A stretch of 64,000 nt of DNA from Croceicoccus pelagius (GTDB lineage Bacteria > Pseudomonadota > Alphaproteobacteria > Sphingomonadales > Sphingomonadaceae), in assembly GCF_001661915.1 (NCBI RefSeq), contig NZ_LYWY01000030.1, positions 1 to 64,000 on the forward strand, given 5' to 3'. Positions 1 through 64,000 of the stretch are shown here, in pieces. How positions within the stretch are numbered: the first letter of the stretch is position 1; each line of letters begins with the position of its first letter. A model generated the notes under the pieces. The model saw only the letters and a program-made list of their open reading frames with translations. It had not been told where the DNA came from and ran no database searches. Both the position numbers and the translations under genes were made by a program.

Positions 1-49
1 GAGGGCGTAGCCCGAGCGGGGGTCGCCAACACCCGGATTGTCATTTCTG

Positions 50-817
50 TCAGGGGTTGGGGCGTGCTTTTCGTGCCTGGCTCTGGGCCAGACGATAGCT
101 CTCGCCATTCATTTCCAGGATGCTGACGTGGTGGGTAAGCCGGTCGAGAAGCGCGCCGGTCAGGCGCTCGGAACCGAACGTTTCGGTCCATTCGTCGAAC
201 GGCAGGTTGCTGGTGATCAGCGTCGAGCCACGCTCGTAACGCTGCGAGATCAGTTCGAACAGCAGTTCCGCGCCGGTCTTTGACAGGGGAACGAACCCCA
301 GCTCGTCGATGATGAGGAGCTTGTATCCGGCCATCTGCTTTTGCAGGCGCAGCAGGCGGCGTTCGTCGCGTGCTTCCATCATTTCGCTGACCAGCGCGGA
401 CGCGGTGGTAAAACCGACTGTCAGACCCTTCTGGCAGGCCGCGAGGCCCAGGCCGATCGCGACATGGGTCTTGCCGGTTCCTGACGGGCCAAGGGCGATG
501 ACGTTCTCGCGCCGGATGATCCATTCGCAGCGCGCCAGTTCGAGCACCTGCATCTTGTTGAGCTTCGGGATGGCGGTAAAATCGAAGCTGTCGAGGCTCT
601 TGGCCGCCGGGAACCGCGCGGCCTTGATCCGGCGCTCGACCATCCGCCGTTCCCGGTCGATCAGTTCCAGTTCGACAAGCCGGGCAAGATAGCGGACATG
701 ATCCACGCCCTCTGCCGCGCATTGCCGGGCCAGCTTGTCATGCTCACGCAGGAACGTCGGCAGCTTGAGCGTCTTGAGGTGATTGGTGAGCAGCAGTTCG
801 GGAGCCGGGCTGCTCAT
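50..817 (-). CDS. istB: IS21-family transposition helper ATPase IstB
   Basis: This 255-residue AAA+ ATPase assists the IstA transposase in target capture and strand transfer. A Walker A motif (GPSGTGKTH, about residue 109) and a Walker B motif (LLIIDELGF, about residue 167) are intact, and the C-terminal part has the SNLPFDEW and ERLTGALLDRLTHH signatures of IstB. The length is normal for the family. Its ATG overlaps the istA stop in an ATGA arrangement, the usual IS21 coupling. The gene looks complete and functional. Confidence 0.95.
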   Translation of the reverse strand: MSSPAPELLLTNHLKTLKLPTFLREHDKLARQCAAEGVDHVRYLARLVELELIDRERRMVERRIKAARFPAAKSLDSFDFTAIPKLNKMQVLELARCEWIIRRENVIALGPSGTGKTHVAIGLGLAACQKGLTVGFTTASALVSEMMEARDERRLLRLQKQMAGYKLLIIDELGFVPLSKTGAELLFELISQRYERGSTLITSNLPFDEWTETFGSERLTGALLDRLTHHVSILEMNGESYRLAQSQARKARPNP

Positions 818-2322
818 GCCGCGTCCTTCGTCTCGCCCGACAACAGCCGCATGTACGAGCGCGCCGATGTCGTCTCCACCCTCGTCCTGGGCAGGTAGGG
901 ATAGATCGCCATATCCAGTCTGGGCACCCGGCGTTCAACCCGGCACAATACAAGGTGCTTCACCGCATCGAAGCCGATCGCGCCCATATCAAGGGCCTGC
1001 TTCACCGCGGCATGCAGATCGGCAAGCGTGAAGCTTTCCAGCAGGCGCAGCACCTGCACATACTCGCGCCGGCCATGCTTGCCCCCATGACGGTTCAGGC
1101 GCGCTTCCATCAGCCGGCGCAGCGTCACAAACGCCTCGGGCAGGTTCCAGCCTTGCAAGGGCGCGGCCTGATCGAGGGCATTGATCTTCTGTTCGATCAG
1201 GGGAAGGTAATGGACCGGATCGAAGGTCACGTCTTCGCGGCTATAGCTGCGGGGATGACGGGCAATGACCTCGCCCCGGCAGCCGATCACCACCTCGCCG
1301 ACATAGCCCCTGATCCATACTTCCTGGTGGCCGAAGCGTACCGGTACCGAGTAATCATTGGTCCGGTAGCGCACCAGCGCCTGCGACGAGACCTGGCCGC
1401 TGGTCTGGTCACAGGCCTCGAACGGCGATGCCGGAAGGTCCTGCATCGCCGCCAGATCGCGTTGCAGTCTCTCGCCGATCGTCTCGTTCTCGCCGCGCAG
1501 CCGATCGTTCTGCCGTTTGCGGCATTGCTCCTCGAGCCACAGGTTGAACGCCTCCCATGTCGCGAACCGGGGGATCGGGACCATGAAGTTGCGGCGGGCA
1601 TAGCCGACCAGACCTTCCACGCTGCCCTTGTCGTTCCCCTTGCCAGGGCGGCCGTAACGATCGCGGATCAGGTAGTGCGACAGAAAGGCGCTGAACAGCC
1701 TCGCGCGCCGCCGCGTGCTGTCAGGAAGGATCTTAGAGACCAGGCAGCGATCGTTGTCGTAGACGATCGAGAGCGGTACCGCGCCGAAGAACGCGAAGGC
1801 ATGAACGTGGCCGTCCATCCACGCCTCGGCAACGGCCGCCGGATAGGCCCGCACGTAGCAGGCATCGCTGTGCGGCAGATCGAGCACGAAGAAGTGCGCC
1901 TTCTGCTCCACACCGCCGATCTCAACCAGAGCCTCGCCGAAATCAGCCTGTGCGTGGCCGGGGGCGTGCGCCAACGGCACGAACATCTCCCGGCTGCGCT
2001 GAACCCGCTCCCGGATGTAATCCTTGATGATCGTGTAACCGCCGGTGAAGCCATGCTCTGCGCGAAGGCGGTCGAACACACGCTTCGCCGTATGGCGCTG
2101 CTTGCGCGGAACCGACCGGTCCCCTTCCAGCCAGCCATCGATGATCGGTATGAACGCTTCCAGCTTCGGTCGCCGCACCGGGGCGCTGCGACGGTAACCG
2201 GGCGGCACCGAATACGACAGCATCTTGCGAACCGTGTCGCGCGATATGTTGAAATGCTTCGCTGCCTCGCGCTGGCTCATCCCTTCAGAACACGCCAGAC
2301 GAACCCTCAGGTAAAGTTCCAC
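814..2322 (-). CDS. istA: IS21-family transposase IstA
   Basis: This 502-residue DDE transposase starts at a GTG. An N-terminal helix-turn-helix (SQREAAKHFNISRDTVRKML, residues 16-35) is followed by the RNase H-like catalytic core. The likely triad is the Asp in HAQADFGEA, the Asp in IVYDNDRC and the Glu in KGSVEGLVGYARR. A C-terminal beta-barrel-type domain (NDYSVPVRFGHQEVWIRGYVG region) follows. No frameshift or internal stop is seen, so the element may still be mobile. It acts together with the downstream istB product on the terminal repeats right of the gene. Confidence 0.95.
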   Translation of the reverse strand: MELYLRVRLACSEGMSQREAAKHFNISRDTVRKMLSYSVPPGYRRSAPVRRPKLEAFIPIIDGWLEGDRSVPRKQRHTAKRVFDRLRAEHGFTGGYTIIKDYIRERVQRSREMFVPLAHAPGHAQADFGEALVEIGGVEQKAHFFVLDLPHSDACYVRAYPAAVAEAWMDGHVHAFAFFGAVPLSIVYDNDRCLVSKILPDSTRRRARLFSAFLSHYLIRDRYGRPGKGNDKGSVEGLVGYARRNFMVPIPRFATWEAFNLWLEEQCRKRQNDRLRGENETIGERLQRDLAAMQDLPASPFEACDQTSGQVSSQALVRYRTNDYSVPVRFGHQEVWIRGYVGEVVIGCRGEVIARHPRSYSREDVTFDPVHYLPLIEQKINALDQAAPLQGWNLPEAFVTLRRLMEARLNRHGGKHGRREYVQVLRLLESFTLADLHAAVKQALDMGAIGFDAVKHLVLCRVERRVPRLDMAIYPYLPRTRVETTSARSYMRLLSGETKDAA

Positions 2323-2369
2323 GGTGTAAATCCCTCATCCCTCCTCGCCAGCTTCGCGAAAAGGGAAAA

Positions 2370-2437
2370 GTGGACGACTTTTACGCCGCCCGCAGCAGCA
2401 CTGCGCCGCCGCTACCGTGGCCTAATTTTGCACCGCC
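2370..2437. repeat. IS21 terminal direct repeats (two copies)
   Basis: Two 21-base copies lie between the istA start and the element end: 2370-2390 (GTGGACGACTTTTACGCCGCC) and 2417-2437 (GTGGCCTAATTTTGCACCGCC). They match at 16 of 21 positions. Multiple inner repeats of this kind are the transposase-binding sites of IS21 elements. Here they also encode the foreign C-terminal tail of the leuD-like gene. Confidence 0.75.
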
Positions 2438-3055
2438 GTTCTCACCTAGTAATATTGGCGGCAATTCGCGGCAGTTGGCCTGCTGCCAGGCCAACAAGGT
2501 GGACCGAACCCTCAACGTTTCGGCGATCTCGTCACGCCCTTCGATCAAAGCGCGCTTCCGTCCTTCGGCGATATCGAAGGGCAGCTCGATACCGCCGCCG
2601 TAGGTCACCGTCTGACCAATCAGATCGACCCGTACCCGCGCCCGCCCAGCATCTGCCACTGTTTCTCGAAGCGCAGATATTTCAGGAACGGCAAGAACGA
2701 TCGGCAAAATGCCATTCTTGAAGCAGTTGTTGTAAAAGATTTCGGCAAAGCTTTCGGCTATGATGCAACGAATTCCGAAATCCAGCAGGGCCCATGGCGC
2801 ATGCTCCCTGCTCGAGCCGCACCCGAAGTTTGCCCCTGCCACGAGAATGCCCGCATTGGCCCATGGCACACGGTTGAGAACGAAGTCGGGATTGAGTGAA
2901 CCGTCGGCACGATATCGCATTCTCGCAAACAGGGCACGGCCGAGACCCTTGCGCTCGACGGTCTTCAGAAACTCTCCGGGAAGTATCTTGTCGGTGTCGA
3001 TATTGTCGATCGGTATGGGAGCCGCAGTCGCTTCAAGGCGTTCGAAACGAGTCAT
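2381..3055 (-). CDS. leuD: 3-isopropylmalate dehydratase small-subunit-like protein, 3' end overwritten by IS21
   Basis: This is the aconitase-family swivel-domain subunit that partners the LeuC-like protein encoded just upstream. The ATG overlaps the leuC-like stop (ATGA). Typical LeuD segments are present: [13 protein letters not shown] near the N-terminus and [19 protein letters not shown] near residue 75. Native sequence runs to about residue 203, close to the roughly 200 residues normal for LeuD. The last ~20 residues (from [10 protein letters not shown] on) are encoded by the IS21 end, so the insertion replaced only the extreme C-terminus and activity may survive. Its place at the end of a catabolic gene train suggests a paralogue acting on a pathway intermediate rather than the leucine-biosynthesis enzyme. 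The true substrate is not known. Confidence 0.85.
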
Positions 3056-4458
3056 CGCTCAAGCTTTCTGGGATCAGCGATCTTGCCCGACAGCGCACTT
3101 GCGGCCGCGACCGCGGGCGAGACAAGATGGGTACGTCCGCCGGTGCCCTGGCGGCCTTCGAAATTGCGGTTCGAGGTGGAGGCACACCGTTCGCCAGGCG
3201 CCAGTCGATCCGGATTCATGCCAAGGCACATCGAGCAGCCAGCTTCCCGCCACTCAAACCCCGCCTCCAGGAAAACGAGATCGAGTCCCAGATCTTCTGC
3301 CTGCAGGCGGACCTGGCCGGAACCCGGTACGATCAGGGCGCGCACGCCGCTGGCGACCTTTTTTCCACGCACGATTTCCGCTGCTGCGGCCAAGTCCTCC
3401 AGCCGCCCATTCGTACAGCTGCCAATGAAAACAACGTCTATCGGGAGGCCCTCGATTGCCTGTCCCGGCGCGAGACCCATGTAATCGAGCATCGCGTGTA
3501 GTTGCGGCTTCTGCTGTTCTGGAAAGTCTTCAGGATCGGGAACCACACCATTGATAGGTACGACCGCATCAGGGCTTGTTCCCCATGTGACCATGGGCGC
3601 CACATCGCGGGCGTCGATGATGACGGTCTTGTCGAATTTCGCCGAAGCGTCAGATCGCAGCGCACCCCATCTTTCGACTGCTGCGTCGAATTCTTCACCT
3701 TGCGCAACATTCGGGCGGCCATGCAACCAATCAAAAGTCTTTCGGTCCGGCGCAATCATGCCTGCGCGAGCACCTGCTTCGATGGTGAGATTACATAACG
3801 TCATTCGCCCGGCCATATCGAGCGCTTCGACAGCAGCTCCGGCATATTCGATGACGTATCCGGTGCCGCCTGCGGTCCCGAGTGTACCGATCACATGAAG
3901 AGCAAGATCCTTTGCCGAGGCACCCGCGCATAGGGCGTTGTCGATCCGAACAAGCATCGTTTTTGACGGCCTCTGACGCAGGGTTTGCGTAGCAAGTACG
4001 TGCTCAACTTCACTGGTTCCGATCCCGAATGCCAAAGCGCCAAATGCTCCATGGGTCGATGTATGGCTGTCTCCACAAACGATAGTCATGCCGGGTTGGG
4101 TCAGGCCAAGCTCCGGTCCGACGACATGCACGATGCCCTGCCGCGCGCTGCGTAAGGGAATGTAGGGGACTTTAAACTGCTCGACATTGCGCTCCAGCGT
4201 TTCGACCTGGAGCCGGCTGGCCGGGTCTTCAATCGGTCCGTCACGGTTATCGGTGGGCACATTGTGGTCAGCCACTGCGATCGTCAGCTCAGGATGTGCG
4301 ACGGTCCGGTCTTGCATGCGCAAGCCCTCGAATGCCTGGGGGCTAGTAACTTCGTTCACGAGGTGCCGGTCGATGTGAAGAAGCCACGTCCCGTCGTCCA
4401 TCTCCAGAATGGCATGAGCATCCCAGATTTTTTCGTACATCGTCCGGGGCGGCATCAC
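3052..4458 (-). CDS. leuC: 3-isopropylmalate dehydratase large-subunit-like protein (aconitase family)
   Basis: This 468-residue [4Fe-4S] hydro-lyase subunit is of normal LeuC length. It shows the family start [29 protein letters not shown], the [20 protein letters not shown] segment, and the three cluster-binding cysteines (one in [10 protein letters not shown], two in [11 protein letters not shown]). With the downstream LeuD-like subunit it should isomerise or (de)hydrate a 2-substituted malate. The ATG overlaps the stop of the lyase gene upstream. Overall similarity is to genuine LeuC, so only context argues for a catabolic role, for example citramalate/citraconate-type chemistry feeding the neighbouring CoA-transferase and lyase. 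Confidence 0.88.
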
Positions 4459-5369
4459 ACCGCCTCCGTCAATTTTGCGCGCAGGGCATTGCGCACTCGC
4501 CCACCGGTTGCCGCGCCCGGTATGCGCTCGGCCTGCAATGATGCAGTCAACAGGCGATCAAGATCAATCCCGGTTTCGACCCCCATCGCATCTAGCGTCC
4601 AGACGAGATCCTCGGTTGCAACATTTCCGGTTGCTCCCGGAGCGAATGGACAGCCGCCGAGGCCGGCGAACGCTGAATCGATCACCGTCACACCTTCCCC
4701 CATAGCCGCGAGTGCATTCGCCACCCCCAGTCCATATGTATCGTGACCATGGAAAGCCCATCCGCCGACTTGCGGGATTTCGGAGACCGCGCGGGCAAAC
4801 AATGCAGAGACCCTGTCTGGGGTGACCCGCCCGGTCGTGTCGCAAAGGGCGATTTCGGCTGCAGGTGTAATCTCCGACAATCGCGCGAGGATTTGCAGAA
4901 CCGCGTCCTGTGCTACCGGCCCGTCAAAGGGACAGTCGAAGGATGTGGCCAAATTGATCCTGACCTTCACTTCGGACGGCAATTCGCTGACCAGCAGCGC
5001 AAACTCCTCGACCGATTCTTCTGGAGTACGACGCACATTGCTCTGGTTGTGCGCCGGCGATGCGGACATCACGAAGGCAATATGCCCGGCACCGGCCTGG
5101 AGCGCCCGCTCGGCTTGACGTCCGGTAGGAACCAGCATCTGGACATCAAGATCGGCGTATCTGGCGCAGTGCGCGAGAATTTCGGGCGCGTCGGCCATCT
5201 GCGGAACCGCGCTGGTACTGACAAAAGCCCCCGCCTCCATCCGCCTGAGGCCTGCTGCATAGAGGCGATCGATGAATTCGAACTTTTGCTCGGTCGGAAT
5301 GAAGTCCTTGATCGGTTGGAAACCGTCACGAGGTCCGACCTCGACAATCTGGATTTTACGCATTGTCAC
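4455..5369 (-). CDS. hydroxymethylglutaryl-CoA lyase family protein
   Basis: This 304-residue DRE-TIM metallolyase has the N-terminal metal and acid-base motif [10 protein letters not shown] and the C-terminal HGHDTYGLG metal-binding histidines. It also has the [19 protein letters not shown] loop that carries the catalytic cysteine of HMG-CoA lyases. Family members cleave 3-hydroxy-3-carboxyalkyl-CoA thioesters by retro-Claisen or retro-aldol chemistry. The ATG at 5369 overlaps the stop of the CoA-transferase gene (ATGA), and another in-frame ATG follows at 5363. Together with that CoA-transferase and the LeuCD-like pair it forms a plausible carbon-carbon cleavage step ending the pathway. Whether HMG-CoA itself, citramalyl-CoA or a larger homologue is the substrate cannot be told. 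Confidence 0.88.
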
Positions 5370-6595
5370 TTGAGCACTCCGCTCTGCTGTAATTGCGCGA
5401 TCTTCCCGGCATCGTAGCCAAGCAGTTCGCGCACGATCCGCACGCCGTCGGCACCGGTCTCGGGGCCGGTATTGCGCACGCTCCCAGGTGCGCCGGGAAA
5501 ATGCGGCACGATTCCCGGGTGCAGGACATCGCCGAACCGGGGATCAGCGACCTCCCGTACCATTCCGCGCGCACGGTATTGTTCGTCAGTCGCGATATCT
5601 TCCGCAGTGTACACTTTTGACGAAGGTATGCCCGCCGATTCCAGCGCATCGAGCAGCTGCTGCGTATCGAGCGACTGCGACCACCGTGTAATGATCCGAT
5701 CGAGTTCCCATGCGTTCGCGACCCGTTCGGCATTGCCCGCGAAGCGTTCGTGCCCAATCAAATCCCTGCGGTCCATCAGTTCTGCAAGGGCCGCGAACAA
5801 CGGCTCCGAGTTCGCCGCGATCAGGACGAACTCGCCCTGCTTAGACGGATATGCGTTGGAGGGTGCCGCCGTGGCGATGGCCCCTCCGGTCGGCTGCTTT
5901 ATCCGCCCAAGCGCGCCAAATTCAGGGAGCATCCCCTCCATCAGGCTCAAAACGCTCTCCGTCAGCGCGACATCGACGGTCTGATACCGTTGATCACTCC
6001 CCCTGCGCTCGCGCCGCCACAGCGCTGAGACGATGCCCAGCGCTGCATAAAGACCGGCGAGCGAGTCGCCGACGCTGATGCCTACCCGGACTGGCGGAAG
6101 ATCGGATGTACCGGGCGGGTGGTCGGTCAGATAGCGCAGCCCCCCAACGGCCTCGCCAATGACGCCGAACGCGGCACGATCCTTACCGGGACCCGTTTGC
6201 CCATACCCAGAGATATGGGCGACGATAAGATCGCGATTGCCTTCACGCAGAACATCCGGACCCAGACCCATTTTCGTGAGCTGACCGGGGCGGAAATTCT
6301 CGACCACGACATCGCATTTCTGCGCAAGATCGATAGCGATCCTTCGACCTTCCTCGGACTTTAGATCGAGAGCGATGCTTTGCTTGTTGCGACCGTGGAC
6401 CGACCACCAGAGGGATTTGCCATCGACCTGGGCACCCCACTGCCGGACCGGGTCGCCACGCAGAGGTTCGATCTTTACGACCTCAGCCCCGAGATCGGCT
6501 AGCAAGCGGGTACAGAACGGCGCGGCCACGAAGTGGCCGATCTCAAGCACTCTGACCCCGTCAAGAACGCCTGGCAGGGTTGCGGACTCGCTCAC
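5366..6595 (-). CDS. class III (CaiB/BaiF-type) CoA-transferase
   Basis: This 409-residue protein has the family start LDGVRVLEIGHFVAAPFCTRLL, the KIEPLRGDPVR segment and the expected nucleophilic aspartate at residue 177 in ISVGDSLAGLYAA. Class III enzymes move CoA between carboxylic acids, typically from succinyl-CoA or acetyl-CoA, and often activate short hydroxy- or unsaturated dicarboxylates. It sits between the lyase and the NTF2-like gene, overlapping both by four bases. It probably activates the acid that the HMG-CoA-lyase-like enzyme then cleaves. The acid and CoA donor are not identifiable from sequence. Confidence 0.9.
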   Translation of the reverse strand: MSESATLPGVLDGVRVLEIGHFVAAPFCTRLLADLGAEVVKIEPLRGDPVRQWGAQVDGKSLWWSVHGRNKQSIALDLKSEEGRRIAIDLAQKCDVVVENFRPGQLTKMGLGPDVLREGNRDLIVAHISGYGQTGPGKDRAAFGVIGEAVGGLRYLTDHPPGTSDLPPVRVGISVGDSLAGLYAALGIVSALWRRERRGSDQRYQTVDVALTESVLSLMEGMLPEFGALGRIKQPTGGAIATAAPSNAYPSKQGEFVLIAANSEPLFAALAELMDRRDLIGHERFAGNAERVANAWELDRIITRWSQSLDTQQLLDALESAGIPSSKVYTAEDIATDEQYRARGMVREVADPRFGDVLHPGIVPHFPGAPGSVRNTGPETGADGVRIVRELLGYDAGKIAQLQQSGVLK

Positions 6596-7230
6596 GAGGC
6601 AGCGTCCTGCGCTTCCCTCGTCAGACGGTCGTAGCGCTCGACGCGGGCGGGATCGACCACTAGCGGGCGTTCATAGGAAGGATCGCTTGTATCGCGGCTC
6701 GCCTGCTGCCCCGTTTCGGCCACAGCAAATTCATGAGGCGCGATGCAGTCGAAGTTTGGGGCTCCCTCCGGCGTCTTGCTTCCTTCGATCGTATTGATCG
6801 ATGGTGCGACCCAGTCGACGATATACTTGCGATGCGCGATGGCCCATTTGCCTTCGCGCTTCTCCATCCGGTCGATGTAGCGACCGCCGATTGAACTGAA
6901 CGGGGCGCCTGTCGTGTTCATTGCCGAGTAGGAGAGATAGGTTTCGCAATGGGCGGTTTCACCGTCAATTTCCACATGATGATTACCGATCATGTGCTGG
7001 GTCGCGCTCTGATATTGGCCGTGCAGGTTCTTGACCCAGTCCCAGAACGCGTCGGGTGGCCCGACAAAACTGCCGTGATCGTCCATCGCATCGGGGTGAT
7101 AAGCCGACATAACCATGTCCCGATCAAGTCGATCGCACCCGCGGCAATAGCGCACCACGACGTCATAGATTTCCTGGCGATCCATGAGATAGGTCAGCTT
7201 CGCTTCCATCTCTTCTATCGTCATGCTCAT
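6592..7230 (-). CDS. NTF2/SnoaL-like domain protein
   Basis: This 212-residue protein has an N-terminal cone-shaped alpha/beta fold typical of SnoaL-like proteins. The segment IYDVVVRYCRGCDRLDRDMV with the following YHPDAMDDHG and HMIGNHHVEIDGETAHCETY is characteristic of the group found beside ring-hydroxylating and steroid or terpenoid genes. Members include delta-5-ketosteroid-isomerase-like enzymes, dehydratases and non-catalytic proteins. The C-terminal ~60 residues (about 155-212) go beyond the usual domain. The ATG overlaps the upstream oxidoreductase stop. An isomerase or dehydratase on an oxidised substrate fits the context, but no catalytic residue can be assigned with confidence. 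Confidence 0.75.
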   Translation of the reverse strand: MSMTIEEMEAKLTYLMDRQEIYDVVVRYCRGCDRLDRDMVMSAYHPDAMDDHGSFVGPPDAFWDWVKNLHGQYQSATQHMIGNHHVEIDGETAHCETYLSYSAMNTTGAPFSSIGGRYIDRMEKREGKWAIAHRKYIVDWVAPSINTIEGSKTPEGAPNFDCIAPHEFAVAETGQQASRDTSDPSYERPLVVDPARVERYDRLTREAQDAAS

Positions 7231-8360
7231 ATACCACTCTCCATGTTCCAGCCGGCCGCGTGTCTGATCCGATCAAGCAATCGGTGCAGCTTCACGGCGT
7301 CGGCAAAATCCGGCACGCTGGCGGCACCGGTCCTCAGGTCTTTGGAAACTGCGTGATAGGCATGCGCCACGCTATCGGCGTGACTGTCCTCCGCAGTCGT
7401 GCACTGGCGATAGATCGGGGGAATTTGGAGCGGCCGCAGCTCTTCCTCGCCCTGCCCGCCGCTTATATCAAGATGACCGTATTGCAGATGACCGCTGCCG
7501 GACTCGATCAGGAGCGCTCCGGAATCACCGGAAATTTCCCAACGCAGATTGCCTGCAGGAGACTCTCGGCCGGTATAGTGCAGCGAAGCGACCGCGCCCG
7601 ATTGAAGGGTGCCCGATACGACCACCTCATCCGGTCCATTGGCTGCGATTGTCTCCCCGGTGTCGGTGAGTTTTACCTGAGGAAACTGCACCGCCATTGT
7701 CGCGTCGAGTTCCGCGAATTCGCCAAGAACCCACGTTAAACCGTCGATCATATGGCCGAAGGGGATCGTGAAGAGAGTAGCCCCGAGACTGTCATCGAGC
7801 GTGTAGGCAAGCGAAGCGAGCGCTTGGCCGCTCCAGGGAAACCCGCCGGAGCCCGTCACTCGGGTCGAAATGACCCTGCCGACATATCCTTCCTCCACGA
7901 GATCGCGGATATAGCGCAAGGCCGGAGAGCTGCGGGCCTGCAAGCCGACGAAGTGCCGCACGCCTGACTTGCGCGCAGCGTCCAGCATCTCCTCCGCCTC
8001 AGCCGTGTTGCGGCCTAGCGGCCATTCGCAATAGACATCCTTTCGGCAATTAAGCGCCTTCTGAACTAGACCACGGTGCTCCGGCACTTTCACGGCCACG
8101 ACCACCAGCTCGACATCTCCGCTTGAGGCCAGGACCAGCGCATCGCTAGTCGCCATCGAGACTGCGTGCGCCTTTGCGGCAGCTTCAGCGGATTTGCCCG
8201 AACTCGCCGAGAGAGCAACAACGTCGAATTTGGCGGGCATCGAGCGCAGTGCGGGAAGATGAGCCAGGCTCGCCCACCCTCCGTTTGCGCTCAATCCGAT
8301 AATGCCGACGCCGCAGCTATGCGGCGCAGCACCTTCGGCGGCTGGCTCCTCGTCAGCCAT
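7227..8360 (-). CDS. Gfo/Idh/MocA-family NAD(P)-dependent oxidoreductase
   Basis: The 377-residue protein has an N-terminal Rossmann segment (VGIIGLSANGGWASLAHLPA), more loosely matched to GxGxxG than usual. The dinucleotide-proximal motif around residue 115 reads CEWPLGRNTAEAEEML, where EKP is replaced by EWP. A C-terminal alpha/beta substrate domain contains the HMIDGLTWVLGEF helix. Members oxidise or reduce sugars, inositols, dihydrodiols or bile pigments. It starts directly after the P450 stop (TGAATG), so the two are translationally linked, and it may oxidise the P450 product. The substrate is unknown. Confidence 0.85.
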   Translation of the reverse strand: MADEEPAAEGAAPHSCGVGIIGLSANGGWASLAHLPALRSMPAKFDVVALSASSGKSAEAAAKAHAVSMATSDALVLASSGDVELVVVAVKVPEHRGLVQKALNCRKDVYCEWPLGRNTAEAEEMLDAARKSGVRHFVGLQARSSPALRYIRDLVEEGYVGRVISTRVTGSGGFPWSGQALASLAYTLDDSLGATLFTIPFGHMIDGLTWVLGEFAELDATMAVQFPQVKLTDTGETIAANGPDEVVVSGTLQSGAVASLHYTGRESPAGNLRWEISGDSGALLIESGSGHLQYGHLDISGGQGEEELRPLQIPPIYRQCTTAEDSHADSVAHAYHAVSKDLRTGAASVPDFADAVKLHRLLDRIRHAAGWNMESGI

Positions 8361-9617
8361 TCAACCCGCCTGCTTCGCACCGAGCGTGAACTGCACGTGC
8401 AGGCTTTCGAGAGCATGGACCTGGAAATTCGCCATCCACTGCGGCGCAGGGTGCTTTTCGGACAGTCGCAGATCCTTCAGGCGCTCCAGCAGGCGCCGGA
8501 TCGCAACCCTCATTTCCATGCGCGCAAGCTGGTTGCCGACGCAAAAATGGATACCGCGGCCGAAGGCGAGGTGATTGCGGACACCTTTACGATCAATGTC
8601 GATGGTTTCGGGGCACTCCCATTTGGCCTTGTCGTAGTTCCCCGCGAGATAGCTCACCGCGATGATCGTATCCTTCGGGACCGGGAAACCGCCAATTTCC
8701 GTGTCTTGAGTGGTGTAGCGGTACTGCTGAGGCACAGGGGCATGCGCACGCAGCATCTCTTCGATGACGGCTGGAACAGCCTTTTCCTCGGTCATCACGC
8801 GCTCTTTCAGGGCGGGGTCCTTAAGGATCATCCACATTGCGCTTGTGATGCCGGTCGTGGTCGTTTCGTTTCCGGCCACAAGGATAAGTTGCGCTACCAT
8901 CAATAGCTGCCCCATGGTGAGGCGTTCGCCATCGACATCGGCATGGACCAGCCGTGAAATCAGATTGTCGCTGGGATTGGCCTCATAGTAACGCGCCCGC
9001 TCGGCGAGGTAATTCTGCATGTCGATCATGCGATCAGTCAGCATGAGCTCGCGATCCGGCGGGCAGTTCGGATCGTTGCGATCCACCCAGGCGTTCGACC
9101 AGAGTTTAAATTGCTCGTAGTCCTTGCGATCGACCCCCAGCTGATCCGAGATAATATACATCGGGAGATGGACTGCGAAACCGGCGCTGAGGTCAGTTTC
9201 GCCATCCTCGATGAAGCCGTCGATCAGGTCATCGATGATCGCCAGCGCATAGGGTTCGAGCTGCTTGGTGTAGCTTGGCGTGAAGACCTTATCGACAAGC
9301 GCGCGATGTAGCGTGTGCTCGGGCGGGTCGGCGAATGCCAGAACATGCTCTTCCGGCCATCCCCGCTCCTTGTATCGCCGGGCGACTTCTTCGGAAACCG
9401 AGGTTTTCCGGTTGATCATGATTGGCGTGCGGCTGGAAAAAATATCCGGATTGCTGTTGACGAAATTGATGTCCTCATAGCGACTTACCCAGACCATGCC
9501 GGTGCCCTCGTCGCGATAGACCGGAGCCTCCTCGAGCAGGCGGTTGAGGTGCGGAATAGGGCAGCGCTGCACCTCAGGGGACGCCCAGGTCCCAAAATCC
9601 TTCGCTGAAGATGTCAT
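8361..9617 (-). CDS. cytochrome P450, class I bacterial type
   Basis: This 418-residue soluble P450 has the oxygen-binding I-helix motif LVAGNETTTTG and the haem-ligand loop FGRGIHFCVGNQLARME with Cys359 as thiolate. An ExxR-type K-helix segment lies between them. The length is normal and there is no fused reductase. The same gene train encodes a [2Fe-2S] ferredoxin and a flavin ferredoxin reductase that can supply electrons, making a CamABC-like three-component system. A good ribosome-binding site (AGAGGAG) precedes the ATG. The family includes hydroxylases of terpenoids, steroid side chains and fatty acids. No signal peptide is seen, so it acts in the cytoplasm. Confidence 0.95.
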   Translation of the reverse strand: MTSSAKDFGTWASPEVQRCPIPHLNRLLEEAPVYRDEGTGMVWVSRYEDINFVNSNPDIFSSRTPIMINRKTSVSEEVARRYKERGWPEEHVLAFADPPEHTLHRALVDKVFTPSYTKQLEPYALAIIDDLIDGFIEDGETDLSAGFAVHLPMYIISDQLGVDRKDYEQFKLWSNAWVDRNDPNCPPDRELMLTDRMIDMQNYLAERARYYEANPSDNLISRLVHADVDGERLTMGQLLMVAQLILVAGNETTTTGITSAMWMILKDPALKERVMTEEKAVPAVIEEMLRAHAPVPQQYRYTTQDTEIGGFPVPKDTIIAVSYLAGNYDKAKWECPETIDIDRKGVRNHLAFGRGIHFCVGNQLARMEMRVAIRRLLERLKDLRLSEKHPAPQWMANFQVHALESLHVQFTLGAKQAG

Positions 9618-9758
9618 ATTCCGCTCCTCTTGCTCGGCCGCCGAATTTCAAATCGCCACTTAGGATAATGGCGGGTTCGGTCGTGCTTTGGAGCAAGAGC
9701 TAACAGACCATGCCAATCACTTCAGTCACCGAAGGGCGGGACAAGATCGGGGCATCTT

Positions 9759-10619
9759 CTAAAGCGGCGCAGACCGATAGATGTCGAGAATGACGTCGTC
9801 GATTTCGCGATCGGAAGAGTTCTTTGCCAGGTTCAGCATGTATCTTGCATCATCGCCAATGGGATAGCGCGTCGAAGGCGGATTTTCGCGCAAGGCCTCG
9901 ATTACCCCTGCCGCGGCCGCCTCCGGCGACGAGTATGTACCGTTGGCGAGCGCTTCATCGGCGCGATACTTCATCTGACGGTAGAGATCGCCATATCGTT
10001 CCGCCTGATTGGCTGACAGGTTGGCAATCGTGTGGCCGAGGTCCTCCTGGGTTCGCCGCATCATTGGCGTGTCGAGCGCACCCGGCTGGATCAGCACGAT
10101 CTCGACCCCCCAGCCCTGAGCTTCCTGACGCAGGACATCGGTAAGGCCCTCAAGAGCGAATTTCGACGCGACATAGGCGGCCATAACCGGGGTCGCCACC
10201 TTGCCGGAATAAGAACCAGTCAGGACCAGCCTGCCCCTCGTTTTGCGAAGATGCGGTATGGTCGCCTGGTAGATGGCGAGCGCTGCGCTACAGTTGATCT
10301 CGATTGTGCGTCGAAATTCTTCGATGGCGACCATTTCAGCGGGAGCGCATGGCGCAACCGCAGAGCAGACAACAACCGCATCAACCCGTGACAGCCGACT
10401 GGAAAGAGCCGCAATCCTTTCCTTCACCGCGACGGCATCGGAAAGATCGAGAGCCTCGACAGCCTCGCAGGAAGGGCAATCCGCAAGAAAGGGATCGATA
10501 GCAGCCCGGCGCGACACTGTAGCTGTGAGCGCATAGCCGGTATCAAGCAGCGCCCGCGCAACTGCCCTTCCCATCCCGCCATTCGCACCTATCAGCAATG
10601 CTGCAGGCTTGGCACTCAC
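9759..10619 (-). CDS. short-chain dehydrogenase/reductase (SDR 1)
   Basis: The 286-residue SDR has the cofactor-binding glycine motif as IGANGGMGRAVA, catalytic Ser in LVLTGSYSGK and Tyr-Lys in YVASKFALEG. The C-terminal extension (about residues 190-286) is longer than in classical 250-residue SDRs and includes the substrate loop PGALDTPMMRRTQ. Its ATG overlaps the stop of the upstream kinase gene. A 141-base gap separates it from the P450 gene downstream, the largest gap in this part of the train. The likely reaction is oxidation of a secondary alcohol, substrate unknown. Confidence 0.88.
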   Translation of the reverse strand: MSAKPAALLIGANGGMGRAVARALLDTGYALTATVSRRAAIDPFLADCPSCEAVEALDLSDAVAVKERIAALSSRLSRVDAVVVCSAVAPCAPAEMVAIEEFRRTIEINCSAALAIYQATIPHLRKTRGRLVLTGSYSGKVATPVMAAYVASKFALEGLTDVLRQEAQGWGVEIVLIQPGALDTPMMRRTQEDLGHTIANLSANQAERYGDLYRQMKYRADEALANGTYSSPEAAAAGVIEALRENPPSTRYPIGDDARYMLNLAKNSSDREIDDVILDIYRSAPL

Positions 10620-11728
10620 AGGCCTTCCCTGACCAGGGCAAGCGTTTCATGATCCTCGACTGCCGTCGAGACACGCAGCAAAGCTACTGCCAGCGTATCC
10701 CAGCCATAGCTGAGCGGTGGGCAGGTGAGCCAGCCAATATAGAGGGTCCACAGCGCTGCACGGCGATGCTCGCGCCACAGCATGTCCATATCGGGCGGAC
10801 TGACAAGGCCATTGGCGACAAGACAATCTCGATAATGCTCCAGCAAGTCTCGCTCGTGCACACGGCGCTGGGAGACTGAGAGGGACGTGTTGATGATGTA
10901 TGTGACATCGTGCAGGGCAAATCCCTTCACGCACAGCTGCCAGTCATGCAGTCCTACCGTGCCATCGGGCATCAGATAGGTGTTCCCGATGTGCAAGTCA
11001 CCGTGCAGCAAGGTTTGGGGCAGCTTCGATTGATGCAGCTTGTTTGCGCACATGCCCGCGAAAAGTTCACGTTCGCTGGTGCCCAAGCGCTCGAGAATTT
11101 CCCGCTTGAACTTGTGCTGCTGCAGTTCGCTTGCGATGCCCTTTTCCGGAATCACGCTGCGCATATGAGTTTCGACGCGCCCGGACAGGTGCGTCTCGAC
11201 CCAGGCAAGATCATCCTGGAATCGCTCGCTTTCCCAGAATTGCGCATGCAGCCGTGCGACAGTGGAGAGGATCCGTTTGACGTGGTCGAGCGCAATATCG
11301 TCCTGATTGCTCGGGAATCGCGCACCCCTTCTGGTGACGTCTTCCATCGCCAGGATGTATCGTCCGGTGGCCTCGTCGAAGTACCCTCCCAGCGCGAGCG
11401 GCGCTTCCAGCGAGAGTTCGGGACGAATGCGATTGTAGAAATCGACCTCGTTGTCGAACAACCCGGTGAGATTGCAAAACCACGCATCCGTTCCCTCGAC
11501 GCGCGGATCGAACGACAGCTTTAGGACTATGTCCTTCGGGAGCTCGCACGCGGGGTCGGAATAGGCCAATCGGGCGGTGGCCCGGGACGAGGTGGAAACA
11601 TCGCCCTCGCCGTACTCGTGTGCCCGGACGATTTCGACAGCGGTGACCAGTGCCTCGGGGTAGCGCCGGCGTACGATCCCGGTCATGAGTTCTGGCGTGA
11701 TATCGAAAGGAGAAAGAGGAATGTCCAT
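10616..11728 (-). CDS. ecdysteroid-kinase-like / aminoglycoside phosphotransferase-fold kinase
   Basis: This 370-residue protein has a protein-kinase-like fold with the catalytic loop LLHGDLHIGNTYLMPDG near residue 241 and the metal-binding segment GLHDWQLCVKG about 20 residues later. The DWQ form is the one seen in ecdysteroid-kinase-like and CHK-kinase-like families rather than in antibiotic kinases. Bacterial relatives are often found in steroid, terpene and aliphatic degradation clusters but their substrates are mostly unproven. Here it sits between SDR 1 and the SRPBCC gene, two bases from the latter. It may phosphorylate a hydroxylated intermediate, which could drive elimination or trap the compound in the cell. 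Confidence 0.8.
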   Translation of the reverse strand: MDIPLSPFDITPELMTGIVRRRYPEALVTAVEIVRAHEYGEGDVSTSSRATARLAYSDPACELPKDIVLKLSFDPRVEGTDAWFCNLTGLFDNEVDFYNRIRPELSLEAPLALGGYFDEATGRYILAMEDVTRRGARFPSNQDDIALDHVKRILSTVARLHAQFWESERFQDDLAWVETHLSGRVETHMRSVIPEKGIASELQQHKFKREILERLGTSERELFAGMCANKLHQSKLPQTLLHGDLHIGNTYLMPDGTVGLHDWQLCVKGFALHDVTYIINTSLSVSQRRVHERDLLEHYRDCLVANGLVSPPDMDMLWREHRRAALWTLYIGWLTCPPLSYGWDTLAVALLRVSTAVEDHETLALVREGL

Positions 11729-11730
11729 CG

Positions 11731-12168
11731 TTATTCAAAAAGGTCTGCAAGCAGGTCGAGGCTTGTCGCCAACAGGTCGTAGCGGCTTTTTTCAAAATCC
11801 TTCGCTTCGCCAGGCTGAAGCGGGGTGTCATAGGTCAGCGTTCGGACGACGAGAGTGGTATCGTCGGCCGTCACCGGATGGAGTTTCATCGCTCCCCTGA
11901 CATTGTAAACCGGCAATGGCAGCTCGCCGACAACATCGTATTCCTGATAGAACCTTCGATCATCCTGTGTCGTAAGAATTTCATCGAAGAACGAACCATC
12001 GCCATAAGTCACCCGGCGCTTGGTCCCGATCGTCAGCCCGGTGCCACCGGTGACGGCGATTTCAGGATTGTGTTCGATCCAGCGAGAATGGGATTCGAAG
12101 TCTCGAATAGCACCCCACACTTTCGCTACCGGAGCCTTGATCACCCTGCTTGCGGTTACCCTTGGCAT
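11731..12168 (-). CDS. SRPBCC (START/polyketide cyclase-like) protein
   Basis: The 145-residue protein has the helix-grip start SRVIKAPVAKVWGAIRDFESHSRWIEHNP and the central strand sequence GTKRRVTYGDGSFFDEIL typical of the polyketide-cyclase/dehydrase-2 group. It ends with the long C-terminal helix (LATSLDLLADLFE) that closes the hydrophobic pocket. Such proteins bind lipophilic ligands and in some pathways act as cyclases or dehydratases. It lies 27 bases from the SDR 2 gene. A ligand-binding or isomerising role in the same pathway is likely, but catalysis cannot be shown. Confidence 0.82.
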   Translation of the reverse strand: MPRVTASRVIKAPVAKVWGAIRDFESHSRWIEHNPEIAVTGGTGLTIGTKRRVTYGDGSFFDEILTTQDDRRFYQEYDVVGELPLPVYNVRGAMKLHPVTADDTTLVVRTLTYDTPLQPGEAKDFEKSRYDLLATSLDLLADLFE

Positions 12169-12195
12169 TGTATCATGTCCTTGATTCTTGGCACT

Positions 12196-12948
12196 TCAGA
12201 TTGCGGTCATCCCGCCGTCAACGACAAGCGACGAGCCTGTGATGAACGAAGCCTCGTCGCTTGCGAGAAACGATACGACGGCAGCAATTTCTTCGGGTCG
12301 GGCAAAGCGTTTCAAGGCGTGCTTGTCCGCCCAGGCTTTGTAAGTGCCTTCGTCCATGAAAGATTCAGCCAAGGGGGTGAGTACTCCACCCGGACAAATC
12401 GCATTGATTCTGATTCCGTGCGCGCCGTATTCCAGTGCCGCGCCGCGCGTCAGGCCGAGCATACCCGCCTTGGCGGCGGAATAGACCGACAGGTTCTCGA
12501 AGCCGATGAGCGCGCCGACCGAAGACATGTTGATGATCGACCCCGAACCCTCTGCCACCATGGATGGCAGGACCGCTTTCATCGTCGACCAGCATGATCG
12601 CAAGTTCACGTCCATGACACGCTGGTAATTCTCTTGATGGCCATCGGCGAGGAGAGCGAGTTGGCCGTCGATGCCGGCGTTGTTGACCAGAATATCGATC
12701 CGGCTCCACCGATCGAGCGCTGAACGGACGAACAGATCGACTTGCGTGTCATCGGCAACGTCTGCGATTTCGGCGACGGAAGAATCGCCGAGCTCGAGCG
12801 AAAGAGCCTGAACCTGTTCTGAAACGTCGACGCAGACAACTCTTGCGCCTTCGGCGGCCAACCGCCTGGCGGAGGCTTCACCGATGCCGCTCGCAGCGCC
12901 GGTTACGATCGCAACCCGTCCTGTAAGGCGTCCTGCAACTGACATCAT
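12196..12948 (-). CDS. short-chain dehydrogenase/reductase (SDR 2)
   Basis: This 250-residue classical SDR has TGAASGIGEASARRL for cofactor binding, NNAGIDGQLAL, catalytic Ser in IINMSSVGAL, Tyr-Lys in YSAAKAGML and the terminal DGGMTAI signature. Asp in CVDVSEQ at the end of the second strand suggests NAD(H) preference. Two ATGs lie at the start (12948 and 12945), and the first overlaps the SDR 3 stop. Alcohol oxidation in the catabolic pathway is the likely role. Confidence 0.9.
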   Translation of the reverse strand: MMSVAGRLTGRVAIVTGAASGIGEASARRLAAEGARVVCVDVSEQVQALSLELGDSSVAEIADVADDTQVDLFVRSALDRWSRIDILVNNAGIDGQLALLADGHQENYQRVMDVNLRSCWSTMKAVLPSMVAEGSGSIINMSSVGALIGFENLSVYSAAKAGMLGLTRGAALEYGAHGIRINAICPGGVLTPLAESFMDEGTYKAWADKHALKRFARPEEIAAVVSFLASDEASFITGSSLVVDGGMTAI

Positions 12949-13697
12949 CCAGTGGTCCAGCCTCCGTCAACAGCGTAGGCGCTGCCGGTTACGAAACTGG
13001 CCCCTTCGGACAAAAGGAACGCTATCACCGAAGCTACTTCTTCCGGCTTTCCGGGCCGGGGAATCGGCAATGCCTGCGCAAACTGGAGGATGGGCGCGAA
13101 GGCGTCGTCATCACCGTCTGGGCGGACCATCGGCGTATCGATCAAACCTGGATGCACCGAGTTTACCCGGATCCCGTCAGCGGCCAGGTCCAGAGCCGCG
13201 ACCTTCGTCATCCCCGTTACGGCAAATTTGCTACCCACGTAACCAATCGCACCAGGCGCTGCTTTTAGCCCGGCAACCGATGACACGTTAACGATCGAAC
13301 CGCCGCCTGCCTTGCGCATTGATGGGGTCACCGCTTTCATTCCAAGAAAGCAGGCGAGCTGATTGACTTCAAATATCCTGCGGAACGATTGCTCGTCGAC
13401 CTGGTCCAGCGGAGCTGGCGCGGCGGCAATCCCGGCGCAGTTGACCAAACCGGTCACCGGACCCGCAACGCTTTCGATTTTCGAGACGATGTCCCGCCAA
13501 TCGCCTTCTTGGGTGACGTCATGTGGGAAAAACGTCGCCCGTTCTTCGAGCTCCAACGCGAGTTCGGCGCCCTGCGCTTCCGAAAGGTCGGTAATTGCTA
13601 CCGTAGCGCCGGCCTCTATTGCCGCTCGAACAGTCGCGGCTCCGATCCCGCTCGCCCCGCCGGTGACAATGATGTTCCGGTCCGCAAGGTCCTGCAT
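12945..13697 (-). CDS. short-chain dehydrogenase/reductase (SDR 3)
   Basis: This 250-residue classical SDR has TGGASGIGAATVRAA, NCAGIAAAPAPLD, Ser in IVNVSSVAGL, Tyr-Lys in YVGSKFAVTGM and the C-terminal DGGWTTG. ITDLSEA points to NAD(H). The start is placed at the ATG at 13697 because AAAGGTAAGG precedes it. An in-frame upstream ATG would add 19 residues with no family match. It is similar in layout to SDR 2 but the two diverge enough to act on different intermediates. Confidence 0.9.
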   Translation of the reverse strand: MQDLADRNIIVTGGASGIGAATVRAAIEAGATVAITDLSEAQGAELALELEERATFFPHDVTQEGDWRDIVSKIESVAGPVTGLVNCAGIAAAPAPLDQVDEQSFRRIFEVNQLACFLGMKAVTPSMRKAGGGSIVNVSSVAGLKAAPGAIGYVGSKFAVTGMTKVAALDLAADGIRVNSVHPGLIDTPMVRPDGDDDAFAPILQFAQALPIPRPGKPEEVASVIAFLLSEGASFVTGSAYAVDGGWTTG

Positions 13698-13777
13698 ATC
13701 CTTACCTTTTCCGCTGATGCATATCCGACCGGGGGCGGGGTACGAACCTCGCACCCCGTCGAGCCCCTGTCGTCAAT

Positions 13778-16108
13778 TCAATATCGGAAGCTGAAGGATG
13801 CGCCGAAGGTCCGGGGTTCACCCGTAAAGCGAACAGCACCGTCTCCGGCAGAAGCGACCGAGTTCCAGTAGTACTCGTCGGTCAAATTGCGACCGTAGAT
13901 GCTTAGTCTCCAACCATTGTCGGAGATTAGCCCAACGCGGGCATCAAGTAGCGTGTAGGACGGCATCGCAAAATTTGCGGGCTCGCCAAGATCGGCGAAG
14001 GTGTTATCGCGATAAGTGACGCTACCTCCGATGAACGGTCGCACACTTCCGCTGGTCTGGAACTCGTACTCGGCATCGACATTTGCCGACCATGGCGGAG
14101 CGTAGTTAAATTCCTTGCCAGTGAAGTCTAGAGGTTGGCCGGCGAAATCGAACCCGACGTAGTTGCCAACCTCAGTCTTAATGTAAGTCGCGCCGCCCCT
14201 GATCGTCAAACCATCGACCGGCTCTGCCGTTATGTCGAACTCGAAGCCATCCACCGTCGACTCAGGAATATTGACGAGCGTGGCGGTAACCAGTGCACCC
14301 TGAAGAACCGGCAGGAACGAGAAAAACTGCTTGTCCTTGTAATCGTAGTGAAAAGCAGCGGCGTTGAGTTGAACGCGACCATCTGCAAGCGTCAGCTTCG
14401 CGCCCGCTTCATAGGACGTCAACTCCTCTTGCGTGACCGGCTGAATGACCGAATTGAACAGGTTGATGATGACAGGATATGTGCCGGCTTTATAGCCACG
14501 GCTTACCGATCCATAGAGCAGCACCTGATCCGATGGCTCGTAGCTAATAACTCCGCGCCAGGCGATGTTGTCCTCTTTCTGAGTCTGATCGGCAAACACC
14601 GGCAGGAAGGAGAAGTTCGGCGGACCATCATCGATAGTGATGCACCCGCCTGGAACGTACGCCGCAGCCAGGGCAGGGTTGATCCCTGCTACGATGAACT
14701 GGCTGATACCTCGCACTCCGGGATTCCCACCTTGATCGAAAGTGCAACCAAAGATCGACTGTTCGGTATCGGTGTAGCGGGCACCGGCGCTCAGGGTGAG
14801 ACCATCGACAATCTCGAAGTCGACATTGCCAAATACCGCCAGTGCTTTCTGGGTCAGATCGTAGCGCCATTCGGCAGGTGAATTGGGGGGAAACCCGGTG
14901 TAGCCGACATAGTCGTTGGCGACGCCTTCGGTGATGTCGTCATCGGCGTAGCTACCGCCAACGACAAACCGCACCCGTCCATCTGCAAAGTCGCCGGCGA
15001 GCCGGATCTCCTGGTTGATCGACTCGATATCAGCCTTCGATACGGCCGGCTGCATCGGAACGGCCGTGCCGTCCTGATCATGCGGGGACCGAAAGCGCGT
15101 ATCTATGTAGTTCGTAATCGACGTGAATGTCAGACTATCGGTTATCTCATATTCTGCTCTCAGGATCGCCTGAACGGTATGACTATCCGCCCGCGTGTCG
15201 AGACCTCGGTCGAAATCCGCATCGCGGGCATCATTAGGTTCGTTGCCAATATAGGATAGGAACGGACCTGCTGCAGGCGCGGCCGGATTGACGGGCGTGA
15301 ACAGAAACGCCTGCGCCTGCTGCTGCTCACTCTTGTCGTAGGAGGCATTGAGATTGAGCGCCACCGACAAACGATCAGTCGGTGTCCAGTCGAGTAGCAG
15401 CCTGCCTGCCACCTTATTCTGATCGCCGTTCTTCTCATCGTTGAGGAAATAGCCGCGCTGCCAGCCCCCAAACTGAGTAGTTTGCGCCGCCACTCGCGCT
15501 CGCAGCGTGTCGCTCAGCGGCCCGCTGACGTATGCCTCGGCGTTCGTTTCACCCCAGGTGTTGACATCGACCCGGAAACCCGCCTCGAGGGAAGATGTGG
15601 GTTTCGCCGCGATGACGTTAATCGATCCGCCGGTCGCATTCTGCCCAAAAAGGGTTCCCTGAGGTCCTTTCAAGACCTCGACACGCTCGACATCGAGAAA
15701 CATTGCTTGTCCCATGATTGGGTAAGGAATGGATGCCTCGTCGATGTAGGAACTGACAGTCGGAGGGGCGGAAGCCTGGAAGGAGTTGAAGTTTACGCCG
15801 CGCAGCGAAAACACCGGCGGCCCGAACACCGAGGTGGATGCAGTAAAGCCGGGAACGATGGCACCCAGGTCGGTGGCATCGACGACACCGGAAGCCTGAA
15901 GTGTTTCTGCGGTAGCGGCCACGACCGAAACCGGCACGTCGCTCAGCTTCTCTTCGCGCTTCTGCGCGGTAACGATTATCTCAAGACCGGTGCCGCTCTC
16001 GCTCGCCTGGTCGTCAGCCACGTCCTGAGCGAATGCGCTGACCGGAAAAGTGAACAGAGAACCCGCAAGTACCGTCCAAGCCACCGATACATAAAACTTT
16101 TGCTTCAT
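13778..16108 (-). CDS. TonB-dependent outer-membrane receptor of the catabolic island
   Basis: This 776-residue receptor has a signal peptide ending VSAFA-QD, a TonB-box-like stretch (LEIIVTAQKREEKLSDVPVS), a plug domain with the VERVEVLKGPQGTLFGQNATGG motif and a long beta-barrel ending in Phe-Arg-Tyr (ASFSFRY). Sphingomonads commonly place such receptors in catabolic islands to import poorly soluble substrates. It belongs to the same minus-strand train and has a strong AGGGAGGATG start. The ligand is not predictable, but its position between the SDR and ferredoxin-reductase genes ties uptake to the P450 pathway. Confidence 0.93.
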   Translation of the reverse strand: MKQKFYVSVAWTVLAGSLFTFPVSAFAQDVADDQASESGTGLEIIVTAQKREEKLSDVPVSVVAATAETLQASGVVDATDLGAIVPGFTASTSVFGPPVFSLRGVNFNSFQASAPPTVSSYIDEASIPYPIMGQAMFLDVERVEVLKGPQGTLFGQNATGGSINVIAAKPTSSLEAGFRVDVNTWGETNAEAYVSGPLSDTLRARVAAQTTQFGGWQRGYFLNDEKNGDQNKVAGRLLLDWTPTDRLSVALNLNASYDKSEQQQAQAFLFTPVNPAAPAAGPFLSYIGNEPNDARDADFDRGLDTRADSHTVQAILRAEYEITDSLTFTSITNYIDTRFRSPHDQDGTAVPMQPAVSKADIESINQEIRLAGDFADGRVRFVVGGSYADDDITEGVANDYVGYTGFPPNSPAEWRYDLTQKALAVFGNVDFEIVDGLTLSAGARYTDTEQSIFGCTFDQGGNPGVRGISQFIVAGINPALAAAYVPGGCITIDDGPPNFSFLPVFADQTQKEDNIAWRGVISYEPSDQVLLYGSVSRGYKAGTYPVIINLFNSVIQPVTQEELTSYEAGAKLTLADGRVQLNAAAFHYDYKDKQFFSFLPVLQGALVTATLVNIPESTVDGFEFDITAEPVDGLTIRGGATYIKTEVGNYVGFDFAGQPLDFTGKEFNYAPPWSANVDAEYEFQTSGSVRPFIGGSVTYRDNTFADLGEPANFAMPSYTLLDARVGLISDNGWRLSIYGRNLTDEYYWNSVASAGDGAVRFTGEPRTFGASFSFRY

Positions 16109-16212
16109 ACATCCTCCCTCTCTCGGTTCCGGTGTCCCGGATTTATCTGACAGCAGTGTAGGATCATGTGGTGAACCGGTATGTCCCTATGATAGGTGAC
16201 AATCCAAACAGG

Positions 16213-17445
16213 CTACTGGGAGACAGATTCTTTCAAGGGTATCGAGGCATCCGCCAGCCTGACCGGATCGATTTTGGTTCTCGACTCGATCAGTTTTCGA
16301 GCCTGGACGTAGTCCTTCGTGTTGTTGACGCAATCGATGGCCACGACCCGGCCATCTTTGCAATAGACAAGCGAGAACTTTGCTTCGGCAACCGATCCTC
16401 GCACTACGGCTTGATCATATTCGACCGAGAGACCGGCAGTCTGCAAACGGCAATCGTATTGATTGGACCAGAACCACGGGAGCGCATCATATGTCACGTC
16501 TTGTCCGCAGAGCACTTTCGCAACAGTGTTCGCCATGTCGCTCGCGTTCTGCACCGATTCAACTCTGAAGTGCCTACCCCCGGCCCAGGCATTGGCATAG
16601 CAGGCACAATCGCCGATGGAGAATATGCCGGCCACGCTCGTCCTACATTGCTTGTCAACGTCGATCCCGTTCTCTCCTGTGGCTCCGGTCCGCTTGACCG
16701 GTTCGACCGACGGAATAATTCCGATACCCACGATCACCATGTCGGCGGGGATATGGATTCCATCGGTCAACTCCACTCCCGAAACTTTGAAACCATCGCC
16801 GACGAGACGCTTCACACCCACGCCGAGCCGCAGATCGACGCCCTGCTTTGTATGCATGGATTGCACGAAATCGCTGATGGTTTCACCCGCCACGCGGGAC
16901 AGCACCCGCGGCAATGCTTCGACAAGGACGACTTCGCGTCCAATTTTGCGAAGTACGGCAGCTGCTTCGAGACCGACATAGCCGCCGCCAATGACGACAA
17001 TGCGATGGGCGCCAGAGCGCAGACTGGCTACAATGCGATCGACATCGGCGCGGCTCCGAACGCCATGTACCCCTTGGAGATGGGCTCCTGGGCAGCTCAG
17101 CATTCGCGGTTCGCCCCCCGCAGCCCAGACAAGCGACCCGTAAGCGAATCGTCTGTCGTCCTCCGAAATGGCGACATGGGATTCAGCGTCGATCGACACA
17201 ATGTTGCAGCCCAGTTCGATCTCGATTTTCTTGCTGTCCCAGAACTCAGCCGGTCGGATCAACAGGCGTTCAAAAGGCTTATCGCCAGCGAGATATTCCT
17301 TCGATAGCGGTGGCCGTTCGTATGGCGGTTCAGTGTCACGGCTCACCATAAGGATCGAGCCTTCAAAGCCAAACTGGCGGAGACTAATGGCTGCCTGGGC
17401 ACCGCCATGCCCCGTCCCGACTATTACAACGTCATACATTTTCAT
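16213..17445 (-). CDS. FAD-dependent ferredoxin reductase of the P450 electron chain
   Basis: The 410-residue flavoprotein has an N-terminal FAD Rossmann motif (VIVGTGHGGAQAAISLR) and PPYERPPLSKEYLAG, the signature of putidaredoxin-reductase-like enzymes. A second NAD-binding motif reads VVIGGGYVGLEAAAVL, and the FAD-contacting FSIGDCACY lies near residue 280. It should pass electrons from NADH to the [2Fe-2S] ferredoxin encoded 61 bases upstream. No other partner reductase is visible in the window. Confidence 0.92.
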   Translation of the reverse strand: MKMYDVVIVGTGHGGAQAAISLRQFGFEGSILMVSRDTEPPYERPPLSKEYLAGDKPFERLLIRPAEFWDSKKIEIELGCNIVSIDAESHVAISEDDRRFAYGSLVWAAGGEPRMLSCPGAHLQGVHGVRSRADVDRIVASLRSGAHRIVVIGGGYVGLEAAAVLRKIGREVVLVEALPRVLSRVAGETISDFVQSMHTKQGVDLRLGVGVKRLVGDGFKVSGVELTDGIHIPADMVIVGIGIIPSVEPVKRTGATGENGIDVDKQCRTSVAGIFSIGDCACYANAWAGGRHFRVESVQNASDMANTVAKVLCGQDVTYDALPWFWSNQYDCRLQTAGLSVEYDQAVVRGSVAEAKFSLVYCKDGRVVAIDCVNNTKDYVQARKLIESRTKIDPVRLADASIPLKESVSQ

Positions 17446-17506
17446 GGCAATCTCCGCCCAGCCAGCAGTTGGGATTTGTGCGAAGACAAACCCTCGGCTA
17501 GTCTTT

Positions 17507-17824
17507 TCAATCCTCTTGAGCGATTGTGATTTTCAGCCCGTCCAAGTCTTCAGTGAGTGGGATCTGGCAGGACAGCCGCGACTGGTTGTCTCGATGTTCG
17601 GAACTCTCCAGAATGTCGTCCTCGTCATCGCTCATATCGGGAAGTCTGGGTAGCCAGCTCTCATCCACGTGAACATGACAAGTAGCACACGAACAGCACC
17701 CTCCACAGAGAGCGAGGAGTTCATCGACACCGGAATCCCGGAGCGCTTCCATCAGTGAACCGTCAGGCGCTGTCGAAATGGCCTGAGTGCTTCCATCTCT
17801 CAGTGTTGCTAGAATACTGATCAT
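17507..17824 (-). CDS. [2Fe-2S] ferredoxin, putidaredoxin/adrenodoxin type
   Basis: This 105-residue ferredoxin has the cluster motif [10 protein letters not shown], matching the C-x5-C-x2-C pattern, and the fourth ligand in LSCQIPL. Two extra cysteines sit inside the first loop, which is unusual. It ends with the acidic surface typical of P450 redox partners ([17 protein letters not shown]). The ATG at 17824 overlaps the pccA stop as ATGA. With the reductase downstream and the P450 further on it completes a class I P450 system. Confidence 0.93.
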
Positions 17825-19902
17825 ACTAGGCATCCCAATGTTTCTTCAGAGTTCGAAAGCGTTAGAATCACTTCGTCCACCGCCAGGCTGTCGCCCTGCT
17901 TCGCGTTGATTTTGCTCACCGTCGCAGCCTTCTCGGCGCGGAGGATGTTCTCCATCTTCATCGCCTCGACGGTCGCGAGTGGTTGGCCGGGCTGGACGCG
18001 GTCGCCCTCGCCCACGTGCAGCGCGACCAGCAGGCCGGGCATCGGGCAGATGAGGTACTTCGACAGGTCCGGCGGCACTTTCTCGAGCATGTGCGCGGCG
18101 AGCGGCGCGACAAATGCGGGCAGAACCCGAACCTGGTGCTTGGCGCCGCGCGTGGTCATCCGATAGCCGGTTTGCGTGCGGGCGAGCTGGATGCCGTAGG
18201 TATCGATTGGGTCCGTATCGTCGTCAGCATCGGCTTCGTAGAGCTCGACCGAGACGAACCTTTCGCCGGGCGTATACTCCAGCGCAATCGCGACCGGATG
18301 GCCGTCGACCGTGATGGCGTGCTCCTCCAGCACGACTTCGTGATTCTCGTTGGCTATCCGCACCTGCCAGTCGCCTGGTGCCGCTCTCTCGTCGCCCAGC
18401 TGGCCGTCGATCCGCCGCGCGCGGTCGGCGTCGGCGGTGGCAATGGCGCCCGCCACCGCGGCGAGCACGCCGATCGTGCGCGTGTGGGCCTCGGCGCCGT
18501 GGAAGCCGTCGGGATATTCCTCGGCGATGAAGCCGGTAGTCAGTTCGCCCGAACGAAAACGCGGGTGCTGCATGATAGCACTGACGAAATCGACGTTATG
18601 GCCCAGCCCCTCGATCTCGAACGCGTCGAGCGCGGCAATCTGGAGGTCCGCCGCCTCGTCGCGCGTGGGCGCCCAGGCAACCAGCTTGGCGATCATCGGG
18701 TCGTAGAACATCGACACCTCGCCGCCTTCGTAGACCCCGTCGTCGACGCGCACGCCGTCGACGCCGCGGCGGCCGTTGGCGCTGCCGTCGTCGGTCCAGC
18801 CCTCCACTGGAGGCTGATAGCGCACGAGCCGCCCGGTGCTCGGCAGGAACCCACGATAGGGGTCTTCGGCATATACGCGGTTCTCGATCGACCATCCGTC
18901 GATGCCGATGTCGTCCTGGCCGAACGGGATCTTCTCACCAGCGGCAATGCGGATCATCTGCTCGACCAGATCGATGCCGGTGATCGCTTCGGTGACCGGG
19001 TGCTCGACCTGCAGCCGGGTATTCATCTCGAGGAAGTAGAAGCTTTCTCCCGTCGGGTCCGCGCCGCTGACGATCAGTTCGACCGTGCCGGCGCTGTAGT
19101 AGCCCACCGCTCGGGCCAAAGCGACGCACTGTTCGCCCATCGCCTTGCGCATCGCGGGGGTGACGAAGGGCGACGGCGCTTCCTCCACCACCTTCTGGTG
19201 GCGGCGCTGGATGCTGCACTCGCGCTCGTTGAGGTAGACGATGTTGCCGCGTTGGTCGCCGAGGATCTGGATCTCGATATGGCGCGGATTGAGAATGAAC
19301 TTCTCGATGAAGACGCGGTCGTCGCCGAAGGAGTTAAGCCCCTCGCGCTTCACGCTCTCGAAGCCTTCGCGAACGTCGGTTTCGGTATAGGCGAGCCGCA
19401 TCCCCTTGCCACCGCCGCCCGCGCTGGCCTTCATCATCACCGGATAGCCGATCTCGTTGGAGATGCGGACCGCGTGCTCGGTGTCCTCAATCTCGCCGAC
19501 GAAACCGGGGACGACGTTGACCCCCGCCTCCTTCGCAAGCTTCTTCGATTCGATCTTGTCGCCCATCGCGGCGATCGCGCCGACCGGCGGGCCGATGAAG
19601 GCGATGCCTTCCTTCGCCAGCGCCTCGGCAAAGGTGGTGCGTTCGGAGAGGAAGCCATAGCCGGGATGCACCGCCTCGGCGCCGGTCTGCTTGCACGCGG
19701 CGATGATCTTGTTCGCGATCAGGTAGCTTTCGGCGGCAGGCGACGGCCCGATGTGCACGGCTTCGTCTGCCATCCGCACAAAGGGGCTACGCGCATCGGC
19801 ATCCGAATAGACCGCGACCGTCGCAATACCCATGCGGCGCGCGGTCTTGATGACCCGGCACGCGATTTCACCACGGTTGGCGATCAGGATTTTGGAGAAC
19901 AT
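17821..19902 (-). CDS. pccA: propionyl-CoA (acyl-CoA) carboxylase alpha subunit with atypical C-terminal tail
   Basis: The 693-residue biotin carboxylase plus biotin-carrier subunit begins [18 protein letters not shown]. It carries the ATP-grasp glycine loop [13 protein letters not shown], the [14 protein letters not shown] segment and the biotinyl lysine in [10 protein letters not shown] near the C-terminus. It carboxylates propionyl-CoA with a beta subunit that is not in the window. The ATG overlaps the mutase-fragment stop (TAATG), the normal mcm-pccA arrangement. The last 11 or so residues after VDEVIL ([11 protein letters not shown]) do not look like a PccA end and read into the ferredoxin start, suggesting a recombination joint. 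The gene looks higher in GC than the catabolic genes on its left. Confidence 0.9.
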
Positions 19903-20576
19903 TAGTTTGGAGCCTCGTCCAGATCCTCGCCTGCAGGTGGCATATTGTGGCCGAGCAGGCGAAGCACGTCCGCCGCGCATTCGACCACGTTGCTGCCCGG
20001 GCCGTAAATGCCCTGCACCCCGGCATCGCGCAGGAAATCGTAGTCCTTCTGCGGAATCACGCCGCCGGCGATCACCTTGATGTCGGGGCGGCCCGCTTCC
20101 TTCAGCAAGCCGATCAGTTCGGGGATCAGCGTCTTGTGGCCCGCCGCGAGGCTGCTCGCGCCGATGGCGTCGACATCGTTCTCCAGCGCCATGTCGCGGG
20201 TCTCCGCGGGCGTCTGGAACAGCGGGCCCGAGACGACATCGAAGCCCATGTCGGCAAAGGCACTGGCGATAACGTTGGCGCCGCGGTCGTGCCCGTCCTG
20301 CCCCATCTTGGCGACCATCAGCCGGGGCGCCCGCCCCCGCCGCCGCTCGACCGCCTTCACACCCTCCACCACCTGCGCGTAGCGATCGTCTTCGGCATAG
20401 GCCCTGGAATGGACGCCGCGCACGGGCGTCGGCACGGTGTCGTAGCGGCCATAGGCATCTTCCATCGCCTGGCTGATCTCGCCCAGCGTCGCATCGTGCC
20501 GGGCAGCCTCGACCGCCAGCCCGAGGAGATTGCCCTGCCTCTGCGCCGCTCCGCGCGCCAGCGCGTCGCCCAGCAG
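19902..20576 (-). pseudogene. 3' fragment of methylmalonyl-CoA mutase (B12-binding domain only)
   Basis: Only about the last 225 codons of a mutase large subunit remain. They include the cobalamin-binding motif MGQDGHDRGANVIA (base-off DxHxxG) and the strand-helix pairs of the B12 domain (IGASSLAAGHKT, VIAGGVIPQKDYD). The substrate-binding TIM barrel is missing. The upstream end is cut at about 20565-20576, where the sequence switches into a toprim gene in another frame. It cannot make an active mutase. It travels with the intact pccA and marks a captured piece of a propionate-pathway operon. Confidence 0.88.
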
Positions 20577-21325
20577 GGAACATTGAATACTTGCATCGCT
20601 GAGAGGGCCGTTTCGTTTCCTTCTGCGAGGCCAAGGCGTCCGCCATCCGGGTATGCGAAACGCACCGCGCCAGAACCGGGGCTGCCTAGCGCACGCCTGG
20701 GCTGATCGAAAGAAGCCAAGCTGGTTTTGTCGAGGTCAAGGAAGGAGCGGTGCAGCGCCAGAATTCCGGCATCATTGCGCACGGCCGCCACCATCGCGGG
20801 TAGAAACCGGACCGCACCCTTTGGCCCCAGCGGCATACGTGGGTGGAAACGCAGCTCCGGCGAAAAAATCGTGATGCCTCTGGACACGAGGTACTTCTCG
20901 GCGGGGCTGCCAATGATGGTCGACGCCTCACGCCAGAGCCTCAGCGCATTGCGATTGGCGACTTCCTGGCGCGGTTCGGTCACGATCGGATCACTCGTGC
21001 CATCGAAAAGGTCCGCAATTCGTATTCCGAGCCCGGCCATGGCTTTTATCACCGCCTCGTTCGCGCAGCCGGCAAAGCAATGAACGAGGATTGCACGCTT
21101 TCCGAGCGTGATGCTTAGCGAAGGAGTGCGGTCGTCGTGGGCCGGGCAGCAGCACATTCCGCGCGAACGCGACCAAACACCGCCCAACTGCTCCACTATC
21201 TTGCGCCCGCGGGTTTCCAATTGCCCGCCTTGGAATTGGGATGATCGGTGTTGGTGCATGGGGGCATCTCCATCGTAACTTGCCTCCCCCCGCGCAGCCT
21301 CCGCTCTGCGTCGCTGAGGTTTCAT
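20357..21325 (-). pseudogene. truncated DNA-primase-like toprim protein fused out of frame to mutase DNA
   Basis: Residues ~1-250 are a mobile-element toprim protein. It has a CHC2-like zinc-finger region (CCCPAHDDRTPSLSI, then VHCFAGC), a helical domain and the first toprim motif LGLAEGNETALSAMQ. After VPCWA the reading frame passes into the mutase fragment out of frame, giving a ~70-residue nonsense tail, so the toprim fold is cut before its DxD motif. Starts at 21325 and at 21259 are both possible. Such genes sit beside lytic transglycosylase and DUF5818 genes in sphingomonad integrative elements. The truncation suggests the element has lost its own replication or primase function. Confidence 0.82.
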
Positions 21326-21340
21326 TTTCCTACATCATAT

Positions 21341-21355
21341 GTTCTATATATGTTC
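21341..21355. promoter_or_regulatory. candidate alphaproteobacterial LexA (SOS) box
   Basis: The intergenic region between the divergent toprim and transglycosylase genes contains GTTCTATATATGTTC, an exact GTTC-N7-GTTC match to the direct-repeat SOS box of Alphaproteobacteria. It lies 16 bases from the toprim ATG at 21325 and 32 bases from the transglycosylase ATG. By base composition about two exact matches per 64 kb on both strands are expected by chance, so placement, not the match alone, is the support. Confidence 0.5.
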
Positions 21356-21386
21356 TTTCCCGATTCGACCATTAAAGGATTCGGGC

Positions 21387-22046
21387 ATGAGATTGAAATG
21401 GGCAGTAGCTGCAGCGGCAACGGTAGGATTTGGGCTCGCGCTCCCCGCTCACGCGCAGGAACTTGAGCCCACTCAGATGACCGTTGCCTCGGAGTTGACG
21501 ACCGATGGCTTCCGCGTTGCAGAAGGGACTGATGGCTTCCTTCTCGTCGAACACGGCATTTGGAGAAAGCCTCCAACGGCCACGTCCGACCCGCCGGCTA
21601 CCGATGAGGGTCGAACCTATCTGCCCTATCGATATTCAAAGCCCCAAGGCAGCGCGCCATCGGGCTTCCGTCGGGCAAGCTACCTTCCTCATGTTTACGC
21701 TGCTGAGGCTCAATACTCGCTACCAAGCGGCCTTCTCGACGCACTTGTATGGACGGAATCGCGGTACAATCCTCTGGCGATCAGCAAGGCCGGGGCCGCA
21801 GGTTTGGGGCAATTGATGCCAGGGACAGCGCGGGACCTTGGCGTTTCAAATCGCTTCGATCCCAAGGCGAACATCTTGGGTGCGGCCCGATACCTACGCC
21901 AGATGCTGGACAAGTTCGGGGTAGTTCATCTGGCCCTCGCTGCCTACAACGCAGGTCCAGGTGCCGTCGAGCGCGCAGGCGGTATTCCTCGCAATGGCGA
22001 GACGCCGGCCTATGTGGGCGAAGTGCTGCGCCATTGGCGTTTTTGA
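21387..22046 (+). CDS. lytic transglycosylase (VirB1/SLT-like)
   Basis: This 219-residue exported lysozyme-fold protein has a signal peptide ending PAHAQE. Its catalytic Glu is in [13 protein letters not shown], followed by [18 protein letters not shown] and the [10 protein letters not shown] motif. The start at 21387 follows AAAGGA. It would open peptidoglycan locally, a usual accessory function of conjugative or integrative elements. It is on the opposite strand from the toprim remnant and just ahead of a small DUF5818 gene. Confidence 0.88.
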
Positions 22047-22058
22047 ACGGGGGGTGTT

Positions 22059-22256
22059 GTGAGCGCGGGTCGAATACGCGTCTCGGGAATTTTGACCCGC
22101 GGTAGACGCGGGATGTTCCTGACCACGACAGACGAAGTCGTCTGGATCATCGAGAGCGAAGAACCCGAATGCGAATTCGTCGGATCAGCGGTGATTGTCG
22201 AGGGGGTTGTCGTAGGTCGAGATCGTTTGCGCCCAGACTGGATTGGGCCGGTCTGA
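22059..22256 (+). CDS. DUF5818-like small protein
   Basis: This 65-residue protein from a GTG start 13 bases after the transglycosylase stop has an upstream GGGGG ribosome-binding site. It reads as a single small beta-barrel-like unit (GRIRVSGILTRGRRGMFLTT, then VGSAVIVEGVVVGRDRLRPDWIG). The ending DRLRPDWIG is the form I associate with DUF5818 proteins carried near transglycosylase genes in sphingomonad elements. Function unknown. Confidence 0.65.
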   Translation: MSAGRIRVSGILTRGRRGMFLTTTDEVVWIIESEEPECEFVGSAVIVEGVVVGRDRLRPDWIGPV

Positions 22257-22271
22257 TCGAAGTCATCGTTA

Positions 22272-23525
22272 TCAGGCTGCGCGCTTCCCTGCCTTCTTGA
22301 TGTCGATCACCTTCTCGCCGCTCAGATAGTCAGCCCAGTCCTGCATCATCCGGCGCCGGGGAGCCAGGTATTCAGCGGCATTGTAAGCTCCACGCACGTC
22401 GTTTTTCTCCGAATGCGCGAGCTGTAGTTCGACCCAATCCTCATGGTATTTCCTGATCCACATGGGCGGCTTGCCGAACTCGACCAACTGCTCATTGGCC
22501 CAGGTGCTCGCCAAGCCCCGGAAGCCGTGTACGGTTTGGCGACTGTGGTATCCGAGGCGATAGAGCGCGTAGATCATTGTGTTCTCTGAAAGCGGCTTGT
22601 TCGGGCCGTTACCCGGGAAGAGAAACTCGCCAGGCGCTGCTGCTATCATAGATTTCGCGATGTGCGTTGCCTGCTGCGAGAGGGGCACCAAATGCTCTCG
22701 TCCCATCTTCATTCGCTCGGCCGGTATGCGCCAGACAGGTGATTTGCCGCCCAGGTCTTCGAACTCAGATTTGGCGGCGAAGCGGAGCTCCTTCGTTCGA
22801 ACCCAAGTCAGGAGCGCAAAGAGAACTGCGTCACGGGTGATCGCGGACCGCCGTTCGCCCTCTTCCCGGTAGGCATGCAGCTTCTCGATGAATGCGGGCA
22901 ATTCGTTGAGCGGCAGCCGGCTCATATGCTTCACTCTTGGTCGCGGCTTTAGCGCCCCGCGCAAATGTGTCGTCGGATCGTTCGTTGCCAAGCCACACGC
23001 GATCGCAAACTGGAAGACTTGCCCCACTCCTTGCTTTGCACGGCGGCTGATATCGAGCGCGCCTCTTGCTTCGATCTTGCGGATCATTGCCAAGACATCG
23101 GGCGCCGTAATCTCATGGACGAGTTTCTCGCCGATGGCTGGAAAGACATCCCTTTCCATGCGCGACCAGACGCGGTCGGCATGCGCGGCATTCAACGCGC
23201 TCTTTCGATTTTCATGCCAGCGCTTTGCGACCTCGAAAAAGGTGGCTCCTTCCTGCGAGATCACTTCCCCCTTGGATTTCATTGGATCCTTGCCCTCGGC
23301 TAGCAACGCCTTTGCGGCTGTGCGCTTGTCGCGCGCTGCAGCTATCCCAAGGTCTGGGTAGGCGCCGAACGAGAGTAACTTCTCCTTGCCAGCGAAGCGG
23401 TACTTCATCCGCCACAACTTTGACCCGTTTGGCTGGACGAACAGAAACAATCCCTCCCCGTCGGCCATCTTGTAGGCGCGCTCGCGTGGCTTGGAATTTC
23501 GGGCCTGAATCTCCGTGAGAGGCAT
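22272..23525 (-). CDS. int: tyrosine-type site-specific integrase (P4/DUF4102 family)
   Basis: The 417-residue integrase has the N-terminal DUF4102-type arm-binding domain (LTEIQARNSKPRERAYKMAD, GEGLFLFVQPNGSKLWRMKY), a core-binding SAM-like domain and a catalytic domain. The catalytic Arg is in TWVRTKELRF, with HGFRGLAS, LAHSEKNDVRGAYNAAEYL and the nucleophilic Tyr in GAYN. It reads away from the adjacent tRNA-Met gene, the standard layout for P4-like islands that use a tRNA 3' end as attachment site. It looks intact, so excision may still be possible if both attachment sites survive. Confidence 0.95.
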   Translation of the reverse strand: MPLTEIQARNSKPRERAYKMADGEGLFLFVQPNGSKLWRMKYRFAGKEKLLSFGAYPDLGIAAARDKRTAAKALLAEGKDPMKSKGEVISQEGATFFEVAKRWHENRKSALNAAHADRVWSRMERDVFPAIGEKLVHEITAPDVLAMIRKIEARGALDISRRAKQGVGQVFQFAIACGLATNDPTTHLRGALKPRPRVKHMSRLPLNELPAFIEKLHAYREEGERRSAITRDAVLFALLTWVRTKELRFAAKSEFEDLGGKSPVWRIPAERMKMGREHLVPLSQQATHIAKSMIAAAPGEFLFPGNGPNKPLSENTMIYALYRLGYHSRQTVHGFRGLASTWANEQLVEFGKPPMWIRKYHEDWVELQLAHSEKNDVRGAYNAAEYLAPRRRMMQDWADYLSGEKVIDIKKAGKRAA

Positions 23526-23579
23526 TGGGGGTATCGCTCCTTTCCGATACTCCGCGAAAATACCCCCAAACTACCCCCA
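23526..23579. repeat. three copies of TACCCCCA next to the integrase start
   Basis: TACCCCCA occurs at 23561-23568 and 23572-23579 (11 bases apart), and its inverse TGGGGGTA at 23526-23533. The repeats lie between the integrase start and the tRNA and could be arm-type integrase sites or an autoregulatory operator. The rest of the 180-base gap shows no gene. Confidence 0.5.
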
Positions 23580-23703
23580 CACCAAATCTGGCTGCATGTG
23601 GAAGACCATGGGCGCATGCGGACGCGAATCACCCGCAACCCTCTGCTTTTCTTTCGATTTTTGGAAAAATGCGGAAGCTAGTGGATGCTTCCGGATCAAG
23701 GAA

Positions 23704-23730
23704 TGGTAGCGGAGGAGGGACTTGAACCCC
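23704..23730. other. probable island attachment site in the tRNA-Met 3' end
   Basis: The 3' part of the tRNA, including its T-arm and encoded CCA, faces the integrase. P4-type integrases recombine here and regenerate the tRNA. No second copy of this sequence was noticed elsewhere in the window, so the distal junction should lie left of base 1. Confidence 0.6.
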
Positions 23731-23780
23731 CGACACGCGGATTATGATTCCGCTGCTCTAACCAGCTGAGCTACTCCGCC
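23704..23780 (-). tRNA. tRNA-Met (CAU anticodon, elongator type)
   Basis: The 77-base gene read on the minus strand starts GGCGGAGTAGCTCAGCTGG. Its anticodon loop reads ATCATAA (CAU) closed by GCGGA/TCCGC, the T-arm is GTTCAAG and CCA is encoded. The acceptor stem begins with a G-U pair. A CAU anticodon is shared by tRNA-Met and tRNA-Ile2, but the overall body fits elongator Met. Confidence 0.9.
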
Positions 23781-23910
23781 CCGTAAGGCATCGAGCGCGC
23801 CTTGGCGCTCGGCAGGCGCGCCTCTTAGGCGCAGGTTTTAAAGGCGTCAACACCCCTTGTTTTATGCCTTGCGCGGGAACCGCCCGATAGCCAGATAGTC
23901 ACCCCTAGAC

Positions 23911-26900
23911 ATGGCTGATCTTTCCCGAATTATCGCCGCGGACAAACCGCTGGTGCTGTCTTCGCTTGCCCGCGGCGCATTGCCGCTGGTCATGGCCGAT
24001 CTTGCGCGCGCTGCGGCGCATGGCAAGGCCCCTGCCCGAGCCGTGTTCATCGCGCCCGACGAGCAGGCGATGACCGCGATCGCGGATGCTGCACCGTTCT
24101 TCGCGCCCGACCTCGAAGTGATCGAATTTCCGGCGTGGGACTGTCTTCCCTACGACCGCGCGAGTCCGGCCCTTTCGGTCAGCGCCCGGCGTCTGGCCGC
24201 GCTTCAGGCGTTGCAGCGCAAGGATCGCGGGCCGCAGCTTCTGGTCACGACGATCAACGCCCTCTTGCAGCGCGTGCTGACCCCGTTCCGTATCCGCGAG
24301 GCAACGCGAATGCTCGAACCGGGTGTCGAGATCGGGCATGAAAGCCTGATCGGCTTGCTCCAGCGGCAGGGCTATTCCCGTTCTGACACGGCCATCGATT
24401 CAGGCGAGTTCGCGGTGCGCGGCTCGATCTTCGACATTGTGCCGGCGGGCCTCAAATACACCAACGACAAGGGCGAGCAGGTCCAAGCAGGCTTGCGGCT
24501 CGATTTCTTCGGCGACGAGCTGGAATCGATGCGCCTTTACGATCCCAACACCCAGCGCACGACCGGCGTGGTGGAGCAGCACCTGCTCCTGCCCGCGAGC
24601 GAGGCTCTCCTGGACGAGGAATCCATCAAGCGGTTCCGAAGCCGCTATCGCGAGCGCTGGGGCGCGACGGCGACGGGCGATCCGCTCTACCAGGCCGTAA
24701 GCGATGGTCGCCGCCTTGCCGGCATGGAGCACTGGCTCCCGTTGTTCGAGGAAAAGCTCAGCACGCTGTTCGAACATCTCGGCAAGGACGACGTCACTGT
24801 CATCGACGGCAGCACGCTTCGCGCGGCGGACCAGCGACTTGACGAGATCGTCGACTACCACCGCGCCCGCGCCGAAAGCGCACGCACCAGCCCCGGCGCC
24901 TATCGCCCGCTGGCGGCCGAGGCGCTCTACCTCTCGCGCGAGGAATTCGACGAACGGCTGGAAGGCTGGCCCGTCCACCGAACCTCGATCTTTGCCGAGC
25001 CGGTGGCTGAGCGCACCGTCGATTTCGGCTTCACCTCGGCCCGCGATTTCACGCCCGAACGCACGCGCGGCGACAATGTCTACGAGGTCGCGGCAAAGCA
25101 CCTGGAAGCTCAGGCCAAGGCAGGCCGAAGGGCGATCCTCGCCTGCTATTCGGAAGGCGCGCGCAAGCGTATCGTCAGCCAACTTGGCGAGGCAGGCAAA
25201 GTCGTGCCGGCCACCGCGGACAGCTGGCAGGAAGCCCTTGGCCTTGCCGCGAAGAAAAAGCCGGTTGCAGTTGTGCTGCCGCTCGAATCGGGCTTCGCGA
25301 ACGACGATCTGGAACTGATCACAGAGCGTGATTTCCTCGGCGACAGGCTCGTCCGCCGCAAGAAGCGCAAGAAAGACGCCGACGCCTTCCTGGCGGAGCT
25401 TCAGGCTCTGCAGCCCGGCGATCATATCGTCCATATCGACCACGGTGTCGGCAAATATCTCGGCCTCGAATCGATCCCCGTCGGCAAGAGCCCGCACGAC
25501 TGCGTCGCGCTGGAATATCACGGGGGGGACAAGCTCTACGTTCCGGTCGAGAACCTCGATGTCCTGTCCCGCTATGGCAGCGGCGAGGAAACGGTCCCGC
25601 TCGACCGGCTGGGCGGAGAGGCATGGCAGAAGCGCAAATCGCGGCTGAAGGAGCGGATCCGCGAGATCGCGCATGAACTGCTCGCAACCGCAGCCAAGCG
25701 CGCGTTGCAGAAGGCGCCGGTGATCGAGGCCGATCCGCAGAGCTACGATCCGTTTGTCGACCGCTTCCCTTGGAACGAGACCGACGATCAGGAGCGCGCG
25801 ATCGAGGATGTCATGGGCGATCTTGCCGACGGCAAGGCGATGGATCGTCTCGTTTGCGGCGACGTCGGTTTCGGCAAGACCGAGGTCGCCCTGCGCGCCG
25901 CATTCGTCGCGGCGATGAGCGGGCGGCAGGTCGTGATGATCGCGCCGACCACGCTACTGGCGCGCCAGCACTACGCGAACTTCATGGAACGGTTTGGCGG
26001 CTTCCCGCTGAACATTGGTCGCCTCTCCCGGCTCGTCCCGGCCAAGGAGGCGGCCGCCACCCGCGAAGGGCTTGAAAACGGCACCATCGACATCGTCGTC
26101 GGCACCCACGCCATCCTTTCGAAGAGCGTGAAGTTCAAACGCTTGGGCCTCGTCATCGTGGACGAGGAGCAGCGCTTTGGCGTCAACCACAAGGAAAAGC
26201 TCAAGGCCCTGCGCGCCAACGTCCACGTCCTGACGCTGACCGCTACGCCGATCCCGCGCACCTTGCAGATGGCGATGTCGGGCCTGCGCGAACTGTCGGT
26301 CATCCAGACCCCGCCGGTCGACCGTCTTGCCGTCCGCACCTATGTCATGGAGTGGGACGACATGGTGATCCGCGAGGCATTGCTGCGCGAACATCATCGC
26401 GGCGGGCAGAGCTTCATCGTCGTGCCGCGCATCGCCGACATGGCACAGATTGAAGACTGGCTGCGCGAAACCGTGCCTGAAGTGAAATACGTCTCCGCCC
26501 ACGGTCAGATGGCCGCCGGCGAAGTCGAAGAGCGGATGAGCGCCTTCTACGAAAAGAAGTACGACGTCCTACTTTCGACCACGATCGTCGAATCGGGCCT
26601 AGACATCCCTAGCGCGAATACGATCATCATTCACCGCGCCGACCGCTTCGGCCTTGCCCAGCTTTACCAGCTGCGCGGGCGCGTAGGGCGTTCGAAACTG
26701 CGCGCCTACGCCTATCTGACGACCGGGGCGGACAACCAGCTTTCCGAAGTCGCGGAAAAGCGGCTGAAGGTGCTGGGCGACCTTGATACACTGGGCGCAG
26801 GCTTCCAGCTTGCCAGCCACGATCTGGACATTCGCGGTGCGGGCAACCTTCTGGGCGACGAACAGTCGGGCCATATCCGCGAAGTCGGGTTCGAGCTTTA

Positions 26901-27447
26901 CCAGTCGATGTTGGAAGACGCGATCATCGCGGCCAAGGCAGGCGAAATGGGGCTTGAGGAAGATCGCCGAGGCCTCAGCCCGCAGATCACCGTCGACGCG
27001 CCGATCATGATCCCCGAAGACTATGTCCCCGACCTTGCCGTTCGCATGGCGCTCTATCGCCGCCTGAACGAGGCCAGGGACAAGGACGAGATCGAGGCGC
27101 TGGCTGCCGAGATGATCGACCGTTTCGGCCCCCTGCCCGATCCGACCGAGAACCTCGCGAAGCTCATCGAGATCAAGCAGCAGGCTTGCGAGGCGAACAT
27201 CGCCAAGATCGACCTTGGCGCGCGCGGAGCGCTGGTCACGTTCTACAAGGATGAGTTCCCCGATCCGATGGGTCTCATCTCCTACGTCGAACGCCTGAAG
27301 GGCACGGCACGCCTGCGGCCTGACAACAAGCTGGTGATCGAGCGGAACTGGGGCGATCCGAAATCGCGCCTTAACGGCCTGTTCCAGTTGACCAAGGGCC
27401 TGTCGGGTATCGTACGCCGCGCCGCCAAAACGAAGGAACCGGCCTGA
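23911..27447 (+). CDS. mfd: transcription-repair coupling factor Mfd
   Basis: The 1178-residue protein removes RNA polymerase stalled at lesions and recruits UvrA. In order it has the UvrB-like N-terminal module (DCLPYDRASPALSVSARRL), the RNA-polymerase-interacting domain beginning LQPGDHIVHIDHGVGKYLGL, and the RecG-like motor with Walker A VCGDVGFGKTEVALRAAF and Walker B VIVDEEQRFG. TATPIPRTL and the QLRGRVGRS motif VI follow, then the TRCF C-terminal domain. The length is normal. It is the first core-genome gene right of the tRNA-Met insertion point, 130 bases from the tRNA, and is transcribed away from the island. Confidence 0.97.
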   Translation: MADLSRIIAADKPLVLSSLARGALPLVMADLARAAAHGKAPARAVFIAPDEQAMTAIADAAPFFAPDLEVIEFPAWDCLPYDRASPALSVSARRLAALQALQRKDRGPQLLVTTINALLQRVLTPFRIREATRMLEPGVEIGHESLIGLLQRQGYSRSDTAIDSGEFAVRGSIFDIVPAGLKYTNDKGEQVQAGLRLDFFGDELESMRLYDPNTQRTTGVVEQHLLLPASEALLDEESIKRFRSRYRERWGATATGDPLYQAVSDGRRLAGMEHWLPLFEEKLSTLFEHLGKDDVTVIDGSTLRAADQRLDEIVDYHRARAESARTSPGAYRPLAAEALYLSREEFDERLEGWPVHRTSIFAEPVAERTVDFGFTSARDFTPERTRGDNVYEVAAKHLEAQAKAGRRAILACYSEGARKRIVSQLGEAGKVVPATADSWQEALGLAAKKKPVAVVLPLESGFANDDLELITERDFLGDRLVRRKKRKKDADAFLAELQALQPGDHIVHIDHGVGKYLGLESIPVGKSPHDCVALEYHGGDKLYVPVENLDVLSRYGSGEETVPLDRLGGEAWQKRKSRLKERIREIAHELLATAAKRALQKAPVIEADPQSYDPFVDRFPWNETDDQERAIEDVMGDLADGKAMDRLVCGDVGFGKTEVALRAAFVAAMSGRQVVMIAPTTLLARQHYANFMERFGGFPLNIGRLSRLVPAKEAAATREGLENGTIDIVVGTHAILSKSVKFKRLGLVIVDEEQRFGVNHKEKLKALRANVHVLTLTATPIPRTLQMAMSGLRELSVIQTPPVDRLAVRTYVMEWDDMVIREALLREHHRGGQSFIVVPRIADMAQIEDWLRETVPEVKYVSAHGQMAAGEVEERMSAFYEKKYDVLLSTTIVESGLDIPSANTIIIHRADRFGLAQLYQLRGRVGRSKLRAYAYLTTGADNQLSEVAEKRLKVLGDLDTLGAGFQLASHDLDIRGAGNLLGDEQSGHIREVGFELYQSMLEDAIIAAKAGEMGLEEDRRGLSPQITVDAPIMIPEDYVPDLAVRMALYRRLNEARDKDEIEALAAEMIDRFGPLPDPTENLAKLIEIKQQACEANIAKIDLGARGALVTFYKDEFPDPMGLISYVERLKGTARLRPDNKLVIERNWGDPKSRLNGLFQLTKGLSGIVRRAAKTKEPA

Positions 27448-27523
27448 GCGTTTGCCAGAACCGTTGCAATGCATGGGTCCGGCCCATAGTCGTGGTGCCG
27501 GGCCTTTGACGGGGGAGTCGCAA

Positions 27524-28306
27524 GTGGCGAAGTACGAGAAGCTGGCGCTGGCCGCATCGCCGACCGAAAAGGCGCAGAAGGCCGCGAAAAGCCTGCGCAA
27601 CTGGTTCGACTTCGTCAGCATGGACGAAGCCGACGCGGTCGTGGTGCTGGGCGGCGATGGCTACATGCTGCAAACGCTTCACCAGATGATCGACGACGCG
27701 CGCATCCTGCCCGCCTATGGCATGAATCTGGGCACGGTCGGCTTCCTCATGAACAAGCGTGAGGCGAGCCGGTCGCCGATCCTCGACCGCGTGAACAGGG
27801 CGCGGTCCTTCGACGTGTCGCCGCTGGCCATGACCGCCGTGACCCAGTCGGGCGAAACGCACCGGATCTGCGCGATCAACGAAGTCTCCCTGCTGCGTGA
27901 AACGCGCCAGACCGCGAAGCTGGAGATCAAGGTCGGCAACAAGGTCCGCATCCCCGAACTGATGTGCGACGGCGTGCTGGTGGCGACGCCGGCAGGCTCC
28001 ACCGCTTACAATTTCAGCGCGAACGGCCCGATCCTGCCGCTGGGCTGCGGGCTGCTGGCCCTCACCCCAATTTCTGCCTTCCGTCCGAGGCGCTGGCGGG
28101 GGGCGATCCTGCCCGATCACCTGCCGATCGAGATCCGAAGCCTCGAATGGGAAAAACGCCCCGTCTCTGCCGTGGCGGACCAGCGCGAAATCCGCGATGT
28201 CGCGAGCATTCACGTCGAGGTCGCGCACGAGCGTGATCTGACCCTTCTTTTCGACCGCGGGCACAGCCTTGACGAGCGGATCGTTGGCGAACAGTTCGCG
28301 GTTTGA
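27524..28306 (+). CDS. nadK: NAD kinase
   Basis: This 260-residue ATP-NAD kinase makes NADP. The diagnostic GGDG is in VVVLGGDGYMLQTLH, and CDGVLVATPAGSTAYNFSANGPILP supplies the NAD-binding GDG/STAY-type loop. The start is taken as the GTG at 27524 preceded by GGGGGAG. An upstream in-frame start adds about 24 residues unlike the family. It is short compared with enterobacterial enzymes but usual for alphaproteobacteria. It follows mfd by 76 bases. Confidence 0.93.
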   Translation: MAKYEKLALAASPTEKAQKAAKSLRNWFDFVSMDEADAVVVLGGDGYMLQTLHQMIDDARILPAYGMNLGTVGFLMNKREASRSPILDRVNRARSFDVSPLAMTAVTQSGETHRICAINEVSLLRETRQTAKLEIKVGNKVRIPELMCDGVLVATPAGSTAYNFSANGPILPLGCGLLALTPISAFRPRRWRGAILPDHLPIEIRSLEWEKRPVSAVADQREIRDVASIHVEVAHERDLTLLFDRGHSLDERIVGEQFAV

Positions 28307-28406
28307 AAAAAGGTGAAATTTGCAGGTCGAACGGGGTTGCCAAACTCTTTTACGCCCCATATAGGCGCACCCCTGCCCAGCAAGCAGCGCCCTTTTAAAG
28401 GGCTGC

Positions 28407-28481
28407 TCCCCGATAGCTCAGCGGTAGAGTAGGTGACTGTTAATCACTTGGTCGTTGGTTCGAATCCAACTCGGGGAGCCA
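28407..28481 (+). tRNA. tRNA-Asn (GUU)
   Basis: The gene folds with acceptor stem TCCCCGA/TCGGGGA, D-arm GCTCAGCGGTAGAGT, anticodon loop CTGTTAA (GUU), T-arm GTTCGAATC and an encoded CCA. It stands alone between the NAD kinase and CsbD-like genes. Confidence 0.97.
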
Positions 28482-28672
28482 TTTTCTTCTACATTGCCGG
28501 ATCCGGCAGGGCCTAGCCCTCGCCTTGCCATGCTTTGGCCGCATTGCTGCGATCGGTAGCATTGCATGTCCGACAGACCGTTGGCGCGGACCGGATACGA
28601 CCGCCATCCCCATGCGTTGATTAAGCAAAGACCGGCGGAAGTCGCCAGTTATCAACGAATTGGAGAACCATC

Positions 28673-28843
28673 ATGGGTGAACTTACGGAAAAGGTTAAGG
28701 GCAACGTCAACGAAGCGATCGGCAACGTTAAGCAGGAGAGCGGCAACCCTGAAACGCGCGCAGAAGGCCGCGAGCAGGAAGCCAAGGGCGAAGCCCAGCA
28801 GTTCAAGGGCGAAGTCGAAGGCAAGCTCGGCAACGACATCTGA
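28673..28843 (+). CDS. CsbD-like general-stress protein
   Basis: This 56-residue, highly charged protein (MGELTEKVKGNVNEAIGNVK, then the central GREQEAKGEAQQFKGEVEGK repeat-like part) matches the CsbD family. These small proteins are induced by general stress or stationary phase and their molecular role is unclear. A GGAGAAC ribosome-binding site precedes the ATG and a strong terminator follows 20 bases after the stop. Confidence 0.88.
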   Translation: MGELTEKVKGNVNEAIGNVKQESGNPETRAEGREQEAKGEAQQFKGEVEGKLGNDI

Positions 28844-28862
28844 TCGGCTGTTGAGTCGCATT

Positions 28863-28902
28863 AAAAAGGCCCCGGAAGGTTCGTCCTTTCGGGGCCTTTT
28901 TC
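28863..28902 (+). terminator. rho-independent terminator after the CsbD-like gene
   Basis: A long GC stem (AAAAAGGCCCCG with CGGGGCCTTTTT, interrupted near the tip) ends in a T-run. The A-run on the other side means it could also serve ppx on the opposite strand. Confidence 0.85.
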
Positions 28903-28922
28903 GTGTGCGTCGGTGCCCGCGT

Positions 28923-30506
28923 CTATTTGGCGCCCGTGACCTCGCGGTAACTTTGACCCGAAACGACAGCCTCATCCCTGAATGCGGCGAAACTGGCATC
29001 GTCCATGATCCTGACCTCGTGATCGAGATCGAGGCAATCGGCAAGGTTCCTCAGGTCCTTGCGCGCCTGGCTTACGGCAAGTGCGGCATGGCTCTCGTTG
29101 AAGGCGAGGATCAGCGACTTGCCGACAATGCGCAGGCGCGTCGCCTGAAGCGATGCGCGAGATTGCAGGCCCAATCTGCGGCACAAACGGATTGCGAGCC
29201 CCCAGACCCGCGCCTCGGCAAGCTTCTCATCAGGTGCCAGTTCGGCAAGCATCGGCGGCCATTCGCACTCACCCGCATTAGCAAGCACCGTCATCGCCAT
29301 CATCGCCCGACCGGTGTCATCGATATCGAGCCAGCGCTTGTAAAGCGCCCAATCGACCGCCTGTTTCAACCTGAGATTTGGTTCGACCTGTAGAGACGCC
29401 AGCGCCAGCATCGTGGCTGCGAGGCGAAGGCGTTCGCTGGAACTGCGCGTCGGTGCAATGGCATCCATCGTCCACGCCGCGATGCGCGTTGCAAGCGTGG
29501 GCGGTGTGCCGTTTTGGCCGGCGAAAAGCGAGATACCCGCAAGCAGTGGATCGCGTCCGCGCTCCGCATCGGTCAACCGCTGGTAGAGCAGCCCTTCACG
29601 CAGACCCCATGCCGAGAACACGAGGTTGTCCGGCTTCAGTATCTTGAGTAGGCAGACGAGCAGAGCTGCCGCATAGGGCAGAATCTGCGAACGCATCGCG
29701 GAGACGCGCGGGATCACCCTCAACTCTTCCGGCGCAGCCTTTGCCGTGCGCTTTGCGAGCTTCATGGCGGTGCCGGCATCGATCTGAAGGCCGTGCGGGT
29801 CCGACAGGGGATGCCCCTGAAGACGCATCGCAAGGATCGCCATCGTCCGCCACGTTCCGCCGACAAGGTAGAGATTGCCGCCAACCGCGTCCTGCCATCC
29901 GGTCTTCTTCAGCGCCTTGCCGACGCGCGACTGGAACTTCTCGTCCCCGCTATCGCGCAGGGCCGCAAGGCGAAGAGTGCCGAGCGGAGCGGTACCGCCC
30001 TCGCCCGGTCCTTGTGGCGAGATCGAGATCAGTTCGAGACTGCCTCCGCCAAGATCGGCGACCACGCCGCTTTTGCCCGGGAAGGCGCCCAACACACCCA
30101 GGGCACTGGTGCGGGCCTCTTCCTCGCCGCTGATGACGCGGACGGTAAAACCCATCTCTTCCAGCTTGGCGATAAATTCGGGACCGTTTTCCGCCTCGCG
30201 CACGGCAGCAGTCGCGACGGTTTCGACATCGTCGATGCGCAGGTCTTTCAGGATGAGCGCAAAGCGACCCAGCCCTTCAAGTGCAAGTTCAACCGCTTCG
30301 TCGGCCATGCGACCGGTTTCGGACAGTTCACGCCCGAGCCGGGCCGTGACTTTTTCGTTGGCAAGGATCTGCGGTGCACGGGGCGATCCGCCGTAAACCA
30401 CCATACGGACGGTGTTCGAACCGATATCGATGATCGCACGCTTGCTGTCGTCGGTCGTCCACGAATTTTCAATCCGGCGACGGTAGGAGCTTTTCGATCC
30501 CCTCAC
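28923..30506 (-). CDS. ppx: exopolyphosphatase / Ppx-GppA phosphatase family
   Basis: The 527-residue protein has the actin-like phosphate-binding motifs IIDIGSNTVRMVVYGG near residue 26 and VVADLGGGSLELISIS near residue 145, plus a C-terminal HD-like helical region. It hydrolyses polyphosphate ends or pppGpp. Its GTG start overlaps the ppk stop (GTGA), giving the common ppk-ppx operon in which synthesis and breakdown of polyphosphate are paired. The first 22 residues (GSKSSYRRRIENS) are not conserved, so a slightly later start is possible. Confidence 0.93.
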   Translation of the reverse strand: MRGSKSSYRRRIENSWTTDDSKRAIIDIGSNTVRMVVYGGSPRAPQILANEKVTARLGRELSETGRMADEAVELALEGLGRFALILKDLRIDDVETVATAAVREAENGPEFIAKLEEMGFTVRVISGEEEARTSALGVLGAFPGKSGVVADLGGGSLELISISPQGPGEGGTAPLGTLRLAALRDSGDEKFQSRVGKALKKTGWQDAVGGNLYLVGGTWRTMAILAMRLQGHPLSDPHGLQIDAGTAMKLAKRTAKAAPEELRVIPRVSAMRSQILPYAAALLVCLLKILKPDNLVFSAWGLREGLLYQRLTDAERGRDPLLAGISLFAGQNGTPPTLATRIAAWTMDAIAPTRSSSERLRLAATMLALASLQVEPNLRLKQAVDWALYKRWLDIDDTGRAMMAMTVLANAGECEWPPMLAELAPDEKLAEARVWGLAIRLCRRLGLQSRASLQATRLRIVGKSLILAFNESHAALAVSQARKDLRNLADCLDLDHEVRIMDDASFAAFRDEAVVSGQSYREVTGAK

Positions 30507-32683
30507 GCAGTCGCGCCTCGGCGAAGGGCGAGACGCGGAATCTGATCCTCGGCAAGCGCCTGACCTCTGCCTGACAACGACGGATTGGTCATGAAATAAC
30601 GGTGCAGGTTGAACGACCGTTCTTGCGTATCCGCGCGGACATATTGCCCGTCAGCTTGCAGTACCCAGCTGCGTTCTGTGTCGAGAAGGTTTGCTACCAG
30701 CACTTGTCCCAGAACCTGATCATGCACCGTTCGGTTCCTGATCGGTACCATCGCCTCGACCCTGCGGTCCAGATTGCGGCTCATCGCGTCGGCCGAGGTA
30801 ATGAAAAGCCGGTTGCGCGGGCTGGGCATGCGATAGCCGTTGGCAAAGGCCCAGATGCGGCTGTGTTCGAGGAAACGGCCGATGATCGACTTGACCTCTA
30901 TCGTTTCCGAAATGCCCGGAATGCCGGGCTTGAGACAGCAGATACCTCGCACGACAAGCCGGATCGGAACACCCGCCATGCTCGCTTCATAAAGCTTGTC
31001 GATCACACCCTTGTCGGTCAGCGAATTGACCTTGGCCCAAATGCCCGAAGGCCTCCCGTTCTGCTGGTTTGCGATCTCGCGGTCGATATTCTCGTAAATC
31101 GTATCGCGCATGTGGATCGGGCTCATCGCGAGGCCCTCCATGCGGCGCGGTTCGACATAGCCGGTGACGAAATTGAAAAGGCGCGCGGCATCACGACACA
31201 AACGCGGATCTGCGGTGAAATAAGACAGGTCGGTATAGATGCGCGCGGTAACCGGGTGATAGTTGCCCGTTCCGAAATGGCAGTAGGTGCGATACCCATC
31301 ACCCTCGCGCCGCACGACCATCGAAACCTTTGCATGTGTCTTCCAGTCGACGAAGCCGTAGATGACCTGCACGCCAGCCCGTTCGAGCTGGCTTGCCCAA
31401 AGGATGTTCTGCTCTTCGTCGAAGCGCGCCTTCAATTCGACGACCGCAGTCACCGATTTACCCGCCTCTGCCGCGGCGATCAGCGCGTTGATGATCGAGG
31501 ACTGCTTGCCCGCGCGGTAAAGCGTCTGCTTGATTGCAACGACGTCGGGGTCTTTCGCTGCCTGCCGCACGAAATCGACCACCACTTCGAAACTTTCGTA
31601 AGGGTGGTGGATGACGATGTCCTTTTCGCCGATCGCGGCGAAGCAGTCCCCGTCATGCTCCATGATACGTTCGGGATAGCGCGGGCTGTACGGCTCGAAT
31701 TTCAGGTCGGGCCTGTCTTCATCGACGATGCTGGCCAGCCCTTCGACGCCGACGATACCGTCGGTCTTGATGACTATCGCGTTCTCAAGGCCCAGTTGTT
31801 CGCGCAGCAGTTGCTCGGCATCGTGATCGAAGTCCGACTCCAACTCCAGCATGATGACCTGCCCGCGGCGGCGACGCTGGATGGCGCTGCGGAAGTAGCG
31901 GACGAGATCTTCGGCCTCTTCCTCGATCTCGATATCGGAATCTCGGATGACACGGAAAGCACCGTCGCCATTCACACGGAAACCGGGGAAGATCAGGTCG
32001 GCATAACGGCAGATCAGCCGCTCGACCGGAATATACGTCGCCTCGTCACCCGGCACGCGGATGAAGCGCGATACGGCTGCGGGCACGAGGATCATCTCGA
32101 CCACGCCCTGCCCGTCCTGAAGCCGCGTCAGGTTGAACAGTAACCCCATGCCCTGATTGGCGACGAACGGAAACGGATGCGCAGGGTCAATCGCTTGCGG
32201 CGTGAGAACGGGAAGGACATGCTTTTCAAAATAGTCCTTCAGCCAGGCACGCGATGCGGCATCAAGGCGGCTTTCATCGCAGACGTGCAGGCCCGCATCC
32301 GACAGAAGCCCGCGCAATTCGCGCCAGATCGACTGCTGCCTGGTTTCCAGTTCGCGGATCGCCCGGCGGATCGAGGCGAGCTGCTGCGACGGCGTGCGTC
32401 CGTCGATGCTCATCTTCGTGATGCCACGCTGCATCTGCCCGGCAAGGCCCGCAACACGGATCATCACGAATTCGTCAAGATTGCTGCCCGAGATCGAGAG
32501 GAAGCGAAGACGTTCGAGCAGCGGATATGTTTCACGCGTCGCCTCGGCCAGAACGCGGCGGTTGAACGAAAGCCAGCTCAGTTCACGGTTCGTATAGAGC
32601 GCCTCTGCCGGCATGGAGGCCAGCGAGGCGGCGTTGTCCCGGGGAGGAGAAGTTCGGTCGTTCATCGGCCCTGTCTGCGGCAT
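30503..32683 (-). CDS. ppk: polyphosphate kinase 1
   Basis: The 726-residue RNA-degradosome-type kinase polymerises ATP gamma-phosphate into polyphosphate. It shows TNRELSWLSFNRRVLAEA at the N-terminus, LYRAGKQSSIINALIAAAEAG, the VELKARFDEEQNI active-site region and the YCHFGTGNYHPVTA segment with the autophosphorylated His. A second phospholipase-D-like half carries NRLFITSADAMSRNLDRRVE. Starts at 32683 and 32665 are both possible. A Pho-box-like repeat lies 54-71 bases upstream, suggesting induction at low phosphate. Confidence 0.96.
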   Translation of the reverse strand: MPQTGPMNDRTSPPRDNAASLASMPAEALYTNRELSWLSFNRRVLAEATRETYPLLERLRFLSISGSNLDEFVMIRVAGLAGQMQRGITKMSIDGRTPSQQLASIRRAIRELETRQQSIWRELRGLLSDAGLHVCDESRLDAASRAWLKDYFEKHVLPVLTPQAIDPAHPFPFVANQGMGLLFNLTRLQDGQGVVEMILVPAAVSRFIRVPGDEATYIPVERLICRYADLIFPGFRVNGDGAFRVIRDSDIEIEEEAEDLVRYFRSAIQRRRRGQVIMLELESDFDHDAEQLLREQLGLENAIVIKTDGIVGVEGLASIVDEDRPDLKFEPYSPRYPERIMEHDGDCFAAIGEKDIVIHHPYESFEVVVDFVRQAAKDPDVVAIKQTLYRAGKQSSIINALIAAAEAGKSVTAVVELKARFDEEQNILWASQLERAGVQVIYGFVDWKTHAKVSMVVRREGDGYRTYCHFGTGNYHPVTARIYTDLSYFTADPRLCRDAARLFNFVTGYVEPRRMEGLAMSPIHMRDTIYENIDREIANQQNGRPSGIWAKVNSLTDKGVIDKLYEASMAGVPIRLVVRGICCLKPGIPGISETIEVKSIIGRFLEHSRIWAFANGYRMPSPRNRLFITSADAMSRNLDRRVEAMVPIRNRTVHDQVLGQVLVANLLDTERSWVLQADGQYVRADTQERSFNLHRYFMTNPSLSGRGQALAEDQIPRLALRRGATA

Positions 32684-32736
32684 TGAAGCCTTCGGCTAGG
32701 AAGTCTGGGGTATCGGCGGGTCGATGACGGCGGCAG

Positions 32737-32754
32737 GTTACAAACGTGTTACGC
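32737..32754 (-). promoter_or_regulatory. Pho-box-like direct repeat upstream of ppk
   Basis: Read on the minus strand, the direction of ppk, the site is GCGTAACACGTTTGTAAC: two 7-base units (GCGTAAC and TTGTAAC) exactly 11 bases apart, as in PhoB sites (CTGTCAT/CTGTAAC units with a 4-base spacer). The units are imperfect, so it is a candidate only. Confidence 0.5.
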
Positions 32755-32901
32755 GTGATCCCAACGCCGGTCGAACCGAAACTACCCGGTCCCTTTGCCA
32801 ATCACAGGACATCATGAGCGCCAAGGCGTGATCCCGCAAGTGCGAGATGGACGCGCGGCATCATCCAAAAGGCTACGTCAGCCGGAGTCTAGAAAGAAGA
32901 A
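32755..32901. other. non-coding stretch between ppk and the TPR gene
   Basis: The gap from the ppk start to the TPR gene stop (about 340 bases) holds the Pho-box-like repeat next to ppk and the TPR terminator. Between them I see no convincing gene: the only open frames are short and lack a ribosome-binding site or family resemblance. Confidence 0.6.
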
Positions 32902-32929
32902 GGGCCGGACTGGTCGCCCAGTCCGGCCC
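32892..32929 (-). terminator. rho-independent terminator of the TPR gene
   Basis: A perfect 12-base stem (GGGCCGGACTGG, loop TCGC, CCAGTCCGGCCC) lies 95 bases beyond the TPR stop. On the minus strand it is followed by the T-rich TCTTCTTTCT. Confidence 0.8.
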
Positions 32930-33024
32930 CGGAAACGAGGAACGGTTAGTGTCCATGTAGGGCCGGTAACCGAAACCGTGGGGGTGGCTTCGGATGCCGG
33001 CCTCTATCGCTACACCCGCTTCCT

Positions 33025-33372
33025 TCAGTCGGCCTTGGCCATCCGTGTGTCCAGATACGGACGATCAAGCGACGCAAGAGCTTGCCTTGCAAGCACGCGG
33101 GAATCAACCCACTGGCCATCCGCGGTTTCGAGTTCGTAGCGTTCTGCGAAAGCGGCCTTCTCATAGGCGGCACGTGCATCGAGCACGCGGCCTTCTGCAG
33201 CATAGGCAGCACCGAGATTGATCAGGCGGGCCGCATCGTCGGTGCCTTCCAGCTTCTCGATCGCAACTTCGTGCTTGCCCTGCATCATGGCGTCATAGGC
33301 GACATCTACCGAGTCGGCGGCAGCAGGTGCGCCGGCGGCGAGGACGGTCGCGAGAATGAAAGTCGCAGCCAT
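33025..33372 (-). CDS. small exported tetratricopeptide-like protein
   Basis: The 115-residue protein has a short signal peptide (TFILATVLAAGAPAAADS) followed by one or two TPR-like helix pairs (MMQGKHEVAIEKLEGTD, INLGAAYAAEGRVLDARAAYEKA). It is probably periplasmic and could mediate protein contacts. It is divergent from the lipoprotein-TonB-receptor pair and shares with it an intergenic region full of Pho-box-like units, so co-induction under phosphate limitation is plausible. The specific function is not known. Confidence 0.75.
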   Translation of the reverse strand: MAATFILATVLAAGAPAAADSVDVAYDAMMQGKHEVAIEKLEGTDDAARLINLGAAYAAEGRVLDARAAYEKAAFAERYELETADGQWVDSRVLARQALASLDRPYLDTRMAKAD

Positions 33373-33427
33373 TTTCTACTCCCAATGTTCGTTATCTTGT
33401 CCCGAGGATGCGACGGGATACCACGTA

Positions 33428-33464
33428 CTGCAATTAAAATGTCACATTGTCATTGAACTGTAAC
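33428..33464 (+). promoter_or_regulatory. Pho-box-like array 1 in the divergent intergenic region
   Basis: Two overlapping-phase pairs of 7-base units spaced 11 bases are visible: CTGCAAT (33428) with ATGTCAC (33439), and TTGTCAT (33447) with CTGTAAC (33458). The second pair closely fits the PhoB consensus CTGTCAT-N4-CTGT(A/C)A(C/T). It lies 56-92 bases upstream of the TPR start. The unit orientation points toward the lipoprotein gene. Confidence 0.65.
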
Positions 33465-33548
33465 ATTCGCAGACCCGCAGGATTCCGCGGTTCCTGACAC
33501 GGCCCGGACACACGCCGGTCATATTCGCAGCCGCGAAAAACTTCTCGA

Positions 33549-33588
33549 CTGCAATCGAACTGTCACACCGGGGCAAACAAACTGTCAT
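33549..33588 (+). promoter_or_regulatory. Pho-box-like array 2 upstream of the lipoprotein gene
   Basis: Four positions in strict 11-base phase read CTGCAAT (33549), CTGTCAC (33560), GGGCAAA (33571, poor) and CTGTCAT (33582). The array lies 77-116 bases upstream of the lipoprotein GTG and is oriented with it, as expected for PhoB activation from a site replacing the -35 element. Confidence 0.7.
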
Positions 33589-33664
33589 TTGCGACGCCTA
33601 GGCGAGGCCCTGCGAAACGCATTCGCGCAAACTCGATTCTCGGTACTTGAGGGGACCGCTCGCC

Positions 33665-35257
33665 GTGACAAAACTTCACCGCAATCTCGTTATTGGCTGC
33701 AGCATGCTGGCACTTGCCGGCTGCGGTGGCGACGAAATCGTTTCGCCCGGCACGGGCGGCGACATCATCATCAACAACCCGACTCCGACGCCGACCAGCA
33801 CGCCGACGCCGACCCCGACTTCGGGCACGGTAACTCCGGCTGGCGGTTGCCCGACGATCAGCGCCTCGGGCGGCCTGACCGACGACGGCACGATCACCGG
33901 TGACACTGGCACGTACCGCGTCTGCGTCCTGCCCGCGACGATCGATGCGGACACCAACCTGCCCTTTATCAAGGGCCTGCTTTACGCGATGGACGGCCGC
34001 GTCGATGTCGGCACCGACGGCGGCGCAGTCGCTTCGTCGGCAGACACCGACGTCACGCTCAGCATCGAACCGGGCGTCGTCCTGTTCGCCGGTAACGCCA
34101 CCACGCCGAACGGCGAAAGCTACCTCGTCGTCAACCGCGGCAACCAGATCAACGCCGTCGGCACCGCCGACATGCCGATCATCTTCACCAGCCGTGACAA
34201 CGTACTCGGCATCGCGACCGAAGCTTCGATCGGTCAGTGGGGCGGTGTCGTCCTTCTCGGTCGTGCGCCGGTTTCGGACTGCCGCAGCGGCGTGTTCAAC
34301 GACGGTTCTGCCGCATTCGACCAGGCCTCGTGCGAACAGGAACTAGAAGGCGCGGCGCTCACCACGCTGTTCGGCGGCGACGATGCCGACGACAGCTCGG
34401 GCACGATGCAGTATTTCCAGATCCGTTATTCGGGCTTCACGCTTACCGGCGGTAGCGAGCTTCAGTCGCTGACCACCGGCGGCATCGGCGGTGGCACGAC
34501 CATCGACCACTGGCAGAGCTTCAACAGCTCGGACGACGGCATGGAATTCTTCGGCGGTACCGTGAACATGAAGTACGTCGTGGCCGTCGGCGCAGACGAC
34601 GACTCGATCGACGTCGACACCGGCGCCCAGGCCGACATGCAGTACGTGCTGGTCGCCCAGCGCACTGCCGGCGGTGACCACATCATCGAACTCGACTCGC
34701 CTGATGGTGACTACGACTTCGACGCCCTGCCCCGCACGAACCTGCGCATCTCGAACGCAACGTTTATCGAACGTAGCACGGCCAACTCGCGCGCCTTGCG
34801 CCTGCGCGGCGGCGCGGACTTCAGCCTCGTCAACTCGGTTATCGACACCGACACCGAGGCCTGCCTGCGCATCGACGAAGATCCGACCATCAATGCCGCC
34901 GTTGGCGATGGTGCGCCATTCTTCGCCGCCGTAGTCGCCGACTGCGACCAGAACGATGCCTTCCAGGGCGGCTCGGGCGTGACGGCTCAGCAGGTCGCAG
35001 ACCTGTTCAACAACAGCTCGCAGACCGACAGCAACTTCACGATCGAACTCGTGAGCGGCTTCATCAACTCGGATGCGATCAACGCGACGGGCTTCTACTA
35101 CAACCCGACCCAGCTTTCGTCATTCTTCGACGATGCCGGTTACATCGGCGCCGTCAAGGACGCGTCGGACGACTGGTACGCCGGCTGGACCTGCGACTCG
35201 GCAGTCCTGACCTTCGGCGACAACACCGGGGCCTGCACCACGCTGCCGGTCTACTAA
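33665..35257 (+). CDS. outer-membrane beta-helix lipoprotein, partner of the downstream TonB-dependent receptor
   Basis: The protein has 530 residues from a GTG preceded by GAGGGGA. The N-terminus is a lipoprotein signal with lipobox LALAGC. A threonine-proline linker follows (PTPTPTSTPTPTPTSG), then a long domain rich in Gly, Asp and short strands (GVVLLGRAPVS, DDGMEFFGGTVNMKYVV, DDSIDVDTGAQADMQYVLV) that looks like a parallel beta-helix. It precedes a TonB-dependent receptor by about 120 bases and follows Pho-box arrays. It is therefore probably a phosphate-starvation-induced surface or periplasm-facing lipoprotein that captures a phosphorus-containing ligand for the receptor. No enzymatic motif is recognised. 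Confidence 0.75.
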   Translation: MTKLHRNLVIGCSMLALAGCGGDEIVSPGTGGDIIINNPTPTPTSTPTPTPTSGTVTPAGGCPTISASGGLTDDGTITGDTGTYRVCVLPATIDADTNLPFIKGLLYAMDGRVDVGTDGGAVASSADTDVTLSIEPGVVLFAGNATTPNGESYLVVNRGNQINAVGTADMPIIFTSRDNVLGIATEASIGQWGGVVLLGRAPVSDCRSGVFNDGSAAFDQASCEQELEGAALTTLFGGDDADDSSGTMQYFQIRYSGFTLTGGSELQSLTTGGIGGGTTIDHWQSFNSSDDGMEFFGGTVNMKYVVAVGADDDSIDVDTGAQADMQYVLVAQRTAGGDHIIELDSPDGDYDFDALPRTNLRISNATFIERSTANSRALRLRGGADFSLVNSVIDTDTEACLRIDEDPTINAAVGDGAPFFAAVVADCDQNDAFQGGSGVTAQQVADLFNNSSQTDSNFTIELVSGFINSDAINATGFYYNPTQLSSFFDDAGYIGAVKDASDDWYAGWTCDSAVLTFGDNTGACTTLPVY

Positions 35258-35273
35258 GACCCATGGGATCCTC

Positions 35274-35314
35274 GGGGAGAAAGCCGGGCCCCATGCGGCA
35301 CCGGTTTTCTCCCC
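35274..35314 (+). other. strong intercistronic hairpin between lipoprotein and receptor genes
   Basis: GGGGAGAAA with CCGG pairs with CCGG and TTTCTCCCC around a short GC-rich loop. It is not followed by a T-run, so it is more likely an mRNA processing or stabilising element that sets lipoprotein:receptor ratio than a full terminator. Confidence 0.6.
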
Positions 35315-35379
35315 TTCCCTGCATTTTACGGCCGGGCGACCGGCACCAGATTTTCGGACCATTGAGGGGGTTCCACACC

Positions 35380-38115
35380 ATGTCCACCGGCCAGCGCCTT
35401 GCGGGGCTGCTTATGCTGACCACCGCGCTCTCATTCCCGGTTTGCGGGTTCGCGCAAGACATTGGCGTTCCGCCGGGCGACGACCCGAGCACCGAAGCCG
35501 CCGAACAGGAAATGCTCGAACAGGTGGACCCCGCTCAGGACGAGCTGGGTGAAGAAACCTACGACGAAGGCCCCGACGTCTCCATCCCGGGCGGCGCGAT
35601 CATCGTGACCGGTCGCCGCAACCGCGATCCTGTCCGGGCCTCTACGCAAGTCGTATCGGTCCTCTCGGCCGAAGACATCGCGCGCACCGGCGAAGGCGAC
35701 ATCGCAGGTGCCCTTAGCCGCGTGACAGGCCTGACCGTGGTCGGCTCGGGCCGCGTCTATGTCCGCGGCCTTGGCGATCGCTATTCACTCGCCATGCTGA
35801 ACGGCCTCCCGCTGCCGAGCCCGGAACCGCTCAGCCGCGTCGTTCCGCTCGACATCTTCCCGACCAACGTCATCGCATCCTCGCTGGTGCAGAAGACCTA
35901 CTCGGCCAACTTCCCCGGTGAATTTGGCGGCGGTGTCATCAACCTGACGACCCGCGCAATTCCCGACGAATCCTTCCTCAAGATCTCGGCATCGGCCGGT
36001 GGCGACAACCGTACGCTGGGTCAGGAGGGGCTTACCTACTACGGTTCCGACCTCGACTGGGTCGGTTTCGACAACGGCAACCGCGACGTGCCGTCGAACC
36101 TGCAGGCTTTCATCGACAGCGGCGAACGTCTTCAGAACGTCTCGACCGACGTGCAGGAAGGCATCGCGGCGCAGCTCTTCCCGCTCAACCTCGCAACCGT
36201 GACGAAGGACGGCAACCTGCCGCCCAACTTCTCGGGTTCGGTCACGGCGGGCACATCGATGGACGTCGGCAGCGACGGTGTTCTGGGCGTCGTGGCGACG
36301 GTCGGCCTCAAGAACAGCTGGCGCAACCGTTCGGTGCTGTCGCAGCAGGCCACGACCGACCTGTCGGAAATCACCGACGAGATGACGACGTTCATCACCG
36401 ACAACCGCGTGCTTCTGAACGCGCTGCTCGGCGTCGGGCTCGACATCGGCGATCACACGCTGCGCTGGACCAACCTCTACATCCGCGACTCCCTGAAACA
36501 GGCATCGCTGGGCGTGGGCTATGCGTATGAGGACGACTACGACCTCGTTGAGCAGAACACCGCCTGGTACGAACGACAGCTGATCGACAGCCAGTTCGTG
36601 GGCGAGTTCGAGTTCGGCCGCTTCTCGCTCGACCTTCGTGGCGGCTATGCCCAGACGGACCGCGAGGCGCCGTACAACCTCACTTTCAACTACGTGAAGA
36701 CGAACCTCGATACGCCGACGGGTGACTACTACGTCGCCAACGTCACCAATCAGATCAACAACGTCGACCCGATCACCTCGGCTTTTGACGACCTCACCGA
36801 AAAGCTCTGGTTCGGCGGCATTGATGCCAGCTACGAGCTGCTCGACAATCTCACCGGCACTGTCGGCTATGCGTACTCGGACACGAGCCGCTATTCGACC
36901 CGCCGCGAGTTCCAGCTGCAGATGGCGACCGACCCGAACACGGTCGGCCTCGGCCTGACGCAGGAAGTGCTGACTGCGCTTTCGCTGCGTCGTCCGGGCG
37001 ACCTGATCAACGGTGCGAGCCTTGCAGGCTTTGCCGTTGGCCTTTCGGAAACCACCAACTTCCCGGCCTTCGACGCAGGTCTGGAAATCCATGCGGGTTA
37101 CGGCAAGATCAGCTACCTGCCGGTCGATACCGTCACGGTCGATCTAGGCGTGCGCTACGAAGACGCGACCCAGACGGTCGCTCTCGACCAGTCGGTCTTC
37201 AACACGCCGATCGTCGGCGCGAACGAGACCTATATCGCAAACGACTACTTCCTGCCGGCCGCAACCGTAACGTGGGAAGCGAGCGACCAGCTTCAGTTCC
37301 GCGTGTCAGGGTCAAAGACCATCGCCCGCCCGCAATTCCGCGAACTGGTCGAGCAGACCTACTTCGATCCGGACAACAACCGCCAGTATCGCGGCAACCC
37401 CTTCCTGTCTGACAGCGAACTGCTGAACCTGGAAGCACGCGCCGAATACTACATCGCCGGGCAGGATCACATCAGCCTCGCCGGCTTCTACAAGAAGATC
37501 GACAACCCGATCGAGGCCATCGTGCTCTCGCTGCCGGGTGGCGGACGCTACACCACCTTCGCCAACGTTCCTCAGGCCGAGCTTTACGGCGCCGAACTCG
37601 AGGTCCAGTACAGTGTCGACCTGTTCGACATGGGCGGCTGGTTCATGAACAAGCAGTTCGTTACGATCGCCAACTATACCTACACCAAGTCGGAACTCAG
37701 CTATTCGGACGGCGATACCACGCTGATCCCGGGCAGCGAGACGCTGGTGTCGAATTTTGTCGATCCGGGCGATCCGATGACCGGCCAGTCCGACCACATC
37801 GCGAACCTGCAGCTTGGCCTTGAGGATACCGAGGAACTGTCGCAGTTCACGTTCCTGCTGAGCTATGCAAGCAAGCGCGTGACCCGCCGCGACTTCCAGC
37901 GTCCCGACATCATCGAAAACCCCGGCCTGACCGTGGACTTCGTTGCTCGCCAGGGTGCCGACTTCATGGGCGTTCCGGTCGAACTCGAGTTCGAGGCGCG
38001 CAACATCTTCGGACGCGACAATTTCGAATACCAGGCGAACGACCAGTACCGCATCGAGAACAACACTTATGCGGTCGGCACCAGCTTCTCGCTGGGCGTT
38101 TCGATGGAATTCTGA
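35380..38115 (+). CDS. TonB-dependent receptor, probable phosphate-starvation transporter
   Basis: The 911-residue receptor starts at an ATG preceded by GAGGGGG. A signal peptide (LLMLTTALSFPVCGFAQD) leads to an acidic ~50-residue N-terminal spacer, a TonB-box-like GGAIIVTGRR, and a plug containing VYVRGLGDRYSLAMLNGLPLP and GEFGGGVINLTTRA. A large barrel with C-terminal Phe follows (LGVSMEF). The VRGLGDRY form marks the subgroup near OAR-type receptors. It pairs with the upstream lipoprotein and inherits its Pho-type promoter. The ligand is unknown; organic phosphate or phosphonate is a reasonable guess from context only. Confidence 0.92.
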   Translation: MSTGQRLAGLLMLTTALSFPVCGFAQDIGVPPGDDPSTEAAEQEMLEQVDPAQDELGEETYDEGPDVSIPGGAIIVTGRRNRDPVRASTQVVSVLSAEDIARTGEGDIAGALSRVTGLTVVGSGRVYVRGLGDRYSLAMLNGLPLPSPEPLSRVVPLDIFPTNVIASSLVQKTYSANFPGEFGGGVINLTTRAIPDESFLKISASAGGDNRTLGQEGLTYYGSDLDWVGFDNGNRDVPSNLQAFIDSGERLQNVSTDVQEGIAAQLFPLNLATVTKDGNLPPNFSGSVTAGTSMDVGSDGVLGVVATVGLKNSWRNRSVLSQQATTDLSEITDEMTTFITDNRVLLNALLGVGLDIGDHTLRWTNLYIRDSLKQASLGVGYAYEDDYDLVEQNTAWYERQLIDSQFVGEFEFGRFSLDLRGGYAQTDREAPYNLTFNYVKTNLDTPTGDYYVANVTNQINNVDPITSAFDDLTEKLWFGGIDASYELLDNLTGTVGYAYSDTSRYSTRREFQLQMATDPNTVGLGLTQEVLTALSLRRPGDLINGASLAGFAVGLSETTNFPAFDAGLEIHAGYGKISYLPVDTVTVDLGVRYEDATQTVALDQSVFNTPIVGANETYIANDYFLPAATVTWEASDQLQFRVSGSKTIARPQFRELVEQTYFDPDNNRQYRGNPFLSDSELLNLEARAEYYIAGQDHISLAGFYKKIDNPIEAIVLSLPGGGRYTTFANVPQAELYGAELEVQYSVDLFDMGGWFMNKQFVTIANYTYTKSELSYSDGDTTLIPGSETLVSNFVDPGDPMTGQSDHIANLQLGLEDTEELSQFTFLLSYASKRVTRRDFQRPDIIENPGLTVDFVARQGADFMGVPVELEFEARNIFGRDNFEYQANDQYRIENNTYAVGTSFSLGVSMEF

Positions 38116-38149
38116 CGAACCACCCTGCCCCTTTGCAGGACATCACTGT

Positions 38150-38190
38150 ACCCGGGTTTTCGTTTCCCAGTGAAAGCCCGGGTCTTTTTT
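38150..38190 (+). terminator. rho-independent terminator after the TonB receptor
   Basis: The 12-base stem ACCCGGGTTTTC / GAAAGCCCGGGT is followed by CTTTTTT. Confidence 0.88.
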
Positions 38191-38272
38191 GCCGTCCTTC
38201 CCTGCGTCTGGCGGGATTGGCGCAAAGCGGCGAAAAAGCGTATGATGCCGTCCTCTGAGAGAGGAATGGCAC

Positions 38273-38641
38273 ATGGCACACGATCATAAGCTGATCCTGG
38301 CCAGCCGGGTTGAGCATACGCCCGTCTTCAACGAAGACGGCTGGCTGGTCGGGCATATCAAGGACCTGTCGATCGACCGGGAAACCGGACAGGTCGAACA
38401 TGCAATCATGTCGTTCGGTGGCTTCCTGGGCGTGGGAAACCGCCTCCACCCGCTACCCTGGTCGATCCTGCGCTACGATGCGGGCCAGAAAGGCTTCATC
38501 GTGCCGCTCAGCCGGCAGGAGCTGGAGGACGCACCGCACTACGACGCAAGCGAACTGGAAGAGTTCGGAGGAGCGACGCCGGACGTGAAGCTGGCAAAGG
38601 TCTTCGACTACTACGGCCAGTTCGCCGCCCCGCCGATCTGA
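38273..38641 (+). CDS. PRC-barrel domain protein
   Basis: The 122-residue protein is a single PRC-barrel domain. VEHTPVFNEDGWLVGHIKDLSIDRETGQVEHAIMSFGG is the typical core, split here by the usual turn, followed by a short acidic tail. PRC barrels occur in ribosome maturation, photosynthetic and stress proteins; the function here is not known. It has a GAGAGGAA ribosome-binding site and its stop nearly meets that of the converging regulator gene. Confidence 0.85.
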   Translation: MAHDHKLILASRVEHTPVFNEDGWLVGHIKDLSIDRETGQVEHAIMSFGGFLGVGNRLHPLPWSILRYDAGQKGFIVPLSRQELEDAPHYDASELEEFGGATPDVKLAKVFDYYGQFAAPPI

Positions 38642-38645
38642 CCCT

Positions 38646-39329
38646 TCAGGCGCCCGAGGGGCTGTCCAGAACGTAACCCATGGCGCGGACGGTGCGCAGA
38701 ATATCCCCTGCGCCCACGTTCTTCAGCGCACGGCGCAGGCGGCCGATCCACACGTCCACGGTACGCTCGTCGATAGGCGGGTCGAGCTTGCCCAGCCCCT
38801 CGATCAGTTCGAGACGGGTCAGCACGCGGTCTGGGTTCTCGACAAAGAAGCGCAGCAAGCGAAATTCGTTAGGGCGCAGCGCGATCGCCTTGTCCTTCCA
38901 GCGCGCCTGAAGCGCCATAAGGTCAATCACGAGATCGCCTAGCCTGATCTGCTGCGTCACGTGCCGCGGGCGTCCACGGTCCTGCAAGGCGAAGACGCGG
39001 TCGAGCACTATGGTCCGATCCAGCGGACCGACGAGATAATCGTCGGCCCCTGCGCGCAGGGCACGGCGACGATCCTCTGCATCGTCTTCCTCAAGCACCA
39101 TCGTGATGTGCGAATTCTCGGTGCGCGGATCGGCCCGAAGCCGGCGGCACAACTCGAGGCCCGAACACTCGTCCATGACCCAGTCGACGAAAGCCCACAT
39201 CTGCCCGTCGACCAGACGGCGCGGGCCGTTGCAATCGAGCTTGTCGAACGTGAAGCGTACGCCGTCGTGATCGAACGGCTCGAGAATCTCGCCGATCGGA
39301 TCGCTCAGGAAGATGTTGACGACGTCCAC
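38646..39329 (-). CDS. OmpR/PhoB-type winged-helix regulator with degenerate receiver
   Basis: The 227-residue protein starts at the GTG at 39329. The C-terminal winged helix (LRPNEFRLLRFFVENPDRVLTR, ERTVDVWIGRLRRAL) is very PhoB-like. The receiver keeps an Asp where phosphorylation occurs (VDWVMDECSG) but lacks the acidic pair near the N-terminus (NIFLSDPIGE instead of VEDE). It also has Gly in place of the switch lysine (DDYLVGPLD) and lacks the conserved Thr/Ser. It probably works without canonical phosphorylation. No kinase gene is adjacent. Confidence 0.85.
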   Translation of the reverse strand: MDVVNIFLSDPIGEILEPFDHDGVRFTFDKLDCNGPRRLVDGQMWAFVDWVMDECSGLELCRRLRADPRTENSHITMVLEEDDAEDRRRALRAGADDYLVGPLDRTIVLDRVFALQDRGRPRHVTQQIRLGDLVIDLMALQARWKDKAIALRPNEFRLLRFFVENPDRVLTRLELIEGLGKLDPPIDERTVDVWIGRLRRALKNVGAGDILRTVRAMGYVLDSPSGA

Positions 39330-39431
39330 GCATGGCCCCCGGAAACTGTCAATTCCAAGGGCAGATGCCGCGCTTCTATGACGCAATCGTGACTATGGCG
39401 CGATCCGTGTCACGCAAGGCCGATTTTCATG

Positions 39432-39468
39432 AAAAAAGCCGGGTTGGTGGTGTTCCGACCCGGCTTTT
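39432..39468 (-). terminator. rho-independent terminator of secA
   Basis: The 11-base stem AAAAGCCGGGT / ACCCGGCTTTT ends in six Ts on the minus strand, 11 bases after the secA stop. The T-run on the other strand could also stop transcription coming from the left. Confidence 0.88.
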
Positions 39469-39479
39469 CGTTTGGTTCT

Positions 39480-42245
<2,766 letters not shown>

Positions 42246-42382
42246 GGCTCGAGGTTTCCTTAGATCTTGGCCGGCGGCGGGCGCGGGCCGTGCTATGTGC
42301 TGGATAGGCGCGCGCGGTTGCAGCACGCCGGGAAATGGCATGAAAAAGCGCGCAGGACCGATCGCCTGCCGCTTAGGAAATG

Positions 42383-42658
42383 CTATTCGAGCGGCCGGTC
42401 GGCCAGCATGATCACCGGCACCATAACCGTGCGCGGACGGCTGCTCGCAGGGGCGCCAAGATCGCGGTTGCGCCTGGCCCTGCTCGTGCTCGGGTCGGTT
42501 TCCTCCGCGTTACGGCGGATGGCCTCGATCCCCGTAGCGGGGCGGTCTACGCGCGAGATTTCCGCGCGCCCGGCCTCGTAATGCAGGCGTGCATGCGCGG
42601 GCGAAACCAGCGCGGCAAGCCCCAGCATCAGGGCGATATAGGCAAGAAACCGTTTCAT
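42383..42658 (-). CDS. small exported protein of unknown function
   Basis: This 91-residue open frame begins [23 protein letters not shown], a clear cleavable signal peptide if split after AHA. An arginine-rich low-complexity part follows ([18 protein letters not shown]). No family was recognised. It lies between secA and argJ, on the secA strand. Codon use is like that of its neighbours, so it is probably real, but expression is uncertain. Confidence 0.5.
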
Positions 42659-42788
42659 GCGGGCTGCAAGATAAGGTCGCCGCACCCCAAAATCCACCCG
42701 CAATGCCGCAAAATCCGCAAGAGATGCACGAAGCTTCGTGCGATGCCCGCTTGTCGCGGCACAAGGGCGGCGCTAACCCGCGCGGGAT

Positions 42789-44009
42789 ATGGACACCTCG
42801 CCGCTCGCCCGCCCCTTCCCCGCCATGCCGCCGATCGAGGGGGCCGTGCCACGCGTCGCCCGCGCCCGGTACAAGACCTGGGACCGCTGCGACCTGACAT
42901 ATGTCGAACTGGCCGAGGGAACGAGCGTCGCGGGCGTCTTCACCAGGAACGTCTGCTGTTCGAGCGAGGTGGAGCTGGGCCGCGAGCAGGTAAAGCTTGG
43001 ACGCGCCCGTGCGCTGGTTGTCAACGCGGGCAATTCGAATGCCTTTACCGGCTATCGCGGACGCGAGGCGGTGGAGCAGATCATGGCGCAAGTCGCGGCC
43101 CATCTCGGCTGCGAACCCAGCGATGTCTTCGTGTCATCCACCGGCGTTATCGGCGTGCCCCTACCCAAGGACAAGGCGCAGGAAGGCGTCGCCAATGCGC
43201 TGGCTGCCGAACCGTGCACATGGGAAGCGGTGGCCGAAACCATCGGCACGACCGACACTTTCGCCAAGGGCGCGACTGCCAGCGCCATGATCGGCGGCAC
43301 CCGCATCGAAATCAGTGCCGTCATCAAGGGCAGCGGCATGATCGCGCCCGACATGGCGACGATGCTGGGCTATATCTTCACCGATGCGAATGTCTCTCCG
43401 GCGTTCCTGCAACAGTGCCTGTCCGCCGCGAACGAGGCCACGTTCTCATGCATCACGGTCGATAGCGATACCTCGACCAGCGACACCGTGCTGGCCTTCG
43501 CCACGGGCAAGGCGGGCAACGAAGAACTGACCGGCCCAGACAGCCCCGGTGCAGATGCCTTTGCCGCCGCAATCCATGACGTTTGCCGCCAGCTCTCGCA
43601 ACTCGTCGTGCGCGATGGCGAAGGCGCGCAGAAGTTCATCGAGATTGCCGTGTCCGGCGCTGTCTCTGACGAAAGCGCCCGCCGCGTCGGGCTCGCCATT
43701 GCGAACTCGCCGCTGGTGAAGACCGCCATCGCAGGCGAGGACGCCAACTGGGGCCGCGTCGTCATGGCGGTCGGCAAGGCCGGCGAACCGGCGGACCGCG
43801 ACAAGCTTTCAATCGGCTTCGGCGGGGTATGGGCGGCGAAGAACGGGCTGCCGCTGGCCGATTACGACGAGGCTCCGGTGGCAGCGCACCTCAAGGGGCA
43901 GGATATCCGCATGGATGTGGACCTGGGCCTTGGCGACGGCACGGCGACCGTCTGGACCTGCGACCTGACGCACGGATACATCTCGATCAACGCGGACTAC
44001 CGCACGTGA
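42789..44009 (+). CDS. argJ: bifunctional ornithine acetyltransferase / N-acetylglutamate synthase
   Basis: The 406-residue enzyme recycles the acetyl group in arginine biosynthesis. It carries VVNAGNSNAFTG, the autocatalytic cleavage site DMATMLGYIFTDA with Thr191 as the new N-terminal nucleophile, and the terminal SINADYRT. It is of standard length and directly precedes an inositol-monophosphatase-family gene with a GTGA overlap. Confidence 0.96.
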   Translation: MDTSPLARPFPAMPPIEGAVPRVARARYKTWDRCDLTYVELAEGTSVAGVFTRNVCCSSEVELGREQVKLGRARALVVNAGNSNAFTGYRGREAVEQIMAQVAAHLGCEPSDVFVSSTGVIGVPLPKDKAQEGVANALAAEPCTWEAVAETIGTTDTFAKGATASAMIGGTRIEISAVIKGSGMIAPDMATMLGYIFTDANVSPAFLQQCLSAANEATFSCITVDSDTSTSDTVLAFATGKAGNEELTGPDSPGADAFAAAIHDVCRQLSQLVVRDGEGAQKFIEIAVSGAVSDESARRVGLAIANSPLVKTAIAGEDANWGRVVMAVGKAGEPADRDKLSIGFGGVWAAKNGLPLADYDEAPVAAHLKGQDIRMDVDLGLGDGTATVWTCDLTHGYISINADYRT

Positions 44010-44806
44010 CCGACAGCCTGACCCGGCAGGTCCACGCGCTGATGCGCGAAGTGGCCGACAGCGTCGTCATGCCGCGTTATCAGGCCCTTGCCAGTCACGA
44101 GATCATCGAGAAGGAACCGGGTGACCTTGTCACGGTAGCCGACCGTGAGAGCGAGATTCGGCTGTCAGAAGGCCTCGCCCGCATCCTGCCCGAAGCGGCC
44201 ATCGTCGGCGAAGAGGCCTGTCATGCTGATCCCTCTCTGATCGAGCGGCTTGGTGACAGCCTGTGTTGGATCATCGACCCCATCGACGGCACGCGCAATT
44301 TCGCCGCCGGAAAGCCGCCGTTCGGTCTGATGATCGCGCTGGCTGAAAACGGTGAAACTCAGGCCGGGTGGATCTGGGATCCGATCCAGAAGCGCCTATG
44401 CCACGCGCGCCTTGGCGAAGGCGCCTTTATCGATGGCGCGCGCGTGAGCGCCCGCACGACCGGCCAGAACCCGCCCGTCGCGGCGATCTCGATGGTGTTC
44501 ATGGACGACGCGCAGCGCGAACGCGTGAAGGCATCGATCGCGCCATTCTACGAATTGGCCGACATTCCCTATTGCGCCGCCGAACAGTACCCGCGGCTGG
44601 CACTGGGCGTGAACGATCTGTCGATTTTCGAAAGAACCCTTGCCTGGGACCACGCGGCAGGAGCGCTGTGGCTGAACGAGGCAGGCGGCAAGGTCGCCCG
44701 TCCCGACGGTTCGCCTTACCGGACCGACGAATGGGACCGCAAAGGCATGATCGGCGCGGCCAGCCCGGCCCTGTGGGACGAACTGGCCGAGCGCCTTAAC
44801 GCTTAG
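44006..44806 (+). CDS. inositol-monophosphatase-family phosphatase (possible histidinol-phosphatase HisN)
   Basis: The 266-residue Mg-dependent phosphatase has GEEACHADPS (metal-binding Glu) and the signature WIIDPIDGTRNF, and ends with LAWDHAAGALWLNEAGG. Starting at the GTG overlapping the argJ stop gives the family N-terminus. Members act on inositol phosphates, histidinol phosphate or PAP. Linkage to argJ does not decide which. Its stop overlaps that of trxA on the opposite strand. Confidence 0.88.
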   Translation: MTDSLTRQVHALMREVADSVVMPRYQALASHEIIEKEPGDLVTVADRESEIRLSEGLARILPEAAIVGEEACHADPSLIERLGDSLCWIIDPIDGTRNFAAGKPPFGLMIALAENGETQAGWIWDPIQKRLCHARLGEGAFIDGARVSARTTGQNPPVAAISMVFMDDAQRERVKASIAPFYELADIPYCAAEQYPRLALGVNDLSIFERTLAWDHAAGALWLNEAGGKVARPDGSPYRTDEWDRKGMIGAASPALWDELAERLNA

Positions 44807-45123
44807 AGTTCGCCTTCGAGCCAGGCCTTGAGCGCGCCCTTGGGCGCCGCGCCGAGCTTGTTCGCGACCGGTTCGCCGTTCTTGAACAGGACCATCAGCG
44901 GGATCGACTGAACGCCCATCTTGGCGGCGATGTCGGTGTTTTCCATGATGTCGACCTTGGCGATCGTGACCTTGTCGGCCAGTTCGTCGCTGATCTCCTC
45001 CAGCGCGGGCGCGATCATCTTGCACGGACCGCACCAGTCCGCCCAGAAATCGACGAGCACGGGCTTGTCGGAATCCAGAACGTCGCTCTGGAAGCTGGCG
45101 TCGGTTACGGCTTTGGTCGGCAT
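44803..45123 (-). CDS. trxA: thioredoxin
   Basis: The 106-residue thioredoxin has the redox site WADWCGPCKMI and the cis-proline QSIPLMVLFKNG. It reduces cytoplasmic disulfides. It lies downstream of addA on the same strand with an 80-base gap that may carry its own promoter. Confidence 0.97.
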   Translation of the reverse strand: MPTKAVTDASFQSDVLDSDKPVLVDFWADWCGPCKMIAPALEEISDELADKVTIAKVDIMENTDIAAKMGVQSIPLMVLFKNGEPVANKLGAAPKGALKAWLEGEL

Positions 45124-45203
45124 GGGGTAATTCTCCGATAAATATCTTGGCCCCAAGATAGGAGCCGTGCGGCCAAGCGCAATCCGCGAATGGCCAAGCT
45201 TTT

Positions 45204-48200
45204 CTAGCCCCCGCGTAACCGTGCCTTTTCGGGGTCGAGAAATTCGTCGGGCAGGACGAAGAGGTGCGGGGCATGGGTGTAGAGCAGCGCCGCCTCGATC
45301 CGCCGCCCCGGATGGATCGCCTCCAGCGCGCAGACATAGGCCGCCATCTGGCGGATATAGGCGACCGGCACGTCGTCCAGCGTCGCGGGCGGACGGCGCG
45401 CGGTCTTGAAATCTACGATCCGGATCGGCGCATCCCCTTCGGGCAGGCAAAGCCGGTCGATGGTACCCGCCACGACCTGCCCGCCGACGACCGCAGCAAG
45501 CGGAACTTCAGCCAGGGCGTCAGGGCCGAACACGTCGGCGAAGTGCGGGTCGGTGAGCGTTGCAAGCGCCGCCGCAACCATCTCGGCGCGCAGGTCCTCT
45601 GGCAAATCGCTGGCCTGACGCGCCAACCACTTGCCCGCCGCAGCCTCGCGCGCGGCGACGTCCAGTTCCGGCAGCCGTTCCAGCAACCGGTGGATCAGCA
45701 CGCCGCGCCTGGCCGCATCGATACCCGTTCCGGGCGGCAGGGGTGGATCAGGCGCTTCGTGCTCACCCAGCGAAGAAGGCGCAAGCGGACGCGGCGGGCG
45801 CGGTTCTTCCCCCACCGACCGCGTCAACCATGCAGGCACAAGCGGCAGCAGCGACTGCGCGGCACCCTTCGGCATTCCCGGCCGCGCCTCTGCCTCGACG
45901 CCCCAGTGCTTCGATGCACCCCAGACCGGGTTCTCCACCCAGTCCTCGTCGAACAACTGCTCCAGCGCGGCGTACCAGCTTTTCTCCGGTATTTCCTTGC
46001 GCCGCGTCGAAAGCGCGCCAGCCACGAACAGCGCCTCTTCCGCGCGCGTCATCGCGACATAGAGCAGGCGCCAGTGTTCCTCGTCCTCGGCCTGCTTCGC
46101 CGCGTCCTGCGCCTCGGCAATTCGGCCCAGCCTCTCTTCCTTGCGAAGTCCGGGCAGCGGCAAAGCGCGCGTCGCAAAGCCCAGCGCGGCATCGCCCGGC
46201 TCTTCCAGTTCCAGCGTGCGCGGCGGGGACATGTCGGGATCGTCCGCCGCATCGGCGAGGATGACTATCGGAGCCTGCAAACCCTTCGAGCCGTGGACCG
46301 TCATCACGCGGACCAGCCCGCCCTGCTGCTCGGCCTCGCGCTTCAACTCGCCGTCGCCTGCATCGAACCAGCGGATGAAGCCCGCAAGGCTCGGCACGTT
46401 GCTGGCCGAGAAGGCGAGGGCTGCATTCAGCAGTTCGTCAATCGGGTCGTTCGCCTCCTTGCCCAGCCGCGCGACAAGCCGCTTGCGCCCCTGCCACGGG
46501 CCGACGAGCATCCAATGGAGCAACGCCTGTGGCGGCGTGAAGTCGGCTTTCTGCAAAAGGTCCAGCAACATCGCCACGGCCCTGCGCGGCACGGCATCAG
46601 TCGCGCTTCGCAGGTGATCCCACAGCCTGCCGTTTTTGCGATAGCCGTGCTCCAGCAGGTCATCCTGGCTCCACCCGATCAGCGGTGAAGTCAGCAGGCA
46701 GGCGAGCGCGAGATCGTCATTGGGCTGCGCGGCAAAGCGAACCGCCGCCATCAGGTCGCGCACGGCCAGCGGCGCGCCGAGCCGCAAGCGGTCCACGCCC
46801 GCAACCGGCACACCCTTGGCATGAAGCCGCGCGACGATAAGGCCCGCGAGCTCCTTGCGTTTGCGCACCAGGATCATGATGTCGCCCGCCTGCGCATTGC
46901 GCGCGCCGCCCTTGGCGAGCGGATAACCGGCCCTCAGCCAAGTGCGAACCTGTTCGGCGATGTTCTCGGCCACCTTGCGATCGGGGCGCGAAAGCCAGGA
47001 ATGTTCGTCCTCTGGTTCCTCGTCCTCGCCCGGATCGACGCCGACCGCACGCCAGAGCACGACTTGCCCGGGTCGCTGTTCGCCGACATGCGGTTCGGGA
47101 TCATCCTTGAGCCCGAGGTTCACCGGACCAATCGAGCCGATTGCCGCGTCGACGAAATCGAGAACGGGCTGAGCCGTGCGATAGCTTCGCCCGAGGCCGT
47201 ATTCGCGCAAGGGGCGAACCTCCGCGTCACCGCGCAATTCGGCAAAGTTCACTCGCACCGCGTCGATGCGGCCTTTGACGCGCAACTTCGCGGCCTCGAA
47301 ATTCTCGGGGCTGGTGCCCTGAAAGCGGAAGATTGCCTGCTTGTAATCGCCAACGACGAAGAGTGTGCGCGAACGGTCGCCCCTCGCGCCCTCGCCTGCG
47401 AAGAATTCCTCCGTAAGCGCGTCAATGACGTCCCACTGCGCCGCGTTCGTATCCTGCGCCTCATCGATGAGGATGTGATCGAAACGCCGGTCGAGCTTGT
47501 AGCGGATCCAGTTGGCCATGTCGGACCGCTTCAGCAGCCGCGCGGCCTCATGGATCTGGTCATCGAAATCGACCAATCCTTCGCGCGACTTCGCCTCGGC
47601 CCAGCGCAGCGCGAACGCGCGGCCCAGGGTCAGTGCGGGCGCGAGCCATTGGGCCAGTTCGCCAAGGTTCCGCAGCCGCTCTACTTCGGCAAGGCAGGCA
47701 CCGACGCGATGGGCGTATTCCTCGTAATCGGGCAGGAACTTCACGACCGATTTGAGCGACTTTACATCGCCTTTTTGCGTGAAGACGACCTTGCGCAAAT
47801 CGTCCAGCATGACGAGCCTGCCCGCCCCGTCGCTGGCGAGCCATGCGCCGACCGTGTCGCAGAATTCGTTTGCCGTCTTTGTGCCCCATTCCTGTTGCGC
47901 GGTAAGGCACTGACGCAGCGATTCGACGTCGAAAGCGGAATCCTCGCAAAGCGACAGGACGGCACCGGCATCGTGATCCGACGGCAAACCCAGCAGGCGG
48001 TGCACGCGCGGCAGCAGGGGCGGTTGCCACGCACCCGGCCCTTCCCACGCGGTCCTCGCATCAGCGCAGGCCATCAGGAACCGCTCGACGCCCGACTGGT
48101 CGGTCCGCAGTGCAAGCGTCGCCAGCGCATCGGTCAATGTCGTGTCGCCGCTCGCCTCGGCATCAAGCAGGAGATCGGACAGCGTCTCGCGCAGCAGGAG

Positions 48201-48665
48201 TTCGCGGTCGCGATCCTCCATCGGGCGCGTTCCCGGGACCAGTCCCGCCTCGAGCGGAAAGGCGGAAAGCAGCCACTGCGAAAAGGCATGGATCGTCTCG
48301 ATCCTGAGTCCGCCCCCCGGACAGTCGAGCACCGCCGCAAATCGCGTCCGCGCCCGTGCGATGTCGTCGGGGCCGAAGCTGGCGCCGATGTTCCGCAAGT
48401 CGGAGGCCAGTGCCGTGTCATCCGCACGCACCCAGCTCGCCAGAACGTCGTTCACGCGCGTCGCCATTTCCGCCGCGCCCGCCTTGGTGAAAGTCAGACA
48501 CAGAATCTGCGAAGGCTCAACCTCGGGCTGGAGCAGCAGGCGCAAAACTCGCGCGGACAGGACCTGCGTCTTGCCGGTTCCCGCGCTGGCCGAAAGCCAC
48601 ACCGTATCGCGCGGATCGACGGCATCGGCCTGCCGGTCCTGCAGCGGATATACTTTCGCGCTCAT
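45204..48665 (-). CDS. addA: double-strand break repair helicase-nuclease AddA
   Basis: This 1153-residue UvrD-like helicase with a C-terminal RecB-type nuclease processes DNA ends for RecA loading. Walker A is SASAGTGKTQVLSARVL at about residue 22, motif II is ILIDEAQDTNAAQWDV, and the nuclease motif IRIVDFKTARRPP with QMAAYVCALEAI lies near the C-terminus. The ATG overlaps the addB stop. The alphaproteobacterial type has no separate RecD. Together with AddB it forms the complex. Confidence 0.95.
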   Translation of the reverse strand: MSAKVYPLQDRQADAVDPRDTVWLSASAGTGKTQVLSARVLRLLLQPEVEPSQILCLTFTKAGAAEMATRVNDVLASWVRADDTALASDLRNIGASFGPDDIARARTRFAAVLDCPGGGLRIETIHAFSQWLLSAFPLEAGLVPGTRPMEDRDRELLLRETLSDLLLDAEASGDTTLTDALATLALRTDQSGVERFLMACADARTAWEGPGAWQPPLLPRVHRLLGLPSDHDAGAVLSLCEDSAFDVESLRQCLTAQQEWGTKTANEFCDTVGAWLASDGAGRLVMLDDLRKVVFTQKGDVKSLKSVVKFLPDYEEYAHRVGACLAEVERLRNLGELAQWLAPALTLGRAFALRWAEAKSREGLVDFDDQIHEAARLLKRSDMANWIRYKLDRRFDHILIDEAQDTNAAQWDVIDALTEEFFAGEGARGDRSRTLFVVGDYKQAIFRFQGTSPENFEAAKLRVKGRIDAVRVNFAELRGDAEVRPLREYGLGRSYRTAQPVLDFVDAAIGSIGPVNLGLKDDPEPHVGEQRPGQVVLWRAVGVDPGEDEEPEDEHSWLSRPDRKVAENIAEQVRTWLRAGYPLAKGGARNAQAGDIMILVRKRKELAGLIVARLHAKGVPVAGVDRLRLGAPLAVRDLMAAVRFAAQPNDDLALACLLTSPLIGWSQDDLLEHGYRKNGRLWDHLRSATDAVPRRAVAMLLDLLQKADFTPPQALLHWMLVGPWQGRKRLVARLGKEANDPIDELLNAALAFSASNVPSLAGFIRWFDAGDGELKREAEQQGGLVRVMTVHGSKGLQAPIVILADAADDPDMSPPRTLELEEPGDAALGFATRALPLPGLRKEERLGRIAEAQDAAKQAEDEEHWRLLYVAMTRAEEALFVAGALSTRRKEIPEKSWYAALEQLFDEDWVENPVWGASKHWGVEAEARPGMPKGAAQSLLPLVPAWLTRSVGEEPRPPRPLAPSSLGEHEAPDPPLPPGTGIDAARRGVLIHRLLERLPELDVAAREAAAGKWLARQASDLPEDLRAEMVAAALATLTDPHFADVFGPDALAEVPLAAVVGGQVVAGTIDRLCLPEGDAPIRIVDFKTARRPPATLDDVPVAYIRQMAAYVCALEAIHPGRRIEAALLYTHAPHLFVLPDEFLDPEKARLRGG

Positions 48666-51600
48666 GATCCGGCTTCCTTGGCGCCCAGATCGCCACGCCC
48701 CTGCCACTCGTCAAGCCGCATCAATTGGTCATAATCGTTGTAGCCGCCAAGATCGGGGTTAAGGCGGGCCGTGAACGGCTCATCGCCCGTAATCCACGTA
48801 TCTATCGCCTCGCCGAGATAGCGCGCGCTTTCGTGCAGGAAATCCTCACGCGGGATGCCCGACTTGCGACGCCCCTCGGGTATCGGTTCGACGCGATAGC
48901 CGAACCCTTCCTTGCCCCGCGAAAGCGACCAGTATTCGAAATGCGTCGGCGTGCCGCTCACGCCATCGAACCCGTCGTTCTCCGCGATGAGGCCGGTCGT
49001 GCCGAGCTGAAGCGCAAAGCCCTGTTCGACCATCGACGCGCTTGGCGGTGTGCCGGTCTTGTAGTCGATGATCGCCAGTGTCCCGTCGGGCAGGCGGTCG
49101 ATACGGTCGGCCTTGGCGGTCACCTTGACGCCGTTGAACATCATCCCACCCGACTTCTCGACAAGCAGGACCTCACGCCCTGCCTCGACAAGTCCGGCCT
49201 GCTCCTGTTCGATCCATTCGAGCCCTGCCATCAATCTCGGCTGCCACAGTCCGCGCATGAAGGGATGGCCCGACAACTTGCCAAGCTCCTCAAGCGCTAG
49301 CGGCTGCAAGGTCCCCGGCGCGCACTTGTGACGCTTCTCCCACTTCTCGAGGATGTCGTGGACGACGGTGCCTTTCCACGCGGGCGTCGGCTCTTCATCG
49401 ATCGCGTCGAGCGAGCGCAGCTTGAGGATGTGGCTGGCGTAGAATTGGTAGGGGTCGGACCGCAACCGATCGAGCGCCGTCGCACTGATGTCGACTTTGC
49501 GCTGCTCGGCATCCGGCCTTGGTTCGGGGCGCGGATATGGTGGGGCCGGGTCGGTATCGTCCAGCGCGCGGGCCAGCTTTACCGCTTCGGTCTCGCGGTG
49601 GCTTTCGAACTGGTCGCCCAGCATGGCCTTCACCCGCAGCACGAAACGGCTGGCGATGACCGGCCCGCCGACATCGCGGACCGCGTAGCTCAGCACGACT
49701 TCGGGCGCGCCGAGCGCGGCGGCAAGGTCGTGTGCGGCAAGACCGATGCGGAAATCGCCGCCCGGCACGCCAAGCCCGCGCAAGACGGCAGGCGCGACCA
49801 GCGGGTCGGACGAAGCCGACGCGGGCCACGAACCCTCGGTCAGCCCCCCGCAGATGACGAGATCGGCGCGGCTCATGCGCGCCTCGATCAACCCATAGAT
49901 GGCGATGCGCGGATGGCCGCCCCACGGCGGGCGGACAGACTGCTGGTCCATCGCGTCACGCAACATGGCCGGAATTTCCGCAGGATCAAGCACGGCAGGT
50001 TCGGCCCTCGCGGTCTCGCGCAGTTCCTCGACAAACGAGGCAAGCACGCGCCCGTCGGCCTCGCCCCAGATGCGCGTGCCGCAAAGCTTCTCGGCCGTTG
50101 CCGCAAGGCAGTCCAGCACCTCGGCCAGGTCGACTTCCTCGGCATCGCCCATCGCAGCCAGAGGTGCAAACATCTCTGCAACGCCTTGCCACCACTGCGC
50201 CAGGCCATCGTCGCTGCGCTTGCGGGCGCGTTCAAACGCCGCATTGCCGAGCGGACCGAGCCCCGCGTCCAGCCTCGGCCCGCGTAGGGCAAGGTCGAAC
50301 TGGCGCGCGTTGGCAAGCCATTGTCGCCGCTCATCCCCTTGCGTCCCCGCAAGCGGATGCGACAGCGCCGACAGCAGCGGGATCGGCGCGGCGCGTGTGC
50401 CCATGACTTCGGCAAGGTGAAGAAACAGTCGCCCCGCCACAGTCTGCGGCAAAGGTCGGCCGGCGGAATCGTCCGCGATCACGTTCCAGCGTGCCAGATG
50501 CGCGATCACGCGCCCGGCAAGCCCGCGATCGGGCGTGACCAGCGCGATACGCCTCTCCGGCACTTCAAGCGCCTCGCGGATGAGGACCGCGATGGCCTGC
50601 GCCTCTTCCTCTGGGTGTGCGGTCTCCATGACCCGCACACCGGCAAGGCGGCGCCTGTTCGCGGGCAAGTCCACCCACGATGCGCTTTCTTCCGGCGGCA
50701 GGAACAGGTTCGAGATCGCCTTGCTACGCTCGGGCGCAGCCGCGCCAAGCCCGCGCCTGTGCCAAGGACGCACTTCGCCGCGGTTCACGCCCATGCGGTT
50801 CAGCAGGAGTTTAAGGTGGTACTGCGGATGCGTGACCGCGTCGCCCGGAGACAGCGGCGGATCGTCGGGGTTTTCCGAATGCCCCGCACTGCCCAGCGCG
50901 TTCCAGACCACATCGTCCAGCGAAAGGTCGAGATCGGGAAGGATCACCGCCCCTGCCGGAAGACCCGCGATCGTACGCAACAACAGCGCGATGGCGGGGC
51001 TGGCACTGGTGATACCCGCCGCGACGACGGGATGGTTCGGGGGCGTTTCGCCCCAGCGCCGTGCCACGTGTTCGAAGAGGGCATTGCGCCGTGCAGGGGC
51101 ATCGATCTCGCCCCGTGTCTGCAACTCGGCCAGCCACATCCGCTGGACGATCATGAAGAGCCGCAGGTTGCGCTCCCAGTGCTTTGACAGGTCGCCGACG
51201 ATGCCAATGACGCGTTCACCCATCAGGTCGTCGGGGTCGATATTCTCGACCAGCAGACGGTCCATCGTCCGGGCAATTTCGCGGGCCTGACGCAGCAGGG
51301 CGGCCTTGCCGGGAACGGTCAGCCCTTCGGCCTCCATCGCCTGCCGCAACATCGTGGCGAGCGTGAGCCAGCGGCGCGTCGGGTCCGCGGCAGGCGGAAT
51401 GTCCGCCCCTTCCCCGATCGGGTCGAGCAGGGGCCCGAGCGTTTCGTCGAGGTCGATATCGCCGATCACCGCCATGCGTGGCAGCAGCAGGCCATTGCCC
51501 GACAGCCTTACGAACGCCTCGGTCACGGTGCGGATGGCGCGGCGGCTTGGCAGCAGCAGCGTAAGCCGCGCAAGGCCGAAGCGGTCTTCAAGGTATCGCG

Positions 51601-51682
51601 GGATCAGACCCGCGACTAACGCATCGGCGAAACCGCGATGCGCTGCGATCGAATAGAGGGAGAGCCGCGTGCCGTCAGACAC
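48662..51682 (-). CDS. addB: double-strand break repair protein AddB
   Basis: This 1006-residue partner of AddA has a degenerate helicase-like N-terminus (TLLLPSRRAIRTVTEAFVRL) and a C-terminal RecB-like nuclease with LAIIDYKTGTPPS and QGFALQLG. The GTG at 51682 is taken as start because it overlaps the murU stop by 8 bases; further upstream codons read into murU. The cysteines that would hold an iron-sulfur cluster in Gram-positive AddB are not evident. Confidence 0.92.
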   Translation of the reverse strand: MSDGTRLSLYSIAAHRGFADALVAGLIPRYLEDRFGLARLTLLLPSRRAIRTVTEAFVRLSGNGLLLPRMAVIGDIDLDETLGPLLDPIGEGADIPPAADPTRRWLTLATMLRQAMEAEGLTVPGKAALLRQAREIARTMDRLLVENIDPDDLMGERVIGIVGDLSKHWERNLRLFMIVQRMWLAELQTRGEIDAPARRNALFEHVARRWGETPPNHPVVAAGITSASPAIALLLRTIAGLPAGAVILPDLDLSLDDVVWNALGSAGHSENPDDPPLSPGDAVTHPQYHLKLLLNRMGVNRGEVRPWHRRGLGAAAPERSKAISNLFLPPEESASWVDLPANRRRLAGVRVMETAHPEEEAQAIAVLIREALEVPERRIALVTPDRGLAGRVIAHLARWNVIADDSAGRPLPQTVAGRLFLHLAEVMGTRAAPIPLLSALSHPLAGTQGDERRQWLANARQFDLALRGPRLDAGLGPLGNAAFERARKRSDDGLAQWWQGVAEMFAPLAAMGDAEEVDLAEVLDCLAATAEKLCGTRIWGEADGRVLASFVEELRETARAEPAVLDPAEIPAMLRDAMDQQSVRPPWGGHPRIAIYGLIEARMSRADLVICGGLTEGSWPASASSDPLVAPAVLRGLGVPGGDFRIGLAAHDLAAALGAPEVVLSYAVRDVGGPVIASRFVLRVKAMLGDQFESHRETEAVKLARALDDTDPAPPYPRPEPRPDAEQRKVDISATALDRLRSDPYQFYASHILKLRSLDAIDEEPTPAWKGTVVHDILEKWEKRHKCAPGTLQPLALEELGKLSGHPFMRGLWQPRLMAGLEWIEQEQAGLVEAGREVLLVEKSGGMMFNGVKVTAKADRIDRLPDGTLAIIDYKTGTPPSASMVEQGFALQLGTTGLIAENDGFDGVSGTPTHFEYWSLSRGKEGFGYRVEPIPEGRRKSGIPREDFLHESARYLGEAIDTWITGDEPFTARLNPDLGGYNDYDQLMRLDEWQGRGDLGAKEAGS

Positions 51683-52418
51683 GCGTGAACAGCTCCTCGG
51701 CCGGAGCGATGTGTTCGGGCTGGCCGATCTCGATCCACTCACCCATGTGGATGGTGCCGTAGAGACGGCCTTCCTCGATCGCGCGGGACCAGAAGTAATT
51801 GGTACTGAACTTCGCCTCTTGTGGCGGATCGCGCAGGAGGTTGGCCGAACAAAGCTGAATGCCGCTGAACACGAACGGGGCGACGCGGCCCGACTTGCGG
51901 CGCGTCACGCGGCCCATCGCGTCGAGATGGAAGTCGCCCTTCCCGCGGTAGTTGTGCGCGCGCTGATGCGGAACGAGCAGCAGCAGCGCGTCCATCTTCT
52001 CCGGGTTCCAGCTGACCGAAAGCTGGCGGAACACATCGCGCGGCCCATCAAGCCACATGGCGTCGGAATTGAGGCAGAAGAACGTGTCGCCAAGCAGGTC
52101 CTGCGCCTTAACAAGGCCGCCGCCGGTTTCAAGCAACTGCTCCCGCTCGTCCGAGATCGTGACCTTTGGCTCGCTGCGCAGCTTCATGTGCGCCTCGATC
52201 GCGTCGGCGAGGTAGTGGACATTGACGATCGCGCGTCCGACCCCTGCCGAGGCAAGCCTGTCGAGCGCATGGTCGAGCAGCGGCTTACCTGCGACTTTCA
52301 CCATCGGCTTGGGGCGGCTGACGGTCAACGGACGCATCCGCTTGCCAAGCCCTGCGGCCATGACCATCGCCACGTCGGAGGCGAGCGGTTCCTGCCCCAG
52401 TTTGACCCGGTCGCTCAT
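51675..52418 (-). CDS. murU: N-acetylmuramate-1-phosphate uridylyltransferase (MurU-type)
   Basis: This 247-residue nucleotidyltransferase has MVMAAGLGKRMRPLTVSRPK, which carries the NTP and magnesium site, then KPLLDHALDRL and FFCLNSDAMW. It pairs with the AmgK-type kinase upstream (ATGA overlap): AmgK phosphorylates MurNAc and MurU makes UDP-MurNAc, bypassing de novo synthesis and giving fosfomycin tolerance in organisms where this was tested. Substrate assignment rests on synteny plus family. Confidence 0.85.
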   Translation of the reverse strand: MSDRVKLGQEPLASDVAMVMAAGLGKRMRPLTVSRPKPMVKVAGKPLLDHALDRLASAGVGRAIVNVHYLADAIEAHMKLRSEPKVTISDEREQLLETGGGLVKAQDLLGDTFFCLNSDAMWLDGPRDVFRQLSVSWNPEKMDALLLLVPHQRAHNYRGKGDFHLDAMGRVTRRKSGRVAPFVFSGIQLCSANLLRDPPQEAKFSTNYFWSRAIEEGRLYGTIHMGEWIEIGQPEHIAPAEELFTRV

Positions 52419-53437
52419 GCGCCGGTCTGCCCGCGCGCAGCTCTCAATTCGCCGGGAATGTTGGCGTCCATCCAACGCGCGATGGGGCCGAGCGCAGGAT
52501 GCGCAAGATCGCGCTCCATCGCCTCCCAGACACGCGGGATGAGGTCCAGATACCGGTCCTTCCCGTCGCGGCGCGAAAGGCGCACGAAGATGCCCACGAT
52601 CTTGGCATTGCGCTGCGCGCCCAGCCTTGCGTAGTCGGCAAGGAAAGTCTCGGCATCGTCGACATGGGTAAGGTAATGGTCGAGCATCGCGCTCTCCAGC
52701 GCCGGATCGACATCACGCCGAGCGTCCTGAAGCAGCGATACGAGATCGTAGGCAGGATGACCGACCAGCGCGTCCTGGAAATCGAGCAGGCCCTGTCCGA
52801 ACGCCTCGAACCCGTCGCCATCGTCGAGAAGCATGATGTTCTCGGCATGATAGTCGCGCAATACCGTCACGCCCGCCCCTTGCTTCTCGATCAGCGGTGC
52901 CAGCACTTCGCGCCACGCGGCTTCGTAACCGTCGTCATCGACGGCAAGCCCGTGGGCGACGCAGAACCACTCGGGAAAGAGCTTTGCCTCGCGCAAGTAC
53001 TCGTTGAGGTCGTATGGCCGAAAAGGCCCTGCAGGCGCGCGGTGAAGCTGCGCCAGAACGCTGACCGCATCGCGATAGATCGGCGTTTCGTCGTCGGGCG
53101 CATCGTCAAGGTGATCACGCATTCGGCGGTGACCGAAATCTTCCAGCAGGACGAGGCCCTTTGCTGCGTCCTCGGCCAGTATCCTCGGAGCGCGGAAGCC
53201 GTGGTCGAGCAGGTAACGCGCAGCAGTCAGGAACGGGCGCGGATCCTCGTTCGGCGGCGGCGCATCCATCAGCATCGCGCTCTCGCCATCGCGGTCGATG
53301 CGGAAATAGCGGCGGAAAGAGGCATCGCCGGCCAGCGCCTCTATCTTCGCCGAACCCCACCCTGCCTCGGCAAGGAAGTCGCGGGCGTGGGGCGGCGCGG
53401 TGTCGGATGCGGTCTTGGCGTTTGCAGGGTCGGTCAT
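52415..53437 (-). CDS. amgK: N-acetylmuramate/N-acetylglucosamine kinase (AmgK-type)
   Basis: The 340-residue aminoglycoside-phosphotransferase-fold kinase has the nucleotide-binding start ALAGDASFRRYFRI, the catalytic LRDYHAENIMLLDDGD and the metal-binding LLDFQDALVGHPAYDL. The ATG at 53437 overlaps the tsaE stop; an alternative 6 codons upstream is possible. It functions in the cytoplasmic peptidoglycan-recycling route with MurU. Confidence 0.85.
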   Translation of the reverse strand: MTDPANAKTASDTAPPHARDFLAEAGWGSAKIEALAGDASFRRYFRIDRDGESAMLMDAPPPNEDPRPFLTAARYLLDHGFRAPRILAEDAAKGLVLLEDFGHRRMRDHLDDAPDDETPIYRDAVSVLAQLHRAPAGPFRPYDLNEYLREAKLFPEWFCVAHGLAVDDDGYEAAWREVLAPLIEKQGAGVTVLRDYHAENIMLLDDGDGFEAFGQGLLDFQDALVGHPAYDLVSLLQDARRDVDPALESAMLDHYLTHVDDAETFLADYARLGAQRNAKIVGIFVRLSRRDGKDRYLDLIPRVWEAMERDLAHPALGPIARWMDANIPGELRAARGQTGA

Positions 53438-53889
53438 GGCATGCGCTCTAGCCAATCCGGCCCCGCCTCGACAATCGCCAACCGCCCTTCATCCGCCGTT
53501 TCGAGCCGGATCGACAGACAGGCGCGTTCATGCGCGAAACCGCCTGCGTGCTCCGGCCACTCTGCAATCAGCGCGCCATCCTGGCGATAGTCGTCAAGGC
53601 CCAGTTCCTCGGCCTCCGACGGATCCTCTAGCCGGTAAAAGTCCGCATGGACCACCGGCAGGCTGACCGAGGGCACATCGTAAGTCTGGATGATCGCGAA
53701 GGTGGGCGACGGGACTTCGCCTTCGTGCCCCAGCGCGCCGATGATCGCGCGGGCCATCGTGGTCTTGCCAGCGCCAAGTCCGCCAGACAGCGCAACGACG
53801 TCCCCTGCCCGCAGACGCTCTGCGATCCGCCTGCCCAGCGCGGCGGTCGCCCCGGCATCGGGGAGCGGATATGTCGCGGTCCCGGTCAC
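53434..53889 (-). CDS. tsaE: tRNA t6A biosynthesis ATPase TsaE
   Basis: The 151-residue P-loop protein has LSGGLGAGKTTMARAII as Walker A, PSPTFAIIQTY and HADFYRLEDPSEAEELGLDDY, the TsaE signature. It supports the TsaD/TsaB complex that adds threonylcarbamoyl to A37 of tRNAs. It overlaps divL upstream and amgK downstream by 4 bases each. Confidence 0.95.
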   Translation of the reverse strand: MTGTATYPLPDAGATAALGRRIAERLRAGDVVALSGGLGAGKTTMARAIIGALGHEGEVPSPTFAIIQTYDVPSVSLPVVHADFYRLEDPSEAEELGLDDYRQDGALIAEWPEHAGGFAHERACLSIRLETADEGRLAIVEAGPDWLERMP

Positions 53890-56216
53890 GGAAGGCGGAT
53901 CGTCGCGGTCACGCCCGAACGCGCGTGCTGCACGAATTCGAGAGTTCCGTCATGCGCCTCGATCAGTTCACGGGCGAGCGGCAGGCCGAGGCCTGCGTTC
54001 TGGCGGGCCATCTCGGCCTCCGGGCCTTCCTCGCAGGGCACGTGATGAATGATGACCTGTGCCCCATCGCGTCGACGCTTGAGGTCGACATTGACGCGCC
54101 CGCCCCGCCCGCTCGACGCGATGGCGTTGTCCAGCACGTTGCCGATCGCGCGGGCCAGCCTGCGCGCGTCGCCGTGGACGGTCCCCGAACTGCGATCTCC
54201 GCGCAGGTTTAGCGTAATCCCCGCACCCTCGATCAGGGCGGCACGGTCGTGTACCAGGCGTGTCACGAGCGGCATGAGTTCAACCACTTCGCGGGTCAGA
54301 GGCAGCAGACCCGCCTCGCTCTGCGTCAGGTCGAGAACCGATTCGATCTGGTCGGACAGACGCGCAGTGGAATCGATAATGGCCGCGACATATTCTGCAC
54401 CAGTCTCTGAAAGCTCGCCCGCAACGCCGTCGCGCAGCATCTCGGCAAAGCCGGTGATGGAAGTCAGCGGCGTGCGGAATTCGTAGCTCATGTTGGCAAG
54501 AAAGCGGGTCTTGACCGCGTCCGCCTCGACCAGAGCCTGGTTTCGCTCCATAAGCGCGGCTTCGGCCTTCTGGCTGTCGGTAATGTCGAGACTGGTCAGC
54601 ATGCCGTTGCCGTCAGGCAGCGGCACGCCCATCAAAGCCAGCGTGCGACCGTCGGCAAGGCTGACGCGACCGCCAGACTGCTCGCGGCGCAGGGTCGCGG
54701 CTTCGATGACCATGCCGATACGGCGGGCATCACCCTCGGTCGCCAACTGCGGCTTCAGCGCCTCCAGCAATGCATCGATATGCGGATGTGTGCCGAGGAA
54801 CTCCTCGCTAAGCCCCCATTCGGCCGCGAAACGACGGTTCCACAGTTGCAACCGGCCATCGGGGGCCAGCACGACCAGCCCTTCGAACAGGCTGTCCTGC
54901 GTTGCCGTACGGACGCGCAGCAGCGTATCGCGCGCACTGGCCAGTTGCAGTTGTTCGGTTCGGTCCTCGACGATCATCATCAGCCCACCATCAGGCATCG
55001 GCTGAGCGACGATGCGCAAATGGGTGCCGTCGGGAAGGACCCATTCCTCGTCCTTCACCTCGCTCGCGAGGAACCAGGCCTCTTTCTCCTTACGCCAGGC
55101 GGGGAAATCGCGCACTTCAGGCAGGCGCCCGCCATCGCGCATGATTTCGAAGACTTCGTTCAGCGGCGTGGCCTCCTGTCCGATCGTGGCAGGCAGGCGG
55201 AACGTGCGCTGCATGGGCAGATTGACGAAGATGAGGTTCCGTGAGGAATCGAACTGCGCCACGCCCGACGACATCTGGTCCAGCAGGGCGCGCTGCGCCG
55301 CGCGGAAGGCGCGGTATTCTCGGTTGAGCTGTTCGAGATCCTCGACGTCGATGGCATAGCCCGCGATGCCCTCGCTCCCCACCGGCAAGTCGCTGACCTT
55401 GTAGGCGCGGCGTTCGCCCTCGATCGTGACCATGACATTACGCTGGATCGCACGGCCGCTCTCGCGGGCCTGGATGGCGACTTCGGACGCGCTCAGCCCC
55501 TCGACAGGCTCGACCAGTTCGACGTTATTGCCGACGACATCCTCGGCACTTTCGCCGCCGACGGCCGAGACATATGCGCTGTTGACCAGCCGCAGCCGCG
55601 CATCGGCACCGCGAAACCACATCGGTATCGGAGCCGCCTCGATCAGGCCGACAAGCGCCGAAAAGTCAGCCATAGCCTTTTCCGACGCGTCGGTAAGGCG
55701 CGTGATCTCTGCCGCGCTATCGCTGGCGTCAATGACCCACAGTACGACCGCGCCGCCGCGCGCGACTTGCGGATCGGCAAGGTGACCACTGACCGACAAG
55801 GCATGACCTTCGCCGATCGGGTGGAGCATCATCTTGAACGGCGAGGCGGACGACATCGTCCGCTGCACGTTCTCTTTCAGTTTTTCGAGTTCGGTCGGAC
55901 AGATGCCGCGGGCACCTTCACGGGCAAGTCCGTCGAGTGTCCTGGGTATTTCCTCAAGCCCGAACCAGCCCGCCAGCCGGGCGCCTGCCTCAAGCTTGCC
56001 GTCGGCGCGGACGACGAGAGGGAGCGCGGGTGCTTCCTCCATCATGCGGCCCATGCGGAGCATCTGCATCCGGTCGCGGCGCGAGGAGCCTTGGCGGTGG
56101 CGCGCAGCCATCAGCGTCCAGACGGCAGCCGCCGTCCAGCACGCCATGATCAGCCCGAGCAATACCAGCGCGGGTATGCCGATCGTGATCGAGTCTGCGC
56201 CCCACCAGTTTCCCAT
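53886..56216 (-). CDS. divL: DivL-type PAS-domain cell-cycle (pseudo)histidine kinase
   Basis: The 776-residue membrane protein has one N-terminal transmembrane helix (ALVLLGLIMACWTAAAVWTL), several PAS-like domains up to about residue 555, a dimerisation domain and an ATPase domain ending GLGLPLARELIEAHDG. In the H-box NMSYEFRTPLTS the phosphorylated His is replaced by Tyr578, as in Caulobacter DivL, which binds DivK and controls CckA. The G1 box is also poorly kept (HHVPCEEGPE region). It heads the overlapping tsaE-amgK-murU-addB-addA group, an order I recall as conserved near divL in alphaproteobacteria. It likely feeds the CckA-CtrA pathway. Confidence 0.85.
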   Translation of the reverse strand: MGNWWGADSITIGIPALVLLGLIMACWTAAAVWTLMAARHRQGSSRRDRMQMLRMGRMMEEAPALPLVVRADGKLEAGARLAGWFGLEEIPRTLDGLAREGARGICPTELEKLKENVQRTMSSASPFKMMLHPIGEGHALSVSGHLADPQVARGGAVVLWVIDASDSAAEITRLTDASEKAMADFSALVGLIEAAPIPMWFRGADARLRLVNSAYVSAVGGESAEDVVGNNVELVEPVEGLSASEVAIQARESGRAIQRNVMVTIEGERRAYKVSDLPVGSEGIAGYAIDVEDLEQLNREYRAFRAAQRALLDQMSSGVAQFDSSRNLIFVNLPMQRTFRLPATIGQEATPLNEVFEIMRDGGRLPEVRDFPAWRKEKEAWFLASEVKDEEWVLPDGTHLRIVAQPMPDGGLMMIVEDRTEQLQLASARDTLLRVRTATQDSLFEGLVVLAPDGRLQLWNRRFAAEWGLSEEFLGTHPHIDALLEALKPQLATEGDARRIGMVIEAATLRREQSGGRVSLADGRTLALMGVPLPDGNGMLTSLDITDSQKAEAALMERNQALVEADAVKTRFLANMSYEFRTPLTSITGFAEMLRDGVAGELSETGAEYVAAIIDSTARLSDQIESVLDLTQSEAGLLPLTREVVELMPLVTRLVHDRAALIEGAGITLNLRGDRSSGTVHGDARRLARAIGNVLDNAIASSGRGGRVNVDLKRRRDGAQVIIHHVPCEEGPEAEMARQNAGLGLPLARELIEAHDGTLEFVQHARSGVTATIRLP

Positions 56217-56306
56217 GGAGTTTGGCTATTCGCTGGCGCGAGCGAACACAACTGCCCCTGCCCATAGAAGGGGGAAAAGTTGCGCCCGTCCGCGCCGCAT
56301 ATTCGA

Positions 56307-57725
<1,419 letters not shown>

Positions 57726-57767
57726 GGGGCAACTCCTGAACTTTGCTGCGGCCCTTTGCGGGGCCAG

Positions 57768-57816
57768 AAAAACGAAAAGCGGGCAGAAGCCCGGCGTTGC
57801 CGTGGCCTCTACCCGC
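57768..57816 (-). terminator. terminator-like hairpin in the ahcY leader
   Basis: On the minus strand an 11-pair stem (GCGGGTAGAGG with CTTCTGCCCGC, one G-U at the sixth pair and one near the tip) is followed by TTTTCGTTTTT. A smaller GGCCC/GGGCC hairpin (57750-57765) lies between it and the start. It could terminate the upstream gene, but only about 40 bases remain before ahcY, so it may be an attenuator within the ahcY leader. Confidence 0.7.
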
Positions 57817-57834
57817 TCTCCGCCCCGAGGGCAA

Positions 57835-57854
57835 ATATAAAGAAAACTTTATAT
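57835..57854. promoter_or_regulatory. perfect AT-rich inverted repeat upstream of ahcY
   Basis: The sequence ATATAAAGAAAACTTTATAT is an exact 8-base-arm palindrome around four As, about 110 bases before the ahcY start. Its symmetry and place suggest a repressor operator. A TATAAA within it could be a -10 element with CTGCAA 18 bases upstream. Confidence 0.6.
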
Positions 57855-57948
57855 CCGTCTCGCAGCCCTGTTTGCAGTCGCCGCGTTACCCTTGGCGACC
57901 ACCGTCCCGTGCGTGGACGATCCGATCCGTTTCCCTCACCCCGGACGC

Positions 57949-58410
57949 TTAACGCGCCATGGCAAACTTTGCGGGCCGGTTGTGGGCAAGCAGCTCGTCG
58001 GCAGCCACCAGGAGTTGGCTGCTGTCGCGGTGTGCGGCAAGACCGCTGGCTACCTGCTTTAGTTCCGCACATTCGAGCCAGGGGTGACCCTGACCGTAGA
58101 CGTTGGCCATGCTGACGCTGATCTTGTCGAGCTGACGCTTGGCACCCTTGGCGCCATACTTGCTCGTGTAGGATGTCTGGAGCGACTTCGCCGCACCCTG
58201 AAGCGCGACATTGTGCTTCACGGCGAACTTTTCATAGTCGCGTTGAAAGTTGTCCGTTCCGTGGCGGCAGCGCAGGGCCGTCACCATCAGCATGATATCC
58301 AGTTTGCGCAGCTTTTCGGCGTCGGCATAACCGCCCGCCTGTGCCGGCATCGCCGTTGCAAGGATGGCGGCCGATGCAATGGTGCCGACAGTCTTACCCA
58401 GTTTCCCCAT
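57949..58410 (-). CDS. small exported protein of unknown function upstream of ahcY
   Basis: The 153-residue protein begins MGKLGKTVGTIASAAILATA with signal cleavage likely after MPAQA. The mature part is helical and basic (EKLRKLDIMLMVTALRCRHG, YEKFAVKHNVALQ, GQGHPWLECAELKQV), with two cysteines that may pair. Related short proteins are sometimes labelled adenosylhomocysteine hydrolase because of adjacency, but it has none of that enzyme's motifs. It precedes ahcY on the same strand. Confidence 0.65.
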   Translation of the reverse strand: MGKLGKTVGTIASAAILATAMPAQAGGYADAEKLRKLDIMLMVTALRCRHGTDNFQRDYEKFAVKHNVALQGAAKSLQTSYTSKYGAKGAKRQLDKISVSMANVYGQGHPWLECAELKQVASGLAAHRDSSQLLVAADELLAHNRPAKFAMAR

Positions 58411-58606
58411 GTCCGATGCTCCCCGTGAATTCCCAGTTCGAGTTGGCTGGTCGTCTACGGAAGCCATCATCGGCCAAAGGTTTTACCGAAAGTTAAAGGC
58501 GGGCAGTAAAAGGAAATTAACCAAACTCCGTCGGGTCGCATCTTGTGGCGACGTTTGCGGCACCTATGTGTCGGCACGCGCACAACACGCATCGAAAGGA
58601 TTACGA

Positions 58607-59086
58607 ATGACGATCAAGGTGGGAGACACGCTTCCCGACGTGACGCTGGTCAAGGCGACGAGCGAAGGTCCGGAAAAGGTCCAGTCGGGCGAATATTTCG
58701 CGGGAAAGAAGGTCGCACTCTTCTCGGTCCCGGGTGCGTTCACCCCGACCTGTTCGGCCAAGCACCTGCCGGGCTTCGTCGAGAAGGCCGAAGACCTGAA
58801 GGCAAAGGGCATCGACGAGATCGCCTGCACCGCGGTCAACGATCCCTTCGTCATGCAGGCATGGAACGAGCGTGACGGTTCGGAAAGCGTGACGATGCTG
58901 GCCGATGGCAACGGCGACATGGCGCAGGCGCTCGGCCTCACCATGGATGGTTCGGGTTTCGGCCTCGGTCAGCGCGGCTCGCGCTGGTCGGCCATCGTCG
59001 ATGACGGCAAGGTCGTCGAGCTGAATGTCGAGGAAGCAGGCCAGTTCGAAGTGTCGAGCGCGGAGCACATGCTCGGCCAGCTCTGA
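58607..59086 (+). CDS. peroxiredoxin (Prx5/AhpE-like, glutaredoxin-type)
   Basis: The 159-residue thiol peroxidase has the peroxidatic Cys in VPGAFTPTCSAKHLPG and the family Arg region GLGQRGSRWSAIVDDG. It reduces hydrogen peroxide and alkyl peroxides, probably with glutathione or thioredoxin. The start at 58607 follows AAAGGA. An upstream in-frame extension of ~80 codons has no family similarity and was not used. Confidence 0.93.
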   Translation: MTIKVGDTLPDVTLVKATSEGPEKVQSGEYFAGKKVALFSVPGAFTPTCSAKHLPGFVEKAEDLKAKGIDEIACTAVNDPFVMQAWNERDGSESVTMLADGNGDMAQALGLTMDGSGFGLGQRGSRWSAIVDDGKVVELNVEEAGQFEVSSAEHMLGQL

Positions 59087-59106
59087 TATATCGCAAGTCG
59101 ATTTCG

Positions 59107-59140
59107 AAAGGGGCGTCCGTTGTGGGCGCCCCTTTTTATT
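59107..59140 (+). terminator. rho-independent terminator after the peroxiredoxin gene
   Basis: AAAGGGGCG pairs with CGCCCCTTT and is followed by TTATT. Confidence 0.85.
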
Positions 59141-59210
59141 GCGCCGCGTCCCTGCCCGCCATAGGCTTGCCGCTTGTGGCCCATCGGGCTCGGCATAGTG
59201 GGGGATCGGG

Positions 59211-61211
59211 ATGACATCGTGGGTTCGTGGCGCGCTTTTGGGCGCGAGCATCGTGGCGCTCGCTTCGGCGGCTTCGGCAAGGGAACCGGCCTGGAAGTTC
59301 GCAGGCGAGTTCAATCCCACCCCCGAGAACCCGCAGGCTGTGACGGACGAGTGCAACCGGCTCATTGGCCAAATCGCGACGATCGAGGCAGAGATCGCAG
59401 GCGAGACAGAACCTGCCACCATTGGCACGACGCTGCGACGCTATGACGAGATCCAGTACCTCCTCTCCGCCGGTTACGGCACTTCGACCTACCAGTATTT
59501 TGCCGACAGCGCAGAAATGCGCGATGCAGGGTCGGCTTGCGAGACCGACCTGAAGAAAGTCACGGCAAGGCTTTCGCTTTCCGCGCCGATCTACCAACGG
59601 CTGAATGCCATCGATCCGAGCGGAGCCGACGCGGCAACGAAATACTATCTTTCGCGCGTGCTTGCCGAATACGACCGGAGCGGACTGGCCCTTCCCGAAA
59701 CCGAACGTGAACAGGTCCGGGCGTTGAAGGCCCGCATCGGCGAGCTCGAAACGCAGTTCGACCGCAATATCGCCGATGCCCGCAACGTCATTCGCGTTGC
59801 GCCCGAAGACCTGACGGGCGTTCCCGAAGACTTCATCGCCTCGCACCCCGTGGGCGAAGACGGTCTGGTCGAGATCAGCACCGACTATACCGACATCGGC
59901 CCCGTCATGGGTTTTGCAACCAACCTCGACGTGCGCCGCAGGCTGTCAGAGGCCACCCTCACCCGCGCCTACCCCGAAAACGATGCCGTTCTCGCCGAAC
60001 TTCTCGACAAGCGGCACGAACTGGCCCTTTTGCTCGGCAGGCCCGACTATGCGGCGCTCGTGCTTGAGGACAAAATGCTTGACACGACCGAGAAGGTCGA
60101 AAGCTTCATGCAGGACGTCTATACCGCCGCGAACCCGATCGCACAGAACGACGTGGCCCGCGCGCTTGAAGTCTGGCGCGAGACCCACCCCGGGGCGGAA
60201 ACGCTAGACCCGTGGAACTACGCGCTGGCCAGCCGCATCGTGCAGCAGCGCGACTTCGGCTTCGACGCGCAGGAGGCGCGGCAATACTTCATCTACAACA
60301 ACGTCCGCGATGGAACGATCGCGCTGACCGAACGGATGTACGGGATCGACATTCGCCCCTGGAAAACCGAAGTCTGGCACGAGGACGTCGACGCCTACGA
60401 GGTCTATGACAAAGACGTGCTGATCGGGCGCTTCTACATCGACGCCCATCCCCGTCCGGGCAAGTTCAGCCACGGTGCGATCATGCAATTGCGAAACGGG
60501 CTATCGGAAGGCCGCTCGCTGCCTTCGGCAGTGCTGGTCATGAACCTGCCCAAGGGCCTGATGGACCCTTCGCCGGTTTACACCATGGTCCATGAATTCG
60601 GACACCTGATGCACCACATCTTTGCGGGAAAGCAGCAGTGGGCGGCACAGTCCGGCATCGCGACCGAACACGACTTCGTCGAGGCGCCCTCGATGATGCT
60701 ACCCGAATGGCTGGAGGATTACGACACGCTGGCCATGTTCGCGCAAGACGCGGACGGCAATGTCATGCCGCGCGAACTGTTCGAGAAGATGCGCCGGTCG
60801 AACTATTTCAACCGTGCGGTCGGCAAGCTGACATTGCTGAGCGCGGCCAACATCTCGCTTGGCCTGCATCGCGGGCCTGCGCCTGAGGATCTTGGCGCAA
60901 CGACGCGGAAGCTGCAGTCGCAGTTTCATCCCTATGGCGTTGCCGATTTCTCGCAGTACCAGGATTCCTTCGGGCACCTGACCGGCTATTCTGCTGTCGT
61001 ATACACCTACAACTGGTCCGAAGTGCTGGGCCTCGACCTGTTCAGCGAGTTCCAGAAGAACGGCCTCAACGACCGCGCCACGGGCGAGCGTTATCGCAAG
61101 CTAATCTTGGAGCCCGGCGGATCGAAGCCCGCGATCGAGATGGTCCGCGAATTCCTCGGGCGAGAGCCGGGCCTGGAATCCTTCAAGGACAGCTTGACGC
61201 CCGAGAACTAG
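59211..61211 (+). CDS. exported M3-family metallopeptidase (oligopeptidase)
   Basis: The 666-residue zinc peptidase has a signal peptide (GALLGASIVALASAASA). The active site MVHEFGHLMHHIFAG has His461, Glu462 and His465, and a downstream Glu is expected as third ligand in FVEAPSMMLPEWL. The family includes Dcp/PrlC and thimet-type oligopeptidases. The signal peptide suggests periplasmic cleavage of short peptides. The stop overlaps the parC stop on the opposite strand. Confidence 0.9.
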   Translation: MTSWVRGALLGASIVALASAASAREPAWKFAGEFNPTPENPQAVTDECNRLIGQIATIEAEIAGETEPATIGTTLRRYDEIQYLLSAGYGTSTYQYFADSAEMRDAGSACETDLKKVTARLSLSAPIYQRLNAIDPSGADAATKYYLSRVLAEYDRSGLALPETEREQVRALKARIGELETQFDRNIADARNVIRVAPEDLTGVPEDFIASHPVGEDGLVEISTDYTDIGPVMGFATNLDVRRRLSEATLTRAYPENDAVLAELLDKRHELALLLGRPDYAALVLEDKMLDTTEKVESFMQDVYTAANPIAQNDVARALEVWRETHPGAETLDPWNYALASRIVQQRDFGFDAQEARQYFIYNNVRDGTIALTERMYGIDIRPWKTEVWHEDVDAYEVYDKDVLIGRFYIDAHPRPGKFSHGAIMQLRNGLSEGRSLPSAVLVMNLPKGLMDPSPVYTMVHEFGHLMHHIFAGKQQWAAQSGIATEHDFVEAPSMMLPEWLEDYDTLAMFAQDADGNVMPRELFEKMRRSNYFNRAVGKLTLLSAANISLGLHRGPAPEDLGATTRKLQSQFHPYGVADFSQYQDSFGHLTGYSAVVYTYNWSEVLGLDLFSEFQKNGLNDRATGERYRKLILEPGGSKPAIEMVREFLGREPGLESFKDSLTPEN

Positions 61212-63532
61212 TCGAAGGTGTTGTCGCGGGGGAAACCCTGTGGCGGCAGACGGCCTGCGGCACCGCGGGCGACGCGCCATTGCCACATGTCGCTCTCGGT
61301 GCGCGTGCGCCCACTGTCGCCGCCCATCTTCCACGACAGGCCCTCTTCCAGCTTCAGCGTCGTCGCGTCCGACAGCCCCCCGTCACGGTAGCGTTGTAGC
61401 TGTACGCCCTGCCCGCGCGTCATGACGGGCAATTCCTCAAGGCTGAACATCACCAGCTTGCGGTTCTCGCCGACCACGGCGACATGATCGTGATTGGCCG
61501 GAATTTCTCGCACGACTTTCAGGGTCACGCCCGGCTTCAGATTTACGACCGCCCTGCCCTTGCGCGTTTCGGCAAGCAGTTCGTCCATGCCTGCCGCGAA
61601 TCCACGGCCGGCGCTGTTGGCCAGCAGGATCTGGCCCTTGGGGCGATAGAGTATCAAGCCCACGATCGGCGCATTGGGATCGATGTCCAGCGACGTGCGG
61701 AGCGGCTCACCGAACCCGCGCCCACCCGGTAACTTGTCGCAGCCCAGCGTGTAGAAGCGCCCGTCGCCGCTTGCGATCAACAGCTTGTCGGTCGTCTGCG
61801 CGTGAAGTGCATAGGCCGGACCGTCGCCTTCCTTGAACTTGAACTCGCCGCCGATTCCGTCGGGGCCAAGGTCCACGTGGCCCTTCATCCCGCGAATCCA
61901 TCCACGCTGCGACAAGATCACCGTCACCGGCTCCTTCTCGATCATCGCATCCATGGAGAATTCGACCGTCGGCTCGGCCTCGGCAATCGTCGTGCGCCTT
62001 TTGCCCAGCAGGGTGTCTTCGGCATATTCCTTACGCAAGGCATTAAGATCGCGCTTCAGCCGAGTGCGCTGACGGCCCGGGCTTTCGATGAGCTTTTCCA
62101 GCTCGTCACGCTCTGCCAGAAGCTCGTCGCGTTCCTTCTTGAGCTGCATTTCCTCGAGCTTGCGCAAGCTGCGCAGGCGCATGTTGAGGATCGCCTCGGT
62201 CTGCCGGTCGGTCAGACCGAACTCGGCCATCATGATCGGCTTGGGCTCGTCCTCGTTTCGGATGATCTCGATCACCCGGTCGAGGTTGAGGAAGGCGATG
62301 ATGTACCCTTCGACCAGTTCGAGCCGCTTGGCGATCTGGTCGAGCCGATAGCGCGAACGCCGCACGAGAATGTCGATCTGCGACACGATCCAGTGCCGCA
62401 GGACTTCGCCAAGCCCCATTACGACCGGCGTCCGGCCCCCGCCTGCCTGAACGTCGAGGACGTTCATGTTGAGCGAGAAGCGGCTTTCGAGGTCGGTCAG
62501 CTTGTAAAGGCTTTCCTTAAGCAGGTCGGGATCGACATTGCGGCTTTTGGGCACCAGCACGATGCGGATCTGTTCGTCACTTTCGTCGCGCACGTCCTCG
62601 AGGATCGGCAGCTTGCGATCACCGATGAGGGTGGCGATCTGCTCGATCAGCTTGCCCTTCTGGACTTGATACGGAATCTCGGAAATGACGAGCTGCCACT
62701 GGCCGCCGCCAAGCCGTTCTATCCCGGCATCACGATCTTCCGGCTTCTCCGCCTCCGCCGCATGGAAACGGCCGCGCATACGGAAAGACCCGCGTCCGGT
62801 TTCATAGGCGTGGCTGATGATTTCGGGACTGTCGACGACCAGACCGCCGGTTGCGAAGTCGGGGCCGCGGAATACTTCCATCAACTCCGAGTGCTCGGTC
62901 TTGGGATTGTCGACCAGCTTCAGGGTCGCATCGATGATCTCGGCCGCGTTGTGGCTGGGGATCGACGTCGCCATGCCCACCGCGATACCGCTAGCGCCAT
63001 TGGCGAGCAGGTTCGGGAACAGGCCGGGGAAGATCTCGGGTTCTTCCTCCTCACCGTTGTAGGTCGGGACGAAATCGACGGTGCCTTCGTCCAGACCTTG
63101 CATCAGCAGGATGGCGGTACGGGTCAGGCGCGCTTCGGTATAGCGGTAGGCCGCCGCGTTATCGCCGTCGATATTGCCGAAATTGCCCTGCCCTTCGACA
63201 AGCGGGTAACGCAGCGCAAAATCCTGCGCCAGACGGACCATCGCGTCGTAAACGCTGGCATCGCCATGGGGGTGATACTTACCGATAACGTCGCCCACCA
63301 CGCGGGCCGATTTCTTGAAACCCGACTGCGGATCGAGCTTCAGCATCCGCATGGCCCACAGCAAACGGCGGTGAACGGGCTTCAGACCGTCCCTGAGGTC
63401 TGGCAAGGAACGTGCTGTAATCGTTGACAGGGCATAGACAAGATACCGCTCGGACAGTGCCGCGTCGAACGGTGCGTCAATCAGCCTGTCGAAGGGATCG
63501 GGTTCGGTCATTTCGGTCAGATCGTCAGCCAT
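61208..63532 (-). CDS. parC: DNA topoisomerase IV subunit A
   Basis: The 774-residue subunit has SLPDLRDGLKPVHRRLLWAM, KYHPHGDASVYDAMVR and the catalytic Tyr131 in YRYTEARLTRTA, then coiled-coil and beta-propeller C-terminal parts. Length and the DPFDRLIDAPFDAALSERY start point to ParC rather than GyrA. The position matching E. coli ParC Ser80 is Ala here. The start at 63532 is chosen by family resemblance; an upstream in-frame start would add 24 unlike residues. Confidence 0.94.
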   Translation of the reverse strand: MADDLTEMTEPDPFDRLIDAPFDAALSERYLVYALSTITARSLPDLRDGLKPVHRRLLWAMRMLKLDPQSGFKKSARVVGDVIGKYHPHGDASVYDAMVRLAQDFALRYPLVEGQGNFGNIDGDNAAAYRYTEARLTRTAILLMQGLDEGTVDFVPTYNGEEEEPEIFPGLFPNLLANGASGIAVGMATSIPSHNAAEIIDATLKLVDNPKTEHSELMEVFRGPDFATGGLVVDSPEIISHAYETGRGSFRMRGRFHAAEAEKPEDRDAGIERLGGGQWQLVISEIPYQVQKGKLIEQIATLIGDRKLPILEDVRDESDEQIRIVLVPKSRNVDPDLLKESLYKLTDLESRFSLNMNVLDVQAGGGRTPVVMGLGEVLRHWIVSQIDILVRRSRYRLDQIAKRLELVEGYIIAFLNLDRVIEIIRNEDEPKPIMMAEFGLTDRQTEAILNMRLRSLRKLEEMQLKKERDELLAERDELEKLIESPGRQRTRLKRDLNALRKEYAEDTLLGKRRTTIAEAEPTVEFSMDAMIEKEPVTVILSQRGWIRGMKGHVDLGPDGIGGEFKFKEGDGPAYALHAQTTDKLLIASGDGRFYTLGCDKLPGGRGFGEPLRTSLDIDPNAPIVGLILYRPKGQILLANSAGRGFAAGMDELLAETRKGRAVVNLKPGVTLKVVREIPANHDHVAVVGENRKLVMFSLEELPVMTRGQGVQLQRYRDGGLSDATTLKLEEGLSWKMGGDSGRTRTESDMWQWRVARGAAGRLPPQGFPRDNTFD

Positions 63533-63675
63533 CAGACCTGCCGACCTAGCAGCGCTGCAAGGCGGCGGGAACGGCGGGTTCGCAATGATCCACCGTTCCT
63601 CCACGACTTTGCGCCTTGCCCCTGAAACGGAATCTCGTCAGAATAAGGCAAAATTATGGCATAAAGGAGGCCTCA

Positions 63676-64000
63676 ATGCGGCATGCAGCGTTTGCACTTC
63701 CCTTCCTCGCCCTGATCCTCGCCTCGTGCGATAACGGTCAGAACGCCGTCTATGAAGCGACCGAAAGCATCACCGCAATGGACGTCGCGGACGAAGCCGC
63801 AGCCGAGGCCGCTGCCAATGCAGAAACCGCAGCAGGCGGCGAGATCGCGGTCGCCCTTCCCAGGATCGCCTATGGCTACAGCTTCGGGTTCCGCCTCCCC
63901 GCCGACAAGATCGCCCCGATACAGCGCGCCCACGCCGATCTGTGCGATGCGCAGGGCCCGCAGACCTGCCGCATTCTCGACATGCGTCAGTCAGGCATGG
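63676..64000 (+). CDS. DUF4349-like lipoprotein, 5' part cut by window end
   Basis: A strong AAAGGAGG precedes the ATG. The visible 108 residues begin MRHAAFALPFLALILASCDN, a lipoprotein signal with lipobox ILASC. An alanine-rich helix follows, then IAYGYSFGFRLPADKIAPIQ and the CRILDMRQSG segment that resembles DUF4349 proteins, predicted membrane-associated with a coiled coil. The rest is outside the window. Confidence 0.75.
   Translation, partial: MRHAAFALPFLALILASCDNGQNAVYEATESITAMDVADEAAAEAAANAETAAGGEIAVALPRIAYGYSFGFRLPADKIAPIQRAHADLCDAQGPQTCRILDMRQSGM

Follow-up and report, generated by a model that had tools for sequence, protein, structure and literature searches.

What does a long train of catabolic genes in Croceicoccus pelagius degrade, and is it a pathway in its own right? 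The train lies in a stretch of 64,000 nucleotides of contig NZ_LYWY01000030.1 (hereafter, the window) and consists of 15 uninterrupted open reading frames, all on the minus strand, at positions 2381-17833. Read along that strand, it begins with a 2Fe-2S ferredoxin (fdx, 17507-17833; PF00111), a ferredoxin reductase (fdr, 16213-17445) and a TonB-dependent receptor with plug and barrel domains (13778-16108). These are followed by two SDRs (sdrA, 12945-13754, and sdrB, 12196-12948), an SRPBCC protein (11731-12168; PF10604), an EcKL/APH-type kinase (10616-11728; PF02958, motif HGDLHIGN), a third SDR (sdrC, 9759-10619), a cytochrome P450 (8361-9617; PF00067, heme loop FGRGIHFCVG) and a Gfo/Idh/MocA oxidoreductase with a Gal80-like C-terminal domain (7227-8360). 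The train ends with a SnoaL/NTF2-like protein, perhaps a dehydratase (6592-7230; PF13577, with a weak BaiE match, E 0.001), a family III CoA-transferase (caiB, 5366-6595; PF02515), an HMG-CoA-lyase-type lyase (hmgL, 4455-5369; NF004283, matching HMG-CoA lyases in the PDB down to E 3e-57), and leuC-like large (3052-4458; TIGR00170) and leuD-like small (2381-3055; TIGR00171) subunits.

Thus, the gene families listed in a preliminary description of this DNA are all present and open. Its statement that most junctions are 4-base overlaps has to be relaxed to half (7 of 14), the other seven being gaps of 0, 2, 23, 27, 61, 104 and 141 bases. All 15 genes are under purifying selection, with dN/dS values of 0.04-0.25 relative to their counterparts in the relative G382; the comparison with FKTRR1 gave no value for nine of the 15 genes (seven saturated, two without a match), and that with Novosphingobium sp. 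B1 none for three, where dS was zero. Promoters and terminators were found in our scan at chance level (6 against 5.8 expected and 14 against 12.9, respectively). Among the NCBIfam models shown, the train proteins passed equivalog cut-offs only for the LeuC and LeuD domain models.

The order of the train is not peculiar to this strain. Six other loci show it too, at amino-acid identities of 53-100%, with 13-15 of the 15 genes arranged identically in two Novosphingobium strains, a Croceicoccus, another sphingomonad and two Sphingobium plasmids. In none of the six full relatives are the genes scattered among unrelated neighbours, and even in G017, the single rearranged relative examined, homologues of 13 of the 15 lie within about 67 kb. 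The shared order in six loci, taken together with the dN/dS values, suggests that the train is more than a chance assembly. In these comparisons the best of overlapping matches was kept, only DNA matches above 100 bits were considered, and SDR correspondences across loci hold at the family level only. Gene starts in the relatives come from a simple ORF caller rather than a gene finder, and names of unprofiled genes, such as the CoA-transferase subunits or the LuxR-type regulator of G162 and B1, reflect similarity to the annotated plasmid copies.

The closest copy is that of Novosphingobium sp. B1 (NZ_FWXL01000001.1, about 608681-644354), which has all 15 genes and is 98.6% identical in DNA over window positions 2445-17958. 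The plasmid copies, on pMI1 of Sphingobium sp. MI1205 (236762-272902) and pTK2 of Sphingobium sp. TKS (128690-164368), are more distant. A near-DNA search with the whole train gave only partial plasmid matches, each spanning less than 80% of the query, and the full plasmid clusters were recovered from the annotation of the first DNA match and from protein searches. Both keep the order from the TonB receptor to leuD, at 54-81% identity to window-type proteins, and both have genes that the window lacks, namely one annotated as a heme-binding protein, which separates sdrC from the P450 gene, and one annotated as an acetyl-CoA acetyltransferase, which follows an alpha/beta hydrolase gene. The 141-base gap between sdrC and the P450 gene in the window showed no match to the heme-binding-protein gene and no relic of it. 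The class I P450 system, reported as complete in the preliminary description, is indeed so in the window, where a P450 with its heme loop is joined by a 2Fe-2S ferredoxin and an FAD reductase, but it proved to depend on the lineage: in the window, B1, G162 and G382 the train has fdx and fdr at its side, and neither gene was found in the retrieved stretches of FKTRR1, pTK2 and pMI1, that is, in three of the six relatives.

Another difference concerns what follows leuD. In all six relatives, 19-20 further genes lie there (20 in B1), so that the complete cluster spans about 36 kb and 33-35 genes. This second half includes a second P450, a Rieske oxygenase, a TauD oxygenase, an enzyme resembling 6-oxocamphor hydrolase (OCH), an acyl-CoA ligase, a LuxR-type regulator and an alpha/beta hydrolase. 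The rearranged G017 also has 17 of the 20 second-half families together with its 13 train families, albeit in a different order. Searches by DNA and by one protein did not find the second half in the C. pelagius assembly, and the OCH-like enzyme, present in all six relatives, was not found in this genome, where the best match was 36% identical over part of the protein.

The leuD edge indicates how the two halves may have been parted. Next to the train lies an IS21-type element on the minus strand (50-2322; istB at 50-817, IstB_IS21, and istA at 814-2322, Mu-transpos_C_2). The element's edge, at 2444, directly adjoins the leuD end, and DNA homology stops at 2445. LeuD and its G162 counterpart (206 amino acids) have 204 residues in common, after which the LeuD of the window continues for 20 residues read from the IS21 junction. 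Across the genome the element has 14 identical matches, often located at the ends of contigs, and two other copies reach the edge, one agreeing to 2444 and the other to 2446. Since the contig starts at window position 1, inside the IS21 copy, the second half might conceivably be present in this strain but unassembled. Apart from the LeuD tail no decay is visible: all 15 genes are open and nearly identical to those of B1. The train thus appears to be the upstream part of a longer mobile cluster whose second half is missing beyond the mobile element, and the pathway is probably incomplete in this strain. The earlier proposal of a single catabolic pathway holds in that the train is one co-inherited unit within a mobile segment; what it took for the whole appears to be the first part of the 36-kb cluster.

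At its other end the train borders on a pccA gene (about 17821-19905), present here as a second copy, and on a C-terminal fragment of a methylmalonyl-CoA mutase gene (19902-20465); the segment 17821-20567, on the minus strand, is collinear with G162. B1 has instead a pccB-like fragment and a pccA end at this place, with no mutase gene. The pccA copy and the mutase fragment are hitch-hikers beside the train. Beyond them, a sharp junction at 20563-20567 separates cargo from the native chromosome (20563-23851), which is collinear with that of G382 at 93.6% identity and encodes a primase-like ORF, a transglycosylase, an integrase (22272-23525) and tRNA-Met (23704-23780). The G+C content is 0.586 in the train and 0.629 over 20566-64000. 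Composition, the sharp junction, and the integrase and tRNA-Met at 22272-23780 are in keeping with a foreign segment on a genomic island, where the preliminary description had placed the train. The same integrase/tRNA-Met end, however, occurs in the G382 chromosome, and the G382 cluster is on another contig, so the cargo may have come in without the help of the integrase. The two carrier plasmids are typed as mobilizable and conjugative, pMI1 being the conjugative one. Phage cargo was also considered and rejected, as the phage collection gave no near match.

Taken together, these data make it reasonably probable that the train forms the upstream portion of a mobile, P450-initiated sphingomonad cluster of about 36 kb that degrades a lipophilic cyclic compound, with a predicted LeuCD-CaiB-HMGL ending. 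In such a pathway, the TonB receptor would take up the compound, hydroxylation would fall to the P450 and its two redox partners (ferredoxin and reductase), and the SDRs and the Gfo enzyme would form ketones. In complete copies, further oxygenases would act and the OCH-like enzyme would open a cyclic beta-diketone. The resulting acid would continue as CoA thioesters, and the kinase and the SnoaL protein might help to remove a hindered hydroxyl. LeuCD would then hydrate or isomerise an alkylmaleate or alkylmalate, CaiB would add CoA, and the HMGL-type lyase would cleave the product, releasing a 2-oxo acid together with acetyl-CoA or its homologue. C. pelagius itself would carry out a partial conversion or harbor a recently broken remnant.

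Judging from sequence similarity, a cyclic beta-diketone intermediate is likely, as the OCH-like protein of the relatives matches the solved structures 2j5g, a beta-diketone hydrolase (E 8e-64), and 1o8u, a 6-oxocamphor hydrolase (E 3e-53). Camphor degradation through 6-oxocamphor hydrolase is of the Rhodococcus type and is not known to have a LeuCD-CaiB-HMGL ending. The cluster resembles that route in its P450 and dehydrogenases and, in the relatives, in the OCH-like enzyme, but differs in having many more oxygenases and the LeuCD-CaiB-HMGL genes. The reactions and the substrate are our inferences. A terpenoid substrate, inferred already in the preliminary description, is no more than plausible; the OCH-like enzyme does not name the compound. 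Nothing was found in favour of abscisic acid, which had been entertained as a guess. Instead of a small terpenoid, the substrate might be a polycycle resembling a steroid, bile acid or diterpenoid, which is conceivable but on the whole unlikely. Such a polycycle would fit the presence of several oxygenases, the ligase of complete copies, an acyl-CoA ligase whose best NCBIfam model is BaiB, the SnoaL protein, weakly nearest to BaiE, and the P450, whose best solved matches include CYP125- and CYP142-type steroid P450s; yet all these matches are remote (327 bits against a cut-off of 650 for the ligase), and the OCH-like match points equally to a bicyclic ketone.

The LeuC-LeuD-CaiB-HMGL run raises a question of its own. 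LeuC scores 707.7 bits against the TIGR00170 cut-off of 560, LeuD passes TIGR00171, and the motifs GSCTN and CSMC, with the Fe-S cysteines, are present. The train is probably not the housekeeping leucine locus, as its LeuC is the second copy in the genome, the other (G000:C40) being 61% identical, and lies in a mobile catabolic cluster. The hmgL product scores 274.2 bits against the NF004283 cut-off of 246, its motifs RDG, HGHD and GLGGCP are invariant in seven relatives, and the nearest solved structures to CaiB are YfdE (slightly better) and succinate-hydroxymethylglutarate CoA-transferase. HMGL and LeuCD both exceed the cut-offs of ordinary families, which leaves room for plain HMG-CoA or isopropylmalate chemistry. 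CaiB and HMGL match the families of succinate-hydroxymethylglutarate CoA-transferase and HMG-CoA lyase but, unlike those two enzymes, stand in an overlapping run with LeuC and LeuD within a bacterial catabolic cluster. The maleate/citraconate hydratase of the gentisate route is LeuCD-like, a LeuCD-type hydro-lyase in catabolism as here, whereas the LeuCD of the train is joined to CaiB, HMGL and the P450 train.

The predicted ending finds support among 80 hmgL loci examined (SDR matches below 45% identity and matches over less than 40% of the query were not shown): CaiB is within reach in 74 and LeuC, at 58% identity or more, in 13, and aconitase-family and TRAP genes accompany distant pairs. 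We rather doubt that these four genes serve broadly to dispose of maleate- or malate-type acids with or without a methyl group, such as citramalate or 3-hydroxy-3-methylglutarate, with no specificity for the substrate of the cluster, and that they met the oxidative genes through chance recombination. In favour of this reading, nine of the 12 leuD-bearing loci among the 80 have the four genes but no oxidative train, as does plasmid pl4 of Sphingobium sp. AntQ-1, and CaiB-HMGL pairs also stand beside Rieske, cupin and FAA-hydrolase genes. On the other hand, the same partners are kept in the full clusters and in G017, and an alpha/beta hydrolase and a LuxR-type regulator lie near eight and seven of the 12 leuD-bearing loci, respectively. 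The pl4 run gives no clue to function, because in the accessible part of the AntQ-1 study the named anthraquinone genes are on pANTQ-1 (PMC9836352). Least probable, and indeed hard to sustain, is that the train by itself makes up a full working pathway, with the genes after leuD in the relatives a separate neighbour: the 15 genes are open and under selection and include uptake, oxidation and cleavage functions, and fdx and fdr adjoin the others in the window's lineage, but both halves stay together in six of six relatives, and largely in G017, with the acyl-CoA ligase, the LuxR-type regulator and the OCH-like enzyme all in the other half.

Returning to the mobile 36-kb cluster, we tentatively suggest, as a possibility we hold with less confidence than the cluster itself, that LeuC, LeuD, CaiB and the HMGL-type lyase form a portable terminal module running leucine-type chemistry in reverse. 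A ring-cleavage product would yield an alkylmaleate, to be hydrated, coupled to CoA and split into acetyl-CoA and a branched 2-oxo acid. The cluster would then be a new pathway combining camphor-like ring opening with that ending, and the window copy would be broken at the insertion element.

No published description of the cluster was found in the literature searched, which covered the gene combination, the strains carrying it and leads from terpenoids, camphor hydrolase, maleate hydratase, abscisic acid and anthraquinones, with subscription journals and preprints outside its scope. The accessible part of the MI1205 genome report describes lin genes on pMI1 and does not contain the word "cytochrome"; according to the same part, the strain is held in a culture collection (JCM 17233), which makes growth and deletion tests feasible (PMC4824263). 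Here, then, is a catabolic cluster of 33-35 genes whose order is kept on two plasmids and on contigs from at least three sphingomonad genera, and for which we found no assigned substrate. If true, the LeuCD-CaiB-HMGL ending would help to read many other clusters, given how regularly CaiB accompanies hmgL.

All fifteen genes listed in the preliminary description exist, and the family of each is backed by profile models. On the minus strand of window 2381-17833 they run fdx, fdr, TonB receptor, sdrA, sdrB, SRPBCC, ecKL, sdrC, p450, gfo, snoaL, caiB, hmgL, leuC and leuD. Four-base overlaps occur at 7 of the 14 junctions, thus at half of them rather than at most, as had been stated; gaps at the others are 0, 2, 23, 27, 61, 104 and 141 bases, and the genes p450 through leuD are closely spaced. 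Every motif checked for was seen: the P450 heme loop, SDR YxxxK, ferredoxin cysteines, HMGL RDG, HGHD and GLGGCP, LeuC cysteines and kinase HGDxHxxN. Compared with the Croceicoccus genome G382, dN/dS is 0.04-0.25 in all 15 genes. Apart from the LeuC and LeuD domain models, no equivalog cut-off was passed by the train proteins among the NCBIfam models shown; HMGL and two SDRs passed subfamily cut-offs.

The order of this train is kept in six relatives, as a search of other sphingomonads revealed. Two family genomes, G162 and G382, carry all 15 genes in the same order at 84-100% and 84-97% amino-acid identity, respectively. Among the 80 loci examined in a named-genome scan (at least 580 were confirmed), the stretch from receptor to leuD was present in three, those of Novosphingobium B1 (98-100% identity to the window), G382 (84-97%) and Novosphingobium FKTRR1 (53-79%). 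Plasmid searches added pTK2 of Sphingobium sp. TKS, typed mobilizable, and pMI1 of Sphingobium sp. MI1205, typed conjugative. The contig that bears the FKTRR1 copy (C13 4400-28000; L206, L205) is 80.6 kb long and also encodes proteins resembling, by eye, those of conjugation. The claim of a complete class I P450 system holds for the window, where the redox pair is real, but the pair was not found beside the train in three of the six relatives. The train is uncommon in the family: of 397 family genomes, 32 match the Gfo protein at 1e-40, and a match above 45% identity occurs only in the window genome (G000), G162 and G382.

In these relatives, the train is half of a longer cluster. After leuD, all six carry 19-20 of 20 further genes (queried with B1 genes). 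The idea of one catabolic pathway is supported in part: the genes are inherited together, but the train is only the first part of the set. The second half begins with a VOC protein, a LuxR-type regulator (opposite strand), an alpha/beta hydrolase and an SDR, followed by a second P450 with a Rieske ferredoxin and a flavodoxin-domain reductase, a TauD dioxygenase and an SDR. Next come a crotonase resembling 6-oxocamphor hydrolase (OCH), an enoyl-CoA hydratase, an AMP-binding acyl-CoA ligase, a GMC oxidoreductase and a crotonase, and finally further SDRs, CoA-transferase subunits A and B (opposite strand) and a Rieske oxygenase. The position of one SDR differs between the two lineages. Among solved structures, the OCH-like protein matches beta-diketone hydrolase (2j5g, E 8e-64) and 6-oxocamphor hydrolase (1o8u, E 3e-53). 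The second P450, Rieske ferredoxin and flavodoxin-type diflavin reductase form single runs at L036:3000-6380 and L211:29674-33114, to our knowledge an unusual redox set. The G162 second half contains a pair of identical ORFs of 277 residues (C1:2436158-2436991 and 2447506-2448339), which by eye look like IS5-type transposases. The G382 copy may be decaying too, since one SDR is split in two (C7, ~125856-126643) and the next is missing.

In a seventh genome, G017, a region of ~67 kb contains homologues of 13 train genes out of 15 (38-71% identity) and of 17 second-half genes out of 20 (46% identity or more); for the SDRs, the matches hold at family level only. P450 is represented there by two paralogues and the OCH-like protein by three. 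The genes are ordered differently from those of the cluster and yet remain close to one another, which is good evidence that they work together.

In the window genome the second half was not found. Searching the DNA with both pieces of it recovered a 74-base stretch of leuD and otherwise matches that are short or diverged (66-86%), and the best OCH-like match is partial, at 36%. The window contig (C23) starts inside an IS21 element; two other IS21 copies reaching the edge agree with the window to 2444 and 2446, leuD homology begins at 2445, and LeuD has 204 shared residues followed by 20 from the IS21 junction. The simplest account is a deletion at IS21. That the second half is merely unassembled keeps some lesser plausibility because the contig ends inside this repeat, while the 100% completeness rating of the genome counts against it. 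Identical matches to the IS21 copy (window 1-2444) occur 14 times, spread over 11 contigs; since many lie at contig ends or within ~350 bases of them, the repeat breaks the assembly and probably also drives rearrangement.

By blastn, the window is collinear with B1 over 2445-17958 (98.6% over 15.5 kb), with G162 over 2445-20567 (90.4%) and with two G382 contigs over 2448-17858 (87%) and 20563-23851 (93.6%), and the edges of the blocks shared with B1, G162 and G382 are sharp. Homologues of pccB, mcm and pccA stand immediately upstream of fdx in G162; the window retains pccA and a truncated mcm; B1 retains the final 138 bases of pccA, 13 of them overlapping fdx, adjoined by a pccB-like fragment without an intervening mcm. 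From these remnants, the cluster seems to have moved from a site beside pccA, taking pieces of the pcc operon along. Further pcc/mcm genes, 77% identical, are encoded in the window genome. In window 17821-21325, the second pccA copy and the methylmalonyl-CoA mutase fragment run on into a primase-like ORF, and the joint at 20563-20567 creates long artificial ORFs. Relative to G162, dS is 0.01-0.04 from leuD to sdrC versus 0.16-1.23 from ecKL to fdx, so the train looks like a recombination mosaic.

The last four train genes recur elsewhere. caiB-hmgL is a widespread pair, with a CaiB homologue in 74 of the 80 hmgL loci examined (some being short contigs). LeuC has a homologue with at least 58% identity in 13 of these loci and one with 28-39% in 11 others. 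For LeuD, a homologue with at least 48% identity is present in 12 loci; eight of these 12 have the alpha/beta hydrolase, six the VOC protein and seven the LuxR-type regulator, some of these second-half matches reaching only 30-45% identity. Plasmid pl4 of Sphingobium sp. AntQ-1 (L213:4659-9934) carries caiB-hmgL-leuC-leuD with a gene annotated ribB next in line, and flavin-dependent LLM oxidoreductases and TonB receptors are encoded nearby. A Halomonas locus has CaiB and HMGL on either side of aconitase-family and TRAP transporter genes. CaiB, a TRAP transporter, an aconitase-family protein and an HMGL-type lyase form one run at L174:3882-10948 (Pfam-checked), L160 and L171; such a run suggests that a tri- or dicarboxylate is taken up and cleaved. 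Another group has CaiB and HMGL beside Rieske, cupin and FAA-hydrolase genes; at L132, L133, L134, L135, L137 and L139 the neighbours, which include GST, resemble by eye a naphthalene/gentisate set. The nearest solved relatives of CaiB include succinate-hydroxymethylglutarate CoA-transferase, and a second LeuC (61%) is encoded elsewhere in the window genome. The chemistry of hydro-lyase, CoA-transferase and HMGL-type lyase families fits cleavage of substituted malates, and for this reason the four genes may serve such a cleavage here.

We found no description of the cluster in the open-access literature; the available portion of the MI1205 genome note (PMC4824263) names lin genes on pMI1 and lacks the word 'cytochrome'. 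Each part comes from a known family, and mobile catabolic clusters as such are known, but the gene combination looks undescribed. Its content, order, conservation, presence on plasmids and truncation were observed directly. The substrate and every reaction are inferred: more likely than not, the cluster serves catabolism of a lipophilic cyclic compound, which would first be oxygenated, then have its ring opened by a retro-Claisen reaction, the product being finished by the terminal LeuCD-CaiB-HMGL module.
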